The notes under the pieces are model-generated. The model was not told the origin of the DNA and did not search any database. It saw only the letters and a list, made by a program, of their open reading frames with translations. From assembly GCA_012839295.1 (NCBI GenBank), contig DUNO01000005.1, positions 310,001-374,000 of the forward strand: a stretch of DNA of 64,000 bases, read 5' to 3'. Origin of the DNA: Clostridiales bacterium (lineage in GTDB: Bacteria; Bacillota; Clostridia; Lachnospirales; Lachnospiraceae). This document shows positions 1 through 64,000 of this stretch, in pieces. Within the stretch, counting starts at the first letter, position 1, and every line of letters begins with the position of its first letter. A program made the position numbers and the translations under genes.

Positions 1-48
1 AAAGAATTGGTGGTGACAGGGAAACCTATCCGGAGAGAAAAGAGATAG
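1..48 (+). CDS. C-terminal tail of an unidentified ORF (partial)
   Basis: An open frame enters from the left edge and encodes about 15 residues ending in a basic tail (VVTGKPIRREKR) before a TAG stop at 46-48. It is too short to assign to a family and could be chance. Confidence 0.25.
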   Translation, partial: KELVVTGKPIRREKR

Positions 49-331
49 ATGCTGTATTTTTAGAAAGAGAATCTGTGAAGAATTTGGACACCTAAAGTAT
101 CCAATCCAGTAAGCGCTTTTCTCTTTTACATGATACTGGATAAACATTTCTGTGTCTCATTCTATCAGATGTTATAGAAATGAAATATTTGTGAAATCTA
201 GATTTTTACTTTCTTTTTCACCCGAAGTATGGTATAACGGAGTATGGTACCGTGTTATTGTACTTACATGTAATATATGCTGTTGTGAATATGGAATGGG
301 AGAACATTCCGAGGAAAGGATACTAATTAGA

Positions 332-1468
332 ATGAAGAAAAAATCATTGTTAATCATTATGGGGTTAAGTATAGTGCTGTTGGCAGCCGGATGCGGCAAA
401 AAGGGTGTTTCAGGGGAGTTGGATTCAGATACTACCGTTACGCCAACCGTAACCGGGGCGGCTGAAGATAAAACTGTGGCATCTGTTTTACCGGAGCTGG
501 AGGATTATGTAGCAAGCGATTATATCACCCTCGGTCAATATAAGGGCGTTGAGGTAACAGTAACAAAGCTGGAAGTGACCGATAAGGATGTAGACGCACA
601 GATCCAGGAGGATCTGCAGGCGAATGCCACTAAGGAAGAGGTAAAGGACAGGGCAGTACAGAAGGGCGATATTGTTAATATTGATTATGAAGGCCTGTTG
701 GATGGCACAGCCTTTGAGGGCGGAACAGCAAAGGGCTATGACTTAGAGATCGGCTCAGGATCCTTTATCCCTGGTTTTGAGGATGGCCTGATCGGAGCAA
801 AGGTTGGGGATAAATTAGCCCTGGATCTTACGTTCCCGGAAAACTATACTTCCACTGACCTGGCAGGAAAGGCAGTAGTATTCAATGTTACGGTTAACTC
901 CATTAAAGTATCCGTGGTTCCCGAATTAAATGAGGACTATGTGACAAATAATACAGATTATAAGACCATTGACGAATATAAAGCAGGAATCCGTACCCAG
1001 CTGGAGACAGAAAACCAGACGACTATGGATAATACAAAAGCAAATAATGTCATGCAGGCAATTATGGACAGCTCAGAAATCAAGTCCGTACCGGAGACCC
1101 TGACGAATTATTATACGGCCCTGATCAATTATCAGGTAGAGCAGGAGGCTGCGGCCTACGGTATGGAAAAGGATGCATACATTGAGGCTTCAGGAATGAC
1201 CAAGGAGGATTTTGATTCTTATCTACAGCAGCAGGTAGATTTCTACGGGAAATATGACCTGATGCTCCAGGCGGTTGTCCAGGCTGAGAAGCTGGCGCTT
1301 ACGGATAAGGAGTATGAGGATGCGGTAGCGGAATACATGACTGCTTATGGGGCATCCAGTAAAGAGGAATTATTTAAGAAGGTGACGGAAGCGCAGATAA
1401 AATATAGCCTGACTATGAAAAAGGCCTATGATTTTGTCATTGATAATACGGATGTAGCTTACGAATAG
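332..1468 (+). CDS. Secreted lipoprotein peptidyl-prolyl isomerase, trigger-factor-like (FKBP plus trigger factor C-domain)
   Basis: Predicted lipid-anchored extracytoplasmic foldase of 378 residues. I chose the ATG at 332 because GAGGAAAGGA lies just upstream and it starts a lipoprotein signal peptide (MKKKSLL, hydrophobic core, lipobox LAAGC). An earlier in-frame ATG at 152 has no signal peptide or ribosome binding site. After a Thr/Val/Asp-rich linker comes an FKBP-type domain (about residues 107-192, with VNIDYEGLLDG and GSFIPGFEDGLIG), then a helical region resembling the trigger factor C-terminal chaperone domain. The ribosome-binding N-domain of cytosolic trigger factor is absent and replaced by the lipoprotein leader, so it should act on secreted proteins outside the membrane. 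It lies 14 bases before the YgiQ gene and is probably cotranscribed. The family assignment is firm; clients are unknown. Confidence 0.85.
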   Translation: MKKKSLLIIMGLSIVLLAAGCGKKGVSGELDSDTTVTPTVTGAAEDKTVASVLPELEDYVASDYITLGQYKGVEVTVTKLEVTDKDVDAQIQEDLQANATKEEVKDRAVQKGDIVNIDYEGLLDGTAFEGGTAKGYDLEIGSGSFIPGFEDGLIGAKVGDKLALDLTFPENYTSTDLAGKAVVFNVTVNSIKVSVVPELNEDYVTNNTDYKTIDEYKAGIRTQLETENQTTMDNTKANNVMQAIMDSSEIKSVPETLTNYYTALINYQVEQEAAAYGMEKDAYIEASGMTKEDFDSYLQQQVDFYGKYDLMLQAVVQAEKLALTDKEYEDAVAEYMTAYGASSKEELFKKVTEAQIKYSLTMKKAYDFVIDNTDVAYE

Positions 1469-1482
1469 AAAGAAAGAAGAAC

Positions 1483-3450
1483 ATGCAAAGAGATTTTTTA
1501 CCGATCAATAAGGCGGATATGGAACAAAGGGGATGGGAGCAATGCGATTTTGTCTATGTAACCGGCGACGCTTATGTAGACCACCCTTCCTTTGGGCCGG
1601 CCATCATCAGCAGGGTACTGGAGAGCCATGGCTTTAAGGTTGGGATCATACCGCAGCCGGATTGGAAGGACAGCGGGAGCATCACAATTCTCGGGATGCC
1701 AAGACTGGGCTTCTTAGTAAGCGGCGGCAACATGGATTCCATGGTAAACCATTATTCCGTTGCTAAGAAGAGAAGACAGACAGATGCCTATACTCCCGGC
1801 GGAGTTATGGGGAAACGGCCTGACCATGCCACTTCAGTATATTGCAATCTGATTCGGAAGCAATATAAAAAGGTGCCGATCATTATCGGCGGGATAGAAG
1901 CAAGCTTAAGACGGCTCGCCCATTACGATTATTGGAGTGATAAGGTGAAGAGATCCATTTTATTGGATTCCCAGGCTGACATCATCTCCTATGGAATGGG
2001 CGAGCATTCCATTGTTGAAATAGCGGAGGCACTGGACAGCGGCTTGGAGGTAAAGGATATTACCTTCATCAGTGGAACTGTATTCAAGGCAAAAAGCCTG
2101 GAATCAGTTTATGACGCGGTGGAATTGCCAAGCTACCAGGAGATCCTGGATAGCAAGGTTAAGTTCGCACAAAGCTTCTATTTACAATATTGCAATACCG
2201 ACCCATTTTCAGCGAAACGCTTAGTAGAAAAATATAAAGACAGTGAATATGTTATACAGAATCCTCCCGCCAAGCCCCTTACCCAGACGGAAATGGACCG
2301 GATCTATTCCCTGCCCTATATGCGGGATTACCATCCCTCCTACCAGGAAATGGGCGGGATTCCAGCGATTGAGGAAGTGAAATTCAGCCTTACCAGCAAC
2401 AGGGGGTGCTTCGGCGGCTGTAATTACTGTGCCCTGACCTTCCATCAGGGAAGGATCTTGCAGACAAGAAGCCACGAATCAATTGTTGCGGAAGCGAACC
2501 AGCTGATCTGGGATAAGGACTTTAAGGGCTATATCCATGATGTCGGGGGACCTACCGCCAACTTTAGGTATGCTGCTTGTGACAAACAGTCCACCAAGGG
2601 AGCCTGCATCAACAAACAGTGTCTCTTCCCAAATCCCTGTGAAAGGCTTAAGGTTGACCATTCGGATTATCTTAAGCTGCTTCGTAGGCTGAGGATCCTG
2701 CCGAATGTGAAAAAGGTATTTATTAGGTCCGGTATCCGTTTTGACTATCTTATGGCGGATAAGGACGATACCTTTATTAAGGAGCTTTGTGAGCACCATG
2801 TCAGCGGACAGTTAAAGGTTGCGCCGGAGCATGTCAGTGACAGTGTCCTGAAGCTGATGGGAAAGCCGGAGAACTCTGTCTATGAGAAATTCCAGGCTAG
2901 ATACAAGAAGGTAAATGAGAGGTTAGGGAAGAAGCAATATATTGTTCCCTATCTGATCTCCTCCCATCCCGGATCTGCCTTGAAGGAAGCGGTGGAGCTG
3001 GCGGAGTACCTGAGGGACCTGGGTTATATGCCGGAGCAGGTGCAGGATTTCTATCCGACCCCGTCCACCATCTCAACCTGTATGTATTACACCGGGCTGG
3101 ACCCACGCACGATGAGGACGGTATATGTCCCAAAGTCCCCTCATGAGAAGGCAATGCAGAGGGCGTTAATCCAGTACCGTAACCCAAAGAACTACGAGCT
3201 GGTAATGGAGGCTTTAAAGAAGGCGGGCCGTACCGATTTAATTGGCTTTGATAAGAAATGCCTGATCCGCCCGAGGCAGTTCTCGAAGGAGAAGCAGTGG
3301 GTCAGGAAGGAAAAATCCGGTTCGGCTGGGGGAACAGCAAAGCAAGCTACAAAGAGGAATAAAACAAAACAAGGCAGGAAGCCGGGTACAGCGCCGAATA
3401 CGAGGAAGAGGACAACTGTAAATAAGACAGCTGCAAGGAAAAGTTCTTGA
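1483..3450 (+). CDS. ygiQ: YgiQ family radical SAM protein (UPF0313)
   Basis: Radical S-adenosylmethionine enzyme of 655 residues. The cluster-binding CxxxCxxC motif is at C309, C313 and C316 (GCFGGCNYC). The N-terminal third has the UPF0313-specific region and the C-terminal third the conserved YgiQ tail (QVQDFYPTPSTISTCMYYTG). The last 55 or so residues are Lys/Arg/Thr-rich and low complexity, as often seen in this family. A purine-rich AGAAAGAAGA precedes the ATG. The physiological reaction of YgiQ proteins is not established, so no substrate is claimed. A perfect TTGACA promoter element overlaps its stop codon. Confidence 0.93.
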   Translation: MQRDFLPINKADMEQRGWEQCDFVYVTGDAYVDHPSFGPAIISRVLESHGFKVGIIPQPDWKDSGSITILGMPRLGFLVSGGNMDSMVNHYSVAKKRRQTDAYTPGGVMGKRPDHATSVYCNLIRKQYKKVPIIIGGIEASLRRLAHYDYWSDKVKRSILLDSQADIISYGMGEHSIVEIAEALDSGLEVKDITFISGTVFKAKSLESVYDAVELPSYQEILDSKVKFAQSFYLQYCNTDPFSAKRLVEKYKDSEYVIQNPPAKPLTQTEMDRIYSLPYMRDYHPSYQEMGGIPAIEEVKFSLTSNRGCFGGCNYCALTFHQGRILQTRSHESIVAEANQLIWDKDFKGYIHDVGGPTANFRYAACDKQSTKGACINKQCLFPNPCERLKVDHSDYLKLLRRLRILPNVKKVFIRSGIRFDYLMADKDDTFIKELCEHHVSGQLKVAPEHVSDSVLKLMGKPENSVYEKFQARYKKVNERLGKKQYIVPYLISSHPGSALKEAVELAEYLRDLGYMPEQVQDFYPTPSTISTCMYYTGLDPRTMRTVYVPKSPHEKAMQRALIQYRNPKNYELVMEALKKAGRTDLIGFDKKCLIRPRQFSKEKQWVRKEKSGSAGGTAKQATKRNKTKQGRKPGTAPNTRKRTTVNKTAARKSS

Positions 3451-3476
3451 CAAAGAAAGTAATACAATGTTATACT
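3447..3476 (+). promoter_or_regulatory. Strong sigma-A promoter overlapping the ygiQ stop codon
   Basis: TTGACA at 3447-3452, an 18-base spacer, and TATACT at 3471-3476. Predicted start of transcription is near 3483, only about 40 bases before a terminator hairpin. Confidence 0.65.
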
Positions 3477-3482
3477 ACGCGA

Positions 3483-3556
3483 GGTATCTATTTCATAATA
3501 AATGCAATATTTAAGATGAATCGGCTCTTAGCTCAGATGGACTAAGGGCTGTTTTT
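3483..3556 (+). ncRNA. Candidate short RNA of about 70 nt (promoter to terminator)
   Basis: Between the promoter at 3447-3476 and the intrinsic terminator at 3522-3556 there is no ORF with a ribosome binding site. The arrangement predicts a discrete transcript of about 70 nt, or an attenuated leader of the downstream DEAD-box helicase gene if read-through is regulated. No known RNA family was recognised. Confidence 0.35.
3522..3556 (+). terminator. Intrinsic terminator
   Basis: A 10-bp stem with two wobble pairs (CGGCTCTTAG with CTAAGGGCTG), a 10-base loop and five T residues. The left arm and loop look like a tRNA D-arm, but no tRNA can be folded here. Confidence 0.6.
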
Positions 3557-3818
3557 ACGAAATGTCAGAGGTATATCTGGAAATATCTATAGAATGGAGT
3601 ATCCTGTCCTGCACAAGCAATTTTCAGATGCACCTTGCTTAAATAATTAAAACTATATAGGTATGTTTAGCCGGTAGATTTGCCATAGGATTTGAGGGCG
3701 CAATGACAGCAGTTCATTGATAATATTTAAGGGCTTATGGCAAAAGGCTTACGGATAGATGAGGATTATGTCTTTCGACTGGCTTTAAAGCATACATAGG
3801 GTAAGCAGTGAGTGGAAA
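3557..3818. other. Intergenic leader region before the DEAD-box helicase
   Basis: About 260 bases without a credible ORF. If transcribed from the upstream promoter it would be a long 5' leader. No known riboswitch was recognised. Confidence 0.4.
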
Positions 3819-3827
3819 TGATATAAT
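3819..3827 (+). promoter_or_regulatory. Extended -10 promoter of the DEAD-box helicase gene
   Basis: TGATATAAT fits the extended -10 form TGnTATAAT, with no good -35 element. It lies 30 bases before the ATG, giving a very short leader. Confidence 0.5.
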
Positions 3828-3856
3828 ATAAGAGATAGTAAGAAAGGAAATTTTGA

Positions 3857-5446
3857 ATGGAATTAACGAAATTTGATGAACTAGAACTAAATCCCGCGAT
3901 TATTCGGGCAATTGAGGAAATGGGATTTGAACAGATGTCACCAATTCAGGCACAGGCAATCCCGGTTGTACTGCAGGGAAAGGATATTGTTGGCCAGGCA
4001 CAGACCGGAACAGGAAAGACGGCAGCCTTTGGTATCCCCTTATTACAGAAAATCAACCCGAAGGAGAGACACCTGCAGGCAGTTGTATTATGTCCGACAA
4101 GAGAGCTGGCAATCCAGGTGGCTGAGGAAATAAGGAAATTAGCTAACTTCATGCATGGCATTAAGATCCTGCCCGTATATGGAGGACAGGAAATCTCAAA
4201 GCAGATCCGTTCCTTAAAATCAGGGGTACAGATTATCATCGGAACCCCCGGACGTGTAATGGACCACATGAGAAGGAAGACAATAAAATTTGACACGGTC
4301 AATACCATAGTCCTTGATGAGGCGGATGAGATGCTGAACATGGGCTTCCGTGAGGATATTGAGACAATCCTTGAGCAGATCCCGGAGGAAAGGCAGACGA
4401 TCCTGTTCTCCGCGACCATGCCCCAGCCAATTCTTGATATAGCGAGAACCTACCAGAAAAATGCCCAGATGATCCGTGTGGTCAAGAAGGAGCTGACGGT
4501 TCCGAAGATCGAGCAGTACTATTATGAAGTAACCAAGAGAAATAAAGAGGATGTGCTGGCAAGGCTGCTGGATATGTATAATCCGAAGCTCTGCCTTGTA
4601 TTCTGTAACACCAAGAAGCAGGTGGATGAACTGACCTCCGCATTGCAGGGCCGTGGGTACTTTGCAGAAGGCCTTCACGGGGATTTGAAGCAGCAGCAGA
4701 GAGACCGGGTAATGCACAGCTTCCGTAACGGCAAAACAGAGATCCTGGTTGCTACAGACGTAGCGGCGAGGGGTATTGACGTTGATGACGTAGAAGCCGT
4801 ATTTAATTATGATGTGCCCCAGGATGATGAATACTATGTTCACCGTATTGGACGTACTGGCCGTGCCGGACGTGAGGGCAGGGCATTTACCCTGATCGTC
4901 GGCAGGGAGATCTACAAGCTGAAGGATATCATGAGATACTGCAAGACCAAGATCAAGGCCCAGCCAATCCCGTCCATCAATGACGTGACGGCTGTAAAGG
5001 CGGAGAAGATCCTGGATAAGGTTACGTCCATCATAGAAAATGAGGACCTGACTAAGATGGTAAACCTGATCGATGAAAGAGTAAATGAAGAGGATTTCAC
5101 TTCCCTTGAGATTGCTGCAGCCTTTCTAAAGATGATGATGGGTGACGACATTGGCAAGGATGATGAAAGAATGCAGGAGGACTTTGGCGATACCGGTGCG
5201 GAAGCAGGTATGGTAAGGCTCTTTGTTAACCTGGGCAAGAACCAGAAAGTAAAGCCCGGTGATATTCTCGGAGCCATCGCAGGCGAAACCGGCATGCCCG
5301 GAAAGCTCATCGGCTCCATCGACATGTATGATAAATATACCTTCGTTGAAGTGCCAAGGGAATATGCATCCGAGGTTATTCAGGTGATGAAGACGGCAAA
5401 GATTAAAGGAAAGAGCATTAATATTGAACCGGCAAACAGAAAATAA
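3857..5446 (+). CDS. deaD: DEAD-box ATP-dependent RNA helicase with DbpA-type RNA-binding tail
   Basis: Cytoplasmic RNA helicase of 529 residues for unwinding structured RNA in ribosome assembly, mRNA decay or cold adaptation. All core motifs are visible: Q motif near the N-terminus, motif I AQTGTGKT (about 47-54), PTRELA, GTPGR, the DEAD box (154-157), SAT (about 185-187), and HRIGRTGR near residue 330. A C-terminal DbpA/CsdA-like RNA-binding domain occupies about 450-527 (MVRLFVNLGKNQKVKPGDI), which in relatives contacts 23S rRNA or structured RNA. AGAAAGGAAA precedes the start. It is monocistronic, bounded by its own promoter and a strong terminator. It could equally be named cshA or csdA. 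Confidence 0.93.
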   Translation: MELTKFDELELNPAIIRAIEEMGFEQMSPIQAQAIPVVLQGKDIVGQAQTGTGKTAAFGIPLLQKINPKERHLQAVVLCPTRELAIQVAEEIRKLANFMHGIKILPVYGGQEISKQIRSLKSGVQIIIGTPGRVMDHMRRKTIKFDTVNTIVLDEADEMLNMGFREDIETILEQIPEERQTILFSATMPQPILDIARTYQKNAQMIRVVKKELTVPKIEQYYYEVTKRNKEDVLARLLDMYNPKLCLVFCNTKKQVDELTSALQGRGYFAEGLHGDLKQQQRDRVMHSFRNGKTEILVATDVAARGIDVDDVEAVFNYDVPQDDEYYVHRIGRTGRAGREGRAFTLIVGREIYKLKDIMRYCKTKIKAQPIPSINDVTAVKAEKILDKVTSIIENEDLTKMVNLIDERVNEEDFTSLEIAAAFLKMMMGDDIGKDDERMQEDFGDTGAEAGMVRLFVNLGKNQKVKPGDILGAIAGETGMPGKLIGSIDMYDKYTFVEVPREYASEVIQVMKTAKIKGKSINIEPANRK

Positions 5447-5507
5447 AGAATGATTAACAGGCTGTCTAAATCATGGGGAGGATCCCTTGAAGCCTGTTCC
5501 TATCAAT

Positions 5508-5555
5508 AAGGCCGCGTAAAAAGCAGGTATTCCTGACTTTTACGCGGCCTTCTTC
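5508..5555 (+). terminator. Bidirectional intrinsic terminator
   Basis: A perfect 14-bp stem (AAGGCCGCGTAAAA at 5508-5521 with its complement at 5538-5551) with a nested CAGG/CCTG mini-stem in the loop. It separates the helicase gene (+) from the convergent ABC exporter operon (-). Confidence 0.85.
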
Positions 5556-5623
5556 AGTACGCCCGGCGGGCGCACGTTTCCCGGACCGGGAGACTTAACC
5601 ATTGTAAAATACAAATATCGGGA

Positions 5624-7402
5624 TCATGTCTCCTCAAACTGGCTATAATACAGCTTGGAATAAAATCCACCCTTCTTTAGCAGGCTGTCATGGTCACCCT
5701 GCTCCAGGATGCTCCCCTGGTTCATCACGAGGATAACATCAGCTTCCCGGATGGTGGATAAGCGGTGTGCAACAATAAAGCTGGTGCGCCCCTTCATCAT
5801 ATAGGAAAAGGCAGACTGGATTTTCACCTCTGTACGGGTATCGATGCTGCTGGTAGCCTCGTCAAGGATCAGCATGGGAGGCAGGCAGAGCATGACGCGG
5901 GCAATGCATAGCAGCTGCTTCTGTCCCTGGCTGATGTTGCCCCCATCCTCGGATATCACAGTATCATAGCCCTCCGGCATGCGCTTGATGAAATTATGGG
6001 CAAAGGCGGCTTTGGCGGCAGCGACGATCTCTTCCTCCGTAGCTTCCGGCTTGCCATAGGCGATATTCTCTTTTATGGTACCGGCCTTAAGCCAGGTTTC
6101 CTGCAGGACCATCCCGTAGCTGCTCCGTAAGGAACTGCGGGTTACTTTACGGATGTCTGTACCTGAGACAAGGATGGAGCCGCTGTCTACATCATAAAAG
6201 CGCATCAGAAGGTTAATCAGGGTCGTCTTTCCGCAGCCTGTAGGACCTACAATGGCGATTTTCTGCCCTGGCTTTACGTTCAGGTTAAAATCCCGTATCA
6301 GCTCCCGGTCAGGAGTATAGCTAAAAAAGACATGTTCCACGGAGACATTGCCGTCACTGACTAATTGGACGGCATTCTCATCCTCAGGAACCTCCTCTGC
6401 TTCATCCAGAAGCTCAAAGACACGGGCGGCACAGGCCAACGCGTTCTGAAGCTCCGTAACGACGCCGGCAATCTCATTGAAGGGCTTGGTATATTGATTA
6501 GCGTAATTTAAAAATATGCTGAGCTGGCCCACTGAGAGGCTTCCTGCTATGGCAAACAAGGCTCCCACCAGGCCCACCCCCGCATATACCAGATTATTGA
6601 CAAAGCGGGTGGAAGGAAAGGTAATGCTGCTGTAGAAGATGGCCTTCAGGGTCACCTTTTGAAGTCTGCGGTTAATGGCATCAAAAGCCTCCTGGCTTCT
6701 GCCCTCGTAGCCGAAGGCCTGGACAACCTTTTGCCCCTCGATCATTTCGTTCACCAATGCAGTCTGCTCCCCGCGGACGTGGCTTTGGGTTCCAAAATAC
6801 TGAAAGCTGCGCTTGGCAATATAAGCTGCAACTAAAAGGCTGAGTGGGGTCAGGAGCACGACCACAAGGGTAATGGTGGCATTGATATACAGCAGGAAGC
6901 CTAGGATACCGGCGATAGTAATGACACCGGTGAATAATTGGGTAAACAGCATCAGGATGCCGTCGGAAAAGGTATCAATATCAGCGATCATCCGGCTGAC
7001 CAGATCCCCATAAGGATGGGAATCCAAATAGGAGAAGGGCAGCTTTTGCAGCTTCGCCATCATACGGTCCCTCAAATCCCGTGAAAGGGAATAGGTAATC
7101 CGGTTATTGGAGAGGCTTAGGAGCCACTGGAAGCCTGCGGACAGGCCTGCTGTAATCGCAAGGATCCCCAGGAGCGGAAGGATGCTCCCAAGATCTACCT
7201 GCCTGGGGCCCAGCATGAAGTCGATGGCCTGGCCCGTCAGGATCGGGATATAGAGCTGGGAGGCAACGCTGAGGATTGCCAGGAAGATACTGAGAAAAAC
7301 ATATACCCTGTAGGGCTTAAGGCATCCCAGCACCCTTTGGAGGGTAACCAGGCTTTGGCGCCTATCGGTGCTGCCGCTTTTCTTTCCTGATAGCAGGGAC
7401 AT
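5624..7402 (-). CDS. ABC exporter half-transporter, consensus-site subunit of a heterodimer
   Basis: A 592-residue half-transporter with a six-helix exporter domain (about 1-320) and a C-terminal ATPase. Walker A is GPTGCGKTT and Walker B LILDEATSSID, with the catalytic Glu present. The signature is the unusual ISQGQ instead of LSGGQ. The start at 7402 (MSLLSGKK) is preferred over the ATG at 7456: AAAGGGTGGTG sits 7 bases upstream and it begins right after the stop of the upstream gene. Together with its partner this fits heterodimeric exporters such as TM287/288 and BmrCD, where one ATP site is degenerate. The substrate (drug, peptide or lipid) cannot be read from sequence. Confidence 0.9.
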   Translation of the reverse strand: MSLLSGKKSGSTDRRQSLVTLQRVLGCLKPYRVYVFLSIFLAILSVASQLYIPILTGQAIDFMLGPRQVDLGSILPLLGILAITAGLSAGFQWLLSLSNNRITYSLSRDLRDRMMAKLQKLPFSYLDSHPYGDLVSRMIADIDTFSDGILMLFTQLFTGVITIAGILGFLLYINATITLVVVLLTPLSLLVAAYIAKRSFQYFGTQSHVRGEQTALVNEMIEGQKVVQAFGYEGRSQEAFDAINRRLQKVTLKAIFYSSITFPSTRFVNNLVYAGVGLVGALFAIAGSLSVGQLSIFLNYANQYTKPFNEIAGVVTELQNALACAARVFELLDEAEEVPEDENAVQLVSDGNVSVEHVFFSYTPDRELIRDFNLNVKPGQKIAIVGPTGCGKTTLINLLMRFYDVDSGSILVSGTDIRKVTRSSLRSSYGMVLQETWLKAGTIKENIAYGKPEATEEEIVAAAKAAFAHNFIKRMPEGYDTVISEDGGNISQGQKQLLCIARVMLCLPPMLILDEATSSIDTRTEVKIQSAFSYMMKGRTSFIVAHRLSTIREADVILVMNQGSILEQGDHDSLLKKGGFYSKLYYSQFEET

Positions 7403-7403
7403 T

Positions 7404-9179
7404 CTATTCACCACCCTTTCTATATTGGCTTTCATGGATTTCCTGGTAAACCTCACAGGTCTTTAAAAGCTCCTCATGGGTACCGGAGCCTGCCAGACGG
7501 CCGTCCTCCAGTACCAGGATCCGGTCAGCATGGCGGATGCTGGAGGCGCGCTGGCTTACAATGAAAATAGTCATCTGCCCCATAAGGCTTGTCAAGGCTT
7601 TCCGCAATGCCGCATCCGTGGCGAAGTCAAGTGCGCTGGTGCTGTCGTCCAGGATCAGGATATCCGGGTTCTTAATAAGGGCGCGGGCAATGGTGAGGCG
7701 CTGCTTCTGGCCTCCGGAAAGGTTCCTTCCGCCCTGCTCCACCGGATGATTCAGCCCCTGCTGCTTTTCACGGACAAAGCTTTCTGCCTGTGCGGTTGCC
7801 AGAGCCTGCCATAGCGCTTCCTCTGTAGCGTCTTCATTTCCCCATAACAGGTTGGAGCGTATGGTTCCCTGGAAAAGCTGGGCCTTCTGCATCACGACAC
7901 CGATCCTGTTCCTCAGCTCATCCCGTGGATATTCCCGGATAGGCCTTCCGAAGATTTTAACGGTGCCCTCCGTAGCGTCATAGAACCGGGGGATCAGGTT
8001 GACCAGACTGGATTTGCCGCTGCCGGTTCCGCCAATAATGCCGATGACCTGTCCGCGGTCCGCCTGAAAGCTGATATCCGCCAGACTTTTCTCCCCGGCT
8101 TTGGCATAGGTTAGGGATACCTGCTCAAAGCGGACAGCTTCCCCGGAATCCGGGGAAGGGCTGTGAGGCCTTAAGCCAGGGGAATTCCATGGCGGAGCGG
8201 AGCCAGGGGAGGGCTGTGAAGCCTTAAGATCCGGGAATTCCATGGCAGAGCGGAGTTGGAACACGGTCCGTACCCTTCCGGCGCAGGCCGCTGCCTTCGT
8301 CATCTGAATAATCAGGTTGGCCAGCTTAACCAGCTCAATTAGAATCTGCCCCATATAGCTGATGAGCGCGATCACATCGCCCTGCATCAGGGAGCCGGTA
8401 TTCACCTTCACGGCACCGGTGTAAAGGATTGCGAGAATGGCTATATTAATAATGATATAGGTAATCGGGTTCATAAAGCTGGAGATGGCACCAACCCTGC
8501 GCTGAAGCCGGCAAAGCAGCGCATCGACGGCTTCAAACCGGGAGGTCTCATGCTCTTCCCGGCCAAAGGCCCGGATTACCCGGGTGCCCGTCAGGTTCTC
8601 CCTGGTAATTCCAAGGATCCGGTCCAGGCCCTGCTGGACTTTTTTATAAAGCGGCATGGTATATAGCATAATGCCAAATACAGCAACGCAAAGCACCGGA
8701 ACCACCACGACAAAAATAAGGGCAGCATCCCTGTTAATCCTAAAAGCCATAACCAGGCTGCCAAGGATAATGAAGGGGCTGCGGAGGAACAGGCGTAAAA
8801 AGAGGTTGAAACCATTTTGCACCTGGTTGATATCGCTGGTCATGCGGGTAATCAAGGTACTGGTTCCTATGGTGTCCATTTCCGAAAAGCCCAGGGTCTG
8901 GATATGTTTAAATAAGGCGCTGCGCAGACCCGTGGCATATCCAACGGCTGCCTTGGAGGCAAAGTACTGGGCGGTAATGCTGCAGACCAGCCCGACTACG
9001 CCCAGCAGCAGCAAAATAGCGCATTGCCGGAGAATATAGTTGGTATTGCGGTTTACAATGCCAAAGTTAATGATTGACGCCATGATGACCGGCACCAACA
9101 GATCGAAGGAAGCCTCCAGCATCTTGAAAAGCGGTGCAAGGACGCTCTCCTTTAAGTAATCCCGTAAGTATGATAGCAT
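7404..9179 (-). CDS. ABC exporter half-transporter, degenerate-site subunit of a heterodimer
   Basis: A 591-residue half-transporter, first gene of the two-gene operon. Walker A is GGTGSGKSS and the signature canonical LSGGQ, but Walker B reads ILILDDSTSALD: the catalytic Glu is replaced by Asp, the mark of the non-hydrolysing site in heterodimeric exporters. The complementary defect (ISQGQ signature) is in the partner, so both faults meet in the same composite ATP site. The linker between the membrane domain and the ATPase holds an 18-residue Pro/Ser-rich insertion made by a 53-bp DNA tandem duplication read in a second frame. The AAGGAGGGG sequence lies about 14 bases before the ATG, which is rather far. 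Confidence 0.9.
   Translation of the reverse strand: MLSYLRDYLKESVLAPLFKMLEASFDLLVPVIMASIINFGIVNRNTNYILRQCAILLLLGVVGLVCSITAQYFASKAAVGYATGLRSALFKHIQTLGFSEMDTIGTSTLITRMTSDINQVQNGFNLFLRLFLRSPFIILGSLVMAFRINRDAALIFVVVVPVLCVAVFGIMLYTMPLYKKVQQGLDRILGITRENLTGTRVIRAFGREEHETSRFEAVDALLCRLQRRVGAISSFMNPITYIIINIAILAILYTGAVKVNTGSLMQGDVIALISYMGQILIELVKLANLIIQMTKAAACAGRVRTVFQLRSAMEFPDLKASQPSPGSAPPWNSPGLRPHSPSPDSGEAVRFEQVSLTYAKAGEKSLADISFQADRGQVIGIIGGTGSGKSSLVNLIPRFYDATEGTVKIFGRPIREYPRDELRNRIGVVMQKAQLFQGTIRSNLLWGNEDATEEALWQALATAQAESFVREKQQGLNHPVEQGGRNLSGGQKQRLTIARALIKNPDILILDDSTSALDFATDAALRKALTSLMGQMTIFIVSQRASSIRHADRILVLEDGRLAGSGTHEELLKTCEVYQEIHESQYRKGGE
8150..8256. repeat. 53-bp tandem duplication inside the ABC exporter gene
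   Basis: Two imperfect copies of about 50 bp with a period of exactly 53 bases (CCATGG at 8187 and 8240; GGGCTGTGA at 8158 and 8211). Because 53 is not a multiple of three, the two copies are translated in different frames. Confidence 0.8.
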
Positions 9180-9202
9180 GTTCTTTATAAAAGCCCCTCC
9201 TT

Positions 9203-9228
9203 AACCAGGATAGACCAGCGGGCTGGTT
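9203..9228 (-). promoter_or_regulatory. Candidate operator before the ABC exporter operon
   Basis: A perfect palindrome ACCAGC-GG-GCTGGT (9214-9227) nested in a wider inverted repeat (AACCAG at 9203-9208, CTGGTT at 9223-9228), just upstream of the ribosome binding site. MarR or TetR type control would be usual for such exporters, but no regulator gene is adjacent. Confidence 0.45.
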
Positions 9229-9480
9229 TACCTGTCATAAATTAATTATGTATTGATTAGAGTCCCATTTGATGTCCATTTTATACTCTTCCGCAGCCAA
9301 ACAGCTGTCCAATAGGGCACCCTGATAAATACTGGTGCCGGAAAATGATATATGGTAATTAGCCTGTGAATAAACTAAAGAACCATAAAGTAACATCAAT
9401 TATTTTGACCTACCTATTAATAATACCATAAAAATAGCAGGATTGCTCGCTATCATAATAAAAAAATTCCAGACCTTTTA
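9229..9480. other. Divergent intergenic region between exporter operon and perR
   Basis: AT-rich region without a credible ORF. No clear minus-strand promoter could be assigned for the exporter operon. Confidence 0.4.
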
Positions 9481-9481
9481 C

Positions 9482-9510
9482 TTGACTAATAGGGAAAAAA
9501 CATATATAAT
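9482..9510 (+). promoter_or_regulatory. perR promoter
   Basis: TTGACT at 9482-9487, a 17-base spacer and a perfect TATAAT at 9505-9510. Transcription would start near 9517, inside the PerR-like box. Confidence 0.75.
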
Positions 9511-9526
9511 AACAATTACTATTATT
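9508..9526 (+). promoter_or_regulatory. PerR-like box overlapping the perR promoter
   Basis: AATAACAATTACTATTATT overlaps the -10 element and start site. It shares ATTACTATTATT with the perfect palindrome before rubrerythrin, suggesting autoregulation. Confidence 0.5.
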
Positions 9527-9542
9527 CATGGGAGATGTGGCT

Positions 9543-9932
9543 ATGGCGGTTAATAAGTATAGCAGGCAAAGAGAAGCGATAAAGGAATATCTTGCTCACA
9601 CGAAAGAACACCCGACCGCGGATACCGTGTATATGAATATTCGGGCAACCTATCCTAATATTAGTTTGGGCACCGTATACCGGAACCTGAACCTGCTGGC
9701 AGAACAGGGAGAGATCATAAAGCTGAACTGCCAGGACGGAAGCGACCGGTTTGACGGAAACGTTAAACCCCATTATCATTTCCTGTGTAATAACTGTGGC
9801 AGAGTACATGATATTGAGATGGAATCCATCGACCATATCAACAAGATCGCAGGGGCAGGCTTTGACGGTAAAATAGAGGGGCATGTGACTTTCTTTTATG
9901 GGGTATGTCCGGATTGTATGCGTAACGAGTGA
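9543..9932 (+). CDS. perR: Fur family peroxide-responsive regulator, PerR-like
   Basis: A 129-residue metal-dependent repressor. The ATG at 9543 is chosen because GGGAGATG lies about 8 bases upstream; the ATG at 9528 lacks a binding site. It has the Fur winged helix (SLGTVYRNLNLLAEQGEI) and two structural zinc pairs (CNNC and CPDC). The sensing residues known from Bacillus PerR appear conserved in context: His of EHPTAD, Asp of DRFD, the two His of PHYHFLC, and Asp of RVHD. In PerR, Fe-catalysed oxidation of His releases DNA upon peroxide exposure. Placement directly before reverse rubrerythrin, with matching boxes at both, supports PerR over Fur or Zur. Confidence 0.85.
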   Translation: MAVNKYSRQREAIKEYLAHTKEHPTADTVYMNIRATYPNISLGTVYRNLNLLAEQGEIIKLNCQDGSDRFDGNVKPHYHFLCNNCGRVHDIEMESIDHINKIAGAGFDGKIEGHVTFFYGVCPDCMRNE

Positions 9933-9974
9933 TAAAACAATCGGGTGAAACAAAGAACATTTGATAAATAGCAG

Positions 9975-10016
9975 AAAAAAAGGTGAGCCGGCAGAATTGC
10001 CGGCCCACCTTTTTTT
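9975..10016 (+). terminator. Intrinsic terminator after perR
   Basis: A stem of about 18 bp with one mismatch (AAAAAAAGGTG-GCCGGCA with TGCCGGC-CACCTTTTTTT) around a GAAT loop. The A/T tracts make it usable on either strand. Confidence 0.9.
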
Positions 10017-10098
10017 CTGAGGGTAAGGAAAAAGAAGCTTAGGCAGCTGTAATCTGGGCATATGAAAAAAATAAAATGAAACTTTTTTCAATTTGCTA

Positions 10099-10130
10099 TT
10101 GACAATTCTTATCATCTATTATATTATAAT
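10099..10130 (+). promoter_or_regulatory. Rubrerythrin promoter
   Basis: TTGACA at 10099-10104 with TATTAT at 10122-10127 (17-base spacing); a perfect TATAAT also occurs at 10125-10130 (20-base spacing). Confidence 0.65.
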
Positions 10131-10136
10131 AACAAC

Positions 10137-10149
10137 AGTAATCATTACT
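10137..10149 (+). promoter_or_regulatory. PerR-like operator upstream of rubrerythrin
   Basis: AGTAAT-C-ATTACT is a perfect 6-1-6 palindrome just downstream of the -10 element, with the geometry of Per boxes. It is followed by ATTATT as at the perR site. Confidence 0.6.
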
Positions 10150-10192
10150 ATTATTAAAACATGGATAAAGACATTAAAAGGAGATTAACAGC

Positions 10193-10735
10193 ATGAAGAA
10201 ATTTGTTTGCCAGGTATGTGGCTATGTACATGAAGGAGACAGCGCACCGGACCAATGTCCGATCTGCAAAGCAGCAAGTGAGAAATTTACCGAGAAATCA
10301 GGAGAAATGTTCTGGGCTGATGAGCATGTGGTAGGCGTTGCAAAGGGTGTCAGTGAGGATATCATAAAGGACTTAAGAGACAATTTCATGGGTGAATGTA
10401 CCGAGGTGGGTATGTATCTCGCCATGTCAAGAGTAGCATACAGGGAAGGATATCCGGAAGTAGGCTCCTATTACGAGAAGGCAGCTTGGGAAGAAGCAGA
10501 GCATGCAGCAAAGTTTGCTGAGCTCCTTGGTGAGGTCGTAACCGACAGCACAAAGAAGAATCTTCAGATGAGAGTGGACGCAGAGAATGGTGCCTGCATG
10601 GGCAAGAAGGATCTTGCAACCCGTGCAAAGGCAGCGAATCTGGATGCAATCCATGACACAGTACATGAGATGGCAAAGGATGAAGCAAGACATGGCAGGG
10701 CGTTCAAGGGATTACTGGACAGATATTTTGCTTAA
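10193..10735 (+). CDS. Reverse rubrerythrin (N-terminal rubredoxin domain plus diiron domain)
   Basis: A 180-residue peroxide-detoxifying protein that reduces H2O2 to water with electrons from NADH or reduced rubredoxin systems. The rubredoxin-type FeS4 site is N-terminal (C6, C9, C22, C25), the reverse of classic rubrerythrin. It is followed by a ferritin-like four-helix bundle with diiron-site signatures such as [14 protein letters not shown] and KDEARHG. AAAAGGAGATTAACAGC precedes the ATG. Reverse rubrerythrins are strongly PerR-controlled in clostridia and confer oxygen tolerance; the palindromic box and adjacent perR gene agree with this. Confidence 0.93.
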
Positions 10736-10918
10736 TATCGATGGATAAGGTACCGACGATTTTTGACCGTATCTTACATAAATCGAATTAATTTTTAAGA
10801 ATGTAGCTATGGCTACAGCATCAACCTTGGTTTTATTGTAGAATGGACTTATCAACAAGAGATATAAAATCAATGTTGTTATGAAAATGCTTACAAGATA
10901 GTATATATAATCCCTCAT
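10712..10918 (-). CDS. Small putative membrane protein (68 residues), tentative
   Basis: An ORF with one strong hydrophobic N-terminal helix ([18 protein letters not shown]) and a basic, polar C-terminal half. AAGGGGGAAGT sits 7-9 bases before its ATG, unusually good for a chance ORF. It overlaps the last 24 bases of rubrerythrin on the opposite strand. No family was recognised; the shape recalls small hydrophobic type I toxins or holin-like peptides, but this is only an analogy. Confidence 0.35.
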
Positions 10919-10958
10919 TATATATACTTCCCCCTTATATATTGTTCCCAGCAAGAAG

Positions 10959-10990
10959 CAGCTCCCACTCCCAAAGGGGGCTGTTTCAAT
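10959..10990 (+). terminator. Probable terminator of rubrerythrin
   Basis: CAGCTCCC pairs with GGGGGCTG (one wobble) over a 9-base loop, followed by a short T-rich tail. It is weaker than the neighbouring terminators. Confidence 0.4.
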
Positions 10991-11066
10991 TCGCAGATTA
11001 AAATTAGAAAGACATGCGTTGAATAGTACTATGGCAAATATATCATTGAGAGAATTTTGGGACTAG

Positions 11067-11108
11067 AAAGGACTGGCTCAGGTGGAAACATCCGAACCAG
11101 TCCTTTTT
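11067..11108 (+). terminator. Terminator that is the likely homing site of the group II intron
   Basis: A perfect 10-bp outer stem (AAAGGACTGG with CCAGTCCTTT) and a nested GGTG-GAAA-CATC hairpin, then a T run. The intron begins a few bases after the T run, matching the insertion preference of group IIC introns. Confidence 0.85.
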
Positions 11109-11512
11109 TATGTGTGCCCGGTGGGCACACGTTCTAACGGGTGAAAGTCCCCAATCCGCCCGGCAGTGGGAAGGATACAGCCGAAGCCAAGGGCGTCCAT
11201 CGCGAGGTGGAGTCTGAAGAAAGGATTAGGCAAAACTCTGGCTTGTTACATCTGAGGCTAACTGCATGGACTAGGTTGCATAACAAACCAAAATCCGATA
11301 ACTGCACGGAAATGTAGTCAGTATTTATGGAATGAGTATAAGAGGGAAAGAGCGTGTGAGTACCCGGGGAGGGCTCATGGACATAGCCAAGGCAATAGAA
11401 CATTTGCGGCTATGGTTGAAACAAGATTTATCATGAGAGGTCAGCAGAGGTCGTAGTACCACAGCGGTTGCAAACGATGTGGGAAGGACTGAACTTTAGG
11501 AGATGTGAGTAA

Positions 11513-12925
11513 ATGAATGGAACCAATGATAGATTTAAGGACAGACAACTTCATATTGAGGACTATCGGCAAATGGTATCTGCGGAACAGAGAGAGTATA
11601 CCGAAGTGTTCGCCTATCAGGGGATTGCTGAAAACAACGACATCATCACAGATTTTTGGACGGACAATCTAATGGAGCTGATTTTACGCAAAGATAACCT
11701 TAACAGGGCATATAAGAAAGTAGAATCAAACAAGGGAGCAGGTGGAATCGATGGCATGCAGGTGGATAATCTTCTGCCCTACCTAAGAGAAAACCAGGAC
11801 GAACTTGTCCAACAGATAAAAGTGGGAAAATATAAACCAAACCCAGTCCGCAGGGTAGAAATACCCAAGGAAGAAAAAGGCAAGGTTAGAAATCTAGGAA
11901 TACCAACAGTTGTAGACCGAGTCGTCCAACAAGCGATCGCACAGGAACTGACACCGATATACGAAGAACAGTTCTCAGACAGCAGTTTCGGTTTTAGACC
12001 AAAAAGAGGTCAGCATGATGCACTGAAAAGATGCAAGAAATACGTTGAAGAGGGATATGTGTATGTGGTGAGTATGGACTTAGAGAAATTCTTTGATACC
12101 GTAAACCATAGTAAGCTAATAGAAGTATTATCACGCACTATAAAAGATGGCAGGGTAATATCTCTGATACATAAATACCTTAACGCAGGAGTAGTCGGAA
12201 ATGGGCTCTTTGGGAAAACAGCAGAAGGTTTTCCGCAAGGGGGGCCACTGAGTCCGCTTTTGGGTAACATAATGCTGAATGAACTGGATAAAGAACTGGA
12301 ACGAAGAGGACACAAATTCGTAAGGTTTGCAGATGATGCAGTCATCTTGTGCAAGAGCAAGAAAAGTGCAGAACGCACCTTGGATAAGATTGTGCCATAC
12401 GTTGAAGGGAAGTTATTCCTAAAAGTAAACCGAGCCAAGACAACAATCGCGCATATCAGCAAGATAAAATACCTTGGGTATGCATTTTACAGGTTAAAAG
12501 GAAAATGCAGATTCCGAGTACACCCAAAGTCAGTAAAGAAAATGAAGGATAAACTTCGAGAGCTGACCAACAAAAACGCAGGATGGGGTAATGAGTACCG
12601 CAGACAGAAACTCGCCGAATACGTGAGAGGGTGGATAAACTACTTTAGCATGGCAGATATGAAGGGATTGATGGGAGAGACTGACGAGTGGCTACGAAGA
12701 AGAATTAGAGCCGTTTATTGGAAACAATGGAAGAAGGTAAAAACGAGGTATCGTATGCTAAAAGCGTTAAAACTACCCGAATGGAAAGTGCATGAAATGG
12801 CAAACTGTCGCAAAGGTTATTGGAGAGCGACGATAATGCTGAATAGTGTACTTACAAATAAAATAATAGCCAGACTAGGATATATCTCCATGTCTGACTA
12901 CTATCTGAAAATTTGTGAAAACTAA
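11513..12925 (+). CDS. ltrA: Group II intron reverse transcriptase/maturase
   Basis: A 470-residue intron-encoded protein that copies intron RNA and promotes its splicing. Reverse transcriptase blocks are clear: VRNLGIPTVVDRVVQQAIAQ, SFGFRPKRGQHDAL, the catalytic loop FADD near residue 272 (usually YADD), GFPQGGPLSPLLGN and IKYLGYAF. The maturase X domain follows (WINYFSMADM, IWKQW-like AVYWKQWKK). The C-terminus ends soon after (SMSDYYLKICEN) with no HNH endonuclease motif, like the class C protein of Eubacterium rectale known as MarathonRT. AGGAGATG lies upstream of the ATG. Confidence 0.95.
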   Translation: MNGTNDRFKDRQLHIEDYRQMVSAEQREYTEVFAYQGIAENNDIITDFWTDNLMELILRKDNLNRAYKKVESNKGAGGIDGMQVDNLLPYLRENQDELVQQIKVGKYKPNPVRRVEIPKEEKGKVRNLGIPTVVDRVVQQAIAQELTPIYEEQFSDSSFGFRPKRGQHDALKRCKKYVEEGYVYVVSMDLEKFFDTVNHSKLIEVLSRTIKDGRVISLIHKYLNAGVVGNGLFGKTAEGFPQGGPLSPLLGNIMLNELDKELERRGHKFVRFADDAVILCKSKKSAERTLDKIVPYVEGKLFLKVNRAKTTIAHISKIKYLGYAFYRLKGKCRFRVHPKSVKKMKDKLRELTNKNAGWGNEYRRQKLAEYVRGWINYFSMADMKGLMGETDEWLRRRIRAVYWKQWKKVKTRYRMLKALKLPEWKVHEMANCRKGYWRATIMLNSVLTNKIIARLGYISMSDYYLKICEN

Positions 12926-12927
12926 GG

Positions 12928-13002
12928 AACCGCCGTATACCGAACGGTACGTACGGAAGGTGTGGGAGGTCGGCTAATCAAATAATGGTTAGCCTCCTAC
13001 CC
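12928..13002 (+). ncRNA. Group II intron domains V and VI
   Basis: Domain V: CCGTATACC pairs with GGTACGTACGG (with wobbles) around a GAAC loop. Domain VI: GGGAGG and GGCTAA pair with TTAGCC and CCTACCC. The intron ends AT, in line with the 3' AY rule. Confidence 0.7.
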
Positions 13003-13035
13003 GATATCTTTTATCAGCTCACTTTATAGCAGGCT

Positions 13036-14091
13036 TTATTTTATACCGGACTTTACCTTATTCCATTCATCATTATAGAACGCTTCCATATCCGCACCAA
13101 GATAGGAGAAGGTAGAGCATCTGTCAAGGACGCTCTGGTCAGGGAAGGCAACGGAGCTATTTTTGATGTCCTCATCCGTAATCATTTCCCTGGCGGTCTT
13201 GTTCGGGGTAGAATAGGTAATGTATTCAAAGTTCTTTAAGGCAATATCCGGCCTGCACATAAAATTAATGAAGGCCTCTGCATTTTCCTTGCTCTTGCAG
13301 TTTTTCGGGATAACCCAGCCGTCAATCCATACATTGGAGCCTTCCTTGGGAACCACATATTCCAGATCGGGATTCTCCCGCTTGGTATAGATGGCTTCCC
13401 CGGAATAAATAACGCCGATAGCGGCCTCTCCTCCGATCATCTTATCGCGGACCTGGTCAACCACATAGGCCTGTACCAGGGGGTATTGTGACTGGAGCAG
13501 CTTAGTGGCCTCCTGGATCTGGTTCCTGTCGGTGGAATTTAAATCATAGCCCAGGTATCTTAAAGCGATGGCATAGGCATCACGGACACTATCCATCATC
13601 AGGATATTCCCCGAATATTTCTCATCAAATAGGGCGCCCCAGCTGTCAATCGGCTCATCTACCATAGTCTTGTTATATAGGATGCCGACAGTTCCCCAGC
13701 AATAGGGCACACTGTACTTGTTTCCCGGGTCAAAGCCCTGGGCACTGTCTAAGTAGGCCTGGTCGATATTGGACAGGTTGGGAATCTTGCTAAAGTCTAT
13801 TTCTGCTAATAGGTCCTCCTGGATCATTTTCTGGATCATATAGTCGGAAGGACAGACTACGTCATACTGTACCGCGTTTTCCTTGATCTTTGGATACATC
13901 TCCTCGTTGACCTGGAATTCATCATAAACCACCTTGATACCTGTTTCGTCTTCAAATAAATCAAGTACCTCGGGGTCGATATATTCTCCCCAGTTGTAGA
14001 CATATACCTTTTGGGAGCTGTCCTTGCTGCCACATCCGGTAAAGAGAAGGCCGCAGAGGGCTAATGCAATTAATAGGGTTAATTTTTTCAT
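13036..14091 (-). CDS. potD: Spermidine/putrescine ABC transporter, substrate-binding lipoprotein
   Basis: Polyamine-binding protein anchored outside the membrane, 351 residues from the ATG at 14091 (MKKLTLLIALALCG). AGGAAAGG lies 8 bases upstream; the longer frame from 14169 would overlap potC and hide the signal peptide. The lipobox is LFTGC. Mature-protein signatures of PotD include VYNWGEYIDPEVLDLFE and PYCWGTVGILYNKT, with conserved acidic and aromatic residues for the diamine. It is the last gene of the regulator-potABCD operon. The group II intron lies 30 bases beyond its stop codon. Confidence 0.95.
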   Translation of the reverse strand: MKKLTLLIALALCGLLFTGCGSKDSSQKVYVYNWGEYIDPEVLDLFEDETGIKVVYDEFQVNEEMYPKIKENAVQYDVVCPSDYMIQKMIQEDLLAEIDFSKIPNLSNIDQAYLDSAQGFDPGNKYSVPYCWGTVGILYNKTMVDEPIDSWGALFDEKYSGNILMMDSVRDAYAIALRYLGYDLNSTDRNQIQEATKLLQSQYPLVQAYVVDQVRDKMIGGEAAIGVIYSGEAIYTKRENPDLEYVVPKEGSNVWIDGWVIPKNCKSKENAEAFINFMCRPDIALKNFEYITYSTPNKTAREMITDEDIKNSSVAFPDQSVLDRCSTFSYLGADMEAFYNDEWNKVKSGIK

Positions 14092-14140
14092 CGTCATATC
14101 CTTTCCTTTGCTATTCATAATGAGTGGGGTGTTTTCTTTG

Positions 14141-14926
14141 CTATTTGCGCAGCGGTATATTTTTTTCACCGCTTTTGCGGTTGGCTATGATTAACAGAAG
14201 CAGTATGGCAGTAAACATAATCGTAGATAAAGCATAGATCTCCGGCTTAATGCCTTTTCTTACCTCCGTATAAATCTTGGTGGACAGGGTATTGATCTCA
14301 GGACCCTTTGTAAAATAGGTAATTACGAAATCATCCAGTGACATGGTAAATGCCAGGAAATACCCGGAGATAATCCCGGGAAAGATATCCGGAAGGATTA
14401 CCTTAAAAAATGCATAGAAGGGTGAAGCGCCTAAATCCTGTGCAGCCTCAAAGGTATTTGGGTTCAGCTGCTTAAGCTTTGGCATGACGCTTAAGAGGAC
14501 GTAGGGGATATTAAAGGTAATGTGGGCCAGCAAAACGCTGGTAAAGCCCAGGGAAAACCGCAAGGCCACAAAAAGCAGCATCAAAGAGATACCCGTTACG
14601 ATGTCCGCATTCAGCATGGGGATATTGGTGATTCCCAGCATAATAACCCGGGGAGTTTTCTTCATGGCGTTGATGGCAAAGGCACCGGCAGTCCCGATAA
14701 TGGTAGCTATCAGGGCAGAGACAAAGGCAAGGATTAAGGTGGTGTACAAGGCTCTCATGATATCATCATTCTGGAATAATTCCGCGTACCATTTTAAGGT
14801 AAAGCCTCCCCATTTTGCCCTGGATTTTGATTTGTTAAAGGATAATATAATCAAAATGATAATGGGGGCATAGAGGAAAAGAAGGATAATCCCTATATAA
14901 AAACGCTTAAAAAAATTCTTTACCAT
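14141..14926 (-). CDS. potC: Spermidine/putrescine ABC transporter permease
   Basis: A 261-residue integral membrane permease with about six helices. The EAA loop that docks to the ATPase is EAAQDLGASPFYAFFKVILP. It begins inside the end of potB (7-base overlap), so translation is probably coupled. The conserved MSLDDFVITYFTKGP segment is typical of PotC. It pairs with PotB to form the channel. Confidence 0.95.
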   Translation of the reverse strand: MVKNFFKRFYIGIILLFLYAPIIILIILSFNKSKSRAKWGGFTLKWYAELFQNDDIMRALYTTLILAFVSALIATIIGTAGAFAINAMKKTPRVIMLGITNIPMLNADIVTGISLMLLFVALRFSLGFTSVLLAHITFNIPYVLLSVMPKLKQLNPNTFEAAQDLGASPFYAFFKVILPDIFPGIISGYFLAFTMSLDDFVITYFTKGPEINTLSTKIYTEVRKGIKPEIYALSTIMFTAILLLLIIANRKSGEKNIPLRK

Positions 14927-15795
14927 ATACTGCTGCCCTCCGCTTCTTTATCGTATTTTGAAAGGATGGCCATACAGAGGAGCACGAAAATCATCAATAC
15001 CAGGGACAGGCCTGAGCCCGTATGCCAGTTGCCGAGGGTGAACTGCTGCTCGATGACATTACCCATCAGCACAATCTTACTTCCGCCAAGGATGGAGGAG
15101 ATTGCAAAGGTAGTCAGGGAGGGCACGAAAACCATGGTAATTCCGCTGATTACTCCCGGGAGGCTTAAGGGAAATATGATCTTAATAAAGGTCTGCAGGG
15201 AATTCGCCCCCAGATCCCTGGCTGCATTGACAACATCCTGGTCAATTTTGATCAGCACGTTGTAAATGGGCAGGATCATAAAGGGCAGGTAGTTGTAGAC
15301 CATGCCTAATATAATGGCAGCAGGAGTATTGATAATATTTAAGGTGGGCAGGTGGAGAAAGGTAAGGAGGGTGTTAAGTATTCCAGTCCTCTCCAGGATG
15401 TTCTGCCATGCTATGGTTCTTAATAAAAAGTTCATCCACATAGGAAGGATGATGATAAAAATAATCAGGCTGTTACTTTTCATCTTAATATTATTCAGTA
15501 TGATGGACAAGGGATAAGCCAAAATAAGGCAGATGACAGTGCTGATAATGGACAGGAGCAGCGCAAGGGCTAAGGCCTTGTAATTGATGGGCTCCGCAAT
15601 CATAGCCAGGTTGGCAAAGGTAAAACGGTTTTCCGAGGTGGTCATACCGTAAAACAGGATCATAATTAAGGGTATGATAATAAATCCCGCCATCCATAGA
15701 ATATAGGGAAAGGAAAATAATTTCATCCGATTGGCATTGGGAAGCATTAATCCGCGTTCCAGAAGGGGATTATGCTTTGGCTTGGTGTCATTCAT
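14920..15795 (-). CDS. potB: Spermidine/putrescine ABC transporter permease
   Basis: A 291-residue membrane permease partner of PotC. The ATG at 15795 is preferred over a GTG at 15804 because AAGGAG ends only about 2 bases before the GTG but about 11 before the ATG. The EAA-like loop reads NAARDLGANSLQTFIKIIFP. Six hydrophobic segments are seen, the first at SFPYILWMAGFIIIPLIM. The order potA-potB-potC-potD is the standard operon order. Confidence 0.94.
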   Translation of the reverse strand: MNDTKPKHNPLLERGLMLPNANRMKLFSFPYILWMAGFIIIPLIMILFYGMTTSENRFTFANLAMIAEPINYKALALALLLSIISTVICLILAYPLSIILNNIKMKSNSLIIFIIILPMWMNFLLRTIAWQNILERTGILNTLLTFLHLPTLNIINTPAAIILGMVYNYLPFMILPIYNVLIKIDQDVVNAARDLGANSLQTFIKIIFPLSLPGVISGITMVFVPSLTTFAISSILGGSKIVLMGNVIEQQFTLGNWHTGSGLSLVLMIFVLLCMAILSKYDKEAEGSSIW

Positions 15796-15831
15796 AGAAC
15801 ACACGACTCCTTATCTGGTGATGTTATGGGG

Positions 15832-16908
15832 TTATTCGCCTGGGACAACGGCCTGTTCGTCCTCCGATGCCGGTTTATTCATGATCTGGATGTCAAAGGG
15901 GTCGACCTTGATTCCTACTTCAGTGCCTACCGCACACAGATCCGTGGAATGGACAAGCCACTCGCGGCCCCCTGCCATAACCTCCATCTCATAATGCACT
16001 CCCTTAAAGATCAGGGACGTAACTCTTCCGGTGAGGATTCCCTCCGAGGGCTTTACCAGGTCGATATCCTCAGGGCGGATGACAACATCGACAGGCTTTT
16101 GCTTACCAAAGCCGTCATCCACGCAAGGAAAATTGGCTCCGAGAATATTAACAAGCCTGTCCTCCACCATGGTAGCTGCAATGATATTGCTGTCGCCGAT
16201 AAAGTCGGCTACGAAGGCATTCTCTGGTTCGTTATATATCTTCTCCGGTGTGCCTATCTGCTGTATATAGCCCTGGTTCATGACCACGATGGTGTCCGAC
16301 ATGGTGAGGGCTTCCTCCTGGTCGTGGGTAACATAGACAAAGGTAATGCCCAGCTCGTTCTTTAAGCGGATCAGCTCATACTGCATGTCTTGGCGCAGCT
16401 TAAGATCCAAGGCACCGAGGGGTTCATCCAGCAGGAGCACCTTAGGCTCATTCACAATAGCCCTTGCAATGGCAATTCTTTGCTGCTGGCCTCCGCTTAA
16501 GGAATTGGGCATACGGTTTTCATAGCCGTCCAGGTTGACCAGCTTCAGGGCGTACTTGATTTTATCCTTTATGTAGTCCCCGCTTTTTTTCTTTATTTTC
16601 AGGCCAAAGGCAATGTTTTCTGCAATTGTCATATGGTTAAATAGGGCATACTTCTGAAATACGGTATTGAGCTGGCGCTCATTTGGGGGCAGCTTTGTAA
16701 TGTCCTTGCCCTCGAACACCACCTGTCCCTTATCGGGAGTTTCGAAGCCGCCGATAATACGGAGGGTTGTGGTCTTGCCGCAGCCGGAGGGACCCAGCAG
16801 TGTAACAAATTCATTTTCCCTGACATAGAGGCTCAGATCATCAAGAATAACGGTATTGTCATAGGATTTTGTAATATTAACTAAATTTATTAATTTATTA
16901 TCGTTCAT
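15832..16908 (-). CDS. potA: Spermidine/putrescine ABC transporter ATP-binding protein
   Basis: A 358-residue cytoplasmic ATPase powering polyamine import. Motifs: Walker [10 protein letters not shown], signature LSGGQQQR, Walker [13 protein letters not shown], and switch His in [10 protein letters not shown]. The C-terminal TOBE-type domain (about 270-345, with [13 protein letters not shown]) is the regulatory part found in PotA/MalK-like ATPases. It lies 37 bases after the XRE-cupin regulator in the same operon. Confidence 0.95.
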
Positions 16909-16945
16909 CGTAAGTCTCCTTCAAGAAGGCTTGGCCTCCCAAAAA

Positions 16946-17485
16946 TCAAAAGCTTGGGGGTGTGGACACCCAGAGCAAGGTAGCACCAGTTTTTTCGGAT
17001 GCGGTTACGTAGTGTTGCTTGTTAGCGGTAAAATAAAAGGATTCTCCCTTTTTTACCTTATAAGTACGGTTTCCGATATGCAGGGTGATGCTCCCATTTA
17101 GAATATAACCGAATTCTTCGCCCTCGTGGGGATTATCCGGATAGGTAGAACCGTTCGCGTCAAGCGTCAGAAGAATGGGCTCCATGATATTCTTCTGGGC
17201 ATTGGGGATAATCCACTTCACTTCATTTTTTAATTCGGCGTCATATTTTTCGAAATAATCAGATTTTTTGAACACTACCTGTTCGGCGGTTGTCCCACTG
17301 AAAAATTCTTCAAGATTTGTGCCAAGACACTGGAGGATGTCTACGAGGGTGGCAATGGAAGGAGAGGTTAAATCCCGTTCCAGCTGCGAGATAAAGCCCT
17401 TTGATAATTCGGCACGGTCAGCCAACTCTTCCTGAGTTAAGCTTTTTTGTATTCTTAATTCCTTGATTTTTGAACCAATATCCAT
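16946..17485 (-). CDS. XRE-family regulator with C-terminal cupin, PuuR-like control of polyamine uptake
   Basis: A 179-residue repressor with an N-terminal helix-turn-helix (KIKELRIQKSLTQEELADRA, recognition helix near SKGFISQLE) and a C-terminal cupin fold (about 110-175, PHEGEEFGYILNG) as effector pocket. The second ATG at 17485 is chosen because AGGA touches the first ATG (17497). It is the first gene of the operon with potABCD, so the likely ligand is a polyamine (inference). The promoter carries overlapping perfect palindromes directly at the start site, suggesting autoregulation of the operon. Confidence 0.88.
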   Translation of the reverse strand: MDIGSKIKELRIQKSLTQEELADRAELSKGFISQLERDLTSPSIATLVDILQCLGTNLEEFFSGTTAEQVVFKKSDYFEKYDAELKNEVKWIIPNAQKNIMEPILLTLDANGSTYPDNPHEGEEFGYILNGSITLHIGNRTYKVKKGESFYFTANKQHYVTASEKTGATLLWVSTPPSF

Positions 17486-17585
17486 AATAATATCCATTCC
17501 TGACCATTTATTTTTTATGCTGTGGCAGCACTGATTAATACTTGGATAGAAACCTGTTTTGACTGGCCGGTTTCTTACTAAAGAT

Positions 17586-17611
17586 AAACTTAAAGTTTAG
17601 TTAAACTAAAC
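17586..17611 (-). promoter_or_regulatory. Overlapping palindromic operators of the regulator-pot operon
   Basis: GTTTAGTT-A-AACTAAAC (17595-17611) is a perfect 8-1-8 palindrome. AAACTT-A-AAGTTT (17586-17598) is a perfect 6-1-6 palindrome sharing its GTTT arm. Both lie at or just after the predicted start site. Confidence 0.7.
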
Positions 17612-17620
17612 AATATATTT

Positions 17621-17648
17621 ATTATACTAGCATTATTTGTATTGTCAA
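17621..17648 (-). promoter_or_regulatory. Promoter of the regulator-potABCD operon
   Basis: On the minus strand TTGACA (17648-17643), a 16-base spacer, and TATAAT (17626-17621). Both hexamers are perfect matches to consensus. Confidence 0.8.
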
Positions 17649-17815
17649 TAATTTTGTTGAATTATTGGAGAAAGTATTTTGTGGAATTATTAGAAAGGGT
17701 ATTTGGATAATTAGTGTATTTAAAGGATTAGGGAAAGGACGGTAGGAAGATGGTATAAAGGAGGTAAAAGGCAGTGGAAAGACGTTAAAAACAGTAACGC
17801 AGGGCATTGTAAGGA
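17649..17815. other. Intergenic region between pot promoter and chemoreceptor terminator
   Basis: Purine-rich plus strand without a convincing gene. It holds two imperfect 25-base direct repeats starting at 17659 and 17684 (GAATTATT...GTATTT). Confidence 0.4.
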
Positions 17816-17893
17816 AAAGAGAGAGAAGGGGGTAACTGTAATAGTCAAGCTTTGTGGGGGCATGATTTTACAGTAAGCTACTTCTCTCTCTTT
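17816..17893 (-). terminator. Terminator of the chemoreceptor gene
   Basis: A perfect 13-bp stem (AAAGAGAGAGAAG with CTTCTCTCTCTTT) enclosing a second stem ACTGTAA/TTACAGT. Read on the minus strand it ends in TTTTCC. Confidence 0.7.
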
Positions 17894-17942
17894 GGTCTTT
17901 TATTGGCTTGAAAAATCCGGATGTTATTAATGCAGTGCCGGA

Positions 17943-19634
17943 CTAAATCTGAAAAAACTGAACCAGTGTATTTAAATTTTCTGCGATGTCCTTATTCCTA
18001 TTAGCCTGCACCAGTACTTCGTCCGTTTTATTAAATATTGCAGTCGAGCTTTCAGCAATATTGGTGGAGCCCTGTGCGGCTTCATTTGCAGCCGAGGTTA
18101 TTTCGCTAATGGACTGCTTAATATAGGAAATGGACTCGTCCAATTGAAGTGTAGAGCTTTTGATGTCACTTACCATTTCGCCGATGGTATTGGCGTCATT
18201 ATGATATTGTTCGCCGGTTTTTACAAGTGTTTCATAATCCTTTATTACCTTTCTGTCCACAAAAGCCAGTAAGGTTTCTGAATCGGAGACAATATCCCGT
18301 ACGGCGTTTGATATTTCATTACTGATTGCCTCAATCTGGGAAACGGCATTTTTTGAATTGTGTGCCAAATTGCTTATCTCATTAGCGACAACAGCAAAGC
18401 CTCTGCCGGCTTCGCCAGCTCTTGCAGATTCAATGGTAGCATTTAGCGCCAGAAGGTTGGTCTGTGCTGTGATGCTTAAAATAGTCTGTGATAAGGATTT
18501 GATTTCTTCAATAGCAGCAGCTTTGCTAATGGATTGTCTAAGCTTCTTGTTTGTTTTATCGTACATCTCAATGGCAGTTGTTTGGAACTCCACCGCTTCA
18601 TCCTTCAGGTTCTGGGCGCGTACTTTAATGTCGGAAGCAACTTTTTGCCCGTCGCTTGCCATTGTGGATACACGTTTTATTTCATCAGTGATTGCAAGGG
18701 AAGCAGCATTCATTTCTTCTGTAGAGGCGGCAGTTTCCTCCATTCCGGCGGATAGCTGCTGCGTGGTAGCAGAGATATCCTCAACATCCCGGTGAACCTG
18801 GTTTGCACCATTTGCCAGGGTATCTGAAGAAGTTTTTATCTGGGCTGTTTCTGATTTGATTGTAGCTATAACACTTCTTACCTTTTCCTGCGTATGATAG
18901 AAGGATCTTGTGATATCTCCAATTTCATCCTTACGCTTTAAGGATTTCTCTGGTAATTGTATTGTAAAATCACCGGATTCCAGTCTGTGCAGGTTATGCT
19001 TTATATCAATGTATCCCTTTGTCATACTCGCGCCGATTAGATAGGTGATGCCAGAACCGAGCAAGGCAAGTACGATAAAGAGAATGGATATTTTAACTAA
19101 AGAGTTAGCGATTTCCTTATGTATATCATCGGAATATACGGCCACAGACCACATTCCAATAATAGTATCATTATTTTTTATGGGAATGTAATAGGAAGTA
19201 GCACTGCGGCCTAAAACGTTCGCAGGCCCGATATAGTTTTCTCCCTTTGTCAGGACCTGTTGAATCACAGCATCAGAAGCTTTTGTACCGAGCTGTCTGG
19301 CGCCGGAGGTGTCCATTACTGTAGTAGAGATTCGGGTATCCATGGCGAAGATGGATGATAAGATACCGGTATTTTTTAAGGCCTCGTCCACCACCTCAAA
19401 GTTCTCATTCATAAGGGTGTCACCCTTATATAGATTGTCACCCTCCAAACGCCAATCACCTGGATAGTGTGAATCAAAAAGGGACATACAAAGTGAAGAA
19501 TAGTTCATAAGTTCTACAGATTTTTCTTTTTCCACCAGATCCGTAATGAGATTCCTTACAATTACGTTGGTTAAAATAATGATAGTTAACAATAACAGGT
19601 CAAAAGCTAGTACGATTTTCCATTTGATTTTCAT
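17943..19634 (-). CDS. Methyl-accepting chemotaxis protein with extracellular Cache-like sensor
   Basis: A transmembrane chemoreceptor of about 563 residues from the ATG at 19634; the ATG at 19646 has its AAAGG only one base away. Helix 1 is at about 8-30, then an extracytoplasmic Cache-like domain (about 31-185) with [20 protein letters not shown], helix 2 (about 190-212), a HAMP domain ([23 protein letters not shown]), and a long cytoplasmic coiled coil. The CheA/CheW-contact tip is intact ([31 protein letters not shown]). It transmits ligand sensing to the flagellar motor. Its promoter carries a PerR-like box, hinting at redox-linked expression. It is not in an operon with other chemotaxis genes here. 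Confidence 0.92.
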
Positions 19635-19685
19635 TGGCAAGTCCATCCTTTTATTATAATGTGTGGGGATATATTTTATGATGGT

Positions 19686-19715
19686 ATTATATCACAAATA
19701 TAGTAATAGTTACTA
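19686..19715 (-). promoter_or_regulatory. Chemoreceptor promoter with PerR-like box
   Basis: On the minus strand TGATATAAT (extended -10 form) covers 19694-19686. Upstream lies AGTAACTATTACTAT, nearly the rubrerythrin box AGTAATCATTACTAT, and within it TAGTAA-TAG-TTACTA is a perfect 6-3-6 palindrome (19701-19715). Confidence 0.5.
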
Positions 19716-19865
19716 GTACTATTTTTAGATTTTGATAATTTTTTTTAATAAGCAATTATCAAATAGAAATTATGATAGCTTAAAAAAGGAGGCCTTACAG
19801 CAGAGATTAAGCTTATTAAGTTGACAGTCGGGGATTTGGTCTTATGGATCAGAAGAATTGAAAAT

Positions 19866-19909
19866 CAGTGCAAATATAGAGCTTGTTATTAAGCTTTATA
19901 TTTGCACTG
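19866..19909 (-). terminator. Terminator of the DUF1874-like gene
   Basis: A near-perfect 19-bp stem (CAGTGCAAATATA-AGCTT with its complement) around a 6-base loop. Read on the minus strand it is followed by ATTTTC. Confidence 0.7.
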
Positions 19910-19962
19910 ATAAAGATACGGTATGAGATAATTTTGAACATAATCTCATTTTATGAATAGCT

Positions 19963-20346
19963 TTATTTGGTTCTCGTTATATGCACACAGTAAACATAGA
20001 TATTCTGGATCTTCTTTGCCTCAATGCCGTCATTATGGATAATGGGCTGTGTTTCGGAGGGTGTAACATACATTTTAAAGATAATGCCATCCTGGCCTGG
20101 TTCTATGGCCCGTGTAAGTCTGTACTCGTAGTCTTGCTTCGGAATTCCGATATAGTTAAAAATGATGTCATAGGTGTCAGGGTGTGAAAAGCATACGGTA
20201 ATATCCTTTGTATCATACATCCCTATGATTTCACGAACTTCCTCGAAGGTCATTTTGGTACATTTGTACTCACCTTCGTTGAATAGGGTATTCACATTGC
20301 TGTTATCAAGCAGTAGTAATGGATGTTCAATCTTCTTTGTAGACAT
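19963..20346 (-). CDS. DUF1874/STIV B116-like small protein
   Basis: A 127-residue protein. The ATG at 20346 (MSTKKIEHPLLLLDNS) is chosen because GGAAGGAGAGGG lies 4 bases upstream; the longer frame has no site. The pattern LLLLDNS, then MTFEEVREII, then FSHPDTYDIIFNYIGIP and EPGQDGIIFKMYV resembles the DUF1874 family (Bacillus YddF, archaeal virus B116), whose members have an N-terminal beta strand, a helix typical of regulator-like folds, and a conserved EPGD strand. This is by eye, not by search. It has its own terminator and no clear functional neighbours. Confidence 0.55.
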   Translation of the reverse strand: MSTKKIEHPLLLLDNSNVNTLFNEGEYKCTKMTFEEVREIIGMYDTKDITVCFSHPDTYDIIFNYIGIPKQDYEYRLTRAIEPGQDGIIFKMYVTPSETQPIIHNDGIEAKKIQNIYVYCVHITRTK

Positions 20347-20583
20347 AAAACCCTCTCCTTCCTGATATGCCTGCAGGATTCTGATGACAGGCAAAATGCA
20401 ATTGTTAAGAGGCATCCGGTGCAGACAGACCGGAGGCTCCGCGCTTTGGTAAGACTGGTGTGGCAATAACGTTTCTCTCTATAAAATTAGTATATGGTGT
20501 CGGTGAAGCATTGTCAATAGATGGAGGCAATCGTGAAAAGATAGACAAAGAACAGGCGGATAAAGGTGGACGGAAGGGACAAA

Positions 20584-20613
20584 AAAGGATAATGGGAAAA
20601 CCCATTATCCTTT
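20584..20613 (-). terminator. Terminator of the hydrogenase operon
   Basis: A perfect 13-bp stem (AAAGGATAATGGG with CCCATTATCCTTT) and AAAA loop. Read on the minus strand it ends in a TTTTTT run. Confidence 0.9.
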
Positions 20614-20635
20614 GAAAATATTATAATAGCCCTAA

Positions 20636-22390
20636 TTATTTAAAGCTTTTATTTACACTTCTCTCCACATAGGTGGTATGAAGGATGTGGTGAGCCTTAT
20701 GACTGCCCGGTCTCTCAAGATACTCGCTGTAAAGCATCTTGATGGAAGGGTTATCATGGGATTTTCTGTGAGGCATGTTTGCATCAATATCATACAATGC
20801 CTTTGCACGGAGAGCCCTGATATCTGTAAAGTTACGGACAACGCCTGGCTGCTGGGGCTGTCCGCCGCCGTTTACACAGCCGCCGGGGCATCCCATAACC
20901 TCGATGAAGTGGTAATTTGCTTTACCGGATTTTACGTCATCAAGAAGCTTTCTTGCATTGGAAAGGCCTGACGCAACTGCAACGTTTACATCCATGCCCG
21001 CTACATTGTAAACAGCTTCCTTGATACCCTTAGTACCACGGACCTCTTTAAAATCAAGGTTTGCAAGCTCTTCTCCCGTCAAGGTCTCAACCGCAGTTCT
21101 TAAAGCAGCCTCCATAACACCGCCGGTAGCGCCGAAGATGACAGCGGCTCCGGTTGACCTGCCAAGGGGATCATCAAAGTCCTCATCCGGTAAGGATAAG
21201 AAGTTGAGGCCTACACGTTCTATCATTCTTGCCAGCTCACGGGTAGTGATGGAGATATCTACATCGGGAACACCGGCTGCGCTCTGGTCCTCCCTGCCGA
21301 TCTCGAATTTCTTTGCCGTACATGGCATTACGCTGACCATAACAATCTTTGCAGGATCAATTCCCATCTTCTCAGCATAATAGGTCTTTGTAATAGCGCC
21401 GAACATCTGCTGGGGGGATTTGCAGGTGGATAAATTAGGAATCATATCCGGATAATAGTGCTCGCAGTATTTAATCCAGCCAGGAGAACAGGAAGTGATC
21501 ATAGGCAATACTCCGCCGTTGCTGATCCTGTCGATTAACTCATTAGCTTCCTCCATAATGGTTAAATCCGCAGAGAAATCTGTATCAAATACCTTCTCAA
21601 AGCCCAAGCGGCGCAGTGCTGCTACCATCTTGCCCTGTACGTTGGTTCCGATGGGCAGGCCAAAGGCTTCGCCAAGTGCTGCACGGACAGCAGGAGCGGT
21701 CTGAACCACAACATACTTGTCAGGATCTGCAAGGGCTGCAAATACTTCATCCGTATAATCCTTCTCCAGGAGGGCGCCGGTAGGGCAGACTGCGATACAC
21801 TGGCCGCAGGATACACAGCTGGTATCACCCAGACCCATGTCAAAGGCACAGGAGATGTTGGTATCAAAGCCACGCTCATTTGCGCCGATTACGCCGATGC
21901 CCTGAACCTTGTCACATACGGCTGAACAGCGCCTGCAAAGGATACATTTGTTGTTATCGCGTACCATATGGGCAGAGGTGTTGTCAAGCTCATAATGGGT
22001 ACGTTCCCCATCATAAAGATATTCATTTTCAACCTTAAGGTCGTTGCAGAGCTTCTGAAGCTCACAATTACCGCTGCGCACGCAGGACAGACATTTCCTG
22101 TCGTGGTCGGATAAGATAAGCTCTAAGGTCTTTCTGCGGGAATCCAGGACCTTGTGGGAATTCGTTATAATTTCCATACCCTCAGCAATTGGGTACATAC
22201 AGGCAGCTACAAGGCTTCTTGCGCCCTTAACTTCTACAACACAGATGCGGCAGGCGCCAATCTCATTGATATCCTTTAAAAAGCAAAGGGTAGGAATATC
22301 AATGTGTGCAAGCTTGGCTGCTTCTAAAATAGTGGAGCCCTTCGGTGCTTCTACAGGCATACCATTTATTTTTATATTCACAGTTTCCAT
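20636..22390 (-). CDS. hydA: [FeFe] hydrogenase catalytic subunit of a bifurcating-type complex
   Basis: The H2-forming or H2-oxidising subunit, 584 residues from the ATG at 22390 (GGAGG 6 bases upstream). Domains: N-terminal 2Fe-2S (C36, C47, C50, C64), a His-Cys3 4Fe-4S region (HDRKCLSCVRSGNC), two ferredoxin 4Fe-4S motifs (CILCRRCSAVC, CVSCGQCIAVCPTG), then the H-cluster domain. H-cluster motifs: TSCSPGW near residue 300, MPCTAKKFE near 355, and EVMGCPGGCVNGGGQP near 500. L1 reads TSCSPGW instead of TSCCPxW, and L3 has Gly where Ala is usual. With the NuoF- and NuoE-like subunits it should couple H2 to both ferredoxin and NAD(H). It is the last gene of the operon. Confidence 0.95.
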   Translation of the reverse strand: METVNIKINGMPVEAPKGSTILEAAKLAHIDIPTLCFLKDINEIGACRICVVEVKGARSLVAACMYPIAEGMEIITNSHKVLDSRRKTLELILSDHDRKCLSCVRSGNCELQKLCNDLKVENEYLYDGERTHYELDNTSAHMVRDNNKCILCRRCSAVCDKVQGIGVIGANERGFDTNISCAFDMGLGDTSCVSCGQCIAVCPTGALLEKDYTDEVFAALADPDKYVVVQTAPAVRAALGEAFGLPIGTNVQGKMVAALRRLGFEKVFDTDFSADLTIMEEANELIDRISNGGVLPMITSCSPGWIKYCEHYYPDMIPNLSTCKSPQQMFGAITKTYYAEKMGIDPAKIVMVSVMPCTAKKFEIGREDQSAAGVPDVDISITTRELARMIERVGLNFLSLPDEDFDDPLGRSTGAAVIFGATGGVMEAALRTAVETLTGEELANLDFKEVRGTKGIKEAVYNVAGMDVNVAVASGLSNARKLLDDVKSGKANYHFIEVMGCPGGCVNGGGQPQQPGVVRNFTDIRALRAKALYDIDANMPHRKSHDNPSIKMLYSEYLERPGSHKAHHILHTTYVERSVNKSFK

Positions 22391-22404
22391 TAATAACCTC
22401 CATT

Positions 22405-22576
22405 CTGTCATGCTATGACAGTTCTAATCACAGGCTGAAAATAATCCATTTTCAACCTAACGAACATTTGACCATTAGGTCACGGGGGGCCGGATGTGAA
22501 ATGATCTTCATTTCACACTAACTCTATCATCGGATCTGCTTGAAAGGATTAATAGTGCGTCTTTGCGAAAAAAGAC
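22405..22576 (-). promoter_or_regulatory. Cluster of RNA hairpins in the hydB-hydA intergenic region
   Basis: Five inverted repeats lie in 172 bases between the two genes. They are CTGTCAT/ATGACAG (22405-22421), TGAAAAT/ATTTTCA (22436-22454), ACCTAA/TTAGGT (22455-22480), TGTGAAATGA/TCATTTCACA (22495-22517, perfect 10 bp) and GTCTTT/AAAGAC (22559-22576). None has a terminator T run. Candidates for mRNA processing or stability elements. Confidence 0.5.
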
Positions 22577-22615
22577 CGCTGCATGGTTCCTGTCAAGTGA
22601 ATCAGCCATATTCCC

Positions 22616-24403
22616 TTATCTCTTGGAAATAGCACCAAATCTGCATTTTTCCATACATGCACCGCATTTAATGCACTTGCTCTGGTCAATCAGGTGAATT
22701 TCTTTTACCTTGCCTTCGATTGCGCCGTTAGGGCAAATTCTTGCACACAGGGTACAGCCCTTACATTTATCAGCGTCGATAATGTAGGAAAGAAGAGCCT
22801 TACAAACGCCGGCAGGGCATTTTTTATCAATTACGTGGGCAACATATTCGTCCTTAAAGTAACGTAAGGTTGATAATACCGGGTTAGGGGCTGTCTGGCC
22901 CAGGCCACAGAGTGCATTCTCCTTAATATAGTAGCAGAGGTCCTCTAATTTATCCAGGTCTTCCATGGTGCCCTGACCGTTTGTGATCTTGTCAAGGATT
23001 TCGTGGAGGCGCTTCGTGCCGATACGGCAGGGAGTACATTTACCGCAGGACTCGTCTACCGTGAACTCCAGGAAGAATTTTGCGATATCAACCATACAGT
23101 TGTCTTCGTCCATTACGATAAGACCGCCGGAGCCCATCATGGAACCGATGCTGATCAGGTTGTCATAATCAATTGGAATATCAAAATGGGAAGCAGGGAT
23201 ACATCCGCCGGATGGCCCGCCGGTCTGGGCTGCTTTAAATTTCTTGCCGTTAGGGATTCCGCCGCCGATTTCTTCAATTACTTCGCGCAACGGTGTTCCC
23301 ATAGGGATCTCTACAAGGCCTGTATTGTTGATCTTACCGCCAAGTGCAAATACCTTGGTACCCTTGGATTTTTCTGTGCCCATGGAAGCAAACCATTCCG
23401 GACCATTTATGATGATCTGGGGAATGTTGGCATAGGTCTCAACATTATTTAAGATAGTAGGCTTTTCGAACAGACCTTTTTGTGCAGGGAACGGAGGACG
23501 GGGACGGGGCTCACCGCGGTTACCCTCGATGGAGGTCATAAGGGCTGTTTCCTCACCGCATACGAATGCACCGGCACCAAGCCTTAGCTCAATGTCAAAG
23601 TCAAAGCCGCTGTTAAAGATATTCTTACCGAGCAAACCGTATTCCCTTGCCTGTGCAATAGCAATTTCAAGACGGTCTACAGCGATTGGATATTCTGCAC
23701 GGACGTAAATATAGCCCTGGGTGGCGCCGATTGCGTAACCGGCAATTGCCATAGCCTCAAGAACTACGTGGGGGTCACCCTCTAATACGGAACGGTCCAT
23801 GAAGGCACCTGGGTCGCCTTCATCGGCGTTACAACAGACATATTTCTGGTCGGCATCATTTCCCTTAGCCAGCTTCCACTTTAAGCCTGTCGGGAAACCG
23901 CCGCCGCCACGGCCACGGAGACCGCTGTCTAAGATGGTCTGGATAACCTGGTCCGGGCTGTATTCGGTCAATACCTTGCCAAGGGCTTCATAGCCGCCGG
24001 TACCGATGTACTCATCAATGTTTTCCGGATTGATTACACCACAGTTACGAAGGGCGATTCTATGCTGTTTCTTATAGAAGTCAGTTTCATTTAAGGACTT
24101 GAGGCCGTCATCTGTTACCATTTCTGTATATAACAGACGGGTTACGATACGTCCCTTTAATAAATGCTCGGAAACGATCTCAGGGATGTCATCTTCCTTA
24201 ACCATTGCATAAAAAGATGCTTCCGGATAAATAATAACGATAGGACCTAAGGCGCAAAGCCCGTGGCAGCCTGTCTGCACAACGGCAACCTCTTCCTTCA
24301 GGCCATTCTTGTTGATTTCTGCCTGCAGTGTCTCGATAATCTTGGTACTTCCTGAAGAAGTACATCCGGTACCACCGCAAACTAACACATGTGAACGATA
24401 CAT
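22616..24403 (-). CDS. hydB: NuoF-like NADH-binding flavoprotein subunit of bifurcating hydrogenase
   Basis: The 595-residue diaphorase subunit. An N-terminal thioredoxin-like 2Fe-2S domain (HVLVCGGTGCTSSGS) precedes the 51-kDa NuoF core with the FMN/NADH motif GLRGRGGGGFPTGLKW and CNADEGDPGAFMDR. The 4Fe-4S ligand motif ESCGKCTPCRIGT is near residue 447. Two extra C-terminal ferredoxin clusters follow (CKGCTLCARICP and CIKCGACMEKC), as in HydB/HndC. In the complex the FMN is where electrons are bifurcated or confurcated between NAD(H) and ferredoxin/H2. GAAGGAGGACA precedes the ATG. Confidence 0.95.
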   Translation of the reverse strand: MYRSHVLVCGGTGCTSSGSTKIIETLQAEINKNGLKEEVAVVQTGCHGLCALGPIVIIYPEASFYAMVKEDDIPEIVSEHLLKGRIVTRLLYTEMVTDDGLKSLNETDFYKKQHRIALRNCGVINPENIDEYIGTGGYEALGKVLTEYSPDQVIQTILDSGLRGRGGGGFPTGLKWKLAKGNDADQKYVCCNADEGDPGAFMDRSVLEGDPHVVLEAMAIAGYAIGATQGYIYVRAEYPIAVDRLEIAIAQAREYGLLGKNIFNSGFDFDIELRLGAGAFVCGEETALMTSIEGNRGEPRPRPPFPAQKGLFEKPTILNNVETYANIPQIIINGPEWFASMGTEKSKGTKVFALGGKINNTGLVEIPMGTPLREVIEEIGGGIPNGKKFKAAQTGGPSGGCIPASHFDIPIDYDNLISIGSMMGSGGLIVMDEDNCMVDIAKFFLEFTVDESCGKCTPCRIGTKRLHEILDKITNGQGTMEDLDKLEDLCYYIKENALCGLGQTAPNPVLSTLRYFKDEYVAHVIDKKCPAGVCKALLSYIIDADKCKGCTLCARICPNGAIEGKVKEIHLIDQSKCIKCGACMEKCRFGAISKR

Positions 24404-24421
24404 AGTGTGTCCTCCTTCAGA

Positions 24422-24793
24422 TTAACCGAGTACCTCGGCAATTGTATATTTTTGAATAATATGGCCGCGGATTAAATGCTGCTCAACTACTTCCTGTGCC
24501 TTTTCCGGGGTCATTTTAATATAGGTTACTTTATCTTTGCCGGGCTCGTATATTTCTACGATAGGCTCATATTGGCATAAGCCGATACATCCGGTCTGTG
24601 TTACGGATACATTTGCCAGGCCTTTGGTCTGGACTGCATCAGAAAGTGCGGTAAGCACCGGTCTTGCCCCGCTGGCAATACCGCAGGTAGCCATACCTAC
24701 TACTACACGGGTCTGGTCACTGGATTCGTTGCGAATACCAATCTGACCCTGCATTTTTTCCCTGATTGCTTTAAGCTCTTCTAGAGACTTCAT
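24422..24793 (-). CDS. (2Fe-2S) ferredoxin domain protein of the hydrogenase operon
   Basis: A 123-residue thioredoxin-fold [2Fe-2S] protein with Cys ligands in GMATCGIASGA and TQTGCIGLCQYEP, closely like the N-terminal domain of HydB and the C-terminal domain of NuoE. It lies 18 bases before hydB in transcription order. Probably an electron-transfer accessory of the hydrogenase (HndB-like); whether it is a stable subunit cannot be told from sequence. Confidence 0.85.
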   Translation of the reverse strand: MKSLEELKAIREKMQGQIGIRNESSDQTRVVVGMATCGIASGARPVLTALSDAVQTKGLANVSVTQTGCIGLCQYEPIVEIYEPGKDKVTYIKMTPEKAQEVVEQHLIRGHIIQKYTIAEVLG

Positions 24794-24937
24794 GCTAATC
24801 CTCCTTAAATAAACTAAATGTTTATGAGTGACTAGAGAGGAGGATTTATCCTCTCTTTAATAATCAATTTTGTCTTTATCTCTAATGCCGTGTTGCTGAA
24901 GTAGCACGCCCCCTACTCCAGTGTTAGCCGGAGGTAC

Positions 24938-25495
24938 CTAGATATGGTATCCGCCGTCCGCTTCGTTTTGGTTCTCAGTTAAGTATTCTTTGATATAAGC
25001 CGATACTTCCGGGGAATTTAACGGAACGTCGCCCAAAACCTGGCGAAACTCCCTGGTATCCAGCGTAAATTGATTTCCGTCAAAGGAGTAAGTATACAGG
25101 AAATCAATATGTGTATTCAAAGTAATTAATGTATGAATGGTACTGTTCATATCACCTAAGGGCATACGGTCGATATGGGTCAGACCGAAGACGGCAGTGA
25201 TTGTAGTCCCCGAGCCCGGTGTGGAATCGATCTTGAAGCTTCCCTCTGTGCTTAATGCGGCCATCTTAAAGAATGGTACGCCAAGCCCGATCCTTCTGGT
25301 GGTACGGGTGGTAAAGAAGGGATCCTCCACGCTCTTTAACTGCTCCGGTGTCATACCGCAGCCATCATCTGTGATAATTATCGTTAGTGCATCCCGGTCT
25401 CTTTGTATTTGGACAGTTATTTCAATCAAACCGGCACCTGCCCGTATTGAATTGTTCGCAATATCTAATACATTGAGAGAGATTTCAGTCATCAT
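24938..25495 (-). CDS. ATP-binding (HATPase_c) protein of the hydrogenase operon
   Basis: A 185-residue protein with the GHKL ATPase fold: N box LDIANNSIRAGA, G1 ITDDGCGM, and G2-like RRIGLGVPFFKMAA followed by GSGTTITAVF. It has no dimerisation/His-phosphotransfer domain, so it is not a classic sensor kinase; it may be an anti-sigma-type kinase or a regulatory ATPase. The C-terminal 60 residues have no recognised domain. Its start lies 1 base from the nuoE-like stop codon, indicating translational coupling. Such proteins sit at this place in many clostridial hyd operons (recollection). Confidence 0.8.
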   Translation of the reverse strand: MMTEISLNVLDIANNSIRAGAGLIEITVQIQRDRDALTIIITDDGCGMTPEQLKSVEDPFFTTRTTRRIGLGVPFFKMAALSTEGSFKIDSTPGSGTTITAVFGLTHIDRMPLGDMNSTIHTLITLNTHIDFLYTYSFDGNQFTLDTREFRQVLGDVPLNSPEVSAYIKEYLTENQNEADGGYHI

Positions 25496-25496
25496 A

Positions 25497-25991
25497 TTAT
25501 TCGTATTTCTTTAAGATGCCTTCGATGTCATCAACACCTAGCTTACCATAGACATCTTCATTAACGGTTAATACAGGAGCGAGGCCGCATGCACCGATGC
25601 AACGGCAGGACTCAAGTGAAAACTTGCCATCTGCGGTACAGCCGCCATCATCAACACCGAGTAATTCCTGGAGCTTGTTGAAAATGTCGCCGGAGCCTTT
25701 TACATAGCAGGCAGTTCCCAGACAGACTGAAATGTTGAATTTGCCCTTAGGGTTAAGGGAGAACTGTGAATAGAATGTTACAATACCATAAATTTTCTCC
25801 AACGGTATATTCATTTCGTCGGAAATAATGGTCTGAACTTCGATTGGAAGATAGCCATAGATTTCTTGTGCCTTCTGCAATATGGGCATGAGAGCGCCCC
25901 TGTCATCCTTATGTTCGGAGATGACCTCTAACAGAGCAGCTTCCTGCTCCCTTGTTCCTGCAAAAGGGACTGTACTATTTTGCATTCCCAT
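25497..25991 (-). CDS. hydC: NuoE-like [2Fe-2S] subunit of bifurcating hydrogenase
   Basis: A 164-residue thioredoxin-fold subunit, first gene of the operon. The ATG at 25991 is preferred to the one at 26039 because AAGGAGG lies 7 bases upstream and family similarity begins there. Ligand Cys are in VCLGTACYVKGS and LESCRCIGACGLAPV, the standard NuoE spacing. The N-terminal helical bundle (MPILQKAQEIYGYLP) docks on the NuoF-like subunit. Named hydC by the Thermotoga convention or hndA by the Desulfovibrio convention. Confidence 0.93.
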   Translation of the reverse strand: MGMQNSTVPFAGTREQEAALLEVISEHKDDRGALMPILQKAQEIYGYLPIEVQTIISDEMNIPLEKIYGIVTFYSQFSLNPKGKFNISVCLGTACYVKGSGDIFNKLQELLGVDDGGCTADGKFSLESCRCIGACGLAPVLTVNEDVYGKLGVDDIEGILKKYE

Positions 25992-26037
25992 TTTAAAACC
26001 TCCTTGAATAAAATCATGTCGCCACACAAACAGTGAC

Positions 26038-26057
26038 ATTATAACACAAGTGTGTTA
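26038..26057 (-). promoter_or_regulatory. Hydrogenase operon promoter with 6-4-6 palindromic operator
   Basis: On the minus strand TGTTATAAT (extended -10, TATAAT at 26043-26038) lies about 46 bases before the hydC ATG. A perfect inverted repeat TAACAC-AAGT-GTGTTA (26042-26057) covers it. The spacing equals that of Rex sites but the half-sites are not the Rex consensus. Confidence 0.55.
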
Positions 26058-26099
26058 AAAAATCTACAAAAATAATTAACAACAATCCGTATACATACA

Positions 26100-26215
26100 A
26101 AATTGCATGTATGCAAGATGTATAAAAGGGTAAAAAAGATCTGTAAAACCTTGTGGGTTTCAACAATGGACAAGCGGATTAAAAGATTGAGTCCATGGGT
26201 ATTTTGATGTATAAT
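26100..26215 (+). repeat. 116-bp promoter repeat, copy A (left flank of the sugar locus)
   Basis: About 100 of 116 positions match copy B at 40275-40390, without gaps. It includes the stretch TGTATGCAAGATGTATAAAA and ends in a promoter: TTGAGT (26187-26192), 17-base spacer, TATAAT (26210-26215). Confidence 0.85.
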
Positions 26216-26394
26216 AATGGCAGCACATGGAACATGTATAAAGAGAGCAAGAAAGGTAAAATAATTGCTATAGAATTTCACAGGCCACTCCTGATATCAT
26301 ATAGTTAGGAAGAAAATATACTGTATGTGATTTATAAACTGATACCGATTTATATCAGCAGTTGATAAAACTAATTATTAAGGAGGAAAAGGCA
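26216..26394. other. Leader between copy A promoter and the first GH97 gene
   Basis: About 175 bases of probable 5' untranslated leader without a recognised structure or ORF. Confidence 0.4.
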
Positions 26395-28641
26395 ATGACA
26401 ACATTATCTGGCTCGGCAAGGGCGCAAACAAATTTGTATACGACCACGTCACCTAACGGAAAGATTTCCCATGCCATCTATTTGGAAGATGGTCAATTAT
26501 TTCATTCTGTTACATATAACACCACCCAGATTCTTGCGCCATCCGTCATGGGGGTGAACATAACAGAAGCGGATTTTCACGATGGTTTAAGTTTTGTCTC
26601 TACTGGCACCACATCGTGGAACAATACCTATAGTCTGCCGGCGGGTAAAAAGAGCCTTTGTGTCGACAATCCCGTACAAAGGGAGTATGTTGTCCAAAAG
26701 GGAACACGTCAGCTGAAAATTATTATCCGGGTCTACAATGATGGCGTTGCTTTCAGATACTATATCGCAGGCCCGGGCGGAACCTATATCGAAACAGAAT
26801 ATACGGAGTACAATATCCCCACAGGTATCGGTGGCTGGGGACAATCCTGGGTGGTCAACTATGAAACCCAGTTCCAGTATTATGGTGCGGGTACTGCGGT
26901 GGAAAAGCTGGCTATGCCTTTCCTGGCCACCTACAATAATCTTGTGTGGGCATTATTTACAGAAGCAAATGTCCTAAATTCGAACGCAACCTATTGTCCC
27001 TCTGTCCTGAAAGGTAATGTTGGCGGTCATCTTAAGTTTGTTCATGCACCGGATCCGGATCAGGCCAAATTAGGCAACCGGGTACAGGTCGCCCTGCCCT
27101 TCCAGTCCCCGTGGAGAGCAGTGATCATTGCCGACAATTTGAATGATTTGGTCAACTCGTCTTTGGTGCAGAATGTGAATCCGGCATCAAAAATTGCCGA
27201 TACCAGTTGGATCAAACCCGGAAGGGTGGCATGGTCATGGTGGAGCACCTATTCCTTCACCGAGGCGGATAACCTATCACCGAATTCTATTCAACGGAAG
27301 ATGTGCTATCAACAGCAAAAGGAATATGTTGATTTTGCAGCAGCGATGGGTTGGGAATACGTGACAGTGGATGCCGGTTGGGTTTATTGGACCGATGGGA
27401 CGGTTGAGCAACTCTGCACATACGCCGCGGGAAAAGGGGTTAGCATCATCCTTTGGGCTTCTTATGAACTGTGGTCGCCCTATGGATCCAGTCTGATGAA
27501 TATCAAGACATGGGCTGATTGGGGGGTCGCAGGCATCAAAATTGATATCATTGAGAAGGACTCGCAGATTGGCATGGCCTTCATGGAAGAAATGGCTTCC
27601 TATTGCGCAAGCCTCGGACTCCTGTTGTCTTTACACAGCACGACAAAGCCCGGTGGCGAAGAGCGGACTTGGCCCAATCTCATCACCACGGAAGCCGTAT
27701 CAGGAAATGAGCATTATTGGCTTTATTGGCCGCCTGTAAATACAGCTGCCCATAACTGTGCCCTGCCGTTCACGAGGAATGTAGTAGGATCTATGGACTA
27801 TACTCCTGTCGCCCTAAGCAACAGAAATAAAAATACAACACAAGGACACCAATTGGCACAGTCTGTCGTTTTTGAATCCGGATTGCAGCACTTTGCAGAT
27901 TCCATAGATGTATATGCGGCTTGGAAGGGGACTGAATTCCTCAGCGTTGTTCAAGCCGCCTGGGACGAAACAAAGGTTTTGGAAGGCTTCCCTGGCAGCT
28001 ATGTAATTATGGCCCGCCGGAAAGGTGCGGACTGGTGCATTGGCGCGATGACTACTACTGCCAGGTCGGCCGTCCTTCATCTGTCCGAACTAAATTTGGA
28101 AAGCGGAAACTATACGGCGTATATTTACAAGGATGGTGCATCCCTGGATTTCCTAGTTAAGGAGATCCAAACAGTAAATTCTTCTTCTACTTTGACGATA
28201 CCCATGCTTGGAAGCGGTGGCTGCGCTGTCTTTATTTCAAAAACAACTGTGCCAAGTATGCCGGTTGATCCCTATACTGCTTATGAGGCGGAGAATGCTA
28301 CTTTGGTCGGTGCAGCAGCTATTTCCGATTGCGCTAATTGTTCCGGCGGGAAGAAAGTTGGATATTTAGGGTATACTGGTGAGGTTATCTTTAACGTAAA
28401 TGTACCAAGAACAGATGTATATAAAGTGCGGCTGTACTATTTGGCCGAGGATCCAAGAACGATCAGCTGTAGTATAAACGGCGGAACCGGGTACGACTTG
28501 GAAATCGCATATGGGTCAGGCAGCTGGAATACCGTAAGGATCCTGCCCACATCCATGGCTTTGAATGGGGGAAGCAATACCATTCGTTTGTATCATACGG
28601 ATTGGGCACCTGATATTGATAAGATTGGCATTCTCATTTAA
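26395..28641 (+). CDS. GH97 family glycoside hydrolase with C-terminal carbohydrate-binding-like module
   Basis: Predicted alpha-galactosidase or alpha-glucosidase of 748 residues. The ATG at 26395 has AAGGAGG 8 bases upstream; an earlier in-frame ATG has none. The order is N-terminal beta-super-sandwich (SPNGKISHAIYLEDGQL, IIRVYNDGVAFRYYI), catalytic barrel (WIKPGRVAWSWWS, YVDFAAAMGWEYVTVDAGW, GVAGIKIDIIEKDS), C-terminal beta domain, then an extra CBM35/CBM6-like module (about 628-748, YEAENATLVGA). The Asp of KIDI fits the nucleophile of retaining GH97 alpha-galactosidases (inference). No signal peptide, so it should act on imported oligosaccharides. Confidence 0.87.
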   Translation: MTTLSGSARAQTNLYTTTSPNGKISHAIYLEDGQLFHSVTYNTTQILAPSVMGVNITEADFHDGLSFVSTGTTSWNNTYSLPAGKKSLCVDNPVQREYVVQKGTRQLKIIIRVYNDGVAFRYYIAGPGGTYIETEYTEYNIPTGIGGWGQSWVVNYETQFQYYGAGTAVEKLAMPFLATYNNLVWALFTEANVLNSNATYCPSVLKGNVGGHLKFVHAPDPDQAKLGNRVQVALPFQSPWRAVIIADNLNDLVNSSLVQNVNPASKIADTSWIKPGRVAWSWWSTYSFTEADNLSPNSIQRKMCYQQQKEYVDFAAAMGWEYVTVDAGWVYWTDGTVEQLCTYAAGKGVSIILWASYELWSPYGSSLMNIKTWADWGVAGIKIDIIEKDSQIGMAFMEEMASYCASLGLLLSLHSTTKPGGEERTWPNLITTEAVSGNEHYWLYWPPVNTAAHNCALPFTRNVVGSMDYTPVALSNRNKNTTQGHQLAQSVVFESGLQHFADSIDVYAAWKGTEFLSVVQAAWDETKVLEGFPGSYVIMARRKGADWCIGAMTTTARSAVLHLSELNLESGNYTAYIYKDGASLDFLVKEIQTVNSSSTLTIPMLGSGGCAVFISKTTVPSMPVDPYTAYEAENATLVGAAAISDCANCSGGKKVGYLGYTGEVIFNVNVPRTDVYKVRLYYLAEDPRTISCSINGGTGYDLEIAYGSGSWNTVRILPTSMALNGGSNTIRLYHTDWAPDIDKIGILI

Positions 28642-28683
28642 GTTTAGGCCATGTTCTTGAAGTAGATACAGTTAGTGCGACAC

Positions 28684-28740
28684 AAAGGAGGCTGTTAGCA
28701 GATAATTTATCATCCGCAACAGCCCCTTTTGTTGTAATTA
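28684..28740 (+). terminator. Intrinsic terminator after the first GH97 gene
   Basis: AAAGG-GGCTGTT pairs with AACAGCCCCTTT (one bulge) around a long loop and ends in TTTT. Confidence 0.65.
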
Positions 28741-28790
28741 AATATGAAAAGCAATAATAGTGAAAACCTAGCGGTGGAGGTGTAAAGGTT

Positions 28791-30576
28791 ATGATTGTTT
28801 ATAATGCTGAAAAGAGACAGTTTGTTCTTTCCACACGCAAAACGACTATGGTTTTGCGGCATGGAGAGGAGGGGCTGTACAATTTGTACTGGGGTGGAAC
28901 CATCCGGGCGGAAGACATTGAAGCAGAAGAGAAGTGGTTCCATAGTTCTTTTGATCCGGACCTTTGGCAGGAGCGCCAAGAATTTTCCTCGTATAATGGC
29001 CGGACATTCACGCAACCGGTCCTCATTGCCGGAGAAAAGGGACAAAATGCGCTGTTTTTCCGGTTTGAGACATACCATGTGGAGGATAACAGCCTGCTTA
29101 TTACTTTGCGGGAACCCCATAAACGGCTGGAGCTGCTTTTGGAGTACACCGTATACGAAGAATTCGACATCATTGGCCGCCGGGCAACGCTGAAAAACAA
29201 CGGCGGATCTTTAGATGTGCAGCGGTTTTTCAGCGGATGCTTTACGTTACCCCTTTTCCGCGGTGAATGCCTGCGCTACCTTACAGGCAAATGGGCGGGA
29301 GAATGTCAGATTCAGGACAGGGAGCTTGCGCCAGGCACTATTGAATTACAATCTATGCGTGGCATTCCTGGACCACATTTTAATCCTTCCCTTGCCCTGC
29401 ATGAGCATGCAATGGAAGAGGCGGGGGATGTTTGGTTTGGTCTGTTGGCCTACAGCGGAAACTGGAAGATCTGCGTGGAACAAACGGCTTTTGGCAATAC
29501 GAATATATTGGCAGGCCGTAACGATTTCGATGGGGCGGAGATCCTGCCCGGAGGAACCGCTCTCTCCACGCCTATGTTTTATGGCGGGTTCTCTGCCAAC
29601 GGCTTTGGAGGCATGAGCCGTCTGTTACATAGTTTTCAGATATCCCAAATGATCCGAACGCCAGAGGTACGCCCCGTACTGTATAATTCCTGGGAGGCTA
29701 CGGCCTTTGCCGTCAATGTGGAATCGCAGAAAAAACTGGCCCGGCGCGCCGCCGAAATGGGTGTGGAGCTTTTTGTAGTAGACGATGGGTGGTTCGGCCA
29801 GCGGCACAGCGATACCGCCGGGCTCGGCGACTGGGAAGTGAATAAGGAAAAGTTTCCAGGCGGGCTGGAGGAGCTGATTGACGAAGTAAAGAGCCTAAAC
29901 ATGGCATTCGGCATCTGGGTAGAACCGGAGGCCGTAAATCCCGACAGCAATTTGTACCGGAGCCATCCGGATTGGATTTATCACATTCCCGGAGCAGAAC
30001 CAATGACCGCCCGCAATCAGTATGTCCTGGATTTTTCTTTGCCCCAGGTAAAGGCTTATGTAAAAGAGTTTCTTGGAAAGCTGCTTTCCCGGCATGACAT
30101 CCAATACCTTAAGTGGGACATGAACCGTGCTATTACGGATGTCGCGGGAGAGGACGCCACGGGCAACGGAAAGAAGCGCCGTGCCCATGTGGAAGCCCTC
30201 TACGAAATATGGGCCTGGCTGCGGGAGACTTTTCCCCATGTCGCTTTAGAAAGCTGCAGCGGCGGCGGTGGCCGTGCAGTTGGGCGAGTTGTATCGCCTG
30301 GCGTCTCCAACTAGCGGTTTTGCTGCCGTGCAATATGTATATAAGGCACAGTCCGTCGTTTTTGCTTTCCTGCACTCCCAGCGTTTTGGTGACAAACAGT
30401 CCCCCCTTCGCCTGCGGGGTCTGAAGGAAGATCATATTTACCGCCTAGAAGGCGGAAGGACATATGCCGGCAGCACACTGATGAACCGGGGAATCACTTT
30501 GCCGTTGGAGGGGGACTTTTCCAGCTGCATGTTGGTATTTGCCGACGAAGGGGCTTGCGGGTCCTATTTTTCTTGA
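28791..30576 (+). pseudogene. GH36 alpha-galactosidase, broken by internal deletion and frameshift
   Basis: A GH36 alpha-galactosidase frame opens at 28791 (GGAGGTG upstream) with the usual N-terminal domain and barrel (WEATAFAVNVE, VDDGWFGQRH, GIWVEPEAVNPDS), including nucleophile motif YLKWDMNR. After ESCSGGGG near 30262 it goes out of frame and stops at 30314. The true C-terminal domain resumes in the +1 frame right there (GELYRLASPTSG to 30576). About 100 residues that should carry the acid/base motif (IWTSDNTDA in relatives) are missing. So this is a deletion plus frameshift, and the product should be inactive. Full-length relatives have about 730 residues; about 595 codons remain. Confidence 0.85.
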
Positions 30577-30594
30577 TTACAGATGGAGGTGCCT

Positions 30595-32361
30595 ATGAAA
30601 AAGAAACGTTCGGTTTTTAGTGTAATCATCATTGCGCTTGTCGTAGTGATTATGCCTCTATATATGCTGGGCTTTGGACTGTATCAATGGGGGCATACCC
30701 TTACGAACCGGGAAATTACCCAGTCAATGTATACCCGATCCACTTTCTTTATGAATACATTGGAGAATGAGATCCGCCGTATAAAGCAGGTTCATCAAGA
30801 ATGCTTAAACGATGATGATTTATACTATTACGCGAACGCTTCCTCTATTATGACGGTGCAGGAACGTGTGAAAAATCTGTTGGCTATCCAAAAAAGACTG
30901 AATATGGTTTATGACAGCTCCATATATATTGCGGACGTGATACTTTGGATGCCCCAATTGCCGCACATGATCTCGACCCAACGGGGAGTCGACCCCATGA
31001 AAGAGGATTGGGAAGGACTTTTGCAGGAATTGGTGTACGACTCTGCATCCACTTTGATTGAACATGAAGGCGAATTGTACCTGTGTGCCGCTTATCCGGC
31101 CAATCCCCGTTTTTCCGACATTCCTCCCACCTACATTTTAGCGATTCGTCTTTCTAGCGAGAAAATTGCGGAAGAAATGCTGGGCTTCAATATGTATCCG
31201 GAATCCGGTACCCTATTTCAACTCTCGGGGAAGGATTTCCGGCTCCTCGTAGGTAATGATATCGGCCTGGACAAAAAAACCGCGGATTCCTTCCAGGATG
31301 AGAAGGCCTCGGGACGGATGACCTTTACCCGTACATTGACATCTTTGTCGGGGGACAAATTCCTGGCGATCCGGATTCCTTCGGCCTATCTGAATGGTGA
31401 GTTGTATACCTATGTGCCTACAGAAATTCTTTATGGTGAGCTTGAGCATTACCGTTTGCTGTTTATTCTATTTACTGTCATCGCCGGTGTTCTGGTAGGC
31501 ACTTATTTCTGGTTTACCAACCGGATTCTTAACAGGCCCGTTAAACGGCTGGTGGCGGCATTAACCCAAGTGGAACGCATGCAGCTGGATGTAAAGATTG
31601 AGCATGAAGGAAACGATGAGTTCAGTTATCTGTACGAAGCCTTCAACCAGATGGTTGCCTCCCTGGAAAACATGATGGAGATCAACGTCCGCCAGCGCAC
31701 ATTGACCCAGGAGGCGGACTTGCGCCAGCTGCAGGCGCAAATCAATCCCCACTTTTTGCATAACAGCTTTTTTATTTTATACCGTATGGCAAAGGATGAG
31801 GACTATGAAAATATCACGAAGTTCCTCACCTACCTGTCCGATTACTACCGCTATATTACCCGGAACGCGAAAATGGAGGTGGAGCTGCGGGCAGAGGACG
31901 GTCATGCCCGCAGTTATATGCAGATCCAGCTGGTGCGGTTTAGAAAAAGGCTTTCGGCCGATTTTGAGCCTCTGCCCGAAGCCTATGCCGGATTAATGGT
32001 ACCCCGTCTGATTTTGCAGCCCTTGCTGGAAAACGCTTTTGGCCACGGCCTGAGGGACGTGGTGGAGGGCGGGTTCCTGCATGTTTGGTATGAGCCGGAC
32101 GAGGCCGCGGGGATGCTGCGGGTGCAGGTAGAAGACAACGGTCCTGGCCTTACGCCGGAGGAAAAGGCCGCCTTAGAGCGCAAGCTGGACACGCAGCCCC
32201 ATTCCGAAACCGAGCGCACAGGTATCATCAATATTCATCAGCGGGTGAGGGCCAGGTTTGGCGATGGATGCGGCCTGTCTATTTCCACGCCTCCGGGCGG
32301 CGGAGTGCGCTTCACGCTGACCCTGTCATTGCAGGCATCATCACAACAGCCAAGGTCATAA
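30595..32361 (+). CDS. Sensor histidine kinase, YesM family
   Basis: A membrane kinase of 588 residues. The ATG at 30595 is chosen because GGAGG lies 5 bases upstream, overlapping the ATG at 30583. Helix 1 at about 8-32, an extracytoplasmic sensor domain (about 33-285), helix 2 (about 287-310), HAMP (NRPVKRLVAALTQVERM), then a His_kinase domain with phospho-acceptor motif QINPHFLHNSFF (His near 386). The ATPase region has N box LLENAFGHGL and DNGPGL. Partner of the AraC-type response regulator next to it. The pair most likely senses extracellular sugar or a loaded binding protein and turns on the sugar importer (inference). Confidence 0.92.
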   Translation: MKKKRSVFSVIIIALVVVIMPLYMLGFGLYQWGHTLTNREITQSMYTRSTFFMNTLENEIRRIKQVHQECLNDDDLYYYANASSIMTVQERVKNLLAIQKRLNMVYDSSIYIADVILWMPQLPHMISTQRGVDPMKEDWEGLLQELVYDSASTLIEHEGELYLCAAYPANPRFSDIPPTYILAIRLSSEKIAEEMLGFNMYPESGTLFQLSGKDFRLLVGNDIGLDKKTADSFQDEKASGRMTFTRTLTSLSGDKFLAIRIPSAYLNGELYTYVPTEILYGELEHYRLLFILFTVIAGVLVGTYFWFTNRILNRPVKRLVAALTQVERMQLDVKIEHEGNDEFSYLYEAFNQMVASLENMMEINVRQRTLTQEADLRQLQAQINPHFLHNSFFILYRMAKDEDYENITKFLTYLSDYYRYITRNAKMEVELRAEDGHARSYMQIQLVRFRKRLSADFEPLPEAYAGLMVPRLILQPLLENAFGHGLRDVVEGGFLHVWYEPDEAAGMLRVQVEDNGPGLTPEEKAALERKLDTQPHSETERTGIINIHQRVRARFGDGCGLSISTPPGGGVRFTLTLSLQASSQQPRS

Positions 32362-32384
32362 GATGTAGTTGGAGGAGGGGAGCT

Positions 32385-33722
32385 ATGATATATAGATTGA
32401 TGGTCGTGGACGACGAGGATTTTATTACTGATAGTTTGGCCTATATGCTGGAAGGGTTGGAAGAGCCCACGCTTGAGGTGAGCAAGGCATATTCCGCCCC
32501 CGAAGCGCTGGCACTGCTGAACAGCCATGTATATGATATCGTGGTTACAGATATTCAGATGCCAGGGATGTCCGGTATAGACTTACTGAGGGAGATCCAT
32601 GCTAAGTGGCCCTCCTGCCGCGTTATTTTTCTCACAGGGTACAATGAATTTGACTATGCTTACCAAGCTCTGAAATATGGGGCATTTCGTTTTATTTTGA
32701 AAAACGAAGGCGATGATGTTTTAGCGGAAGCGGTTCAAGAGTGTATACAAAGCATCTGCAGGGAGGCCGCCCTAACGACCATCCCTGCCGTGTTTCCGGT
32801 TAGGCGGCAAACCGTGGACTTTTTGCGCAGCCTTGTGGTGGGAGGTGCACCGGAGACGGGATGTTTACAAGGGGAATTGGAGCGCCTGGGTCTTTCTTTA
32901 TGTGCCAGGAACCCGGTTCTACTGATGGTAGGCCATATGAACAAGCCCTTAACGGACGGGCTGCTGGCAAAGATAGGTTGGATCGTCCGTGATAAGGTTG
33001 GTCATGCTGTCCATTGTGAGGAAGTAAAAGTAGACAGGCAATTGGTCTTGTGGATGATGCAGTCGGTTGTAGAAGGAAATGAAGAACATGCCCGGGCAGC
33101 CATAACCGGATTTGCCGAGCAAATCCAAGAGGCGTGCCAAAGGGTATTGGGTATCCATCTTACCTTCGTGTTTGATCCCGAACCCGTCGGCTGGGAGGAA
33201 ATTCCGCGCCGTTTTACGCATATTCGGTACATCACGACCACTTATTTGCAGGAAAACTCGGAAATCGCTATGGCGACCATTACCTATTTTTCCAGAGGCT
33301 CACTGCTTTTTCCTGGCGAAGTAGAGAATGTTTCCGGCGAGGACGGGGTACCTTGGGACGGCTGTTTTTTTGTGGAAAGATTGCTGCAATATATCCAGCA
33401 TAACTTAAATGCGGACTTATCCCTGACGGCACTGTCAGAGCATATGTATCTGAATCCCGCTTACCTTTCCCGTAAGTTCAAGGAATTGACCGGCCACAAC
33501 ATCACGGAGGTTATTCTGCAGTCACGTATGGACAAGGCCCGTCATCTCCTGCGTGAAAGTGCCAGGAAAATCAGTCAAATCTCCGCCATGGTGGGCTATG
33601 ACTCAGCGGCGCATTTTTCAAGGACCTTTAAGCGGTATGTCGGTCTTACCCCGCAGGAATACAGGGATGGGAGCCAGAAAGCTGCTTCACACCAAAACGT
33701 AAAAGATGAGCAAGGAAAGTAG
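32385..33722 (+). CDS. Response regulator with AraC-type DNA-binding domain, YesN family
   Basis: A 445-residue transcription factor. The ATG at 32385 follows GGAGGAGGGG by 4 bases. The receiver domain (1-120) has the acidic pocket VVDDEDF, phospho-acceptor Asp in VVTDIQMPGMSG, and the conserved Lys in FILKNEG. A middle region of about 220 residues is followed by two AraC helix-turn-helix motifs (LSEHMYLNPAYLSRKFKELT and SQISAMVGYDSAAHFSRTFK). It is expected to activate the sugar-binding protein and permease genes downstream. Confidence 0.92.
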   Translation: MIYRLMVVDDEDFITDSLAYMLEGLEEPTLEVSKAYSAPEALALLNSHVYDIVVTDIQMPGMSGIDLLREIHAKWPSCRVIFLTGYNEFDYAYQALKYGAFRFILKNEGDDVLAEAVQECIQSICREAALTTIPAVFPVRRQTVDFLRSLVVGGAPETGCLQGELERLGLSLCARNPVLLMVGHMNKPLTDGLLAKIGWIVRDKVGHAVHCEEVKVDRQLVLWMMQSVVEGNEEHARAAITGFAEQIQEACQRVLGIHLTFVFDPEPVGWEEIPRRFTHIRYITTTYLQENSEIAMATITYFSRGSLLFPGEVENVSGEDGVPWDGCFFVERLLQYIQHNLNADLSLTALSEHMYLNPAYLSRKFKELTGHNITEVILQSRMDKARHLLRESARKISQISAMVGYDSAAHFSRTFKRYVGLTPQEYRDGSQKAASHQNVKDEQGK

Positions 33723-33828
33723 AAATGTGCTTCTGTACAGACGGGCTTTCCTCCGGGTAAAATATAGATACAAGGTTGCAACTTTAATGAAAATTAAATG
33801 AGGTTTATGTTAAGGAGGAGAGCAGGCT

Positions 33829-35511
33829 ATGAAAAACAAGAAACGGTTTTTGGCTGTATTTGTTACATTTCTAATGGTTGTCTCTTTGCTGTATGGATGT
33901 GGAGGAAAAACTAACGACCCGGCACCCCAGACCAGTACCGGCAGTAGTTCAGACGCGAGCGTTTCCCAGCCGGCTGACGGCGGGGAGGATGGTCCCTTTG
34001 GTAAATATGCCGAGCCGGTTACGATTTCTGTGGTAAAGAATCTTGGGCAGAGCAGTATGGAATTTCCTGAGGGGGACAGTCTGGAAGACAACGTGTGGAC
34101 CAGGTATTACGAGGATCAATTCAATATCAGGTTCGACTGGAAGTGGTCCACCACACTGGAACAGTATGATCAGAAAGTGAATATCGCTATTACGTCAGGC
34201 GATGTGCCAGATGTGATGAAAGTGAACAGGACGCAGCTGAAGATGATGGTGGATAATGAGCAGGTTTATGACTTGACAGAGCTGGTTGATAAATATGCTT
34301 CTGATTTTACCAAGGAAGTTTTGAACGCTGATGACGGTGCGAGTTTGGACAGCGCTACTTTTAGTGGACGCCTGATGGCAATCCCTGCAATCGTATCAGA
34401 TCTGCAGAGTGCAAATGTTCTGTGGATACGTACCGACTGGCTGGGCAATTTGGGGCTGGATATTCCAGAGACCGTTGAGGACTTTTGGACAGTGGCTGAG
34501 GCATTCGCTACCAAAGATCCGGACGGCAACGGCGCGAATGACACATATGCTTTGGCCCTGAACAAGGATTTGTTTGGCACGGGAAGCGTATATGCCAGCG
34601 GTGAAGGATTCTTCAATATGTACAATTCTTATCCCAACATTTGGATTACCAAGGATGGGAAGCTGGCTTATGGCAGCATTCAACCTGAAGCAAAGGACGC
34701 TTTGGCGGCTTTGCAGGAGATGTATGCCAAAGGGTATATGGATCCGGAATTCGGTGTAAAGGATGCCAACAAGGTAAATGAAGACGTATGCGCAGGCAAG
34801 GCTGGAATGATGTTCGGAAACTTTTGGAATATGGCCTGGGTCAATGATGCCAAGGTGGCTGATCCCACCGTCGAGTGGGTGCCCGCTGCCATCCCTGGAA
34901 ATGCGAAAGCCCAGCTTTCCTTCGGTACCACCTCCTACTATGTGGTCAGCAAGGATTGCAAATATCCGGAGGCCGCCTTCAAACTGTTGAACGGTTATCT
35001 TGATAAAGGCTACGGCGAACATGCAGAGCCCCTTATATACAATATTACTCCGGAAGGGTACGGCCCCTTTGATTACCCCGTCATCACGATGGAGCCTTCC
35101 ATGAAGAACTTCGAAGCCGCGAAGAAGGTAACGGCTGCCCTGGAGAGCGGCGACACCAGCGGGTTAAATGCCGAGCAGATGAACTACTATGAGCTTTGCA
35201 AGCTGAGCCTGGCGGGCGACCACAGCAACAACAACTGGCACCAGCTCAAGATGTTTGGGCCTGGCGGCAGCCTCGGAGTGGTCCAGAAATATTGGGATAA
35301 TGGCAATGTGATGCCGGATTTGTATTATGGGCCGCCTACCCCGGCTATGACAGAAAAGAAATCGACCTTGGATAAACTGCAGCTTACTGATTTTTCTGTT
35401 ATCATCATGGGAGCCCCCGTCGACGATTTTGATAAATTTGTGGCCAACTGGTTAAACTTGGGCGGCCGGGATATGACCGACGAAGTAAATGAGTGGTATG
35501 CCAATAAATAG
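33829..35511 (+). CDS. Sugar ABC transporter substrate-binding lipoprotein (LplA/family 1 type)
   Basis: A 560-residue binding protein with signal peptide MKNKKRFLAVFVTFLMVVSL and lipobox LLYGC. A Ser/Thr/Asp-rich linker precedes the mature domain. TSGDVPDVMKVNR and EDFWTVAEAFATKDPDGNG (EF-hand-like DPDGNG) are typical of the large oligosaccharide/alginate-type binding proteins found with LplB/YtcP permeases. AAGGAGGAGAGCAGGCT precedes the ATG. A stem-loop follows the gene, and no ATPase is encoded in the operon, so a shared MsiK/UgpC-type ATPase elsewhere is expected. Confidence 0.92.
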   Translation: MKNKKRFLAVFVTFLMVVSLLYGCGGKTNDPAPQTSTGSSSDASVSQPADGGEDGPFGKYAEPVTISVVKNLGQSSMEFPEGDSLEDNVWTRYYEDQFNIRFDWKWSTTLEQYDQKVNIAITSGDVPDVMKVNRTQLKMMVDNEQVYDLTELVDKYASDFTKEVLNADDGASLDSATFSGRLMAIPAIVSDLQSANVLWIRTDWLGNLGLDIPETVEDFWTVAEAFATKDPDGNGANDTYALALNKDLFGTGSVYASGEGFFNMYNSYPNIWITKDGKLAYGSIQPEAKDALAALQEMYAKGYMDPEFGVKDANKVNEDVCAGKAGMMFGNFWNMAWVNDAKVADPTVEWVPAAIPGNAKAQLSFGTTSYYVVSKDCKYPEAAFKLLNGYLDKGYGEHAEPLIYNITPEGYGPFDYPVITMEPSMKNFEAAKKVTAALESGDTSGLNAEQMNYYELCKLSLAGDHSNNNWHQLKMFGPGGSLGVVQKYWDNGNVMPDLYYGPPTPAMTEKKSTLDKLQLTDFSVIIMGAPVDDFDKFVANWLNLGGRDMTDEVNEWYANK

Positions 35512-35543
35512 TATTGCCACATAATGACAGAAAGCAGAGTGTG

Positions 35544-35574
35544 GGTGGGGAGAGGTGCTACGCCGCTCCCCGCC
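35544..35574 (+). promoter_or_regulatory. Intercistronic stem-loop between binding protein and permease genes
   Basis: GGTGGGGAG pairs with CTCCCCGCC (9 bp) over a 13-base loop, without a T run. In ABC importer operons such hairpins usually stabilise the abundant binding-protein mRNA and lower downstream expression. Confidence 0.6.
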
Positions 35575-35594
35575 TGCCAGTTTGAGGGATTGCC

Positions 35595-36488
35595 ATGAAA
35601 AAAATGAAACGAAATCTTCCGTTGCACATCATGCTATTATCTGCCTTAATATTGATGTTAATATACAATTACCTGCCGCTGCTGGGGAACATAATGGCAT
35701 TTCAAAAATTTAATCCGACCAAAGGCTTTTTTCGCAGCGAGTGGGTGGGTCTGGACAACTTCCGGTATGTGTTCGCTATGCCGGATACCCTGCAAGTAGT
35801 ATGGAATACCTTTTTCATTGCCGTAATGAAGCTGATTATGGGGATTATCGTCCCGGTGATTGTAGCCTTATTGCTCAATGAGATGCGCTGTATCCGTTAC
35901 AAGCGCGCCCTTCAAACGATAGTCTATTTCCCGCATTTTTTAAGCTGGGTCATCTTAGCGGGTATCATGGTGGATGTCCTTTCCCCTTCCCGGGGTATTA
36001 TTGGAAAAGCCTTTACCGCCCTTGGATTAGAGGCGCCTTTCCTTCTGGGTGATGCAAATTTATTTCCTTTCACTATGGTATTCACGGAGACTTGGAAGGA
36101 ATTTGGTTTTGGCACTATTGTATACCTGGCCGCCCTTACCGGCATCGATCCTACCTTATATGAGGCTGCCGGAATTGATGGGGCAGGCCGGTGGAAACAG
36201 ACTCTCAATATCACGATTCCCTGCATTATGCCTATTGTGATGTTAATGACCATTTTAGCTATGGGAAATGTGCTGAATGCGGGCTTTGACCAGATATTCA
36301 ATCTTTATAGCCCCCAAGTATATGCTACGGGTGATATCTTGGATACACTTGTGTACCGTATCGGTATGGAGGACGCCCAATATGGTGTGGCTACCGCGGT
36401 TGGCCTGTTCAAAAGCGTTGTTTCCTTCCTTATGCTGTCCTTGTCATACGGGTTAGCTTACAAGTATACCGATTACCGTGTATTCTGA
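35595..36488 (+). CDS. Sugar ABC transporter permease, LplB/UgpA-like
   Basis: A 297-residue membrane permease with six predicted helices and the EAA loop (YEAAGIDGAGRWKQTLNITI). The N-terminus (LPLLGNIMAFQKFNPTKGF) is typical of the LplB/YteP group. GAGGG lies 6 bases before the ATG. Forms a heterodimeric pore with the next permease for import of an oligosaccharide. Confidence 0.93.
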   Translation: MKKMKRNLPLHIMLLSALILMLIYNYLPLLGNIMAFQKFNPTKGFFRSEWVGLDNFRYVFAMPDTLQVVWNTFFIAVMKLIMGIIVPVIVALLLNEMRCIRYKRALQTIVYFPHFLSWVILAGIMVDVLSPSRGIIGKAFTALGLEAPFLLGDANLFPFTMVFTETWKEFGFGTIVYLAALTGIDPTLYEAAGIDGAGRWKQTLNITIPCIMPIVMLMTILAMGNVLNAGFDQIFNLYSPQVYATGDILDTLVYRIGMEDAQYGVATAVGLFKSVVSFLMLSLSYGLAYKYTDYRVF

Positions 36489-36580
36489 GTGCATAGTTTG
36501 GGGAACTTAAAGCTCCATAAATAATGTTACTGTAGTCTAAAGCTATAAACAGAAAATTTTAAAAGGGGGTCACAGCGTAT

Positions 36581-37492
36581 ATGGATCATCAACGTCGTAT
36601 CAGAACTACGGGAAGGGCATCGGTTGGAGTGCGGATATTTTCCGTTTTCAATTATATATTTGTTACCTTAATTGCACTTACCTGTTTGTTGCCAATGGTG
36701 AATCTGTTGGCTATTTCTTTCAGCTCCAGCAGTGCGGTATCCACGGGGCAGGTGAGCTTTTGGCCGGTGGATTTTACATTGGAATCATATTCTTTCATGG
36801 CGGGGAAGCCGGAATTTTTTGCTTCAATGAAGATATCTGTCTTGCGTATTTTATTGGCCGTTCCCCTAAGCATGATCGTGTCTGTGCTGGCGGCCTATCC
36901 TCTTTCACGGCAAAATCATGAATTTGGGGCCAGAAAATACTATGTTTGGATATTTATTGTACCTATGATGTTTTATGGCGGGTTGATACCATCCTATATG
37001 GTAGTGCGTAATACTGGACTCATTGATTCTATTTGGGCGCTGGTACTGCCCTGTTCTATCAATGTGTTTAACATTATACTATTGATGAACTTTTTTCGTT
37101 CAATCCCCAAAGAGCTGGAAGAGGCGGCAGCCGTTGACGGTGCAGGGCATTTCCGCATTTTATTGCAGGTGGTGCTGCCGGTGTCAACTCCGGTGCTGGC
37201 CACCGTGTTGTTGTTTTTCATTGTCAACCACTGGAACTCCTGGTTTGATGGCTTGATTTATATGAATTCCCCCAGCAAATATCCCCTGCAGACCTATCTG
37301 CAGACCCAGGTCGTCAACCGGGCCCTCATGGCGTTGGAGGCCATGCGCGACATCCGGCGTATGGGGAATATTTCCGACCGCACGGGCAAGGCTGCACAGA
37401 TCTTTTTAGCCGCTGTTCCGGTATTAGCGGTATATCCATTTTTACAAAAATATTTTACAACCGGTATTGTCATGGGCAGTGTGAAAGGCTGA
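36581..37492 (+). CDS. Sugar ABC transporter permease, YtcP/LplC-like
   Basis: A 303-residue partner permease. The EAA loop reads LEEAAAVDGAGHFRILLQVV, and GGLIPSYMVVRNTGLIDSIW is characteristic of the YtcP/LplC group. Six helices are predicted, and the C-terminus ends in the family-typical YFTTGIVMGSVKG. It lies 92 bases after its partner. Confidence 0.93.
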   Translation: MDHQRRIRTTGRASVGVRIFSVFNYIFVTLIALTCLLPMVNLLAISFSSSSAVSTGQVSFWPVDFTLESYSFMAGKPEFFASMKISVLRILLAVPLSMIVSVLAAYPLSRQNHEFGARKYYVWIFIVPMMFYGGLIPSYMVVRNTGLIDSIWALVLPCSINVFNIILLMNFFRSIPKELEEAAAVDGAGHFRILLQVVLPVSTPVLATVLLFFIVNHWNSWFDGLIYMNSPSKYPLQTYLQTQVVNRALMALEAMRDIRRMGNISDRTGKAAQIFLAAVPVLAVYPFLQKYFTTGIVMGSVKG

Positions 37493-37519
37493 CGCATGCC
37501 GGAGAAGTAGGAGAGAACA

Positions 37520-40087
37520 ATGTGGAAAATTACCTCACCCAAAAAAAATTTGAGTGTTATTCTGCACCTTGGCGAAGAAGGCGCTATTGCATATGAGGTT
37601 ACGCTGGGAGGCAAGCCCTGTGCAAGCGGTGCGCTGGGCCTCGTCACCAGCCTTGCGGATTTCACCGGAGGGCTCCGTTTTGTTGAAATGGAGGCTCCGG
37701 CCGAAATCAACGAACGATATAGCTTACCCGCAGGAAAAAAGGCGGTGTACGAAAATCACTGTATAGAATCGCGCCTGCATTTTGTCCGGCAGGAAACGCC
37801 CTTTGTTTTGGTAGTGCGTGCCTATGATAACGGCGCGGCCCTCCGCTATGAGATTCCTGTAGAAGGAGAAGGATTTTCTGTGCTGCGGGAGAGCACAGAT
37901 TTCTGCTTTGCCGAAGGACTTGACGATGTTTGGCTGCAGGATTGGGTCGCTACTTATGAAGCGCCTTACAACAAAAGCAGCTGGGGCCCGGCGCACAATG
38001 GCCGTCATTACGGTATGCCGGTCTTGGTGGGAGGCGGCGCAAGCGGCCCATGGCTGATGGTGAATGAGGCAGCGGTATTGAATACCGGCGGCAGCTATTG
38101 TGTCAGCCATGTGAAGGGAACCGCTGCACGGCGGCTTACACTGGATTTCGCACCCGAGGAAAAGGGCGCGCCCATTCCATCGCCGCTTCCGTTCCAATCA
38201 CCTTGGCGCTATCTGCTGATAGCAGGTACCTTAGACGAGGTGGTGAACTCCACCTTGAATTACAATCTAAACCCGCCTGCCAAGATGGAGGACACAAGCT
38301 GGATTAAGCCCGCCCGCGCCTTATGGGCTTGGTGGATCAGTGACACAGGCGCACAGGTATTTACCGAGGTTAAGCAATATGTGGATTTTGCAGCTGCCAT
38401 GGGCTTTGAGGCAGTTGTGGTGGATGCGGGCTGGGACGAGACCTGGATCCGGCAGTTTTGCAATTATGCCCATGCCCGGAACATCTCCCCCTGGCTGTGG
38501 ACGGCTATGCAGGATATCGATACCGAGGAAACTGCCGGTTATTATTTACCTCTGTGGAAAAGCTGGGGGGCTGACGGCGTAAAAATCGATATCTTTGAAA
38601 ATGACTCCGCCCACACTGCGTGGCAGTATAACATGATGGCGGATATCATGGCCAGAGAAAAGTTGATGGTTAATTTCCACGGCTGCACAAAGCCCATGGG
38701 TGAGGGGCGCACTTGGCCTCATTTTATTGCCGCGGAAGGGATCATGGGGTTGGAGTACTACAAATGGAGAGACCAGCCAAACGCGGAACACAACTGCACG
38801 GTACCCTTCATCCGCAATGCCGCGGGGCCAATGGATTATACACCTGTTGGATTCACCAATAAAAACCGCAATACGTCCATGGCCCACCAAATGGCGCTGG
38901 CGGCAGTGTTTGAAAGTGGATGTACCCATTTTGCCGCCTCCATTTTTAACTTGGAGCCCTGGAGCGGCACAAGCTTTTTGCGCCGTTTAAAGCCCAAATA
39001 TGACGGCCTGCGCTTGCTTGCCGGCTATCCGGGAGACCATGTGGCTATATTGCGGTGGGTTCAATCGTCCGAGGAGTATGTGGTGGGCTGTATCTGCAAC
39101 CAAAAGCGTGCGATGCGTCTGCCTTTGGATTTTTTGCCGGAAGGTGATTTTGAGGCCGAGGTATACAAAGACGGCCGCTTTGGTGACGATATTCTTTGCG
39201 GACGCATGGCGGTAAACAGGGAGAGCATATTAGATATCCCCATGCTTGAGCACGGAGGGGCAGGCGTGTATATCGCCCGCAAAATCGAACCGCTTTCCAT
39301 TTTGCGGGCCGAAGGATATATGTGCGGGGATTACACGGAACTCTCTGCCGATGCTGCAAGACCCTTCCTGGGAAGCGTGCACGGGACAGTTTCCGAGGAA
39401 AATCCTGCTCCGGTCCTGGTCTTGCGCGGAGGAGCCGAGTTTGCATGTGAAGAAACGCTTCCCGCCGGGGCGGCTTCCATTCGTTTGTTTTATTGCGCCG
39501 AGGAGGCTTTCTCGCTTCAAATCAGCGACGGGATCTCTTCTGGACAGGCGAATGTTCCCGCCAGTGGATATGGAAACGTATTTTCTACCTATGATGTCGC
39601 ATTCCTCTTTGCCGGAGGGCCGGCTAAGCTGGTATTAAAAAAGCAGCGGGGCGCTACCCCCTCGCTGGAGAAGCTCCGCATTATACGTAACGCTCCTGTG
39701 CAGGGCATGGTTTTGCCGGTGGAGACAGGTATCCTTTTTGGAGGCGGGAATCTTCTACCCGATTGCCGGGGAACCTGGCAGCTATGCAGTATGGAAAACG
39801 GTGCCGTACTGCGTATGCAAAATGTAATGCTGCCGCAAAGCGGCGAGTATATTTTACGCGTCAACTATTACGCAGGAATGACAGGCACCGCGCAGGTCAG
39901 CGCAAACGGTGGGCCGGCAATCCCTGCAAAATTGAGCGGTGTTGGCAAGTGGAGTTCCACCAGGGAAGGAGACCTCCTGGCCAGGGAAATCCTGCTCCCT
40001 CTCGAAAAAGGACCGAACACGATTGAAGTGACAGCATGCGAGGCGCTACCTGCGCTAAAGGAGTTGGTGCTTATGCCCAACGGTTAA
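37520..40087 (+). CDS. Second GH97 family glycoside hydrolase (855 residues)
   Basis: A paralogue of the first GH97 enzyme with the same order: N-terminal domain (SPKKNLSVILHLGEEG), RYSLPAGKKAVYENH, barrel with WIKPARALWAWWISDTGA, YVDFAAAMGFEAVVVDAGWD, and GADGVKIDIFENDS. FHGCTKPMGEGRTWPHFIAA and AEGIMGLEYYKW carry further active-site residues; the Asp of KIDI again fits the retaining GH97 nucleophile. The C-terminal 200 or so residues hold extra beta-rich, CBM-like regions not found in minimal GH97 enzymes. GGAGAGAACA precedes the ATG. No signal peptide, so it should act on sugar imported by the adjacent ABC system. Confidence 0.88.
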   Translation: MWKITSPKKNLSVILHLGEEGAIAYEVTLGGKPCASGALGLVTSLADFTGGLRFVEMEAPAEINERYSLPAGKKAVYENHCIESRLHFVRQETPFVLVVRAYDNGAALRYEIPVEGEGFSVLRESTDFCFAEGLDDVWLQDWVATYEAPYNKSSWGPAHNGRHYGMPVLVGGGASGPWLMVNEAAVLNTGGSYCVSHVKGTAARRLTLDFAPEEKGAPIPSPLPFQSPWRYLLIAGTLDEVVNSTLNYNLNPPAKMEDTSWIKPARALWAWWISDTGAQVFTEVKQYVDFAAAMGFEAVVVDAGWDETWIRQFCNYAHARNISPWLWTAMQDIDTEETAGYYLPLWKSWGADGVKIDIFENDSAHTAWQYNMMADIMAREKLMVNFHGCTKPMGEGRTWPHFIAAEGIMGLEYYKWRDQPNAEHNCTVPFIRNAAGPMDYTPVGFTNKNRNTSMAHQMALAAVFESGCTHFAASIFNLEPWSGTSFLRRLKPKYDGLRLLAGYPGDHVAILRWVQSSEEYVVGCICNQKRAMRLPLDFLPEGDFEAEVYKDGRFGDDILCGRMAVNRESILDIPMLEHGGAGVYIARKIEPLSILRAEGYMCGDYTELSADAARPFLGSVHGTVSEENPAPVLVLRGGAEFACEETLPAGAASIRLFYCAEEAFSLQISDGISSGQANVPASGYGNVFSTYDVAFLFAGGPAKLVLKKQRGATPSLEKLRIIRNAPVQGMVLPVETGILFGGGNLLPDCRGTWQLCSMENGAVLRMQNVMLPQSGEYILRVNYYAGMTGTAQVSANGGPAIPAKLSGVGKWSSTREGDLLAREILLPLEKGPNTIEVTACEALPALKELVLMPNG

Positions 40088-40184
40088 TATTACATATTAT
40101 GAGGGTTATTCGTGTCATTCTTTGCTTTCGACGGAAAACAAGGTAAGTGATACAAAATGAATAATTGCAAAAACAAATGCCATT

Positions 40185-40221
40185 ATAAAGGTGTAGCCCA
40201 TAAAGCTGCACCTTTATTTTT
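40185..40221 (+). terminator. Terminator at the end of the sugar locus
   Basis: A 13-bp stem with one G-U pair (ATAAAGGTGTAGC with GCTGCACCTTTAT), a 7-base loop and a T run. Confidence 0.9.
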
Positions 40222-40274
40222 TGCTGCTCCCAAAACCTCCCTTTAATACCGGACATGGTAAATGAGAATATAGG

Positions 40275-40390
40275 AAATTGCGTGTATGCAAGATGTATAA
40301 AAGGGTGAAAAAGATGGGCAAAACCTTTTGGGATCCAACAATGGACAGTCGGATTAAAAGATTGAATTAACGTATATTTTGATGTATAAT
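40275..40390 (+). repeat. 116-bp promoter repeat, copy B (right flank of the sugar locus)
   Basis: Counterpart of 26100-26215 in the same orientation, about 86% identical. It ends with TTGAAT (40362-40367), a 17-base spacer and TATAAT (40385-40390), the probable promoter of the sensory hydrogenase operon. Confidence 0.85.
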
Positions 40391-40522
40391 AGCACTAATA
40401 TACTACGGAAACTGGGTCTATGTTCCTGTAGTCGCGATGGATGGCGCAGAATCGGCGCCTTTTATTGGGAAGTTAAAAGACAATTTCCCATAACTTATAC
40501 TTATATACAGGAAGGCGAGACC

Positions 40523-41830
40523 ATGGAAGCATTAGATGAGCAACAATATTCCCAGTTATTACAATCGGCGCCGGGAGGAGTGGCAAAAATCGCGTTGGAC
40601 GATATGCTTACTCTGTTATACGCAACGGACAAGTTTATTTCGATGATAAAGAAGGTGTCAGACAGGGCAAGCGTTAAATTACCAGCTTCCCTGCTCCGCA
40701 TGGTCTATTCGGCAGAGGTTATAAATTTAACCCAGCAGCTGGCTAATGAGAAGCAGCGTAAGGACAATATGATTAATTTCCATTTCAGGGTATTACAGCA
40801 GGACGGAAGCTTTCGGTGGTTGATGATTTCAGGCAGCAGGACGGAGGAAAGCTACATAAGCGGGTCGAAAACGGTACCGGTTTACTGCTGCAGCATAGTT
40901 GATGTAACCTACCTTATGGTAGAGTATAAGAAATTAGAGCAGACCTGCGAATACCACCGGGTTATTTCTGAGCTGGCAAAGGAATTATTTTTTGAATACG
41001 AGATTGCTGGTGACAGGTTGACATTTTCTGAGCAATTCCGTGAAATCTTTGGAAAGGAAAATGCGATAACGGGCTTCCGTAAAAAGCTGGAAAAGACAAG
41101 CATCATACATGAATCGGAATTACCGGCGGTAGTATCCATTTTCAACAGCATGATGAACGGAAGAAAGCAGGTGAGGTTTGAGCTCAGGCTCATCGGGAAG
41201 GATGGTATCCCCACCTGGTATACCTGCTATGCATCCATTATCTTTGATGATAACCGGAATCCGTATAAGGTCGTGGGCAAGGTGTCTACGATGACAATCG
41301 TGGCAAAGGAGGAGGAGCATGAGATCTATACTCCCCAGCTGGACACGGTTTCGAATGTGTGTACAAGGGCTTCGGCGGAAATAATGCTTAAGGAAGCAGC
41401 AGAGAGTCAGGCGGAGGACGCCGTCAGCGCCCTGATCATGATCGATATCAGGAACTTTAAAGGCATCAATGAGGTGAGGAGCAGGATTGATGGTGAAAAT
41501 ATCATGACCTCTGTCGGCAGGGTATTAAAGAGCATGTTCCGTACCAGTGACATCATAGGAAGACTCAGCTTAAGTGAGTTTGTCGTATACATTAAGAATG
41601 TTCCCTCGGACCGGATGGTATATGAGAAGGCCGACCAGCTTTGCAAAGCCATAGAAGGAATCCACTCCTATGTGCATACCAGGAATGGTTTAGTGGCCAG
41701 CATGGGAATCACGATGCACCAGGGTCCGGCAGACCATAAGCAGTTGATGGCAAATGCATCGACAGCCCTGGTCATGGCAAAAAAGGTACCGACAAGCTCC
41801 TTTGAAGTATTCAGCGGTTCGGTCTCCTAA
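40523..41830 (+). CDS. PAS-domain protein with degenerate GGDEF domain
   Basis: A 435-residue cytoplasmic signalling protein. The ATG at 40523 follows AGGAAGGCG; upstream in-frame ATGs lie within the promoter. Two PAS-like regions are seen: residues about 1-140 (FRVLQQDGSFRWLMISGSR) and about 150-270 (FELRLIGKDGIPTWYTCYAS). The C-terminal part (about 285-435) has the diguanylate cyclase fold, including ALIMIDIRNFKGINE. The GGDEF loop reads GRLSLSEF, so cyclase activity is very unlikely. It may serve as a GTP- or c-di-GMP-binding or protein-interaction module. First gene of the sensory hydrogenase operon. Confidence 0.8.
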   Translation: MEALDEQQYSQLLQSAPGGVAKIALDDMLTLLYATDKFISMIKKVSDRASVKLPASLLRMVYSAEVINLTQQLANEKQRKDNMINFHFRVLQQDGSFRWLMISGSRTEESYISGSKTVPVYCCSIVDVTYLMVEYKKLEQTCEYHRVISELAKELFFEYEIAGDRLTFSEQFREIFGKENAITGFRKKLEKTSIIHESELPAVVSIFNSMMNGRKQVRFELRLIGKDGIPTWYTCYASIIFDDNRNPYKVVGKVSTMTIVAKEEEHEIYTPQLDTVSNVCTRASAEIMLKEAAESQAEDAVSALIMIDIRNFKGINEVRSRIDGENIMTSVGRVLKSMFRTSDIIGRLSLSEFVVYIKNVPSDRMVYEKADQLCKAIEGIHSYVHTRNGLVASMGITMHQGPADHKQLMANASTALVMAKKVPTSSFEVFSGSVS

Positions 41831-41999
41831 AAATAAGCAATGGATAAGTCATTATAAAAAATATTGGTAAAAATGACATTGATCCACATATATATGTAAC
41901 GTGTAGTCTGGAGTGCTTTTAAAAACCGGCAGGGAATCAGCCGCAAGGCGGCCTGGAGGGAAGGGCAGGGAAGTGCTCCGCACATAAATGGAGGGTTTT

Positions 42000-42353
42000 A
42001 TGACGATAGAAGATATCAGGGAGATACTGGGAGCAGAATACGTTGTCGGTGAAGAGTGGAAGGACAGGGAGGTCCATACGGCCTGCGGTTCTGATATGAT
42101 GAGCGATGTCCTGGCATTTATGAAGGATCAATCCGTACTGCTCACCGGTTTATGCAACCTGCAGGTGATACGTACCTGTGAAATGATGGATATCATTTGT
42201 ATTGTTTTTGTCAGGGGAAAGCTGCCCGACGAGGGGATGATAGAAATGGCGAAGGAAAAAGAGATTGCAATCCTTACCTCGGGGCATAGGATGTTCTCTG
42301 CCTGCGGAATGCTCTATGAAAAAGGTTTGCGGGGAGGTCCGGATTATAAATGA
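42000..42353 (+). CDS. DRTGG-domain protein (first copy)
   Basis: A 117-residue protein with the DRTGG fold, a small domain found beside CBS and phosphotransacetylase modules, probably ligand-binding. The ATG at 42000 follows GGAGGG by 4 bases. Pattern: TIEDIREILGAEYVVG, DMMSDVLAFMKDQSVLLTGL and LTSGHRMFSACGMLYEKGL. Its last codons overlap the next gene (ATGA type), so the two are coupled. It is paralogous to the DRTGG protein at 44215-44550 in the same operon. Confidence 0.82.
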   Translation: MTIEDIREILGAEYVVGEEWKDREVHTACGSDMMSDVLAFMKDQSVLLTGLCNLQVIRTCEMMDIICIVFVRGKLPDEGMIEMAKEKEIAILTSGHRMFSACGMLYEKGLRGGPDYK

Positions 42354-42778
42354 ACAACGATACAATAGTAATGTCCTATGTGGTTCCCGCTGATGATTTT
42401 ACGAGGGCGGGGGAAGCCTCCAGCAATGTTAAGGGCAAGCTCAAGAAAATGGGGGTTCCTCCTGAAATTGTCAGGAAGGTTGCGATTGCCATGTACGAGG
42501 GAGAGATCAATATGGTAATACATGCTACAGGCGGGACAATTGATGTCACCGTATCACCGGAGGAAATTCTGATGGTCTTAAAGGATCAGGGGCCGGGGAT
42601 AGAGAACATTGACCTGGCCATGCAGGCAGGATATTCAACAGCTCCCGATAATATCCGATCCCTCGGCTTTGGAGCCGGGATGGGGCTTCCCAACATGAAG
42701 CGGTATACGGATGAAATGGAGATCGAGAGCAAGCTTGGCGTGGGAACAACGGTAACGATGAAGGTAAAGATGGTTTAA
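42350..42778 (+). CDS. Anti-sigma-factor-like serine kinase/HATPase protein
   Basis: A 142-residue GHKL ATPase of the RsbW/SpoIIAB kind: IAMYEGEINMVIHA (N box), LKDQGPGIENID (G1), GFGAGMGLPNMKRYTDEM (G2) and GVGTTVTMKVK. It may phosphorylate or bind a partner protein; no sigma factor or anti-anti-sigma gene is adjacent, so a role coupled to the hydrogenase sensor is more likely. The start codon overlaps the stop of the preceding DRTGG gene. Confidence 0.85.
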   Translation: MNNDTIVMSYVVPADDFTRAGEASSNVKGKLKKMGVPPEIVRKVAIAMYEGEINMVIHATGGTIDVTVSPEEILMVLKDQGPGIENIDLAMQAGYSTAPDNIRSLGFGAGMGLPNMKRYTDEMEIESKLGVGTTVTMKVKMV

Positions 42779-42861
42779 CAGGTGTTTCACAAACCATTTT
42801 GCGGTTGTCTGGCTGATGCCCGAAGCCGGCAGGTGGTATTTAGGAAAGGCATGGTTTTTAT

Positions 42862-44145
42862 ATGGGTAAGTTTTTTACATCAGTTCATCTAAAAGAAGAC
42901 CTATGCATGGGGTGTATCAATTGCATCAAACGCTGCCCAACACAGGCCATCCGAGTTAGAAATGGAAAAGCGGTAATCACAAAAGAATTCTGCATTGACT
43001 GTGGGGAATGTATCCGCATCTGCCCCCATCATGCAAAGGAAGCTACATATGATTCACCCGAGATTATGAAGAGGTTTGAATATACGGTAGCGTTGCCGGC
43101 TCCTTCCCTATATGGGCAATTCAACAATCTGGATGATGTCAATATTGTGCTGACAGCCTTAAAGAGGATGGGGTTTGATGATGTCTATGAGGTGAGCGGT
43201 GGGGCTGAGCTGGTATCTGAGCTGTCCAGGAGTTATGTCTCAGAGCATAAGGAGAAATGGCCGGTCATAAGCACCGCCTGTCCCTCCGTTGTGCGGCTCA
43301 TCCAGGTGCGTTTTCCGAACCTGATCGAGCACCTCCTGCCCGTCTGCGCGCCGGTGGACCTGGCGGCTTCCCTGGCAAGGGAAAAGGCGATGGCAATGAC
43401 AGGCCTTCCAAAGGAGAAGATAGGGATCATCTTCATATCGCCCTGCCCTGCCAAGATGACGGCAGTAAAGGCTCCGATTGGGATTGACCATAGTGAGATT
43501 GATGGGGTGCTTGCCATAAAGGAGGTTTATCCGATCCTGCTTCCCCATATGAAGAATTGCGTTGATAATGTGGAAGAGCTAAGTATCTCCGGCCGCATCG
43601 GCATCGGCTGGGGAAGTACCGGTGGAGAGGCGGGGAGCCTCCTGTCCGATAATTACCTGGCGGCGGACGGTATTGAGAATGTAATAAAGGTGTTAGAGGA
43701 TCTGGAAGACCAGAAATTTGACCAATTGGAATTCATAGAGTTAAATGCCTGTGCCGGAGGCTGTGTCGGAGGGGTATTGACCGTCGAAAATCCGTACCTG
43801 GCCAAGGTGAAGCTGAAGCGGCTCCGCAAATACCTTCCCGTAGCCTGTAACCATCTGGCGGATGGAAATGGTGAGGGAGCCTTCTGGACCGATGAGGTAA
43901 AATATGAGCCGGTATTTAAGCTGGGCAATGATATGAAGGAAAGCATCGCCAATATGTCAAGGGTGGAGGAGTTGTGTAACCTGTTTCCAAAGCTGGACTG
44001 CGGTTCCTGCGGTGCACCCACCTGTAAGGCATTGGCGGAGGATATTGTGCGCGGCGTTGCGAAGGAACAGGATTGTATCCATATCCTCCGTGATTACATC
44101 CACAGGCTGTCTGATGAGCTGTTAAAACTCGATACAAAGAAATAG
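42862..44145 (+). CDS. hydS: Sensory-type [FeFe] hydrogenase-like iron-sulfur protein
   Basis: A 427-residue protein. Two N-terminal ferredoxin clusters (CMGCINCIKRCP, CIDCGECIRICP) precede an H-cluster domain with altered motifs: L1 STACPSV near residue 138 (the usual TSCCPxW loses its first, proton-shuttling Cys to Ala but keeps the ligand Cys), L2 SPCPAKMTAVK near 194, L3 ELNACAGGCVGG near 298. A C-terminal Fes-type 4Fe-4S domain follows (DCGSCGAPTCKALAEDI, near 379). This pattern fits putative H2-sensing hydrogenases such as Thermotoga HydS, which bind the H-cluster but turn over slowly. Neighbours (DRTGG, HATPase, degenerate GGDEF, PHP) support signalling over bulk catalysis. Confidence 0.85.
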   Translation: MGKFFTSVHLKEDLCMGCINCIKRCPTQAIRVRNGKAVITKEFCIDCGECIRICPHHAKEATYDSPEIMKRFEYTVALPAPSLYGQFNNLDDVNIVLTALKRMGFDDVYEVSGGAELVSELSRSYVSEHKEKWPVISTACPSVVRLIQVRFPNLIEHLLPVCAPVDLAASLAREKAMAMTGLPKEKIGIIFISPCPAKMTAVKAPIGIDHSEIDGVLAIKEVYPILLPHMKNCVDNVEELSISGRIGIGWGSTGGEAGSLLSDNYLAADGIENVIKVLEDLEDQKFDQLEFIELNACAGGCVGGVLTVENPYLAKVKLKRLRKYLPVACNHLADGNGEGAFWTDEVKYEPVFKLGNDMKESIANMSRVEELCNLFPKLDCGSCGAPTCKALAEDIVRGVAKEQDCIHILRDYIHRLSDELLKLDTKK

Positions 44146-44214
44146 TTCCTTTTAAGCGGAAAATTTTTGCTGATGCCCAAATTCGCAGTCTTTGGCAAAA
44201 TGGAGGGTTAATTT

Positions 44215-44550
44215 ATGAAGGTTAATGATATCATAGAAAAGTGTGGCTTTAAGGTACTGAATTTAGGGGAAAGCCCTGACAGGGAAATTTCAGCCCCTTA
44301 TTGCTGTGATTTATTAAGCATTGCCATGGGAAAGATGCCTGCAGATTCTGCCTGGGTGACGGTCATGGGTAATATCAACACCCTTGCAGTTGCCACCCTG
44401 GCTGACGCTTCCTGCATTATTCTTGCAGAAGGGAGCCGCCTGGATGAAGCAGCCCTGCAGAAAGCGAAGGATCAGGGAATTACGGTGCTGATGACGGAGC
44501 TTCCCATCTTTGATGCGGCACTTAAGATCTACCAGGGACAGCATGCTTAA
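44215..44550 (+). CDS. DRTGG-domain protein (second copy)
   Basis: A 111-residue paralogue of the DRTGG protein at 42000-42353: KVNDIIEKCGFKVLN, DLLSIAMGKMPADSAWVTV, and the C-terminal ITVLMTELPIFDAALKIYQG. GGAGGG lies upstream of the ATG. Its stop codon lies inside the start of the following PHP gene. Confidence 0.82.
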   Translation: MKVNDIIEKCGFKVLNLGESPDREISAPYCCDLLSIAMGKMPADSAWVTVMGNINTLAVATLADASCIILAEGSRLDEAALQKAKDQGITVLMTELPIFDAALKIYQGQHA

Positions 44551-45262
44551 GCTTTCTTATGACCTGCATATCCATTCTTGCCTGTCTCCCTGTGGTGATG
44601 AGGATATGACACCGGCGAATATCGTTGCAATGTCAGCGCTGAAAGGGCTGGATGTCATTGCAGTTACAGACCATAATTCCTGCAAAAACTGCCCTGCCGT
44701 TTTAAAATGGGCAAAGGAGTATGGTCTGATAGCAATTCCGGGCATGGAGCTTTGTACCATGGAGGAGGTTCATGCGCTATGCCTGTTTGAAGAATTATCG
44801 GATGCCCTGCGGTTTGATGAATATGTATATTCCATGCTGATGCGCTATCCTAATGATGAGAGGGCTTTTGGAAAGCAGGAGATTTATGATGATGAGGACC
44901 AGCTGGCAGGGACGGAGCCCTATCTGCTGATCAATGCGACGAATATTTCCTTTGATGAGCTTGGGGGTCTGATGAAGAAATTTGGCGGGGTATATATTCC
45001 TGCACATATTGACAAAAATTCCAACAGCCTGATATCCAATCTGGGGTTTATTTCACCGGATGCAGATTTTGTAGTTGCTGAGCTGGCTAATAAAGATAAT
45101 TATGAGAGGCTTGGCAAAGGGAACCCATACTTGTACCAGTGCAATATCATAACGGATTCGGATGCCCATTCCCTGGGGGATATCAATGAGGCGTCTAACT
45201 TCCTGGAATGTGGAAGCCGCAGCAGTGGCGGTGTTTTGGAGGCTTTGACGAAATCCGGGTAA
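44543..45262 (+). CDS. PHP-domain metal-dependent phosphoesterase
   Basis: A 239-residue phosphoesterase of the PHP superfamily. Metal-binding motifs: DLHIHSCLSPCGDEDM, VTDHNSCKN, PGMELCTMEEVHAL, PAHIDKNSN and ITDSDAHSLGD. The ATG at 44543 overlaps the DRTGG stop codon. PHP proteins next to hyd genes are frequent in Clostridia (recollection); substrate unknown, perhaps a nucleotide or phosphoprotein in the signalling chain. Last gene of the operon. Confidence 0.9.
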   Translation: MLKLSYDLHIHSCLSPCGDEDMTPANIVAMSALKGLDVIAVTDHNSCKNCPAVLKWAKEYGLIAIPGMELCTMEEVHALCLFEELSDALRFDEYVYSMLMRYPNDERAFGKQEIYDDEDQLAGTEPYLLINATNISFDELGGLMKKFGGVYIPAHIDKNSNSLISNLGFISPDADFVVAELANKDNYERLGKGNPYLYQCNIITDSDAHSLGDINEASNFLECGSRSSGGVLEALTKSG

Positions 45263-45280
45263 GGTAATACTGGGGAGCTG

Positions 45281-45364
45281 CCACGGATTTCGATGCCACG
45301 GATTTCGATGCCACGGATTTCGATGCTACGGATTTCAATGTTACGGATTCTAATATTACAGATT
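45281..45364. repeat. 15-bp tandem repeat array, 5.6 units
   Basis: Three perfect units of CCACGGATTTCGATG (45281-45325), then progressively diverged units (CTACGGATTTCAATG, TTACGGATTCTAATA, partial TTACAGATTG). It lies 18 bases after the PHP gene, before the asnS promoter. Confidence 0.95.
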
Positions 45365-45378
45365 GAAAAGGTATCTTG

Positions 45379-45406
45379 TTGAAATCTCAATAATTTGTGA
45401 TATACT
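45379..45406 (+). promoter_or_regulatory. asnS promoter
   Basis: TTGAAA at 45379-45384, a 16-base spacer and TGATATACT (extended -10, hexamer 45401-45406). A leader of about 130 bases follows, with small hairpins such as CCAAC-CGAA-GTTGG but no T-box features seen. Confidence 0.6.
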
Positions 45407-45542
45407 AAAGCGTAGCGGGAATAGTGCAAACAAGTTTGTGCGTCAAGCTTGCTTGGGACTCCCAACCGAAGTTGGAAATCATGGATAAGATCTATGATAT
45501 GCTTAACTGAAAAAGCCTATACTATAAACAAAGGAGTTTATT

Positions 45543-46934
45543 ATGGATTTATTGGATATCAGAGAATTATACCGCAACAAAGAAAAATATATCGGAACGA
45601 AGGTTTCTGTTGGCGGTTGGGTCAGAAGCGTGAGGGATTCTAAGACCTTCGGATTTATTGTGTTAAATGACGGGACTTATTTTGAGACCCTCCAGGTGGT
45701 TTATCATGATAAATTAGAGAATTTCGCAACTGTTTCAAAATTAAACGTAGGCTCTGCAATTATTGTAAAGGGTGAGCTGGTGGCAACCCCACAGGCAAAG
45801 CAGCCCTTTGAAATCCAGGCAGAGGAAGTCGTGATAGAGGGAGCTTCAACAGCGGATTACCCCCTGCAGAAGAAGAGGCATACCCTGGAATATCTCCGTA
45901 CCATGACACATTTAAGGGCAAGGACGAATACCTTCCAGGCGGTGTTCCGTGTACGTTCCATGATCGCATATGCGATCCACCAGTATTTCCAGGAGAGGGA
46001 TTTTGTGTATGTCCACACCCCGATTATCACAGGAAGTGACTGTGAGGGAGCAGGGGAAATGTTTAGGGTTACAACCCTGGATCTGGACAACCTTCCAAGA
46101 ACCGAGGATGGAAGGATTGACACTACCCAGGATTTCTTTGGCAAAGAAACCAATCTGACCGTAAGCGGGCAGCTGAATGGTGAAACCTATGCCATGGCCT
46201 TTAAGAATATTTATACCTTTGGACCGACCTTCCGGGCTGAGAATTCCAATACGACCAGGCATGCGGCTGAATTCTGGATGATTGAGCCGGAGATCGCATT
46301 TGCGGACCTGAAGGATGATATGGCGCTGGCAGAGGGAATGTTGAAATATGTGATCCGTTATGTGTTGGAGCATGCGCCGGAGGAGATGGGCTTTTTCAAC
46401 CAGTTCATCGACCAGGGTCTGCAGGACCGCCTGAGCAATGTGGTAAATTCAGAATTCGGACATGTAACCTATACGGAAGCCATTGATATCTTAACAAAGA
46501 ATAATGATAATTTTGACTATAAGGTATCCTGGGGCTGTGACCTTCAGACAGAGCATGAGCGCTACCTGACGGAGCAGGTGTTTAAAAAGCCGGTATTCGT
46601 AACGGATTATCCGAAGGAAATCAAGGCCTTCTATATGAAGCTGAATGAGGATGGCAAGACCGTTGCGGCTATGGATCTTCTGGTACCCGGAATCGGTGAG
46701 ATTATCGGCGGAAGCCAGAGGGAAGATGATTATGATAAGCTTGTGAAGAGAATGGAAGAGATGGGCCTTAAGAAAGAGGACTATGAATTCTATCTCGATC
46801 TTAGAAAATACGGTACTGCCAGACATGCGGGCTTTGGCTTGGGCTTTGAGCGTTGCGTAATGTACCTGACTGGAATGGGCAATATCAGGGATGTAGTTCC
46901 TTTCCCTAGGACTGTGAATAATTGTGAGCTGTAA
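45543..46934 (+). CDS. asnS: Asparaginyl-tRNA synthetase
   Basis: A 463-residue class IIb aminoacyl-tRNA synthetase that charges tRNA-Asn. The N-terminal OB-fold anticodon-binding domain ([20 protein letters not shown]) precedes the catalytic core, with motif 2 [20 protein letters not shown] and motif 3 [32 protein letters not shown] is typical of AsnRS rather than AspRS. AAAGGAG lies 6 bases before the ATG. Full length. Confidence 0.97.
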
Positions 46935-47062
46935 ATGGGAGAAGGCTTGCCTTTAACATCCCATGCTTGCCAAATGCAGGTAATCACGGGAGACCCGGTC
47001 TGTGCCCATGGGGATATAGATCACCCAGATTCACCGCGTTAGTTTGATTCTATGTGCAATAG

Positions 47063-47143
47063 AAAAGGAGCAGGATACTAGCTTTTCACATACATTTGTC
47101 TTTAACCGTGTATGTTGGAAAAGAAATAGTACCTGCTCCTTTT
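47063..47143. terminator. Bidirectional terminator between asnS and the LCP gene
   Basis: AAAAGGAGCAGG pairs perfectly with CCTGCTCCTTTT, with a long interrupted inner stem including ACATACA/TGTATGT. The genes on either side converge on it. Confidence 0.9.
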
Positions 47144-47169
47144 GTAATGTATTGAAACAATAAGCGGGA

Positions 47170-48435
47170 TTATTTTTCTGCCGTATCCGCATTTGCAGTG
47201 GCTGTGCCGTAGATAAAATCATGCAGCTCCTGCCTTGTTACACTCCAATCCTTTGGCACCAATACCTCAACGTTATATTTTCCCATCGGAACCCGTTCAT
47301 TATTATAGCTTCCATCCGTAGGAATACGGAAGGTCTTAAGCGCCTGCACCTTAAGCTTGGAGGCCTCGTTTAAGTATAGGTTAAATTCACTCTGGGTAAT
47401 ATCCGTTTTAATTTCAACCTTTTTCAGGATGTTATTCATAAGCATGGCCAGCTGCAGGACATTCTTGGATTTTACTTCATTAAAAATAGCATCAAGTACA
47501 ATTCGCTGCCGCTGGGTTCTTCCAAAGTCGTTGTTCTCCGTTCCGGTAGATACCTTGCGGACCCTGCAATAGCCCAAGGCCTGGTTTCCGTTCATGTGGT
47601 TCACGCCGGCAACCACATTCCGGTTGGACTTTTTGGAAATATAATTGGTAGTCCTCAAATATTTTGCTTCTTCCTCAGTCAAGGTAATATCCACACCGCC
47701 AACCATATCCACAATGGTTTCAAAGGCTTCGAAATTAACCATGCAATAGCCGTCCAGATCCACATCAAAATTATTCTCCAGGGTCTGGTACAGCAGGTCA
47801 ATACCGCCTTTGCTAAAGGCAGAATTAAGCTTGCTCTTGTTGTGCCCGGGAATATCAACATACAGGTCACGCATGATGGAGGTAAGCTTCAGGGAATGGT
47901 CATCCTTGTTCAAGGTAGCGATCATCATGGAATCCGTATTCTCTGCGCCCCCGATTTCCTCAACGCCAATAAGCAGTATATTAACAACGGGCTTGTCCAG
48001 CGTCAGGTTGGTGATCGCCTCATCAGAGGAAGAACCATCAGAAGACGCATAGGATAAATTACCGTAGATGTAATTGCCGACCGTATTAATCAAGAATTTT
48101 CTGCCCGGATCAGTAAATAGGAGCAGGCAGCTGATTGCCAAGAGTAATAACAGGAGGGATGCAACGATCTTGAGGAACCTGGATCCACCCTTCTTTTTAC
48201 GCTTCTTGTTATTGTTCGGTTTATGGTTTGATGGCTTTTTTTGCCCATTGCCATTGCCGCCACTGACCTGCCTTGCTAAAGAAGAATTTACTTCCTTGAG
48301 AAAGGCATCGCTGTCATAATCATCTTCATAGCTAAATTGTATATTGGTGGATCCTTGTCCACGTAAATCACGGCTGTTGATAAAGCTGGGTATATCTATC
48401 GGATTGCTTGATATATTGTCGTTTCTGCTACTCAT
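47170..48435 (-). CDS. LytR-CpsA-Psr (LCP) family cell wall glycopolymer ligase
   Basis: A 421-residue membrane protein attaching teichoic acids or other glycopolymers to peptidoglycan. A cytoplasmic N-terminus with a basic stretch (KKRKKKGG) precedes one helix (about 86-108) and the extracellular LCP domain (about 145-330). Landmarks: NILLIGVE, ENTDSMMIATLNKD, SIMRDLYVDIPGH, LGYCRVRK and DFGRTQRQR, which include the Arg and Asp residues binding the polyprenyl pyrophosphate. AGGGAG precedes the ATG. Monocistronic. Confidence 0.93.
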   Translation of the reverse strand: MSSRNDNISSNPIDIPSFINSRDLRGQGSTNIQFSYEDDYDSDAFLKEVNSSLARQVSGGNGNGQKKPSNHKPNNNKKRKKKGGSRFLKIVASLLLLLLAISCLLLFTDPGRKFLINTVGNYIYGNLSYASSDGSSSDEAITNLTLDKPVVNILLIGVEEIGGAENTDSMMIATLNKDDHSLKLTSIMRDLYVDIPGHNKSKLNSAFSKGGIDLLYQTLENNFDVDLDGYCMVNFEAFETIVDMVGGVDITLTEEEAKYLRTTNYISKKSNRNVVAGVNHMNGNQALGYCRVRKVSTGTENNDFGRTQRQRIVLDAIFNEVKSKNVLQLAMLMNNILKKVEIKTDITQSEFNLYLNEASKLKVQALKTFRIPTDGSYNNERVPMGKYNVEVLVPKDWSVTRQELHDFIYGTATANADTAEK

Positions 48436-48622
48436 TATAAAACTCCCTAATATGTAAGAATAGATAACGCTACAATAGTACCACTAATCCTTGCTCCTGT
48501 AAATACTTAATCCTTAAAATGGGGATATATGGGGACTGAAAATTGGTAAGCCAGCTGTTTTCAGATGTTTTTTTGTTTGCACCTTCCCCATAGTTTCCTT
48601 GGTTAGGCTAGGGCTATGCCTG

Positions 48623-49129
48623 CTAATTCATGGTCTTCTTAACCCGGTGGTTACGGAAGATAACATGCTTAACCTGGCTCAAGGCAAGTAAAAGAGCTGT
48701 ACCAAAAACACCGACAGCAAGTAATTCACCGGCACCAACTGAGAGCATCATTAAGGGGATTGGCTGGGCTTCGCCATAAGCAAATCTTAAAACCCAGGGT
48801 ATGATGATTGTATTTGCGAGGATGGGTGGAATTGGGACAAGGAATTTGTACTTTCTTAATTTGTAAGAAAGTACAGCAGCGATTAAGGTTGCAAGAGAGC
48901 CAAAGACAATGTCGAGAATGCCAGCACCCGCAAGAATTGCACTTAATAAGCAGCCGATGGTTAAACCGGGGATGGCAGCAGGAGTGAAATAGGGCAGGAT
49001 GGTCAAAGCCTCCGCAACACGGAACTGGATTGGACCGAAGCTGGAAAATGAGAACACCAGAACCAGCACGGCGTAGAGCGCAGCAATAACAGCAGCCTCT
49101 GTGATAAAAGTGACTTTTGAGTTTTTCAT
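48623..49129 (-). CDS. queT: QueT family transporter for queuosine precursor
   Basis: A 168-residue membrane protein with about five helices (EAAVIAALYAVLVLVFSFSS, FRVAEALTILPYFTPAAIPG). QueT proteins are S components of ECF transporters importing preQ1/preQ0 for tRNA queuosine. A preQ1-I riboswitch directly upstream covers the ribosome binding site and independently supports the substrate. The energising ECF module is expected elsewhere. Confidence 0.93.
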   Translation of the reverse strand: MKNSKVTFITEAAVIAALYAVLVLVFSFSSFGPIQFRVAEALTILPYFTPAAIPGLTIGCLLSAILAGAGILDIVFGSLATLIAAVLSYKLRKYKFLVPIPPILANTIIIPWVLRFAYGEAQPIPLMMLSVGAGELLAVGVFGTALLLALSQVKHVIFRNHRVKKTMN

Positions 49130-49136
49130 TTTAAAT

Positions 49137-49180
49137 TCTCCTTTAGTTTTGTTTTACGTGTGGAAGGTCTCGAACACACG
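49137..49180 (-). promoter_or_regulatory. preQ1-I riboswitch upstream of queT
   Basis: On the minus strand the stem CGTGTG/CACACG (49180-49175 with 49162-49157) encloses loop TTCGAGACCTTC. It is followed by an A-rich tail TAAAACAAAACTAAAGGAGA that carries the ribosome binding site. This is the H-type pseudoknot layout of preQ1-I aptamers, which block translation when preQ1 binds. Confidence 0.85.
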
Positions 49181-49219
49181 ATGTAATATTTGAAAACCCT
49201 AAGGGGTTATGACTAGCTA

Positions 49220-49247
49220 AGTATAGCATGAAAATAGGGATTGTCAA
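49220..49247 (-). promoter_or_regulatory. queT promoter
   Basis: On the minus strand TTGACA (49247-49242), a 16-base spacer and TATACT (49225-49220). Confidence 0.75.
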
Positions 49248-49343
49248 GAGTTGACCCGGCTTATCTCGGTCGCCTCGACCTCGTTCATGCGGATTAGTGG
49301 TTCAGGATATCTATTAACAAAGAAAAATAATCAATGGATTTTC

Positions 49344-50621
49344 TTATACCTTCTCAATCTGATACTGGGAATTAATCACCAGCCACATCTGATTAAAATA
49401 ATACATGATGTTCCAAACACCGATCCCGGTAATCCCATACTTCTTAAGGATTTTTAATGAGGAATCTATACTTCTCGCATCCTTAAACCACACGATATGC
49501 TTAACATCACCAAAATCAGTATATTCAAAATATGCTGACAGGGAGGCCTCATCAAAATGGATGACGGCATTCATTTGACGGGCCAGGGACAGGACGGAAT
49601 CAAAATTAAGGACACTTGCCCTTGATTTGCCGTCCACATAGGGTAACGGCCAATCATAACCCAATGTTGGTATGGCGATCCGGATCTTGTTAAGGGGAAC
49701 CTGTGCCGTAATATAATCTAATAGGGAAGGGGTTGTGAAGATGGAAAATTGGGCAGGCGGCTTTCGTATGGAACCCCAATCATAGGCCAAAAACAGGATT
49801 CCGTCCGAAACCTCACTAAAACTGGAATAATTAATTTTTTCAAAGGTAACCTCATTTCCATTAAAGCTTAGCCCCGGATTAACGGTTAAAAATACAGAAT
49901 AGCCCTCAGGGTGCAATCTGTTTGATATCCTGGTCAAAAAGTTTAAATAAAGCTTCTGGTTGGCCGTATTGATTAATTGAAAGGTCATGTCCACCCCGTT
50001 GTAACCTTTTGTTTTTAGGATGTTAAGAAGGTTTTCAATAAGCTTATCCTGGACTTGCGGGCTTAGCAGCATTTCGTATACCATTTCTACATTAATCTCC
50101 CCGGATGCCGAGTGTCCGGTTGCAATTAAAATAGCTTCTGTTCCAAAGGATTTTGCAAGCCGGATAGCAGATATGTCCTCATCATTTCCTACAAACTCAC
50201 CATGATCGGCTATACGGTAATTTAATATGAGCAGCTGTGTAAGATTCGGCAATGTCATCCTAAGAACCCCATCATTAATAAAGGAGTAGGTATAGCCGAC
50301 GCTTAATAAGCTTCCATGACGGTTATCATAGCTTATGACTAAGGTCTCTCCGGGGTAAATATATTTTCTGTTTGCAAGATATGGGTTGTACCTAAGCAGC
50401 TGCATGACAGTTATATTAAACTGACTTGCAATACCTGCTAAGGTATCGCCCTCCCGTACAGTGTAGATTATTTCAGGAAAAGCAATAACCAGGGATTGGC
50501 CTACTACAAGGCTGCTAGGCTCCTTTATACCGTTATCTATGATTAACCTTTCAATCGACATGCCAAATTTATTGGCTATCAAATCTATGGTATCTCCTTG
50601 CTGGACCACATATATCTGCAT
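49344..50621 (-). CDS. LysM-GH18 protein, SleL/YaaH-like, catalytic residues lost (downstream copy)
   Basis: A 425-residue spore- or wall-binding protein. Two LysM domains (MQIYVVQQGDTIDLIANKFG and IYTVREGDTLAGIASQFN) precede a GH18 TIM barrel of the SleL/YaaH cortical-fragment type, but no signal peptide is seen, as in SleL-like spore proteins. The GH18 motif, normally DGxxxDxE, reads NGVDMTFQ: the catalytic Glu is Gln and the last Asp is Thr. It may therefore bind rather than cut peptidoglycan. Paralogue of the gene at 50699-51976. Confidence 0.87.
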   Translation of the reverse strand: MQIYVVQQGDTIDLIANKFGMSIERLIIDNGIKEPSSLVVGQSLVIAFPEIIYTVREGDTLAGIASQFNITVMQLLRYNPYLANRKYIYPGETLVISYDNRHGSLLSVGYTYSFINDGVLRMTLPNLTQLLILNYRIADHGEFVGNDEDISAIRLAKSFGTEAILIATGHSASGEINVEMVYEMLLSPQVQDKLIENLLNILKTKGYNGVDMTFQLINTANQKLYLNFLTRISNRLHPEGYSVFLTVNPGLSFNGNEVTFEKINYSSFSEVSDGILFLAYDWGSIRKPPAQFSIFTTPSLLDYITAQVPLNKIRIAIPTLGYDWPLPYVDGKSRASVLNFDSVLSLARQMNAVIHFDEASLSAYFEYTDFGDVKHIVWFKDARSIDSSLKILKKYGITGIGVWNIMYYFNQMWLVINSQYQIEKV

Positions 50622-50698
50622 AATTAACCTCAGTTATATCTTTGTACTAATATATGATATGGGATGTTTTATTTTTCATGTTTTTTATGGTTTCAGCC

Positions 50699-51976
50699 TT
50701 ATGGTTTTTCGATCTCATATTGGGTATTGACCACCAGCCATAGCTGGTCAAAATAATACATGATATTCCAAATGCCGATTCCCCTGATACCATAGCTCTT
50801 CAGGAGCTTTAATGAGGCATCGATACTCCTGGCATCCTTGAACCAGACAATATGTCCGAGGTTATCAAAATCGGTATATTGAAAATAGGCGGAAAGAATA
50901 GTTTCGTCATAATTAATGACAGAATTCGTTTCACGGGCGAGGGTCAATACGGAATGGAAATTAAGGGCATTGGCTCTTGAAACACCGGGAACATAGGGCA
51001 GCTTCCAATCATATCCAAGAGTAGGAATCTCTGTACGGATCTTATCAAGAGGAACCTGACTTACAATATAATCAAGCAAAGCAGGGGCTGATACGATGGA
51101 AAATGGAGTAGGGGGCCGTTGTACGGAACCCCAATCATAGGATAAAAAAAGTATGCCGTCCGATACCCGGCTGAATTCTGAATAATTTAGCCTTTCAAAG
51201 GCTACCTCTTTTCCATTAAAAGATACTCCAGGATTAATTGTTAAATATACGGGGTATCCCTCAGCGTGCAGGCGGATGCTAACCCTTTCTATAAAATCCA
51301 AATAATACTGCTGATTATCGGTGGTAATAAGCTGGAAGGCCATATTAACTGAATCATAACCCTTTGCTTTTACAATCTCAAGGAGATTTTCGATTAATAT
51401 TTCCTGGATTCTCGGGTTGAGCAGTACATCCTGTATGACAGTGGTATCTATCGCTCCGGTAGCTGAATATGCTGTAATGACAAGGCTGGAGGTGGTTTCA
51501 TATAACCCGGCAGTCCGGATAACGGATATGTCCTGGTCATCTCCGATGAACCCGCCACTTCCGGTAGAACGGTAATTGAGAATGAGCAGGCTGGTCAGAT
51601 AGGGTAATGTCATTCTTAGGATGGAGTCATCAATAAAGGAATAGGCATAACCGTCCACCCATAAGCTCCCATTATTATTATCAAAGCTGATAACTAAAGT
51701 TTCACCGGGGTAAAGATACTCCCGGTCAGCAAGATAAGGATTATTTCTCAGTAACTGCATCACAGGTACCTGAAAAGCCTCTGCAATACTGCCTAAGGTA
51801 TCCCCTTCCTTAACGGTATAGGTCTGGGTGGGATGGGTAATGACCAGAGTTTGGCCAACTACAAGGTCATCAGACGCATTTATTCCATTATCTATTACTA
51901 GTCTTTCAACTGATACGCCAAATCCAGAGGCAATCGAATCTATAGTATCCCCTTGTTGAACCACATATATCTCCAT
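50699..51976 (-). CDS. LysM-GH18 protein, SleL/YaaH-like, catalytic residues lost (upstream copy)
   Basis: Paralogue of the adjacent protein with the same 425-residue length and order: LysM (MEIYVVQQGDTIDSIASGFG), LysM (TYTVKEGDTLGSIAEAFQ) and GH18 barrel. The active-site motif reads DSVNMAFQ, again without the acid/base Glu and final Asp. Both keep the conserved YDWGS and C-terminal IRGIGIWNIMYYF segments, so the fold seems intact. The pair probably arose by tandem duplication; 77 bases separate them. Confidence 0.87.
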   Translation of the reverse strand: MEIYVVQQGDTIDSIASGFGVSVERLVIDNGINASDDLVVGQTLVITHPTQTYTVKEGDTLGSIAEAFQVPVMQLLRNNPYLADREYLYPGETLVISFDNNNGSLWVDGYAYSFIDDSILRMTLPYLTSLLILNYRSTGSGGFIGDDQDISVIRTAGLYETTSSLVITAYSATGAIDTTVIQDVLLNPRIQEILIENLLEIVKAKGYDSVNMAFQLITTDNQQYYLDFIERVSIRLHAEGYPVYLTINPGVSFNGKEVAFERLNYSEFSRVSDGILFLSYDWGSVQRPPTPFSIVSAPALLDYIVSQVPLDKIRTEIPTLGYDWKLPYVPGVSRANALNFHSVLTLARETNSVINYDETILSAYFQYTDFDNLGHIVWFKDARSIDASLKLLKSYGIRGIGIWNIMYYFDQLWLVVNTQYEIEKP

Positions 51977-52100
51977 AATAAACCTCAGCTATGTCTTTGT
52001 AATAAGTATATGACTTTGCTGGATTTATTTTCATTAATTTTTGATAATGATTCAAAGGTTATAGCTTATTATGGGAATTGGAAAAGGAATGCCACCCTTT

Positions 52101-52124
52101 CATGAAATAAATATGAATTTCATG
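52101..52124 (+). promoter_or_regulatory. Inverted repeat upstream of the opp operon
   Basis: CATGAAAT (52101-52108) and ATTTCATG (52117-52124) form a perfect 8-bp inverted repeat with an 8-base spacer. Possible operator for the opp operon, about 57 bases before the first ATG. Confidence 0.45.
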
Positions 52125-52180
52125 CTAAGTGGTTATATTTATGCGGAAATAAAAATATATGGTTATTAGGACGACTGGAT

Positions 52181-53209
52181 ATGGAAGAAGAGAAGAATAA
52201 GATGGTCAGGAAAGAGCTGCTGCGAATTAGTAATCTTGTTACTTCATTTTGCATTAATGGGCATTATTATGCAGCCGTGGACGGAGTTTCCCTTGGGATT
52301 AATGAGAATGAGGTTTTTGCCATAGTGGGTGAGTCAGGCTGCGGAAAAAGCGCTCTGGCTCTTTCTATTTTAAACTTACATAATAAAGCCCATACGAAGG
52401 TGGAAGGTAATATTTATTTTAAAGGAAAGGATTTATTAACCCTAAGTACAGAGGAGTTAAATAAAATCAGGGGAAGGGATATAGGGATGATTTTTCAGGA
52501 TCCCCTGACTGCATTAAACCCATTGATGAAAATCGGGGCGCAGATTGAAGAGGCTTTGTTCTACCATGCTTCCATGAATAGCCGGAGCAGGAAAAAACGT
52601 GCCCTGGAGCTTTTGGAACAAGTGGGCATCCAAAACCCCGGGCTTACCTATAGCCAGTTTCCCCACGAGCTGTCAGGGGGTATGAGGCAGAGGGCGATGA
52701 TTGCAATAGCCTTATCCTGCAAGCCCTCCCTTGTAATAGCCGATGAACCGACGACAGCCCTGGATGTTACGATCCAGGCTCAGATATTGGATTTGCTGGG
52801 GAGGCTTCAGAAGGAAATAAAGTCAGGGATCATATTAATCACCCATGACCTCGGGGTTGTCGCAGAAATGGCGGATAGGGTAGGCGTCATGTATGCGGGG
52901 CAGCTGGTAGAAATTGCAGATGTGAAAGAGATTTTTTTAAATCCCCTGCACCCCTATACCAGATCCCTGTTTGCCTCTATGCCAAATTCCCCGGCAGGCG
53001 GCAGGGGGGATAAGCGGCTTCCGGTGATAGAGGGAATGGTTCCTTCCCTTCTAAATATAGAGCGGCAGGGCTGCCGTTTCGCGCCCCGTATTCCCTGGAT
53101 TCCTGCTTCTTATCATGAAGAGGTACCACAGTACCATAGAGTAAAGGAGGATCATGTTGTACTATGCTCATGTTATAAGAACTTTTATCTGCGGAAAGGG
53201 AGGGGATGA
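52181..53209 (+). CDS. oppD: Oligopeptide ABC transporter ATP-binding protein
   Basis: A 342-residue ATPase with Walker [13 protein letters not shown], signature [12 protein letters not shown], Walker [13 protein letters not shown] and switch His in LITHDLGVV. The C-terminal oligopeptide/dipeptide extension ([16 protein letters not shown]) is present, but the Cys cluster typical of OppD/DppD tails is reduced ([12 protein letters not shown] only). The ATG at 52181 is used; a start at 52202 is also possible. First gene of oppDFBCA. Confidence 0.92.
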
Positions 53210-53212
53210 GGC

Positions 53213-54139
53213 ATGCCATTGCTTGAGGTGGAAAATTTAAAGGTATATTATCCGGTCAGGGGAGGCATTCTGGGGCGGGTTCAGGATTATGTCAAGGCGA
53301 TAGATGGGATATCCTTTGCGGTTGAGGAAGGTGAAACTCTGGGGCTGGTGGGAGAATCAGGATCAGGGAAAAGCACCACCGGCAAGGCAGTCATCGGCTT
53401 GGCCAGGATTACCCAGGGGCGGATCCGTTTTCAGGGCGAGGATATTACAAAATATGTGGGAAAGAACCATTCTCCTTACCGGAGAGGGGTACAGATGATA
53501 TTCCAGGATGTCTATTCCTCCTTAAATCCTAAGAAGAGGGTTTTAGATATTGTGGCGGAGCCCATCCGTAATTTTGAACACCTGACCCCGAAGCAGGAAC
53601 AAAAAAAGGTAGAGGAATTACTGGATATTGTGGGACTTTCACCGGAAAATGCCTTAAAGTATCCCCACGAGTTTTCCGGCGGGCAGAGGCAGAGAATTGG
53701 GATTGCAAGAGCCATGGCCTTAAAGCCTAAGCTGATTATTGCGGATGAACCGGTTTCTGCACTGGATTTGTCCGTGCAGGCCCAGGTGTTAAATTTTATG
53801 AAGGATATCCAGCAGCAATTTAATTTAGCCTTCCTGTTCATCAGCCATGACCTTGGGGTGGTTGAGCATATGTGTTCCAATATAGCGATTATGCATAAAG
53901 GCCGCTTTGTTGAGATGGGCAGTAAAAAGCAAATCTATGGACAGCCAATGCATATCTATACCAGGAGGCTGATAGCAGCTATACCAAATGCGGATCCTGG
54001 AAGGCGCAAAGAGATGAAGGGCTTAAGGGAAGGCGTGGCAAGGGAATATGATTTAAAACACAGCCAGTACTATACGAAGGATGGCCGGGTTTATGATTTG
54101 AAGAAATTAAGGGACAATCATTTTGTAGCGCTGCCCTAG
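53213..54139 (+). CDS. oppF: Oligopeptide ABC transporter ATP-binding protein
   Basis: A 308-residue ATPase partner of OppD: Walker A GESGSGKSTTG, signature EFSGGQRQR, Walker B LIIADEPVSALD, and switch His in LFISHDLGVVEH. The insert YYPVRGGILGRVQDYVKAID is typical of OppF/DppF. Spaced 3 bases after oppD. Confidence 0.93.
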   Translation: MPLLEVENLKVYYPVRGGILGRVQDYVKAIDGISFAVEEGETLGLVGESGSGKSTTGKAVIGLARITQGRIRFQGEDITKYVGKNHSPYRRGVQMIFQDVYSSLNPKKRVLDIVAEPIRNFEHLTPKQEQKKVEELLDIVGLSPENALKYPHEFSGGQRQRIGIARAMALKPKLIIADEPVSALDLSVQAQVLNFMKDIQQQFNLAFLFISHDLGVVEHMCSNIAIMHKGRFVEMGSKKQIYGQPMHIYTRRLIAAIPNADPGRRKEMKGLREGVAREYDLKHSQYYTKDGRVYDLKKLRDNHFVALP

Positions 54140-54153
54140 AAAGAGAGAAAGGT

Positions 54154-55116
54154 ATGTGGAAAACAATCGTAAAAAGGGTTCTCATATTGGTTCCCCAGGT
54201 TATAATTTTAAGCCTGCTAATCTTTTTGCTCGCTAATTTCATGCCAGGGGATGCGCTTACCGGCAAGATTGACCCGGGTGTTTCTCCTGCCAGGCTGGAG
54301 GAGCTGCGTCGCCAATGGGGATATTATGATCCCTGGTATGTGAAATACGGCAGGTGGGTGCAGAATGCTTTGCAGGGGGATCTGGGTGAAAGCACCGCAT
54401 ACAAGCTTCCGGTTCTCCAGCTGATCGGTCAGCGTGCCGGTAATACCTTCTGGCTGGCGCTTATGACCATGGCCATCTCTTATGGAATCGGTATCCTGTT
54501 GGGCATTATCGCGGGACGGTACCAGAATAAGCCTGCGGATAAGGCGATCGTTTTTTACACCTTCGTGGCACTGGCGATGCCTACCGTTGTGTTTAGTTTA
54601 ATTAACATATTTGTATTTGCCTTCAAGCTTCATTGGTTTCCCATGGGTGGAAGCGTTGATGTGGTATATACTGTGGGGACGCTGCCATATTACAGGGATA
54701 AGCTGTATCATATGATACTTCCTGCCCTGACCGGAGGTCTGTTATATACCATTGGCACCATACAATTTCTCAGGAATGAGATCATTGATTATAAGAATTC
54801 CGACTTTGTGGTCACCGCACGCTCCAAGGGGGTTCCGGAAAAGAAGATTTTCTCCAGGCATATTTTTCGAAATGCCCTGCTTCCGGTTGCCAGCTTTATG
54901 GGCTATGATATCGCTTTCCTGCTGGGCGGCTCCATCTTTATCGAATATGTATTTTCCTATCCCGGCATGGGCAGGCTTTTTATTGAATCCATCCTGAGAA
55001 GGGATTATGCGGTAGTGAATGCTTTGATTATATTATTTGCGGTGTTAACGGTGCTAGGTACACTTCTATCCGACATCATTATGACGGTTGTTGATCCCAG
55101 AATCAGAATAAAATAG
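54154..55116 (+). CDS. oppB: Oligopeptide ABC transporter permease
   Basis: A 320-residue membrane permease with six helices. The N-terminus (KRVLILVPQVIILSLLIFLL, then MPGDALTGK) and the EAA region VTARSKGVPEKKIFSRHIFR are typical of OppB/DppB. Adjacent to oppF and oppC. Confidence 0.94.
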   Translation: MWKTIVKRVLILVPQVIILSLLIFLLANFMPGDALTGKIDPGVSPARLEELRRQWGYYDPWYVKYGRWVQNALQGDLGESTAYKLPVLQLIGQRAGNTFWLALMTMAISYGIGILLGIIAGRYQNKPADKAIVFYTFVALAMPTVVFSLINIFVFAFKLHWFPMGGSVDVVYTVGTLPYYRDKLYHMILPALTGGLLYTIGTIQFLRNEIIDYKNSDFVVTARSKGVPEKKIFSRHIFRNALLPVASFMGYDIAFLLGGSIFIEYVFSYPGMGRLFIESILRRDYAVVNALIILFAVLTVLGTLLSDIIMTVVDPRIRIK

Positions 55117-55133
55117 AAGGGAGCGTTGGTGCC

Positions 55134-56054
55134 ATGGAAAAAAAGAAAGAAAAATCATCAGATAACGTACATAGCGCCCCTGCCGGCCTCAGCCAGCCAC
55201 CCTCCTTCCTGGAGCTGGTCGGGAAAGAATTGATGCAGGATAGATTTGCCCTCATATCCCTACATACGTTAATTGCGATATTAATAATCGTATTCCTTGG
55301 TGCAGCCTTTGTCAGCACACCGGATTCCATGAAGATTAATCTTGCGAAGCTAAATAATGCGCCATCAGCCCAGTATCTGTTGGGTACGGATGCTTCGGGC
55401 CGCGATATGGTTCCCCAGCTTCTGCTTGGGGCAAGAAATTCCTTTCTCATAGCCTTTGGTGTGACGCTTCTTGGCGGCATGGTCGGAATATTGGTCGGAT
55501 TATGCGCAGGGTTTTATGGGGGTAAGGTGGATCATGCAATTATGCGTGTGCTGGATTTTATCTCTATGCTGCCAAGGCTTATGTTTATCATCGTACTGGT
55601 TTCGCTGATACCGAATTATAATGTGACCACCTTTATACTGATTATTACTCTTTTTAGCTGGATCGGTGATGCCAGGTTGGTTCGGGCAAAGACCTTGCAG
55701 CAGGGCAGCCTGGACTATGTCCAGGCATCAAAAACCCTGGGAACCAGCAATATTATTATTATGTTCCGTGAGGTATTGCCCAATATCAGCTCATTGATTA
55801 TTGTAAATTTAACCTTGAATCTGGCTGGCAATATGGGATTAGAAACAGGCCTGACCTTTCTGGGCTTTGGCCTGCCCTTTGATACTCCGAGTCTGGGAAC
55901 ATTAATCGGCTATGCGGCAATTCCGGAGAATATGCAAAGAAGATGGTGGCAATGGCTGCCGGCCTCCCTGTTGATTTTTGTAATGATGCTATGCATCAAT
56001 TTTCTAGGCCAGGCGATTAAGCGTGCGGCGGATTCAAAGCAAAGGGCGGCATAG
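55134..56054 (+). CDS. oppC: Oligopeptide ABC transporter permease
   Basis: A 306-residue permease. LLGTDASGRDMVPQLLLGAR is the OppC/DppC N-terminal signature, and the EAA-like loop contains YVQASKTLGTSNIIIMFREV. Forms the pore with OppB. Confidence 0.94.
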   Translation: MEKKKEKSSDNVHSAPAGLSQPPSFLELVGKELMQDRFALISLHTLIAILIIVFLGAAFVSTPDSMKINLAKLNNAPSAQYLLGTDASGRDMVPQLLLGARNSFLIAFGVTLLGGMVGILVGLCAGFYGGKVDHAIMRVLDFISMLPRLMFIIVLVSLIPNYNVTTFILIITLFSWIGDARLVRAKTLQQGSLDYVQASKTLGTSNIIIMFREVLPNISSLIIVNLTLNLAGNMGLETGLTFLGFGLPFDTPSLGTLIGYAAIPENMQRRWWQWLPASLLIFVMMLCINFLGQAIKRAADSKQRAA

Positions 56055-56087
56055 AAGGGGAAGGTAAAGGGGAGGGAAAAACGAGGA

Positions 56088-57929
56088 ATGAAAAGGATAT
56101 TTACACGGATAGCGATATTCTTACTAATAGCAGCTTCCCTGGGAGGGTGCGCAAGGAATAATGCCGGGAATACTTCCGGGAGGCAGCAACCGACTTTAGC
56201 CACGGAAAGGAAGGCAAAAGAGGAGGCGGCAGCTCCTGCTGACAAAAATGTTGTCCCTGCAAAAGAAGCAGCAGCTAAATTCCCCACTGCAGTCACAAAC
56301 CGAAATCCCAGCATAGAGGGAGGAACCCTAAAGGTGGCCCTCGTCTCCAGCTCTGCCTTCACCGGAGTTTTAAACCCCTGCTTTTATGAGGATAGCTACG
56401 ATGCCCAGCTTCTTGGCTGGTTTTCCGAGAGCCTGCTTAGCTTTGATGGGAATTTTATTGCTGACCAGGATGGAGCTGCCACCTATGACTATAATGTGAA
56501 AGCAAAGACAGTGACCCTGCACATGAGGGGCGGCGTTAAGTGGCAGGATGGAGAACCGGTCACCTTAGACGACCTGGTATTTGCTTATGAGGTGATTTGC
56601 AGCAGGGATTATGAGGGCTTCCGCTTTAATGAAACATTTATGAATATCCTGGGCGTAGAGGAATATCATGCCGGTAAAGCTGACGCAATATCGGGCTTAA
56701 AGCTATCGGAGGATAAGATGACCTTGGTGGTGCATTTTAAAGAGTTCGATCCCTCCATCCTTGCCGGCGGCTTCTGGACCAATCCGATTCCAAGACATTA
56801 TTATGGGGATATTGGGGTTAAGGATATGGCGGCAGATGGGAAGACACGGAGTTATCCCATTGGCTTTGGACCTTTTAAGGTGAAAAATATTGTGCCGGGG
56901 GAATCAGTGGAGTTCGAGAGTTTTGATGACTATTGGAGGGGAAAGCCCAAGCTGGATGGGGTTATCCTTACGGTAGTAAAGCCTGAATTGGTACCGGCGG
57001 CCATGAAGGAAGGCAAATTTGATGTGGCAGAATTTTCAACGCAGCAATATCAGGATTATATGGAGCCAGCCAATTATAAGTACCTTGGGCAGATACAGAC
57101 AGCATTTAGCTATACCGGTTTTAAATTAGGAAAATGGGATGCGGCGAGGAACGAAAATGTCTATAACCCGGGTGCAAAGCTGGCGGATGTGAAGCTTCGT
57201 CAGGCCATAGGATATGCGGTAGATAATCAGGCCATCGCGCAGTATTTATATCATGGCCTGCGTTTTCTTGCAACCACGGTTATAACACCAAGGCATGGGG
57301 CATATCAGAATACCCGGCTGGAAGGATATGTGTATGATCCGGAAAAGGCGAAAAGGCTATTGGATGAAGCGGGTTATCGGGATGTGGACGGTGACGGATA
57401 CCGGGAGACGCCGGAAGGAAAGGAGTTTACGATAACCTGGGCAACAATGGATGGTGAGAATGCAGACATAATCGCGCAGTTCAAAATCCAATGCTGGAAG
57501 GAGGTAGGGCTCCGTGTCAAATTATATCATGGACGCCTTACTGAGTTTAATGCATTTTATGAAGCTGTGGAAGGTGATGATCCGGCTATCGATATGTATG
57601 ATGCAGCATGGAGCACAGGGTATAATCCGAACCCTTCCGTATTATGGGGACGCAATTCTGCGGCAAACTACACCAGATACACCAGTAATACCTTTGATGA
57701 CATTATAAAAGAGATTTCCTCCGGAAAAGCATGGGACGGTGCCTTCCTGTCACAAAAATACAAGGAATGGCAGACGGCTTTCTTTAAGGAAGCCCCGGCA
57801 ATTCCAACGCTATGGAGGATCCAGCTTGTCGCTGTAAATAACCGTGTAAAGAACTATGAGGATATATCAAATGATATTAAACAAACTTACCATTTAATTG
57901 AATTAACCGCCAAAGAGCCGATAAAATAA
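56088..57929 (+). CDS. oppA: Oligopeptide ABC transporter substrate-binding lipoprotein
   Basis: A 613-residue binding protein with signal peptide (MKRIFTRIAIFLLIAASL) and lipobox SLGGC. The mature SBP family 5 fold shows HMRGGVKWQDGEPVTLDDLV, YPIGFGPFKVKNIVPGE and LRQAIGYAVDNQAIAQYL. A Lys/Glu/Ala-rich linker of about 60 residues separates the lipid anchor from the binding domain. Last gene of the operon. Confidence 0.94.
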   Translation: MKRIFTRIAIFLLIAASLGGCARNNAGNTSGRQQPTLATERKAKEEAAAPADKNVVPAKEAAAKFPTAVTNRNPSIEGGTLKVALVSSSAFTGVLNPCFYEDSYDAQLLGWFSESLLSFDGNFIADQDGAATYDYNVKAKTVTLHMRGGVKWQDGEPVTLDDLVFAYEVICSRDYEGFRFNETFMNILGVEEYHAGKADAISGLKLSEDKMTLVVHFKEFDPSILAGGFWTNPIPRHYYGDIGVKDMAADGKTRSYPIGFGPFKVKNIVPGESVEFESFDDYWRGKPKLDGVILTVVKPELVPAAMKEGKFDVAEFSTQQYQDYMEPANYKYLGQIQTAFSYTGFKLGKWDAARNENVYNPGAKLADVKLRQAIGYAVDNQAIAQYLYHGLRFLATTVITPRHGAYQNTRLEGYVYDPEKAKRLLDEAGYRDVDGDGYRETPEGKEFTITWATMDGENADIIAQFKIQCWKEVGLRVKLYHGRLTEFNAFYEAVEGDDPAIDMYDAAWSTGYNPNPSVLWGRNSAANYTRYTSNTFDDIIKEISSGKAWDGAFLSQKYKEWQTAFFKEAPAIPTLWRIQLVAVNNRVKNYEDISNDIKQTYHLIELTAKEPIK

Positions 57930-57972
57930 GTGGTATGACAATTTTTGGATCAAAACAAACAATAATTTCCAA

Positions 57973-58005
57973 TTATCCACACTATCCACAATTTGATGTG
58001 GATAA
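57973..58005. other. Cluster of three DnaA-box-like sites
   Basis: TTATCCACA (57973-57981) and its exact reverse complement TGTGGATAA (57997-58005) match the DnaA box consensus; CTATCCACA (57982-57990) has one mismatch. The outer two also form a 9-bp inverted repeat after oppA. The direct repeats TAATTTCCAATT flank the cluster (57963-57974 and 58012-58023). Confidence 0.55.
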
Positions 58006-58223
58006 AATACAGTAATTTCCAATTGATTAAAATGATAATTTTACAATAATACAGCAATTCTGATATTCCTATTGGAGCCTCTTTCTGTTGGATTAATGAC
58101 AATATAGGTGAAAATTCTTTATATTTCTCTATATTTCCTTATAATATGAACAATTTCGATTAAAAAGAATACTATGTATTAGGGTATTACATGGGTATCC
58201 AATCTAGAAAAGGAGAGTTCAAT

Positions 58224-59045
58224 ATGAATAACAGTAAAGATCATGGCGCAAAGGTAGTAAGCTCAGAAGCTTATGTAAATACGAATTGTGATTCAGAATG
58301 CGGTGCTGGAGTTATCCAGTCAGATACACTTTCTGCCGCGGATAATTATCCTGGGTATGGCGGAGATTTTGAAGTCGCTAAGATACTCACCGAATTTGTT
58401 ATCCAGATAGATACGGAAGCAAGAATCAGATTAAATGAGCCAGCTTACGAAATCAAACGCATTGAAAAACAGGTATTCTTAACACAATGCAGATTCATAG
58501 CCGGAACAGATAAAGTATTCCTGGAGGGTTACATCAGAAAGAATATTGAATACGCAGCAAGAACCTGTACAAATTCCAGGGGCTCCGGAATTGGTGGGGT
58601 AATCAAGGATACAACCGTGCATGTTCCTTTCCGGGCATATACAAAGGTGGATTTCAAGGGCAATAAACCATATATCAGGCCGAACCTGCCTCCGGTAGTA
58701 GCAAGATATCTTGATAAAAAATGCATGGGCAAGGATATCAGGGAAGCTGACAGGTCAGAGGTTGAGATCTTCAATGAGCCTGTATATTGCGAACTGGAAT
58801 GGTCGGCAGTATTTGATGCAGAAATAAATGCAGAGGGTACTCCGATCCAGGGCTTCAAGAATGAAGAGGAATTCCAGGAATTCACGGACAAATCTGTTGT
58901 ATATCTGTGCATCAAGCTGCTCCAGAAACAGAAAATCTGCTGGCCGGGGCCAAAACCGCCCCATCCATGTGAATTAGAGGAGTGTAAATCACCCATGGAT
59001 ATGCCTTGGGACTTTCCAAGCACGGACTTTACTCAGTGTAAATAG
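58224..59045 (+). CDS. Putative spore surface protein with SPOCS/DUF3794-like region
   Basis: A 273-residue Cys-rich protein without a signal peptide. The ATG at 58224 follows AAAGGAGAGTTCAAT; the one at 58191 has no binding site. The core (about 60-220) contains VFLTQCRFIAGTDKVFLEGY, IRKNIEYAAR and DTTVHVPFRAYTKVDF, resembling SPOCS/CsxC-type domains of clostridial spore coat and exosporium proteins. Cys-rich ends (NCDSECGAG, CELEECKSP) could allow disulfide cross-linking in a spore layer. The assignment is by eye and moderate. Confidence 0.55.
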   Translation: MNNSKDHGAKVVSSEAYVNTNCDSECGAGVIQSDTLSAADNYPGYGGDFEVAKILTEFVIQIDTEARIRLNEPAYEIKRIEKQVFLTQCRFIAGTDKVFLEGYIRKNIEYAARTCTNSRGSGIGGVIKDTTVHVPFRAYTKVDFKGNKPYIRPNLPPVVARYLDKKCMGKDIREADRSEVEIFNEPVYCELEWSAVFDAEINAEGTPIQGFKNEEEFQEFTDKSVVYLCIKLLQKQKICWPGPKPPHPCELEECKSPMDMPWDFPSTDFTQCK

Positions 59046-59121
59046 CGAAAGATCAAGAAGACCTACGGATTAATTCATAATTTTTAAAGTCCTCTGCACT
59101 TATATCCCTTAAATAATAAAA

Positions 59122-59164
59122 AGACGCGTCACATGGTAACCCGAAAGTTATTCTGTGGCGCGTC
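59122..59164. terminator. Terminator after the spore surface gene
   Basis: GACGCG-CACA pairs with TGTG-CGCGTC around a loop of about 22 bases; the left side has an AAAAA tract, giving a better T run on the minus strand. Confidence 0.55.
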
Positions 59165-59183
59165 CTTCACAAGAGGGGGAGTT

Positions 59184-59267
59184 ATGAAAAAATCTATGTT
59201 AATTATACTTGTATGCTTGTCGAAGCCAGTCGCCGCATCAGCGGCTGTGGCTTCTTATTTATTTTAG
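59184..59267 (+). CDS. Short ORF (27 residues) with embedded terminator hairpin
   Basis: GAGGGGGAG precedes an ATG encoding MKKSMLIILVCLSKPVAASA and seven more residues, an apparent signal-peptide-like leader. The same DNA contains a strong hairpin at 59225-59257 followed by a T-rich stretch. It is either a leader peptide with attenuator or the truncated start of a lost secreted protein. Confidence 0.35.
   Translation: MKKSMLIILVCLSKPVAASAAVASYLF
59225..59264 (+). terminator. Hairpin terminator inside the short ORF
   Basis: GAAGCCA pairs with TGGCTTC and GCCGC with GCGGC around loop ATCA, then TTATTTATTTT. Confidence 0.7.
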
Positions 59268-59366
59268 AAGCTTCTATCGCTTGCTTCATCTTATGTTTAA
59301 AGTATAACCAATAAATGTGACCAAAGTATGCAGAAAAAATGAAGAAACTGTGTCCGAATTATAATA

Positions 59367-59400
59367 ATAAAATAAAAAAAATAAAGTATTTTTATTTTAT
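59367..59400. repeat. AT-only inverted repeat
   Basis: ATAAAATAAAAA (59367-59378) and TTTTTATTTTAT (59389-59400) form a 12-bp inverted repeat before the holin-like gene. Low complexity; could be a weak terminator or chance. Confidence 0.35.
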
Positions 59401-59503
59401 GAATCTAGAATGAAGACAGAAACGGGATCATATGATTATACTGGACAAAGAATCATACTTCCGATGGACAAGTGGAGCAAGGAATGGAAAGGAGACGAAT
59501 AAG

Positions 59504-59803
59504 GTGGAGATTATATCGCAATATGTGGTAATCATTGTATTAGCAATTTGCCTATGCTTGGGATATATCATAAAGCACAGTATCACGGTGATTCCCAACA
59601 AATACATACCGCTTATCATGGCAATTGTTGGTACAATCCTTAATGTGTGGATCAGCGGATGGACATTTTCCCCGGAGATTCTGCTGGGAGGCCTGGCGAG
59701 CGGTCTGGCAAGCACAGGAACCTATGAAATGGTAACGAATATCGCAGGGAAGAAAAGCGCGGGAACAGGGGCAGAGGTACTGGATGATATGGTAAAGAAT
59801 TGA
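59504..59803 (+). CDS. Orphan phage holin-like protein
   Basis: A 99-residue membrane protein starting at GTG 59504, chosen because GGAAAGGAG lies 9 bases upstream; the ATG at 59432 has no site. Two helices (about 8-27 and 38-58) are followed by an amphipathic glycine-rich segment (LLGGLASGLASTGTYEMVTN). The pattern ITVIPNKYIPLIMAIVGTIL resembles phage_holin_5-type holins. No other phage genes are nearby, so it may be a domesticated holin, for example for release or sporulation, or a phage relic. Confidence 0.6.
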   Translation: MEIISQYVVIIVLAICLCLGYIIKHSITVIPNKYIPLIMAIVGTILNVWISGWTFSPEILLGGLASGLASTGTYEMVTNIAGKKSAGTGAEVLDDMVKN

Positions 59804-59937
59804 GCAGAAAAGCTATTTTGGAACTGGTGCCAGAAATCATAATTGGTGAAATTAATATTTGTTGGAAACAAAAAGGAAGGGCTATTGCTTGTTAAAGGTC
59901 CTTCCTTTCATATGGTATCAAGACGTGGTTTTGCTAT

Positions 59938-60045
59938 TTAATCATTGCTTAAGGCCCTATATACTGCTGCACGGATCACATTACTGGAGTAGGTCACCCC
60001 GCTGACTGTATCAACCTCCAAATTATGATTAGCGACGATTTTATT
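59938..60045 (-). pseudogene. C-terminal relic of an FMN-binding domain
   Basis: Directly after the flavodoxin stop codon and in the same minus-strand frame, 35 codons read as the end of an FMN_bind domain: EVDTVSGVTYSSNVIRAAV, with the flavin-attachment-type TVSGVTYSS motif, ending in a TAA at 59938-59940. No start codon, binding site or N-terminal part is present. It looks like a decayed remnant, possibly of a gene once next to or fused with the flavodoxin. Confidence 0.6.
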
Positions 60046-60588
60046 TTACTCATATGGATGCCCCAGACTTTCCAGGATGGGTTTCAGGTTTTTCCTGTTT
60101 GTAAAATCAAGAGGGTGATTGAAGCTTTCAAGCATTCCCCTTGCATCTGCATCAGGGTTCTCCATCCTCTTTAGCTGCTGCTTTTTCAACTGCATAAGAA
60201 TTTTATTCAAGCGACTCAATTTATCATAGTTAAAGCCGCCGCGGAGATAGTAAAATTCAATTGTATCATTCAGTTCGGCTGGAATATTAGCACTGCGGAC
60301 GGCATGAATGGTATCCTCCCGCACTGGGGATGCTCCGACTGCGAATACAATGAGCCTCTTCCCCTTAAGCTGCCCCAAATTATTCTTGATTAGCCCAAAG
60401 CCATTGATTCCAATGGCATAAAGACCGCCGCCGTAAATAATGGTATCATACCTTAATAAATCAGAAACCTTAGCGGCCTTACCTTCCAGTAAATCACAAT
60501 GCAGCTCCCCGGAAAGCCAGGTGGCATAATTCCTGGTAAAACCGGAACCGGAACGGTAAACTATAACAATTTTATTATTCTCTGACAT
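60046..60588 (-). CDS. Flavodoxin-domain protein (HemG/flavodoxin_5 like)
   Basis: A 180-residue cytoplasmic flavoprotein. FMN-binding signatures: VIVYRSGSGFTRNYA (phosphate loop), YGGGLYAIGING and FAVGASP. The length and the C-terminal helical part resemble flavodoxin_5 proteins related to menaquinone-dependent protoporphyrinogen oxidase HemG, but a haem role is not implied here; an oxygen- or electron-transfer role is likely. GGGATT precedes the ATG. Its promoter carries a perfect palindrome. Confidence 0.8.
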   Translation of the reverse strand: MSENNKIVIVYRSGSGFTRNYATWLSGELHCDLLEGKAAKVSDLLRYDTIIYGGGLYAIGINGFGLIKNNLGQLKGKRLIVFAVGASPVREDTIHAVRSANIPAELNDTIEFYYLRGGFNYDKLSRLNKILMQLKKQQLKRMENPDADARGMLESFNHPLDFTNRKNLKPILESLGHPYE

Positions 60589-60675
60589 AATCCCTGCCCA
60601 TCCCTTCTAACGACTTCCCTCATGGAAAACAGCACATTCTTTGTAGCTACCAGGTATTCTGTTTGAAAGCCTCCC

Positions 60676-60716
60676 AATATATTATGTAATATATTACTTA
60701 ATTTTGTTTTTGTCAA
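60676..60716 (-). promoter_or_regulatory. Flavodoxin promoter with palindromic operator
   Basis: On the minus strand TTGACA (60716-60711), a 17-base spacer and TATATT (60693-60688). The perfect palindrome AATATATTA-TG-TAATATATT (60676-60695) covers the -10 element. Regulator unknown. Confidence 0.65.
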
Positions 60717-60798
60717 GAGTACATAAAATTTAATAAGAAATATTTTGTATTTTCTGATATAGTAAAATGGAACCAGAATAAATGTTCGGACGAATGTA

Positions 60799-60827
60799 TT
60801 GCAGAAAGAGAAAAATTTGGTTATAAT
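60799..60827 (+). promoter_or_regulatory. Putative promoter of the sbcD-like gene
   Basis: TTGCAG (60799-60804), 17-base spacer, TATAAT (60822-60827). The -35 match is weak. Confidence 0.4.
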
Positions 60828-60893
60828 GTTCACGATAAGCAGATTAGCCCAAGAAAACAAGTATATCAATCTCCATTTATAAAAGGAGGAACC

Positions 60894-61961
60894 ATGAAAT
60901 TCATACATATCGCAGACGTACATCTGGGGGCAGTCCCGGATTCTGGCAAGCCCTGGGGGGCTCCCAGGGAAAAGGAGATCTGGAACAGCTTTAGGAACAT
61001 CATAGATAAATGTAACGAAGAAAGGGTAGAACTGCTGCTTATTGCAGGAGACATGTTCCATAAGCAGCCGCTGCTGCGGGAATTAAAAGAGGTGAATTAT
61101 CTTTTTGGAAAATTAGAAACGGCCCAGGTGGTTTTAATGGCGGGCAACCATGACTATATCGCAGCCCGTTCTTATTACCAGGGCTTTGCCTGGAATGAAA
61201 GGGTCCATATGTTCCTTACGGAAGAGCTCTCGGCCTTCGAATTTCCGGAGCTGCAGACGGCGGTTTATGGCTTTAGCTACTGTAACCGGGATATTACAGA
61301 GAACCGCTATGATGATGTAAAGCCAGGGCAGGACAACCGGATCAACATCCTTCTTGCCCATGGAGGGGATGAGCGGGACATTCCCATGAACCGCAGGAAG
61401 CTGCAGGAGGCAGGCTTTGATTATATTGCCCTTGGCCATATCCATAAGCCGGAGGTCATTTCGGAAAAGATGGCCTACGCAGGCTCCCTGGAGCCGATTG
61501 ATAAAAATGAAACCGGTGAGAGGGGATATATCCTCGGTGAGATCGGGAGGGATCCTCAGGGGAGGAATAAGACCGCAATACGTTTCATCCCAAGCTCAGC
61601 AAGGGAGTATAAACGGATAGAATTAAATGTAACCCAGGACACAACAAACGGCTCGCTCCTTGACCAGGCCAGGGAAGCCATCCGTACCCTTGGGGAACAA
61701 CATATCTATTCCTTCCGCATCCAGGGGCTGAGGGATGAATTAGCACATTTTGATAAGGAAGCATTAAAGTCCCTGGGGAATGTCCTGGAGGTGGAGGATG
61801 GGTCCGTTCCGGATTATGATTTTGAAGCCTTATACCGGGAGAATGAAGGGAATCTAATAGGACTTTTTATTAAAAAAATCATGGAGACAGCGCAGCAGGA
61901 TGAAATAGCAAAAAAAGCCCTCTACTACGGGATTGAGGCTCTCCTCGGTTCCAGGGGCTAG
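60894..61961 (+). CDS. Metallophosphoesterase DNA repair exonuclease, SbcD/YhaO-like
   Basis: A 355-residue nuclease subunit with the calcineurin-type metal motifs HIADVHLGA, LIAGDMFHK, LMAGNHDY, LLAHGGDER and IALGHIHKPE. The C-terminal 110 residues form the capping and ATPase-docking region. AAAGGAGGAACC precedes the ATG. It works with the neighbouring SbcC/YhaN-like ATPase as an Mre11-Rad50-like complex in double-strand break or hairpin processing. The combination with a membrane-hairpin ATPase suggests the YhaO-YhaN subfamily. Confidence 0.92.
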   Translation: MKFIHIADVHLGAVPDSGKPWGAPREKEIWNSFRNIIDKCNEERVELLLIAGDMFHKQPLLRELKEVNYLFGKLETAQVVLMAGNHDYIAARSYYQGFAWNERVHMFLTEELSAFEFPELQTAVYGFSYCNRDITENRYDDVKPGQDNRINILLAHGGDERDIPMNRRKLQEAGFDYIALGHIHKPEVISEKMAYAGSLEPIDKNETGERGYILGEIGRDPQGRNKTAIRFIPSSAREYKRIELNVTQDTTNGSLLDQAREAIRTLGEQHIYSFRIQGLRDELAHFDKEALKSLGNVLEVEDGSVPDYDFEALYRENEGNLIGLFIKKIMETAQQDEIAKKALYYGIEALLGSRG

Positions 61962-61997
61962 TGTACCGGCTTGCTTTTGAAAGGAAAGGTAGATAAA

Positions 61998-64000
61998 TGC
62001 TTTTAAGAAGGTTAAAATTAAATTACTTCGGCCGCTTCCATAATAAGGAGCTTGAGCTGAAGCCGGGGATTAACCTGATCTATGGGGAAAATGAATCAGG
62101 AAAATCAACCCTTCATACCTTTATTAAAGGCATGCTCTTTGGGATAGAGCCCATGAGGGGCAGGGGTGCAGCCACAAAGGATGATGTCTACCATAAATAC
62201 CTTCCCTGGGAGTATCCCCAGGGCTATAGCGGAAGCCTGGAGCTGGAGCATGGGAACAAGGCCTACCAGCTGCAGAGGAGCTTCCATGCAAAGGATAAAA
62301 GCTTTTCTATCCTTGACCTTGCCACCGGACGGGAAATAAAGCTGGTGGAAGGGACGGTTCTGGATCTGGTTCCCGGACTGACCGAAGCCACCTTTAAAAA
62401 TACAATCAGCATAGAGCAGTTAAAAGCCTCCACGGACGCAGAGCTGGCAGCGCAGGTGCAAAATTACATCGCAAACCTGTCCCTTGCAAAAAGCCAGGAA
62501 GTGGATGTGGTAAAGGCGCTGCAGCTTCTGTCAGAGCAAAGGAAGCTCTATGACGGGAGCCAGACAGCGGAAGCAATAAAAAAAGTTCAGGCAGCTATTA
62601 AGAATGGCCTGGAAACTGAAGAACAGCTGGACCGTTTGACGTTTCAGTTAAAGGAGCTGCAGATCAGGGAACAACAGCTTGCGAAAAAGAAAAGCACCTT
62701 ATCAGGGGCTGTGGCAGACACCCAGGAGGAGCAGCGGATGGGTCAGCTTCCCGCAATTTTGGAGAAATACCGTTCCTACCAAAGGGCGGAGGAGCAGCTT
62801 AAGCAGCTGGAAAACCAGCATCAGGGATTATCGGATAGGCTGGGACAGCTGGAGGGTGAAGCTGGGCTGGAGGAGCTGAAGGATGCTGCCAGAAGGCTGG
62901 AGCAGTTAAAGCACAGGCTGCTGGAACTTAAGCCTGCCGGGCTTTTATTGCAGCAGGAGAAAGAAAAGCTCCATAAGAGACGCAGGGCAATCATAGCGAT
63001 AGACTTTAGTGTGGTCATAATATTAGTAATGGCGGTGTTCCTTATTTTGGGCGCCCAGCCGCTGGGCTTTTTGCTTATGGCTGTCCTGGTTGGTTTAGGG
63101 GCTGTACCCTATACGGTCTTACACAGATCAATGGAACGGAAAGGGCTTGACCTTCGTCAAAGAGAATATGAGCAGGTCAGGCAAATAGCCCTGGCTGAGG
63201 AAGGAATCAAAGCCCTGTTATTAAAGTACCAGATCAGCCGGCCGGAGGAGCTTTCCGGAATACAGGAAAAAGCCATGATGAAGCATATGTCCATAGAGAA
63301 CCTGAATCAGCATAAGAAAGAATTAGAGCAGCGCGTTCAGGAGCTTGAGGATCAAAACGACCTTCTTTATGAGGCTGTCATGAAATACATCCAGTATTTT
63401 CTTGAGGAGGATGAATTAAATGACGGCTCCATACAAAGGCTACAAGAAGAGATAGGGCGCAGAAGGCAGGAAGCCTTCGGCAAAGGGGAGGAAATTGACA
63501 AGGAGCTTAATGAGTGCAGGCTTCTGATAGAGAAGCTGCGCTGGGAAATCACATCCCTGGAAGCAAATGAAGAAGAGCTGCTTAGGAATAAGGAGCTGTA
63601 TGAGGAACTGCTGCAGAAGCAGGAAGAGGATTCCATGGAGCTGGAGGCTGTAAAGCTGGCCCATAGGACCATTCAGGAGCTGGCTGCGGATATCCATGAT
63701 TCCTTTGGACAGCAGCTGAATATGGCGGCCTCACAGATCATCCGGGAGGTCACAAAGGATAAATACAGGGATTTAAAGATTGATGAAAGATTAAACGTTA
63801 AGGTAGGGTGGAACGGCTCTTATGTCCAGTTTGACAGGTTGAGTGCCGGAACCATGGACCAGGTATATCTTGCCTTAAGGCTCGCAGTGGCAGACCTTCT
63901 TCTGGGGGAGGACCAGGCTCCCTTGATCCTGGATGACAGCCTTGCCCTATATGATGATTCCAGGGTGAAGGCGGCCTTAGAAGGTCTGGCAAGGAGGAAA
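61998..64000 (+). CDS. SbcC/YhaN-like coiled-coil ATPase (3' end outside window)
   Basis: A Rad50/SbcC-like AAA ATPase, 667 codons visible with no stop before the window edge. Walker A is GENESGKSTLHTF near residue 33. A coiled coil of about 100 residues is interrupted by two transmembrane helices (AIIAIDFSVVIILVMAVFLI and LGFLLMAVLVGLGAVPYTVL), a YhaN trait, before a second coiled coil. The C-terminal lobe has RLSAGTMDQVYLALRLA (signature) and Walker B PLILDDSLALYDD. AAGGAAAGG lies 7 bases before the ATG. It lies 36 bases after the SbcD-like gene and is cotranscribed. Confidence 0.92.

Follow-up and report, generated by a model that had tools for sequence, protein, structure and literature searches.

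The window, that is, the whole 64,000-nucleotide stretch of DNA that was analysed, carries six cassette genes on its forward strand, and the positions and order given by the sequence-only reading were found to be correct. The first gene encodes a PAS and GGDEF protein (40523–41830; Pfam PAS_3 E = 1.3e-12, GGDEF E = 4.6e-19) whose GGDEF signature reads SLSEF and is therefore degenerate. It is followed by DRTGG1 (D1; 41988–42353; PF07085 E = 8.8e-7), the SpoIIAB-like HATPase H1 (42350–42778; TIGR01925, spIIAB, E = 7.8e-17), HydS, a PAS-less group D (M2e)-type [FeFe] hydrogenase and putative sensor assigned by Pfam, motifs and tree (42862–44145), DRTGG2 (D2; 44215–44550), and the PHP phosphoesterase (P; 44543–45262; PF02811 E = 3.1e-8). 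The genes had also been described as overlapping, which holds for DRTGG1/H1 (4 nt) and DRTGG2/PHP (8 nt), whereas the three other junctions are gapped (157 nt between GGDEF and DRTGG1, 83 nt between H1 and HydS, and 69 nt between HydS and DRTGG2). DRTGG1 likely starts at 42000, where the ribosome-binding site is better than at 41988, and PHP probably starts at ATG 44543; the PHP residue numbers used below count from TTG 44510. Promoter and terminator scans of 40000–45700 stayed at chance level.

An apparent island of sugar genes lies between this cassette and the hydABC operon (20636–26039), which is encoded on the reverse strand and, as had been proposed, includes a HATPase gene of its own. 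The operon comprises hydC of the bifurcating hydrogenase (NuoE-like; 25497–26039), HATPase H2 (24938–25495), which is distinct from H1, a small ferredoxin-like subunit (HndB-like, hF; 24422–24793), hydB (NuoF-like; 22616–24403), and hydA, the group A [FeFe] hydrogenase catalytic subunit (20636–22411; PF02906 E = 5.0e-102, and tree). The genes hydC, hF, and hydB were assigned from reading frames and the gene order of homologues, and their names follow the HydABC/HndABCD nomenclature. HATPase H2 is a stand-alone GHKL ATPase with a C-terminal extension (phmmer against the PDB, 3d36, E = 1.1e-9) and is histidine-kinase CA-like by sequence; its predicted fold (pLDDT 88.7) is as close to ATPases of the TopoVI/MutL type as to histidine kinases, and the former likeness would be in keeping with an assembly factor or a conformational ATPase. 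The same genome holds three other hyd-like operons (L060–L062) without the cassette and without an adjoining HATPase H2.

The Rex operator consensus is TTGTTAAN4TTAACAA, and a Rex-like operator with 3 mismatches of 14, weak alone in the window, was located just upstream of hydC (26052–26069, forward strand); a near-identical site with 2 mismatches recurs in L054/L072 and L056. No Rex-like operator was identified near the cassette in the window, where the best candidates had 5 mismatches upstream of the GGDEF gene and 4 in the GGDEF–DRTGG1 gap. Across loci, Rex-like operators were found in 20 of 64 divergent hyd/cassette regions versus 4 of 271 other intergenic regions (Fisher P = 1.6e-12, a value that overstates independence because the counts come from related genomes). 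Upstream of hydC, promoter and terminator scans exceeded chance (10 versus 4.3 and 4 versus 1.0, respectively).

HydS of the window matched Fe_hyd_lg_C (E = 2.6e-32), the FeS domain PF04060 (E = 1.6e-11), and Fer4 in the Pfam scan, which gave no match to a PAS domain. The features of this protein were compared across 161 HydS proteins, two of which duplicate others (159 distinct), and in which a median of 31 and a maximum of 91 residues follow the last FeS cysteine. The replacement of the shuttle cysteine by alanine (STAC140P) and the extra FeS motif, both pointed out in the sequence-only reading, are present as described; the position of Cys299 is Cys in 0/161, and the motif Cx2Cx4Cx16C (C380/383/388/405) is kept in 160/161, the single gapped copy apparently being L145, cut by a contig end. 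The eight N-terminal cysteines of two 4Fe-4S sites and the H-cluster cysteines are kept in all 161, the Met353 position is Ser or Thr in 159, and the Met497 position is Asn in 95, the window included, and Leu in 42. The AlphaFold2 model (pLDDT 79.9) matches the solved structures of [FeFe] hydrogenases, and in a tree built without TamHydS, 38 HydS rows form one clade (support 100/99) apart from the group A, B, and C rows, with one C row (L065) on a long branch whose placement is unsure.

As judged from its residues, HydS thus carries the published features of the group D putative sensors typified by TamHydS of Thermoanaerobacter mathranii, a slow enzyme called putatively sensory in the available excerpts of PMC8163306 and PMC11803613. 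In these excerpts and that of PMC13104023, TamHydS, like the window protein, is PAS-less with two N-terminal 4Fe-4S sites, a C-terminal Cx2Cx4Cx16C, no Cys at the Cys299 position, and Ser at the Met353 position, and the residue numbers nearly align (C20, S191, L291, and C379 in TamHydS; C21, S193, N295, and C380 in the window). Also shared are a HATPase gene nearby and a location upstream of a trimeric bifurcating hydrogenase. The two proteins differ at the Met497 position, which is Asn in the window. The flanks named in the excerpts are the HATPase and an AraC regulator; DRTGG, PHP, Rnf, and CBS links do not appear in those excerpts.

Among solved structures, SpoIIAB is nearest to H1 (PDB profile match to 1til, E = 7.2e-11). 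The hallmarks of SpoIIAB-type Ser/Thr kinases are a catalytic Glu, an Mg-binding Asn, DxGxG, and a G-rich lid, and E50, N54, D79, G81, G83, G106, G108, G110, and G112 of H1 are kept in 193/193 unfused copies. Similarity in sequence and length and the shared catalytic Glu and Asn link H1 to the SpoIIAB/RsbW anti-sigma kinases, but H1 has no sigma or STAS partner, its partners being DRTGG proteins and HydS, with CBS domains sometimes fused. Against the anti-sigma F family TIGR01925 it scored 61.5 bits versus a cut-off of 135, and given this shortfall and the lack of a linked sigma gene, a role as a strict anti-sigma factor was rejected. DRTGG1 scored 29.2 bits versus the Pfam cut-off of 25.2; DRTGG2, at 22.8 bits, falls under it and was assigned by this match together with its family profile and HydS-D2 fusions, the profiles of both families matching DRTGG2 copies in relatives. 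The DRTGG1 profile matches the CBS-pyrophosphatase 3l2b and AF_1212 2ioj (E about 4–5e-5). The regulatory region of CBS-pyrophosphatases consists of CBS and DRTGG domains, and both also co-occur in the module, in neighbouring genes; unlike these enzymes, the module has no pyrophosphatase and distributes the domains among small proteins and an ATPase resembling a kinase. The metal ligands of PHP phosphoesterases are a His/Asp/Glu set, and H20, H22, D54, H55, E80, H88, H166, D218, and H220 are kept in 188–190 of 190 PHP proteins, with Cys28 invariant.

The full D1-H1-HydS-D2-PHP order was found in 72/80 named loci (the best 80 of at least 594 relatives, and so biased to close kin), 53/59 class-level loci, and 6/10 order-level loci, a degree of conservation that is not due to chance. 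Hand-picking for family spread among the best matches listed gave the 59 class loci and 40 of the 57 phylum loci, the remaining 17 phylum loci were chosen because HydS was missing or odd or the H1 frame was long, and the counts leave out three further short stretches (L265–L267). The GGDEF protein, which had been counted as a circuit member, probably does not belong to this conserved set. Among the best 80 named loci it is present in 4, all of them within the five nearest to the window; it also occurs in 7/10 same-genus stretches and is absent from the wider loci (0/59 class, 0/10 order, and 0/57 phylum; 0/126 overall). On this distribution it was rejected as a circuit part, and, its signature also being degenerate, it is regarded as a genus-level add-on, probably outside the module.

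Genes of the hyd operon, defined as hydB or as hydC with HATPase H2, lie near the cassette in 66/80 of the best-matching named loci, 42/59 class loci, and 5/10 order loci, and the cassette sometimes sits inside the operon, between hydC and HATPase H2 (L178, L179, L197, and L204). Because this definition makes use of HATPase H2, the HATPase counts were restricted to loci with hydB, where it occurs in 60/60 named (from the same best 80), 41/41 class, 1/5 order, and 45/50 phylum loci. Neither hyd nor Rnf was near in 14 of the best 80 named loci (several on short contigs), 15/59 class, and 3/10 order loci. In some loci the cassette also adjoins rnfCDGEAB, with gene names from Pfam for L046 and elsewhere from HMMs built from L046. 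In a tree of 79 HydS proteins, built quickly and without bootstrap, the eight Rnf-linked rows correspond to eight changes, at least six forced by supported branches, and linkage labels showed no clustering (hyd, 27 changes versus 24.7 in shuffles). Among neighbours scanned 3' of HATPase H2 in L188, L192, and L202, no other complex was found, the genes being housekeeping, transport, or unknown; L202 retains the hF gene after HATPase H2. PFOR was considered as a linked target and dropped: two of four 1181–1220 aa neighbours were scanned (L157 and L161), and both are UvrD/PD-(D/E)XK (AddA-like) helicase-nucleases.

HydS was detected in 105 of 249 phylum-sample genomes (E <= 1e-70), and with thresholds of 1e-70 for HydS and 1e-30 for H1, on which the split depends, 104 genomes held both, 5 H1 only, 1 HydS only, and 139 neither. 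In the sole HydS-only genome (G597), HydS sits where its contig ends (L233). Three genomes have a second HydS copy (L231, L234, and L236) that adjoins hyd genes and is without H1, PHP, and HATPase H2.

Fused genes join several of these proteins, namely D1-H1 (8 loci), HydS-D2 (2 loci, one family), H1-HydS (1 locus, L210, one family), PHP-HATPase H2 (3 loci, one family), and tandem CBS domains with H1 (CBS2-H1, 4 loci). Pfam confirmed one each of the first four types and all four CBS2-H1 fusions. The named, class, and order sets yielded none, the matches listed there being NuoF ferredoxin domains hit by the HydS profile. Moreover, six loci keep the module without HydS, three of them with CBS fused to H1; five of the six are near Rnf, and two of these five are also near hyd genes. 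In 7/8 loci with the D1-H1 fusion, the fused gene and a Rex gene overlap.

Taken with the kept catalytic and cluster residues, the co-occurrence of HydS and H1, the enrichment of Rex-like operators, and the slow, putatively sensory TamHydS, the observed gene content, order, linkage, and fusions lead us to read the module, with a probability of roughly 0.55, as a redox/energy switch for two ferredoxin/NAD-coupled complexes, HydABC and Rnf. A HydS/ATPase gene set kept beside electron-balancing complexes in many anaerobes probably tunes them to the redox and energy state. In the mechanism that we infer, HydS, expected to be slow, would read H2 gas or ferredoxin via its H-cluster and accessory clusters and pass a conformational change to the SpoIIAB-like ATPase, a putative kinase, within a D1-H1-HydS-D2 assembly in which the DRTGG proteins may serve as adaptors or ligand-binding subunits. 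Where H1 carries tandem CBS domains, as in some lineages, these would stand in for HydS or act alongside it, and adenylate charge could thereby enter the same switch. PHP and HATPase H2 would make up the other arm, encoded in most cases against the target operon; it would act either on the Hyd/Rnf complex itself or on an intermediate, whether phosphorylated or a nucleotide. Signalling by the module may use phosphorylation or nucleotides. The target of H1, the substrate of PHP, and the direction of control are likewise what we infer. Several observations weigh against this reading: the conserved set includes no sigma factor, STAS protein, response regulator, or phosphorylation substrate; the HATPase H2 model is equally close to TopoVI/MutL-type ATPases; some cassettes have neither hyd nor Rnf nearby; linkage labels do not cluster on the tree; second HydS copies occur without H1, PHP, or HATPase H2; three of the fusion types each come from one family; and the Rex-like site of the window is weak. 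The circuit first proposed, an H2/redox circuit centred on HydS, agrees with the hydrogenase linkage, with the H1-HydS and D1-H1 fusions, which make a HATPase the closest partner, and with the PHP-HATPase H2 tie, but it included the GGDEF protein and its scope was too narrow, since a module that is also found at Rnf, and that in some loci lacks HydS, probably senses more than H2 gas alone and has targets beyond the hydrogenase. Still more tentatively, and with somewhat less than even odds, the module may represent an undescribed signalling class. Either an H2-sensing [FeFe] hydrogenase or CBS adenylate sensors would gate one SpoIIAB-type kinase, the two being interchangeable; the kinase would work with DRTGG adaptors and with an effector arm of the PHP-GHKL type, and the module would directly control the two main ferredoxin:NAD coupling complexes, HydABC and Rnf, as an integrated redox/energy valve.

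These genes might instead form an assembly or repair module, with chaperone-like GHKL ATPases, PHP and DRTGG proteins handling a nucleotide or cofactor, and HydS as a checkpoint or electron donor in flavin/Fe-S maturation of HydABC/Rnf. The linkage of the cassette to two unrelated flavin/Fe-S complexes, its insertion within the hyd operon in the four loci named above, and the match of the HATPase H2 fold to TopoVI/MutL/HSP90-type ATPases would all fit; however, L060–L062 show that complexes of this kind do occur with no cassette next to them (although it might act in trans), and the CBS domains on H1 and the overlapping Rex gene look regulatory. We consider this account unlikely. A classical partner switch, in which H1 acts as anti-sigma factor or kinase on a sigma factor encoded elsewhere and HydS governs hyd and rnf transcription, appears more doubtful still. 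It draws on SpoIIAB as the nearest solved structure of H1 and on SpoIIE-type phosphatases in known group C HydS/hfs loci (L066, and L064 of the window's own genome), but the TIGR01925 score lies far under the cut-off, and the conserved gene set holds no sigma factor, STAS antagonist, or SpoIIE.

That HydS is a mere low-rate catalytic hydrogenase or electron-transfer partner, its neighbours being unrelated regulators kept by operon inertia, is very improbable. Although the H-cluster and accessory cluster ligands are all kept and second HydS copies stand beside hyd without H1, this account is at odds with the H1-HydS and HydS-D2 fusions, with the co-occurrence of HydS and H1 (104/249 genomes versus 6 with one alone), and with the missing proton-shuttle cysteine throughout the 161 proteins.

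The redox/energy switch favoured here has implications for fermentation, as HydABC and Rnf are central to how much H2, ethanol, and acetate is formed by anaerobes of the gut, the rumen, and biofuel production, and HydS in the examined loci mostly adjoins HydABC and at times Rnf; if true, a switch on these complexes would alter the modelling and engineering of fermentation balance. How a PAS-less sensor transfers its signal is a question posed in the excerpted text of PMC8163306, and the H1-HydS, HydS-DRTGG2, and DRTGG1-H1 fusions point to candidate physical partners. The sensor class is already known as group D, and the architecture around it appears new: consistent with the earlier statement that such modules are undescribed, no description was found in the open-licence literature searched.

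The group C (M2f) HydS and hfsABCD systems (R. albus HydS, T. saccharolyticum HfsB, and T. maritima HydS) share the Fe-S/H-domain/FeS layout, and in them too the shuttle cysteine is often missing and a regulatory role has been proposed; deletion of hfsA or hfsB gave a higher ethanol yield, according to the available part of PMC5707799. However, group C HydS has a PAS domain and falls apart from the cassette HydS family in the tree, and the R. albus and hfs loci also encode another hydrogenase (HydA2/HfsD) as well as a SpoIIE-type or serine phosphatase, whereas the window HydS has no PAS and the cassette no SpoIIE. L066 is of the group C type, and L064 combines SpoIIE with a borderline PAS. Group C1 [FeFe] hydrogenases with a HATPase_C domain, reported in Hydrogenedentota in the excerpt of PMC11406978, resemble the H1-HydS fusion of L210 in uniting a GHKL ATPase and a sensory-type hydrogenase in one protein, but they lie outside the group D clade and their HATPase is described there as histidine-kinase/HSP90-like, unlike the SpoIIAB-like H1. 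Long proteins similar to the H1-HydS/C1 type are encoded near the cassette in L208 and L209.

The six-gene set GGDEF-DRTGG1-H1-HydS-DRTGG2-PHP, which the sequence-only reading had placed around a putative sensory [FeFe] hydrogenase, was confirmed at the claimed position. It comprises a GGDEF protein (40523-41830) with a PAS_3 domain and a GGDEF domain of signature SLSEF, DRTGG1 (41988-42353), the HATPase H1 (42350-42778; 4 nt overlap with DRTGG1), HydS (42862-44145) with Fer4 sites, an H-domain and a C-terminal FeS domain (PF04060), DRTGG2 (44215-44550), and PHP, which starts at an ATG and overlaps DRTGG2 by 8 nt (44543-45262). The domain scan gave no PAS match in the HydS of the window. The separate HATPase attributed to the catalytic operon was also borne out, with the H2 gene at 24938-25495 inside the bifurcating hydrogenase (hyd) operon on the minus strand (20636-26039). 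By sequence, H1 is nearest SpoIIAB, whereas the H2 protein is nearest histidine-kinase CA domains. An apparent sugar-transport/glycosidase gene island, recognized by eye, lies between operon and cassette (26362-40087), and two adjacent, similar 425-aa proteins with a LysM-like start by eye (49344-51976) appear to be a tandem duplication.

The operon and the cassette adjoin divergently in 10 larger stretches of the same genus (L050-L059), and the nearest named organisms among the matches listed are Herbinix. Across the named set, the best 80 of at least 594 relatives, the complete DRTGG1-H1-HydS-DRTGG2-PHP order was found at 72 loci and hyd linkage, defined as hydB, or hydC with the H2 gene, within about 9 kb, at 66, several of the other 14 being short contigs. 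The class-level loci, chosen for family spread, held a complete cassette in 53/59 cases and were hyd-linked in 42/59, and order-level loci were complete in 6/10 (the remaining four without PHP) and hyd-linked in 5/10. Where hydB lies in the stretch, the H2 gene accompanies it at 60/60 named, 41/41 class, 1/5 order and 45/50 phylum loci; the five phylum exceptions are two fusions of H2 to PHP and three extra HydS copies. The GGDEF protein, previously read as part of the circuit, did not hold up in that role: its gene occurs in 7/10 same-genus stretches and 4/80 named loci (L069, L070, L071 and L073) and in none of the 59 class, 10 order and 57 phylum loci, and is a local add-on.

In a phylum sample of 249 genomes, HydS (E <= 1e-70) was present in 105 and H1 (E <= 1e-30) in 109, with both in 104, H1 only in 5, HydS only in 1 and neither in 139; the HydS of the sole HydS-only genome (G597) sits at a contig end (L233). 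At the locus level the HydS-H1 link is not absolute: second HydS copies of G466, G597 and G620 (L231, L234 and L236) adjoin hyd genes and a DRTGG gene, and H1, PHP and H2 genes were not found at these loci. The five H1-only genomes contribute six loci, all carrying DRTGG1 and H1, with DRTGG2 at four, PHP at two, H2 at four and a CBS-H1 protein at three; Rnf genes are near at five, two of which are also near hyd genes. The order DRTGG1-H1-HydS-DRTGG2-PHP-H2 is further found in Parabacteroides distasonis, in a Bacteroidota record that is marked as a plasmid (L067).

A second association involves Rnf. Among the 57 phylum loci, 17 of them chosen for odd features, 18 are Rnf-linked (13 with hyd, 5 without). 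The module and the H2 gene stand ahead of rnf genes at L045, L046, L194 and L200, where hyd genes were not found nearby, and rnf and hyd genes share one stretch at L158, L171, L191 and L207. In a quickly built tree of 79 HydS proteins, the eight Rnf-linked rows require 8 changes, at least six of them forced, indicating that linkage to Rnf has arisen several times; hyd linkage is spread over the tree no differently from chance (27 changes vs 24.7 in shuffles), so the genomic context is fluid. That hydrogenase and Rnf clusters can adjoin was noted earlier in Tepidanaerobacter acetatoxydans (PMC4374699).

All 161 HydS proteins compared (159 distinct) retain the eight N-terminal cluster Cys and the four Cys of the H-cluster, and 160 retain the FeS motif; none has Cys at the shuttle Cys position (150 have Ala), and 159 have Ser or Thr at the Met353 position. 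These features match those given for group D/M2e enzymes in the papers on TamHydS, the Thermoanaerobacter mathranii enzyme (PMC8163306, PMC13104023, PMC11803613). In a 58-protein tree, 38 HydS rows form a single clade (100/99) separate from the rows of groups A and B and of C type; L065, one of the C-type rows, has a long branch and an uncertain position. The AlphaFold2 model (pLDDT 79.9, pTM 0.81; segments 245-262 and 307-329 below 50) resembles [FeFe] hydrogenases of solved structure, the best match at E 7.6e-17, with a TM of 0.50-0.62 by query length and an rmsd of mostly 5-7.

Catalytic residues are conserved in 193/193 H1 and 188-190/190 PHP proteins, and both are thus predicted to carry out chemistry. 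Cys28 of PHP, invariant in 190/190 and located in an SPCG stretch close to the metal site, is perhaps redox-sensitive. The C-terminal extension of the H2 protein is modelled confidently (pLDDT 88.7) as an alpha/beta region in which D109, P112 and G114 are conserved in 171-172/172 proteins; Foldseek with the whole model placed TopoVI and MutL-type ATPases first, at low TM-scores, followed by histidine kinases.

No fusions occurred within the 80 named, 59 class and 10 order loci. The 57 phylum loci yielded DRTGG1-H1 in eight loci of three families (L216, L237, L246, L254-L257 and L259), H1-HydS in L210 (626 aa; DRTGG1 and PHP not found there), HydS-DRTGG2 in one family (L208 and L209), PHP-H2 in another (L224, L240 and L241), and tandem CBS-H1 in L227, L248, L249 and L250. 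Pfam confirmed L237, L208, L210, L241 and the four CBS-H1 proteins. DRTGG1-H1, H1-HydS and HydS-DRTGG2, and separately PHP-H2, are therefore each a single protein somewhere. Close to the group D cassette, L208 (13469-15772) and L209 (13643-15979) also encode a 767-778-aa HydS-like protein that ends in a HATPase region; group C1 hydrogenases with HATPase domains are already in print (PMC11406978).

The most likely scheme, with target and direction of control putative, is one in which HydS, expected to be slow although its clusters are conserved, would sense hydrogen gas or ferredoxin, with H1 as its immediate partner and the DRTGG proteins in the same assembly. CBS domains could pass adenylate state into the same H1, and PHP with the H2 protein would make up an arm whose genes usually lie next to those of the target complex. 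In the leading alternative, the module would serve in assembly or as a chaperone; against this stand three other hyd-like operons of the same genome (L060-L062) with neither cassette nor H2 gene beside them, although the module may help in trans.

Sensory roles for groups D and C have been proposed previously, and hfsA/hfsB deletion phenotypes are on record (PMC5707799, PMC11837493). The TamHydS paper reports flanking HATPase and AraC genes and raises the question of how the signal is passed (PMC8163306). A 2026 paper presents TamHydS as the only characterised group D enzyme, with a C-terminal cluster unreduced even at 1 atm H2, and its main text gave no match to operon, kinase or DRTGG (PMC13104023). 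In searches of open-licence literature (DRTGG, HATPase, sensory hydrogenase, Rnf, CBS/SpoIIAB), none of the titles or abstract openings found described such a module.

Nine [FeFe] hydrogenase matches were found in the window's genome. One is a HydS of group C type whose PAS match is borderline; it adjoins a SpoIIE-type phosphatase (L064, 7017-9900), so the genome combines at least two kinds of sensory-type hydrogenase. Another of the nine, a 646-aa hydrogenase-like protein, carries a fused MCP chemotaxis signalling domain (L065, 7019-8956) and lies close to an ETF-alpha that has Fer4 domains.

Of the eight DRTGG1-H1 fusion loci, seven carry a Rex gene that overlaps the gene for the fusion (that of L237 Pfam-confirmed). 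Rex-like palindromes with <=2 mismatches occur in 20/64 divergent hydC/cassette intergenic regions vs 4/271 intergenic regions elsewhere in these loci (Fisher p 1.6e-12, the genomes being related); a first run gave 23/70 vs 20/1400 shuffles. In the window itself, the Rex-like palindrome ahead of hydC carries 3 mismatches.
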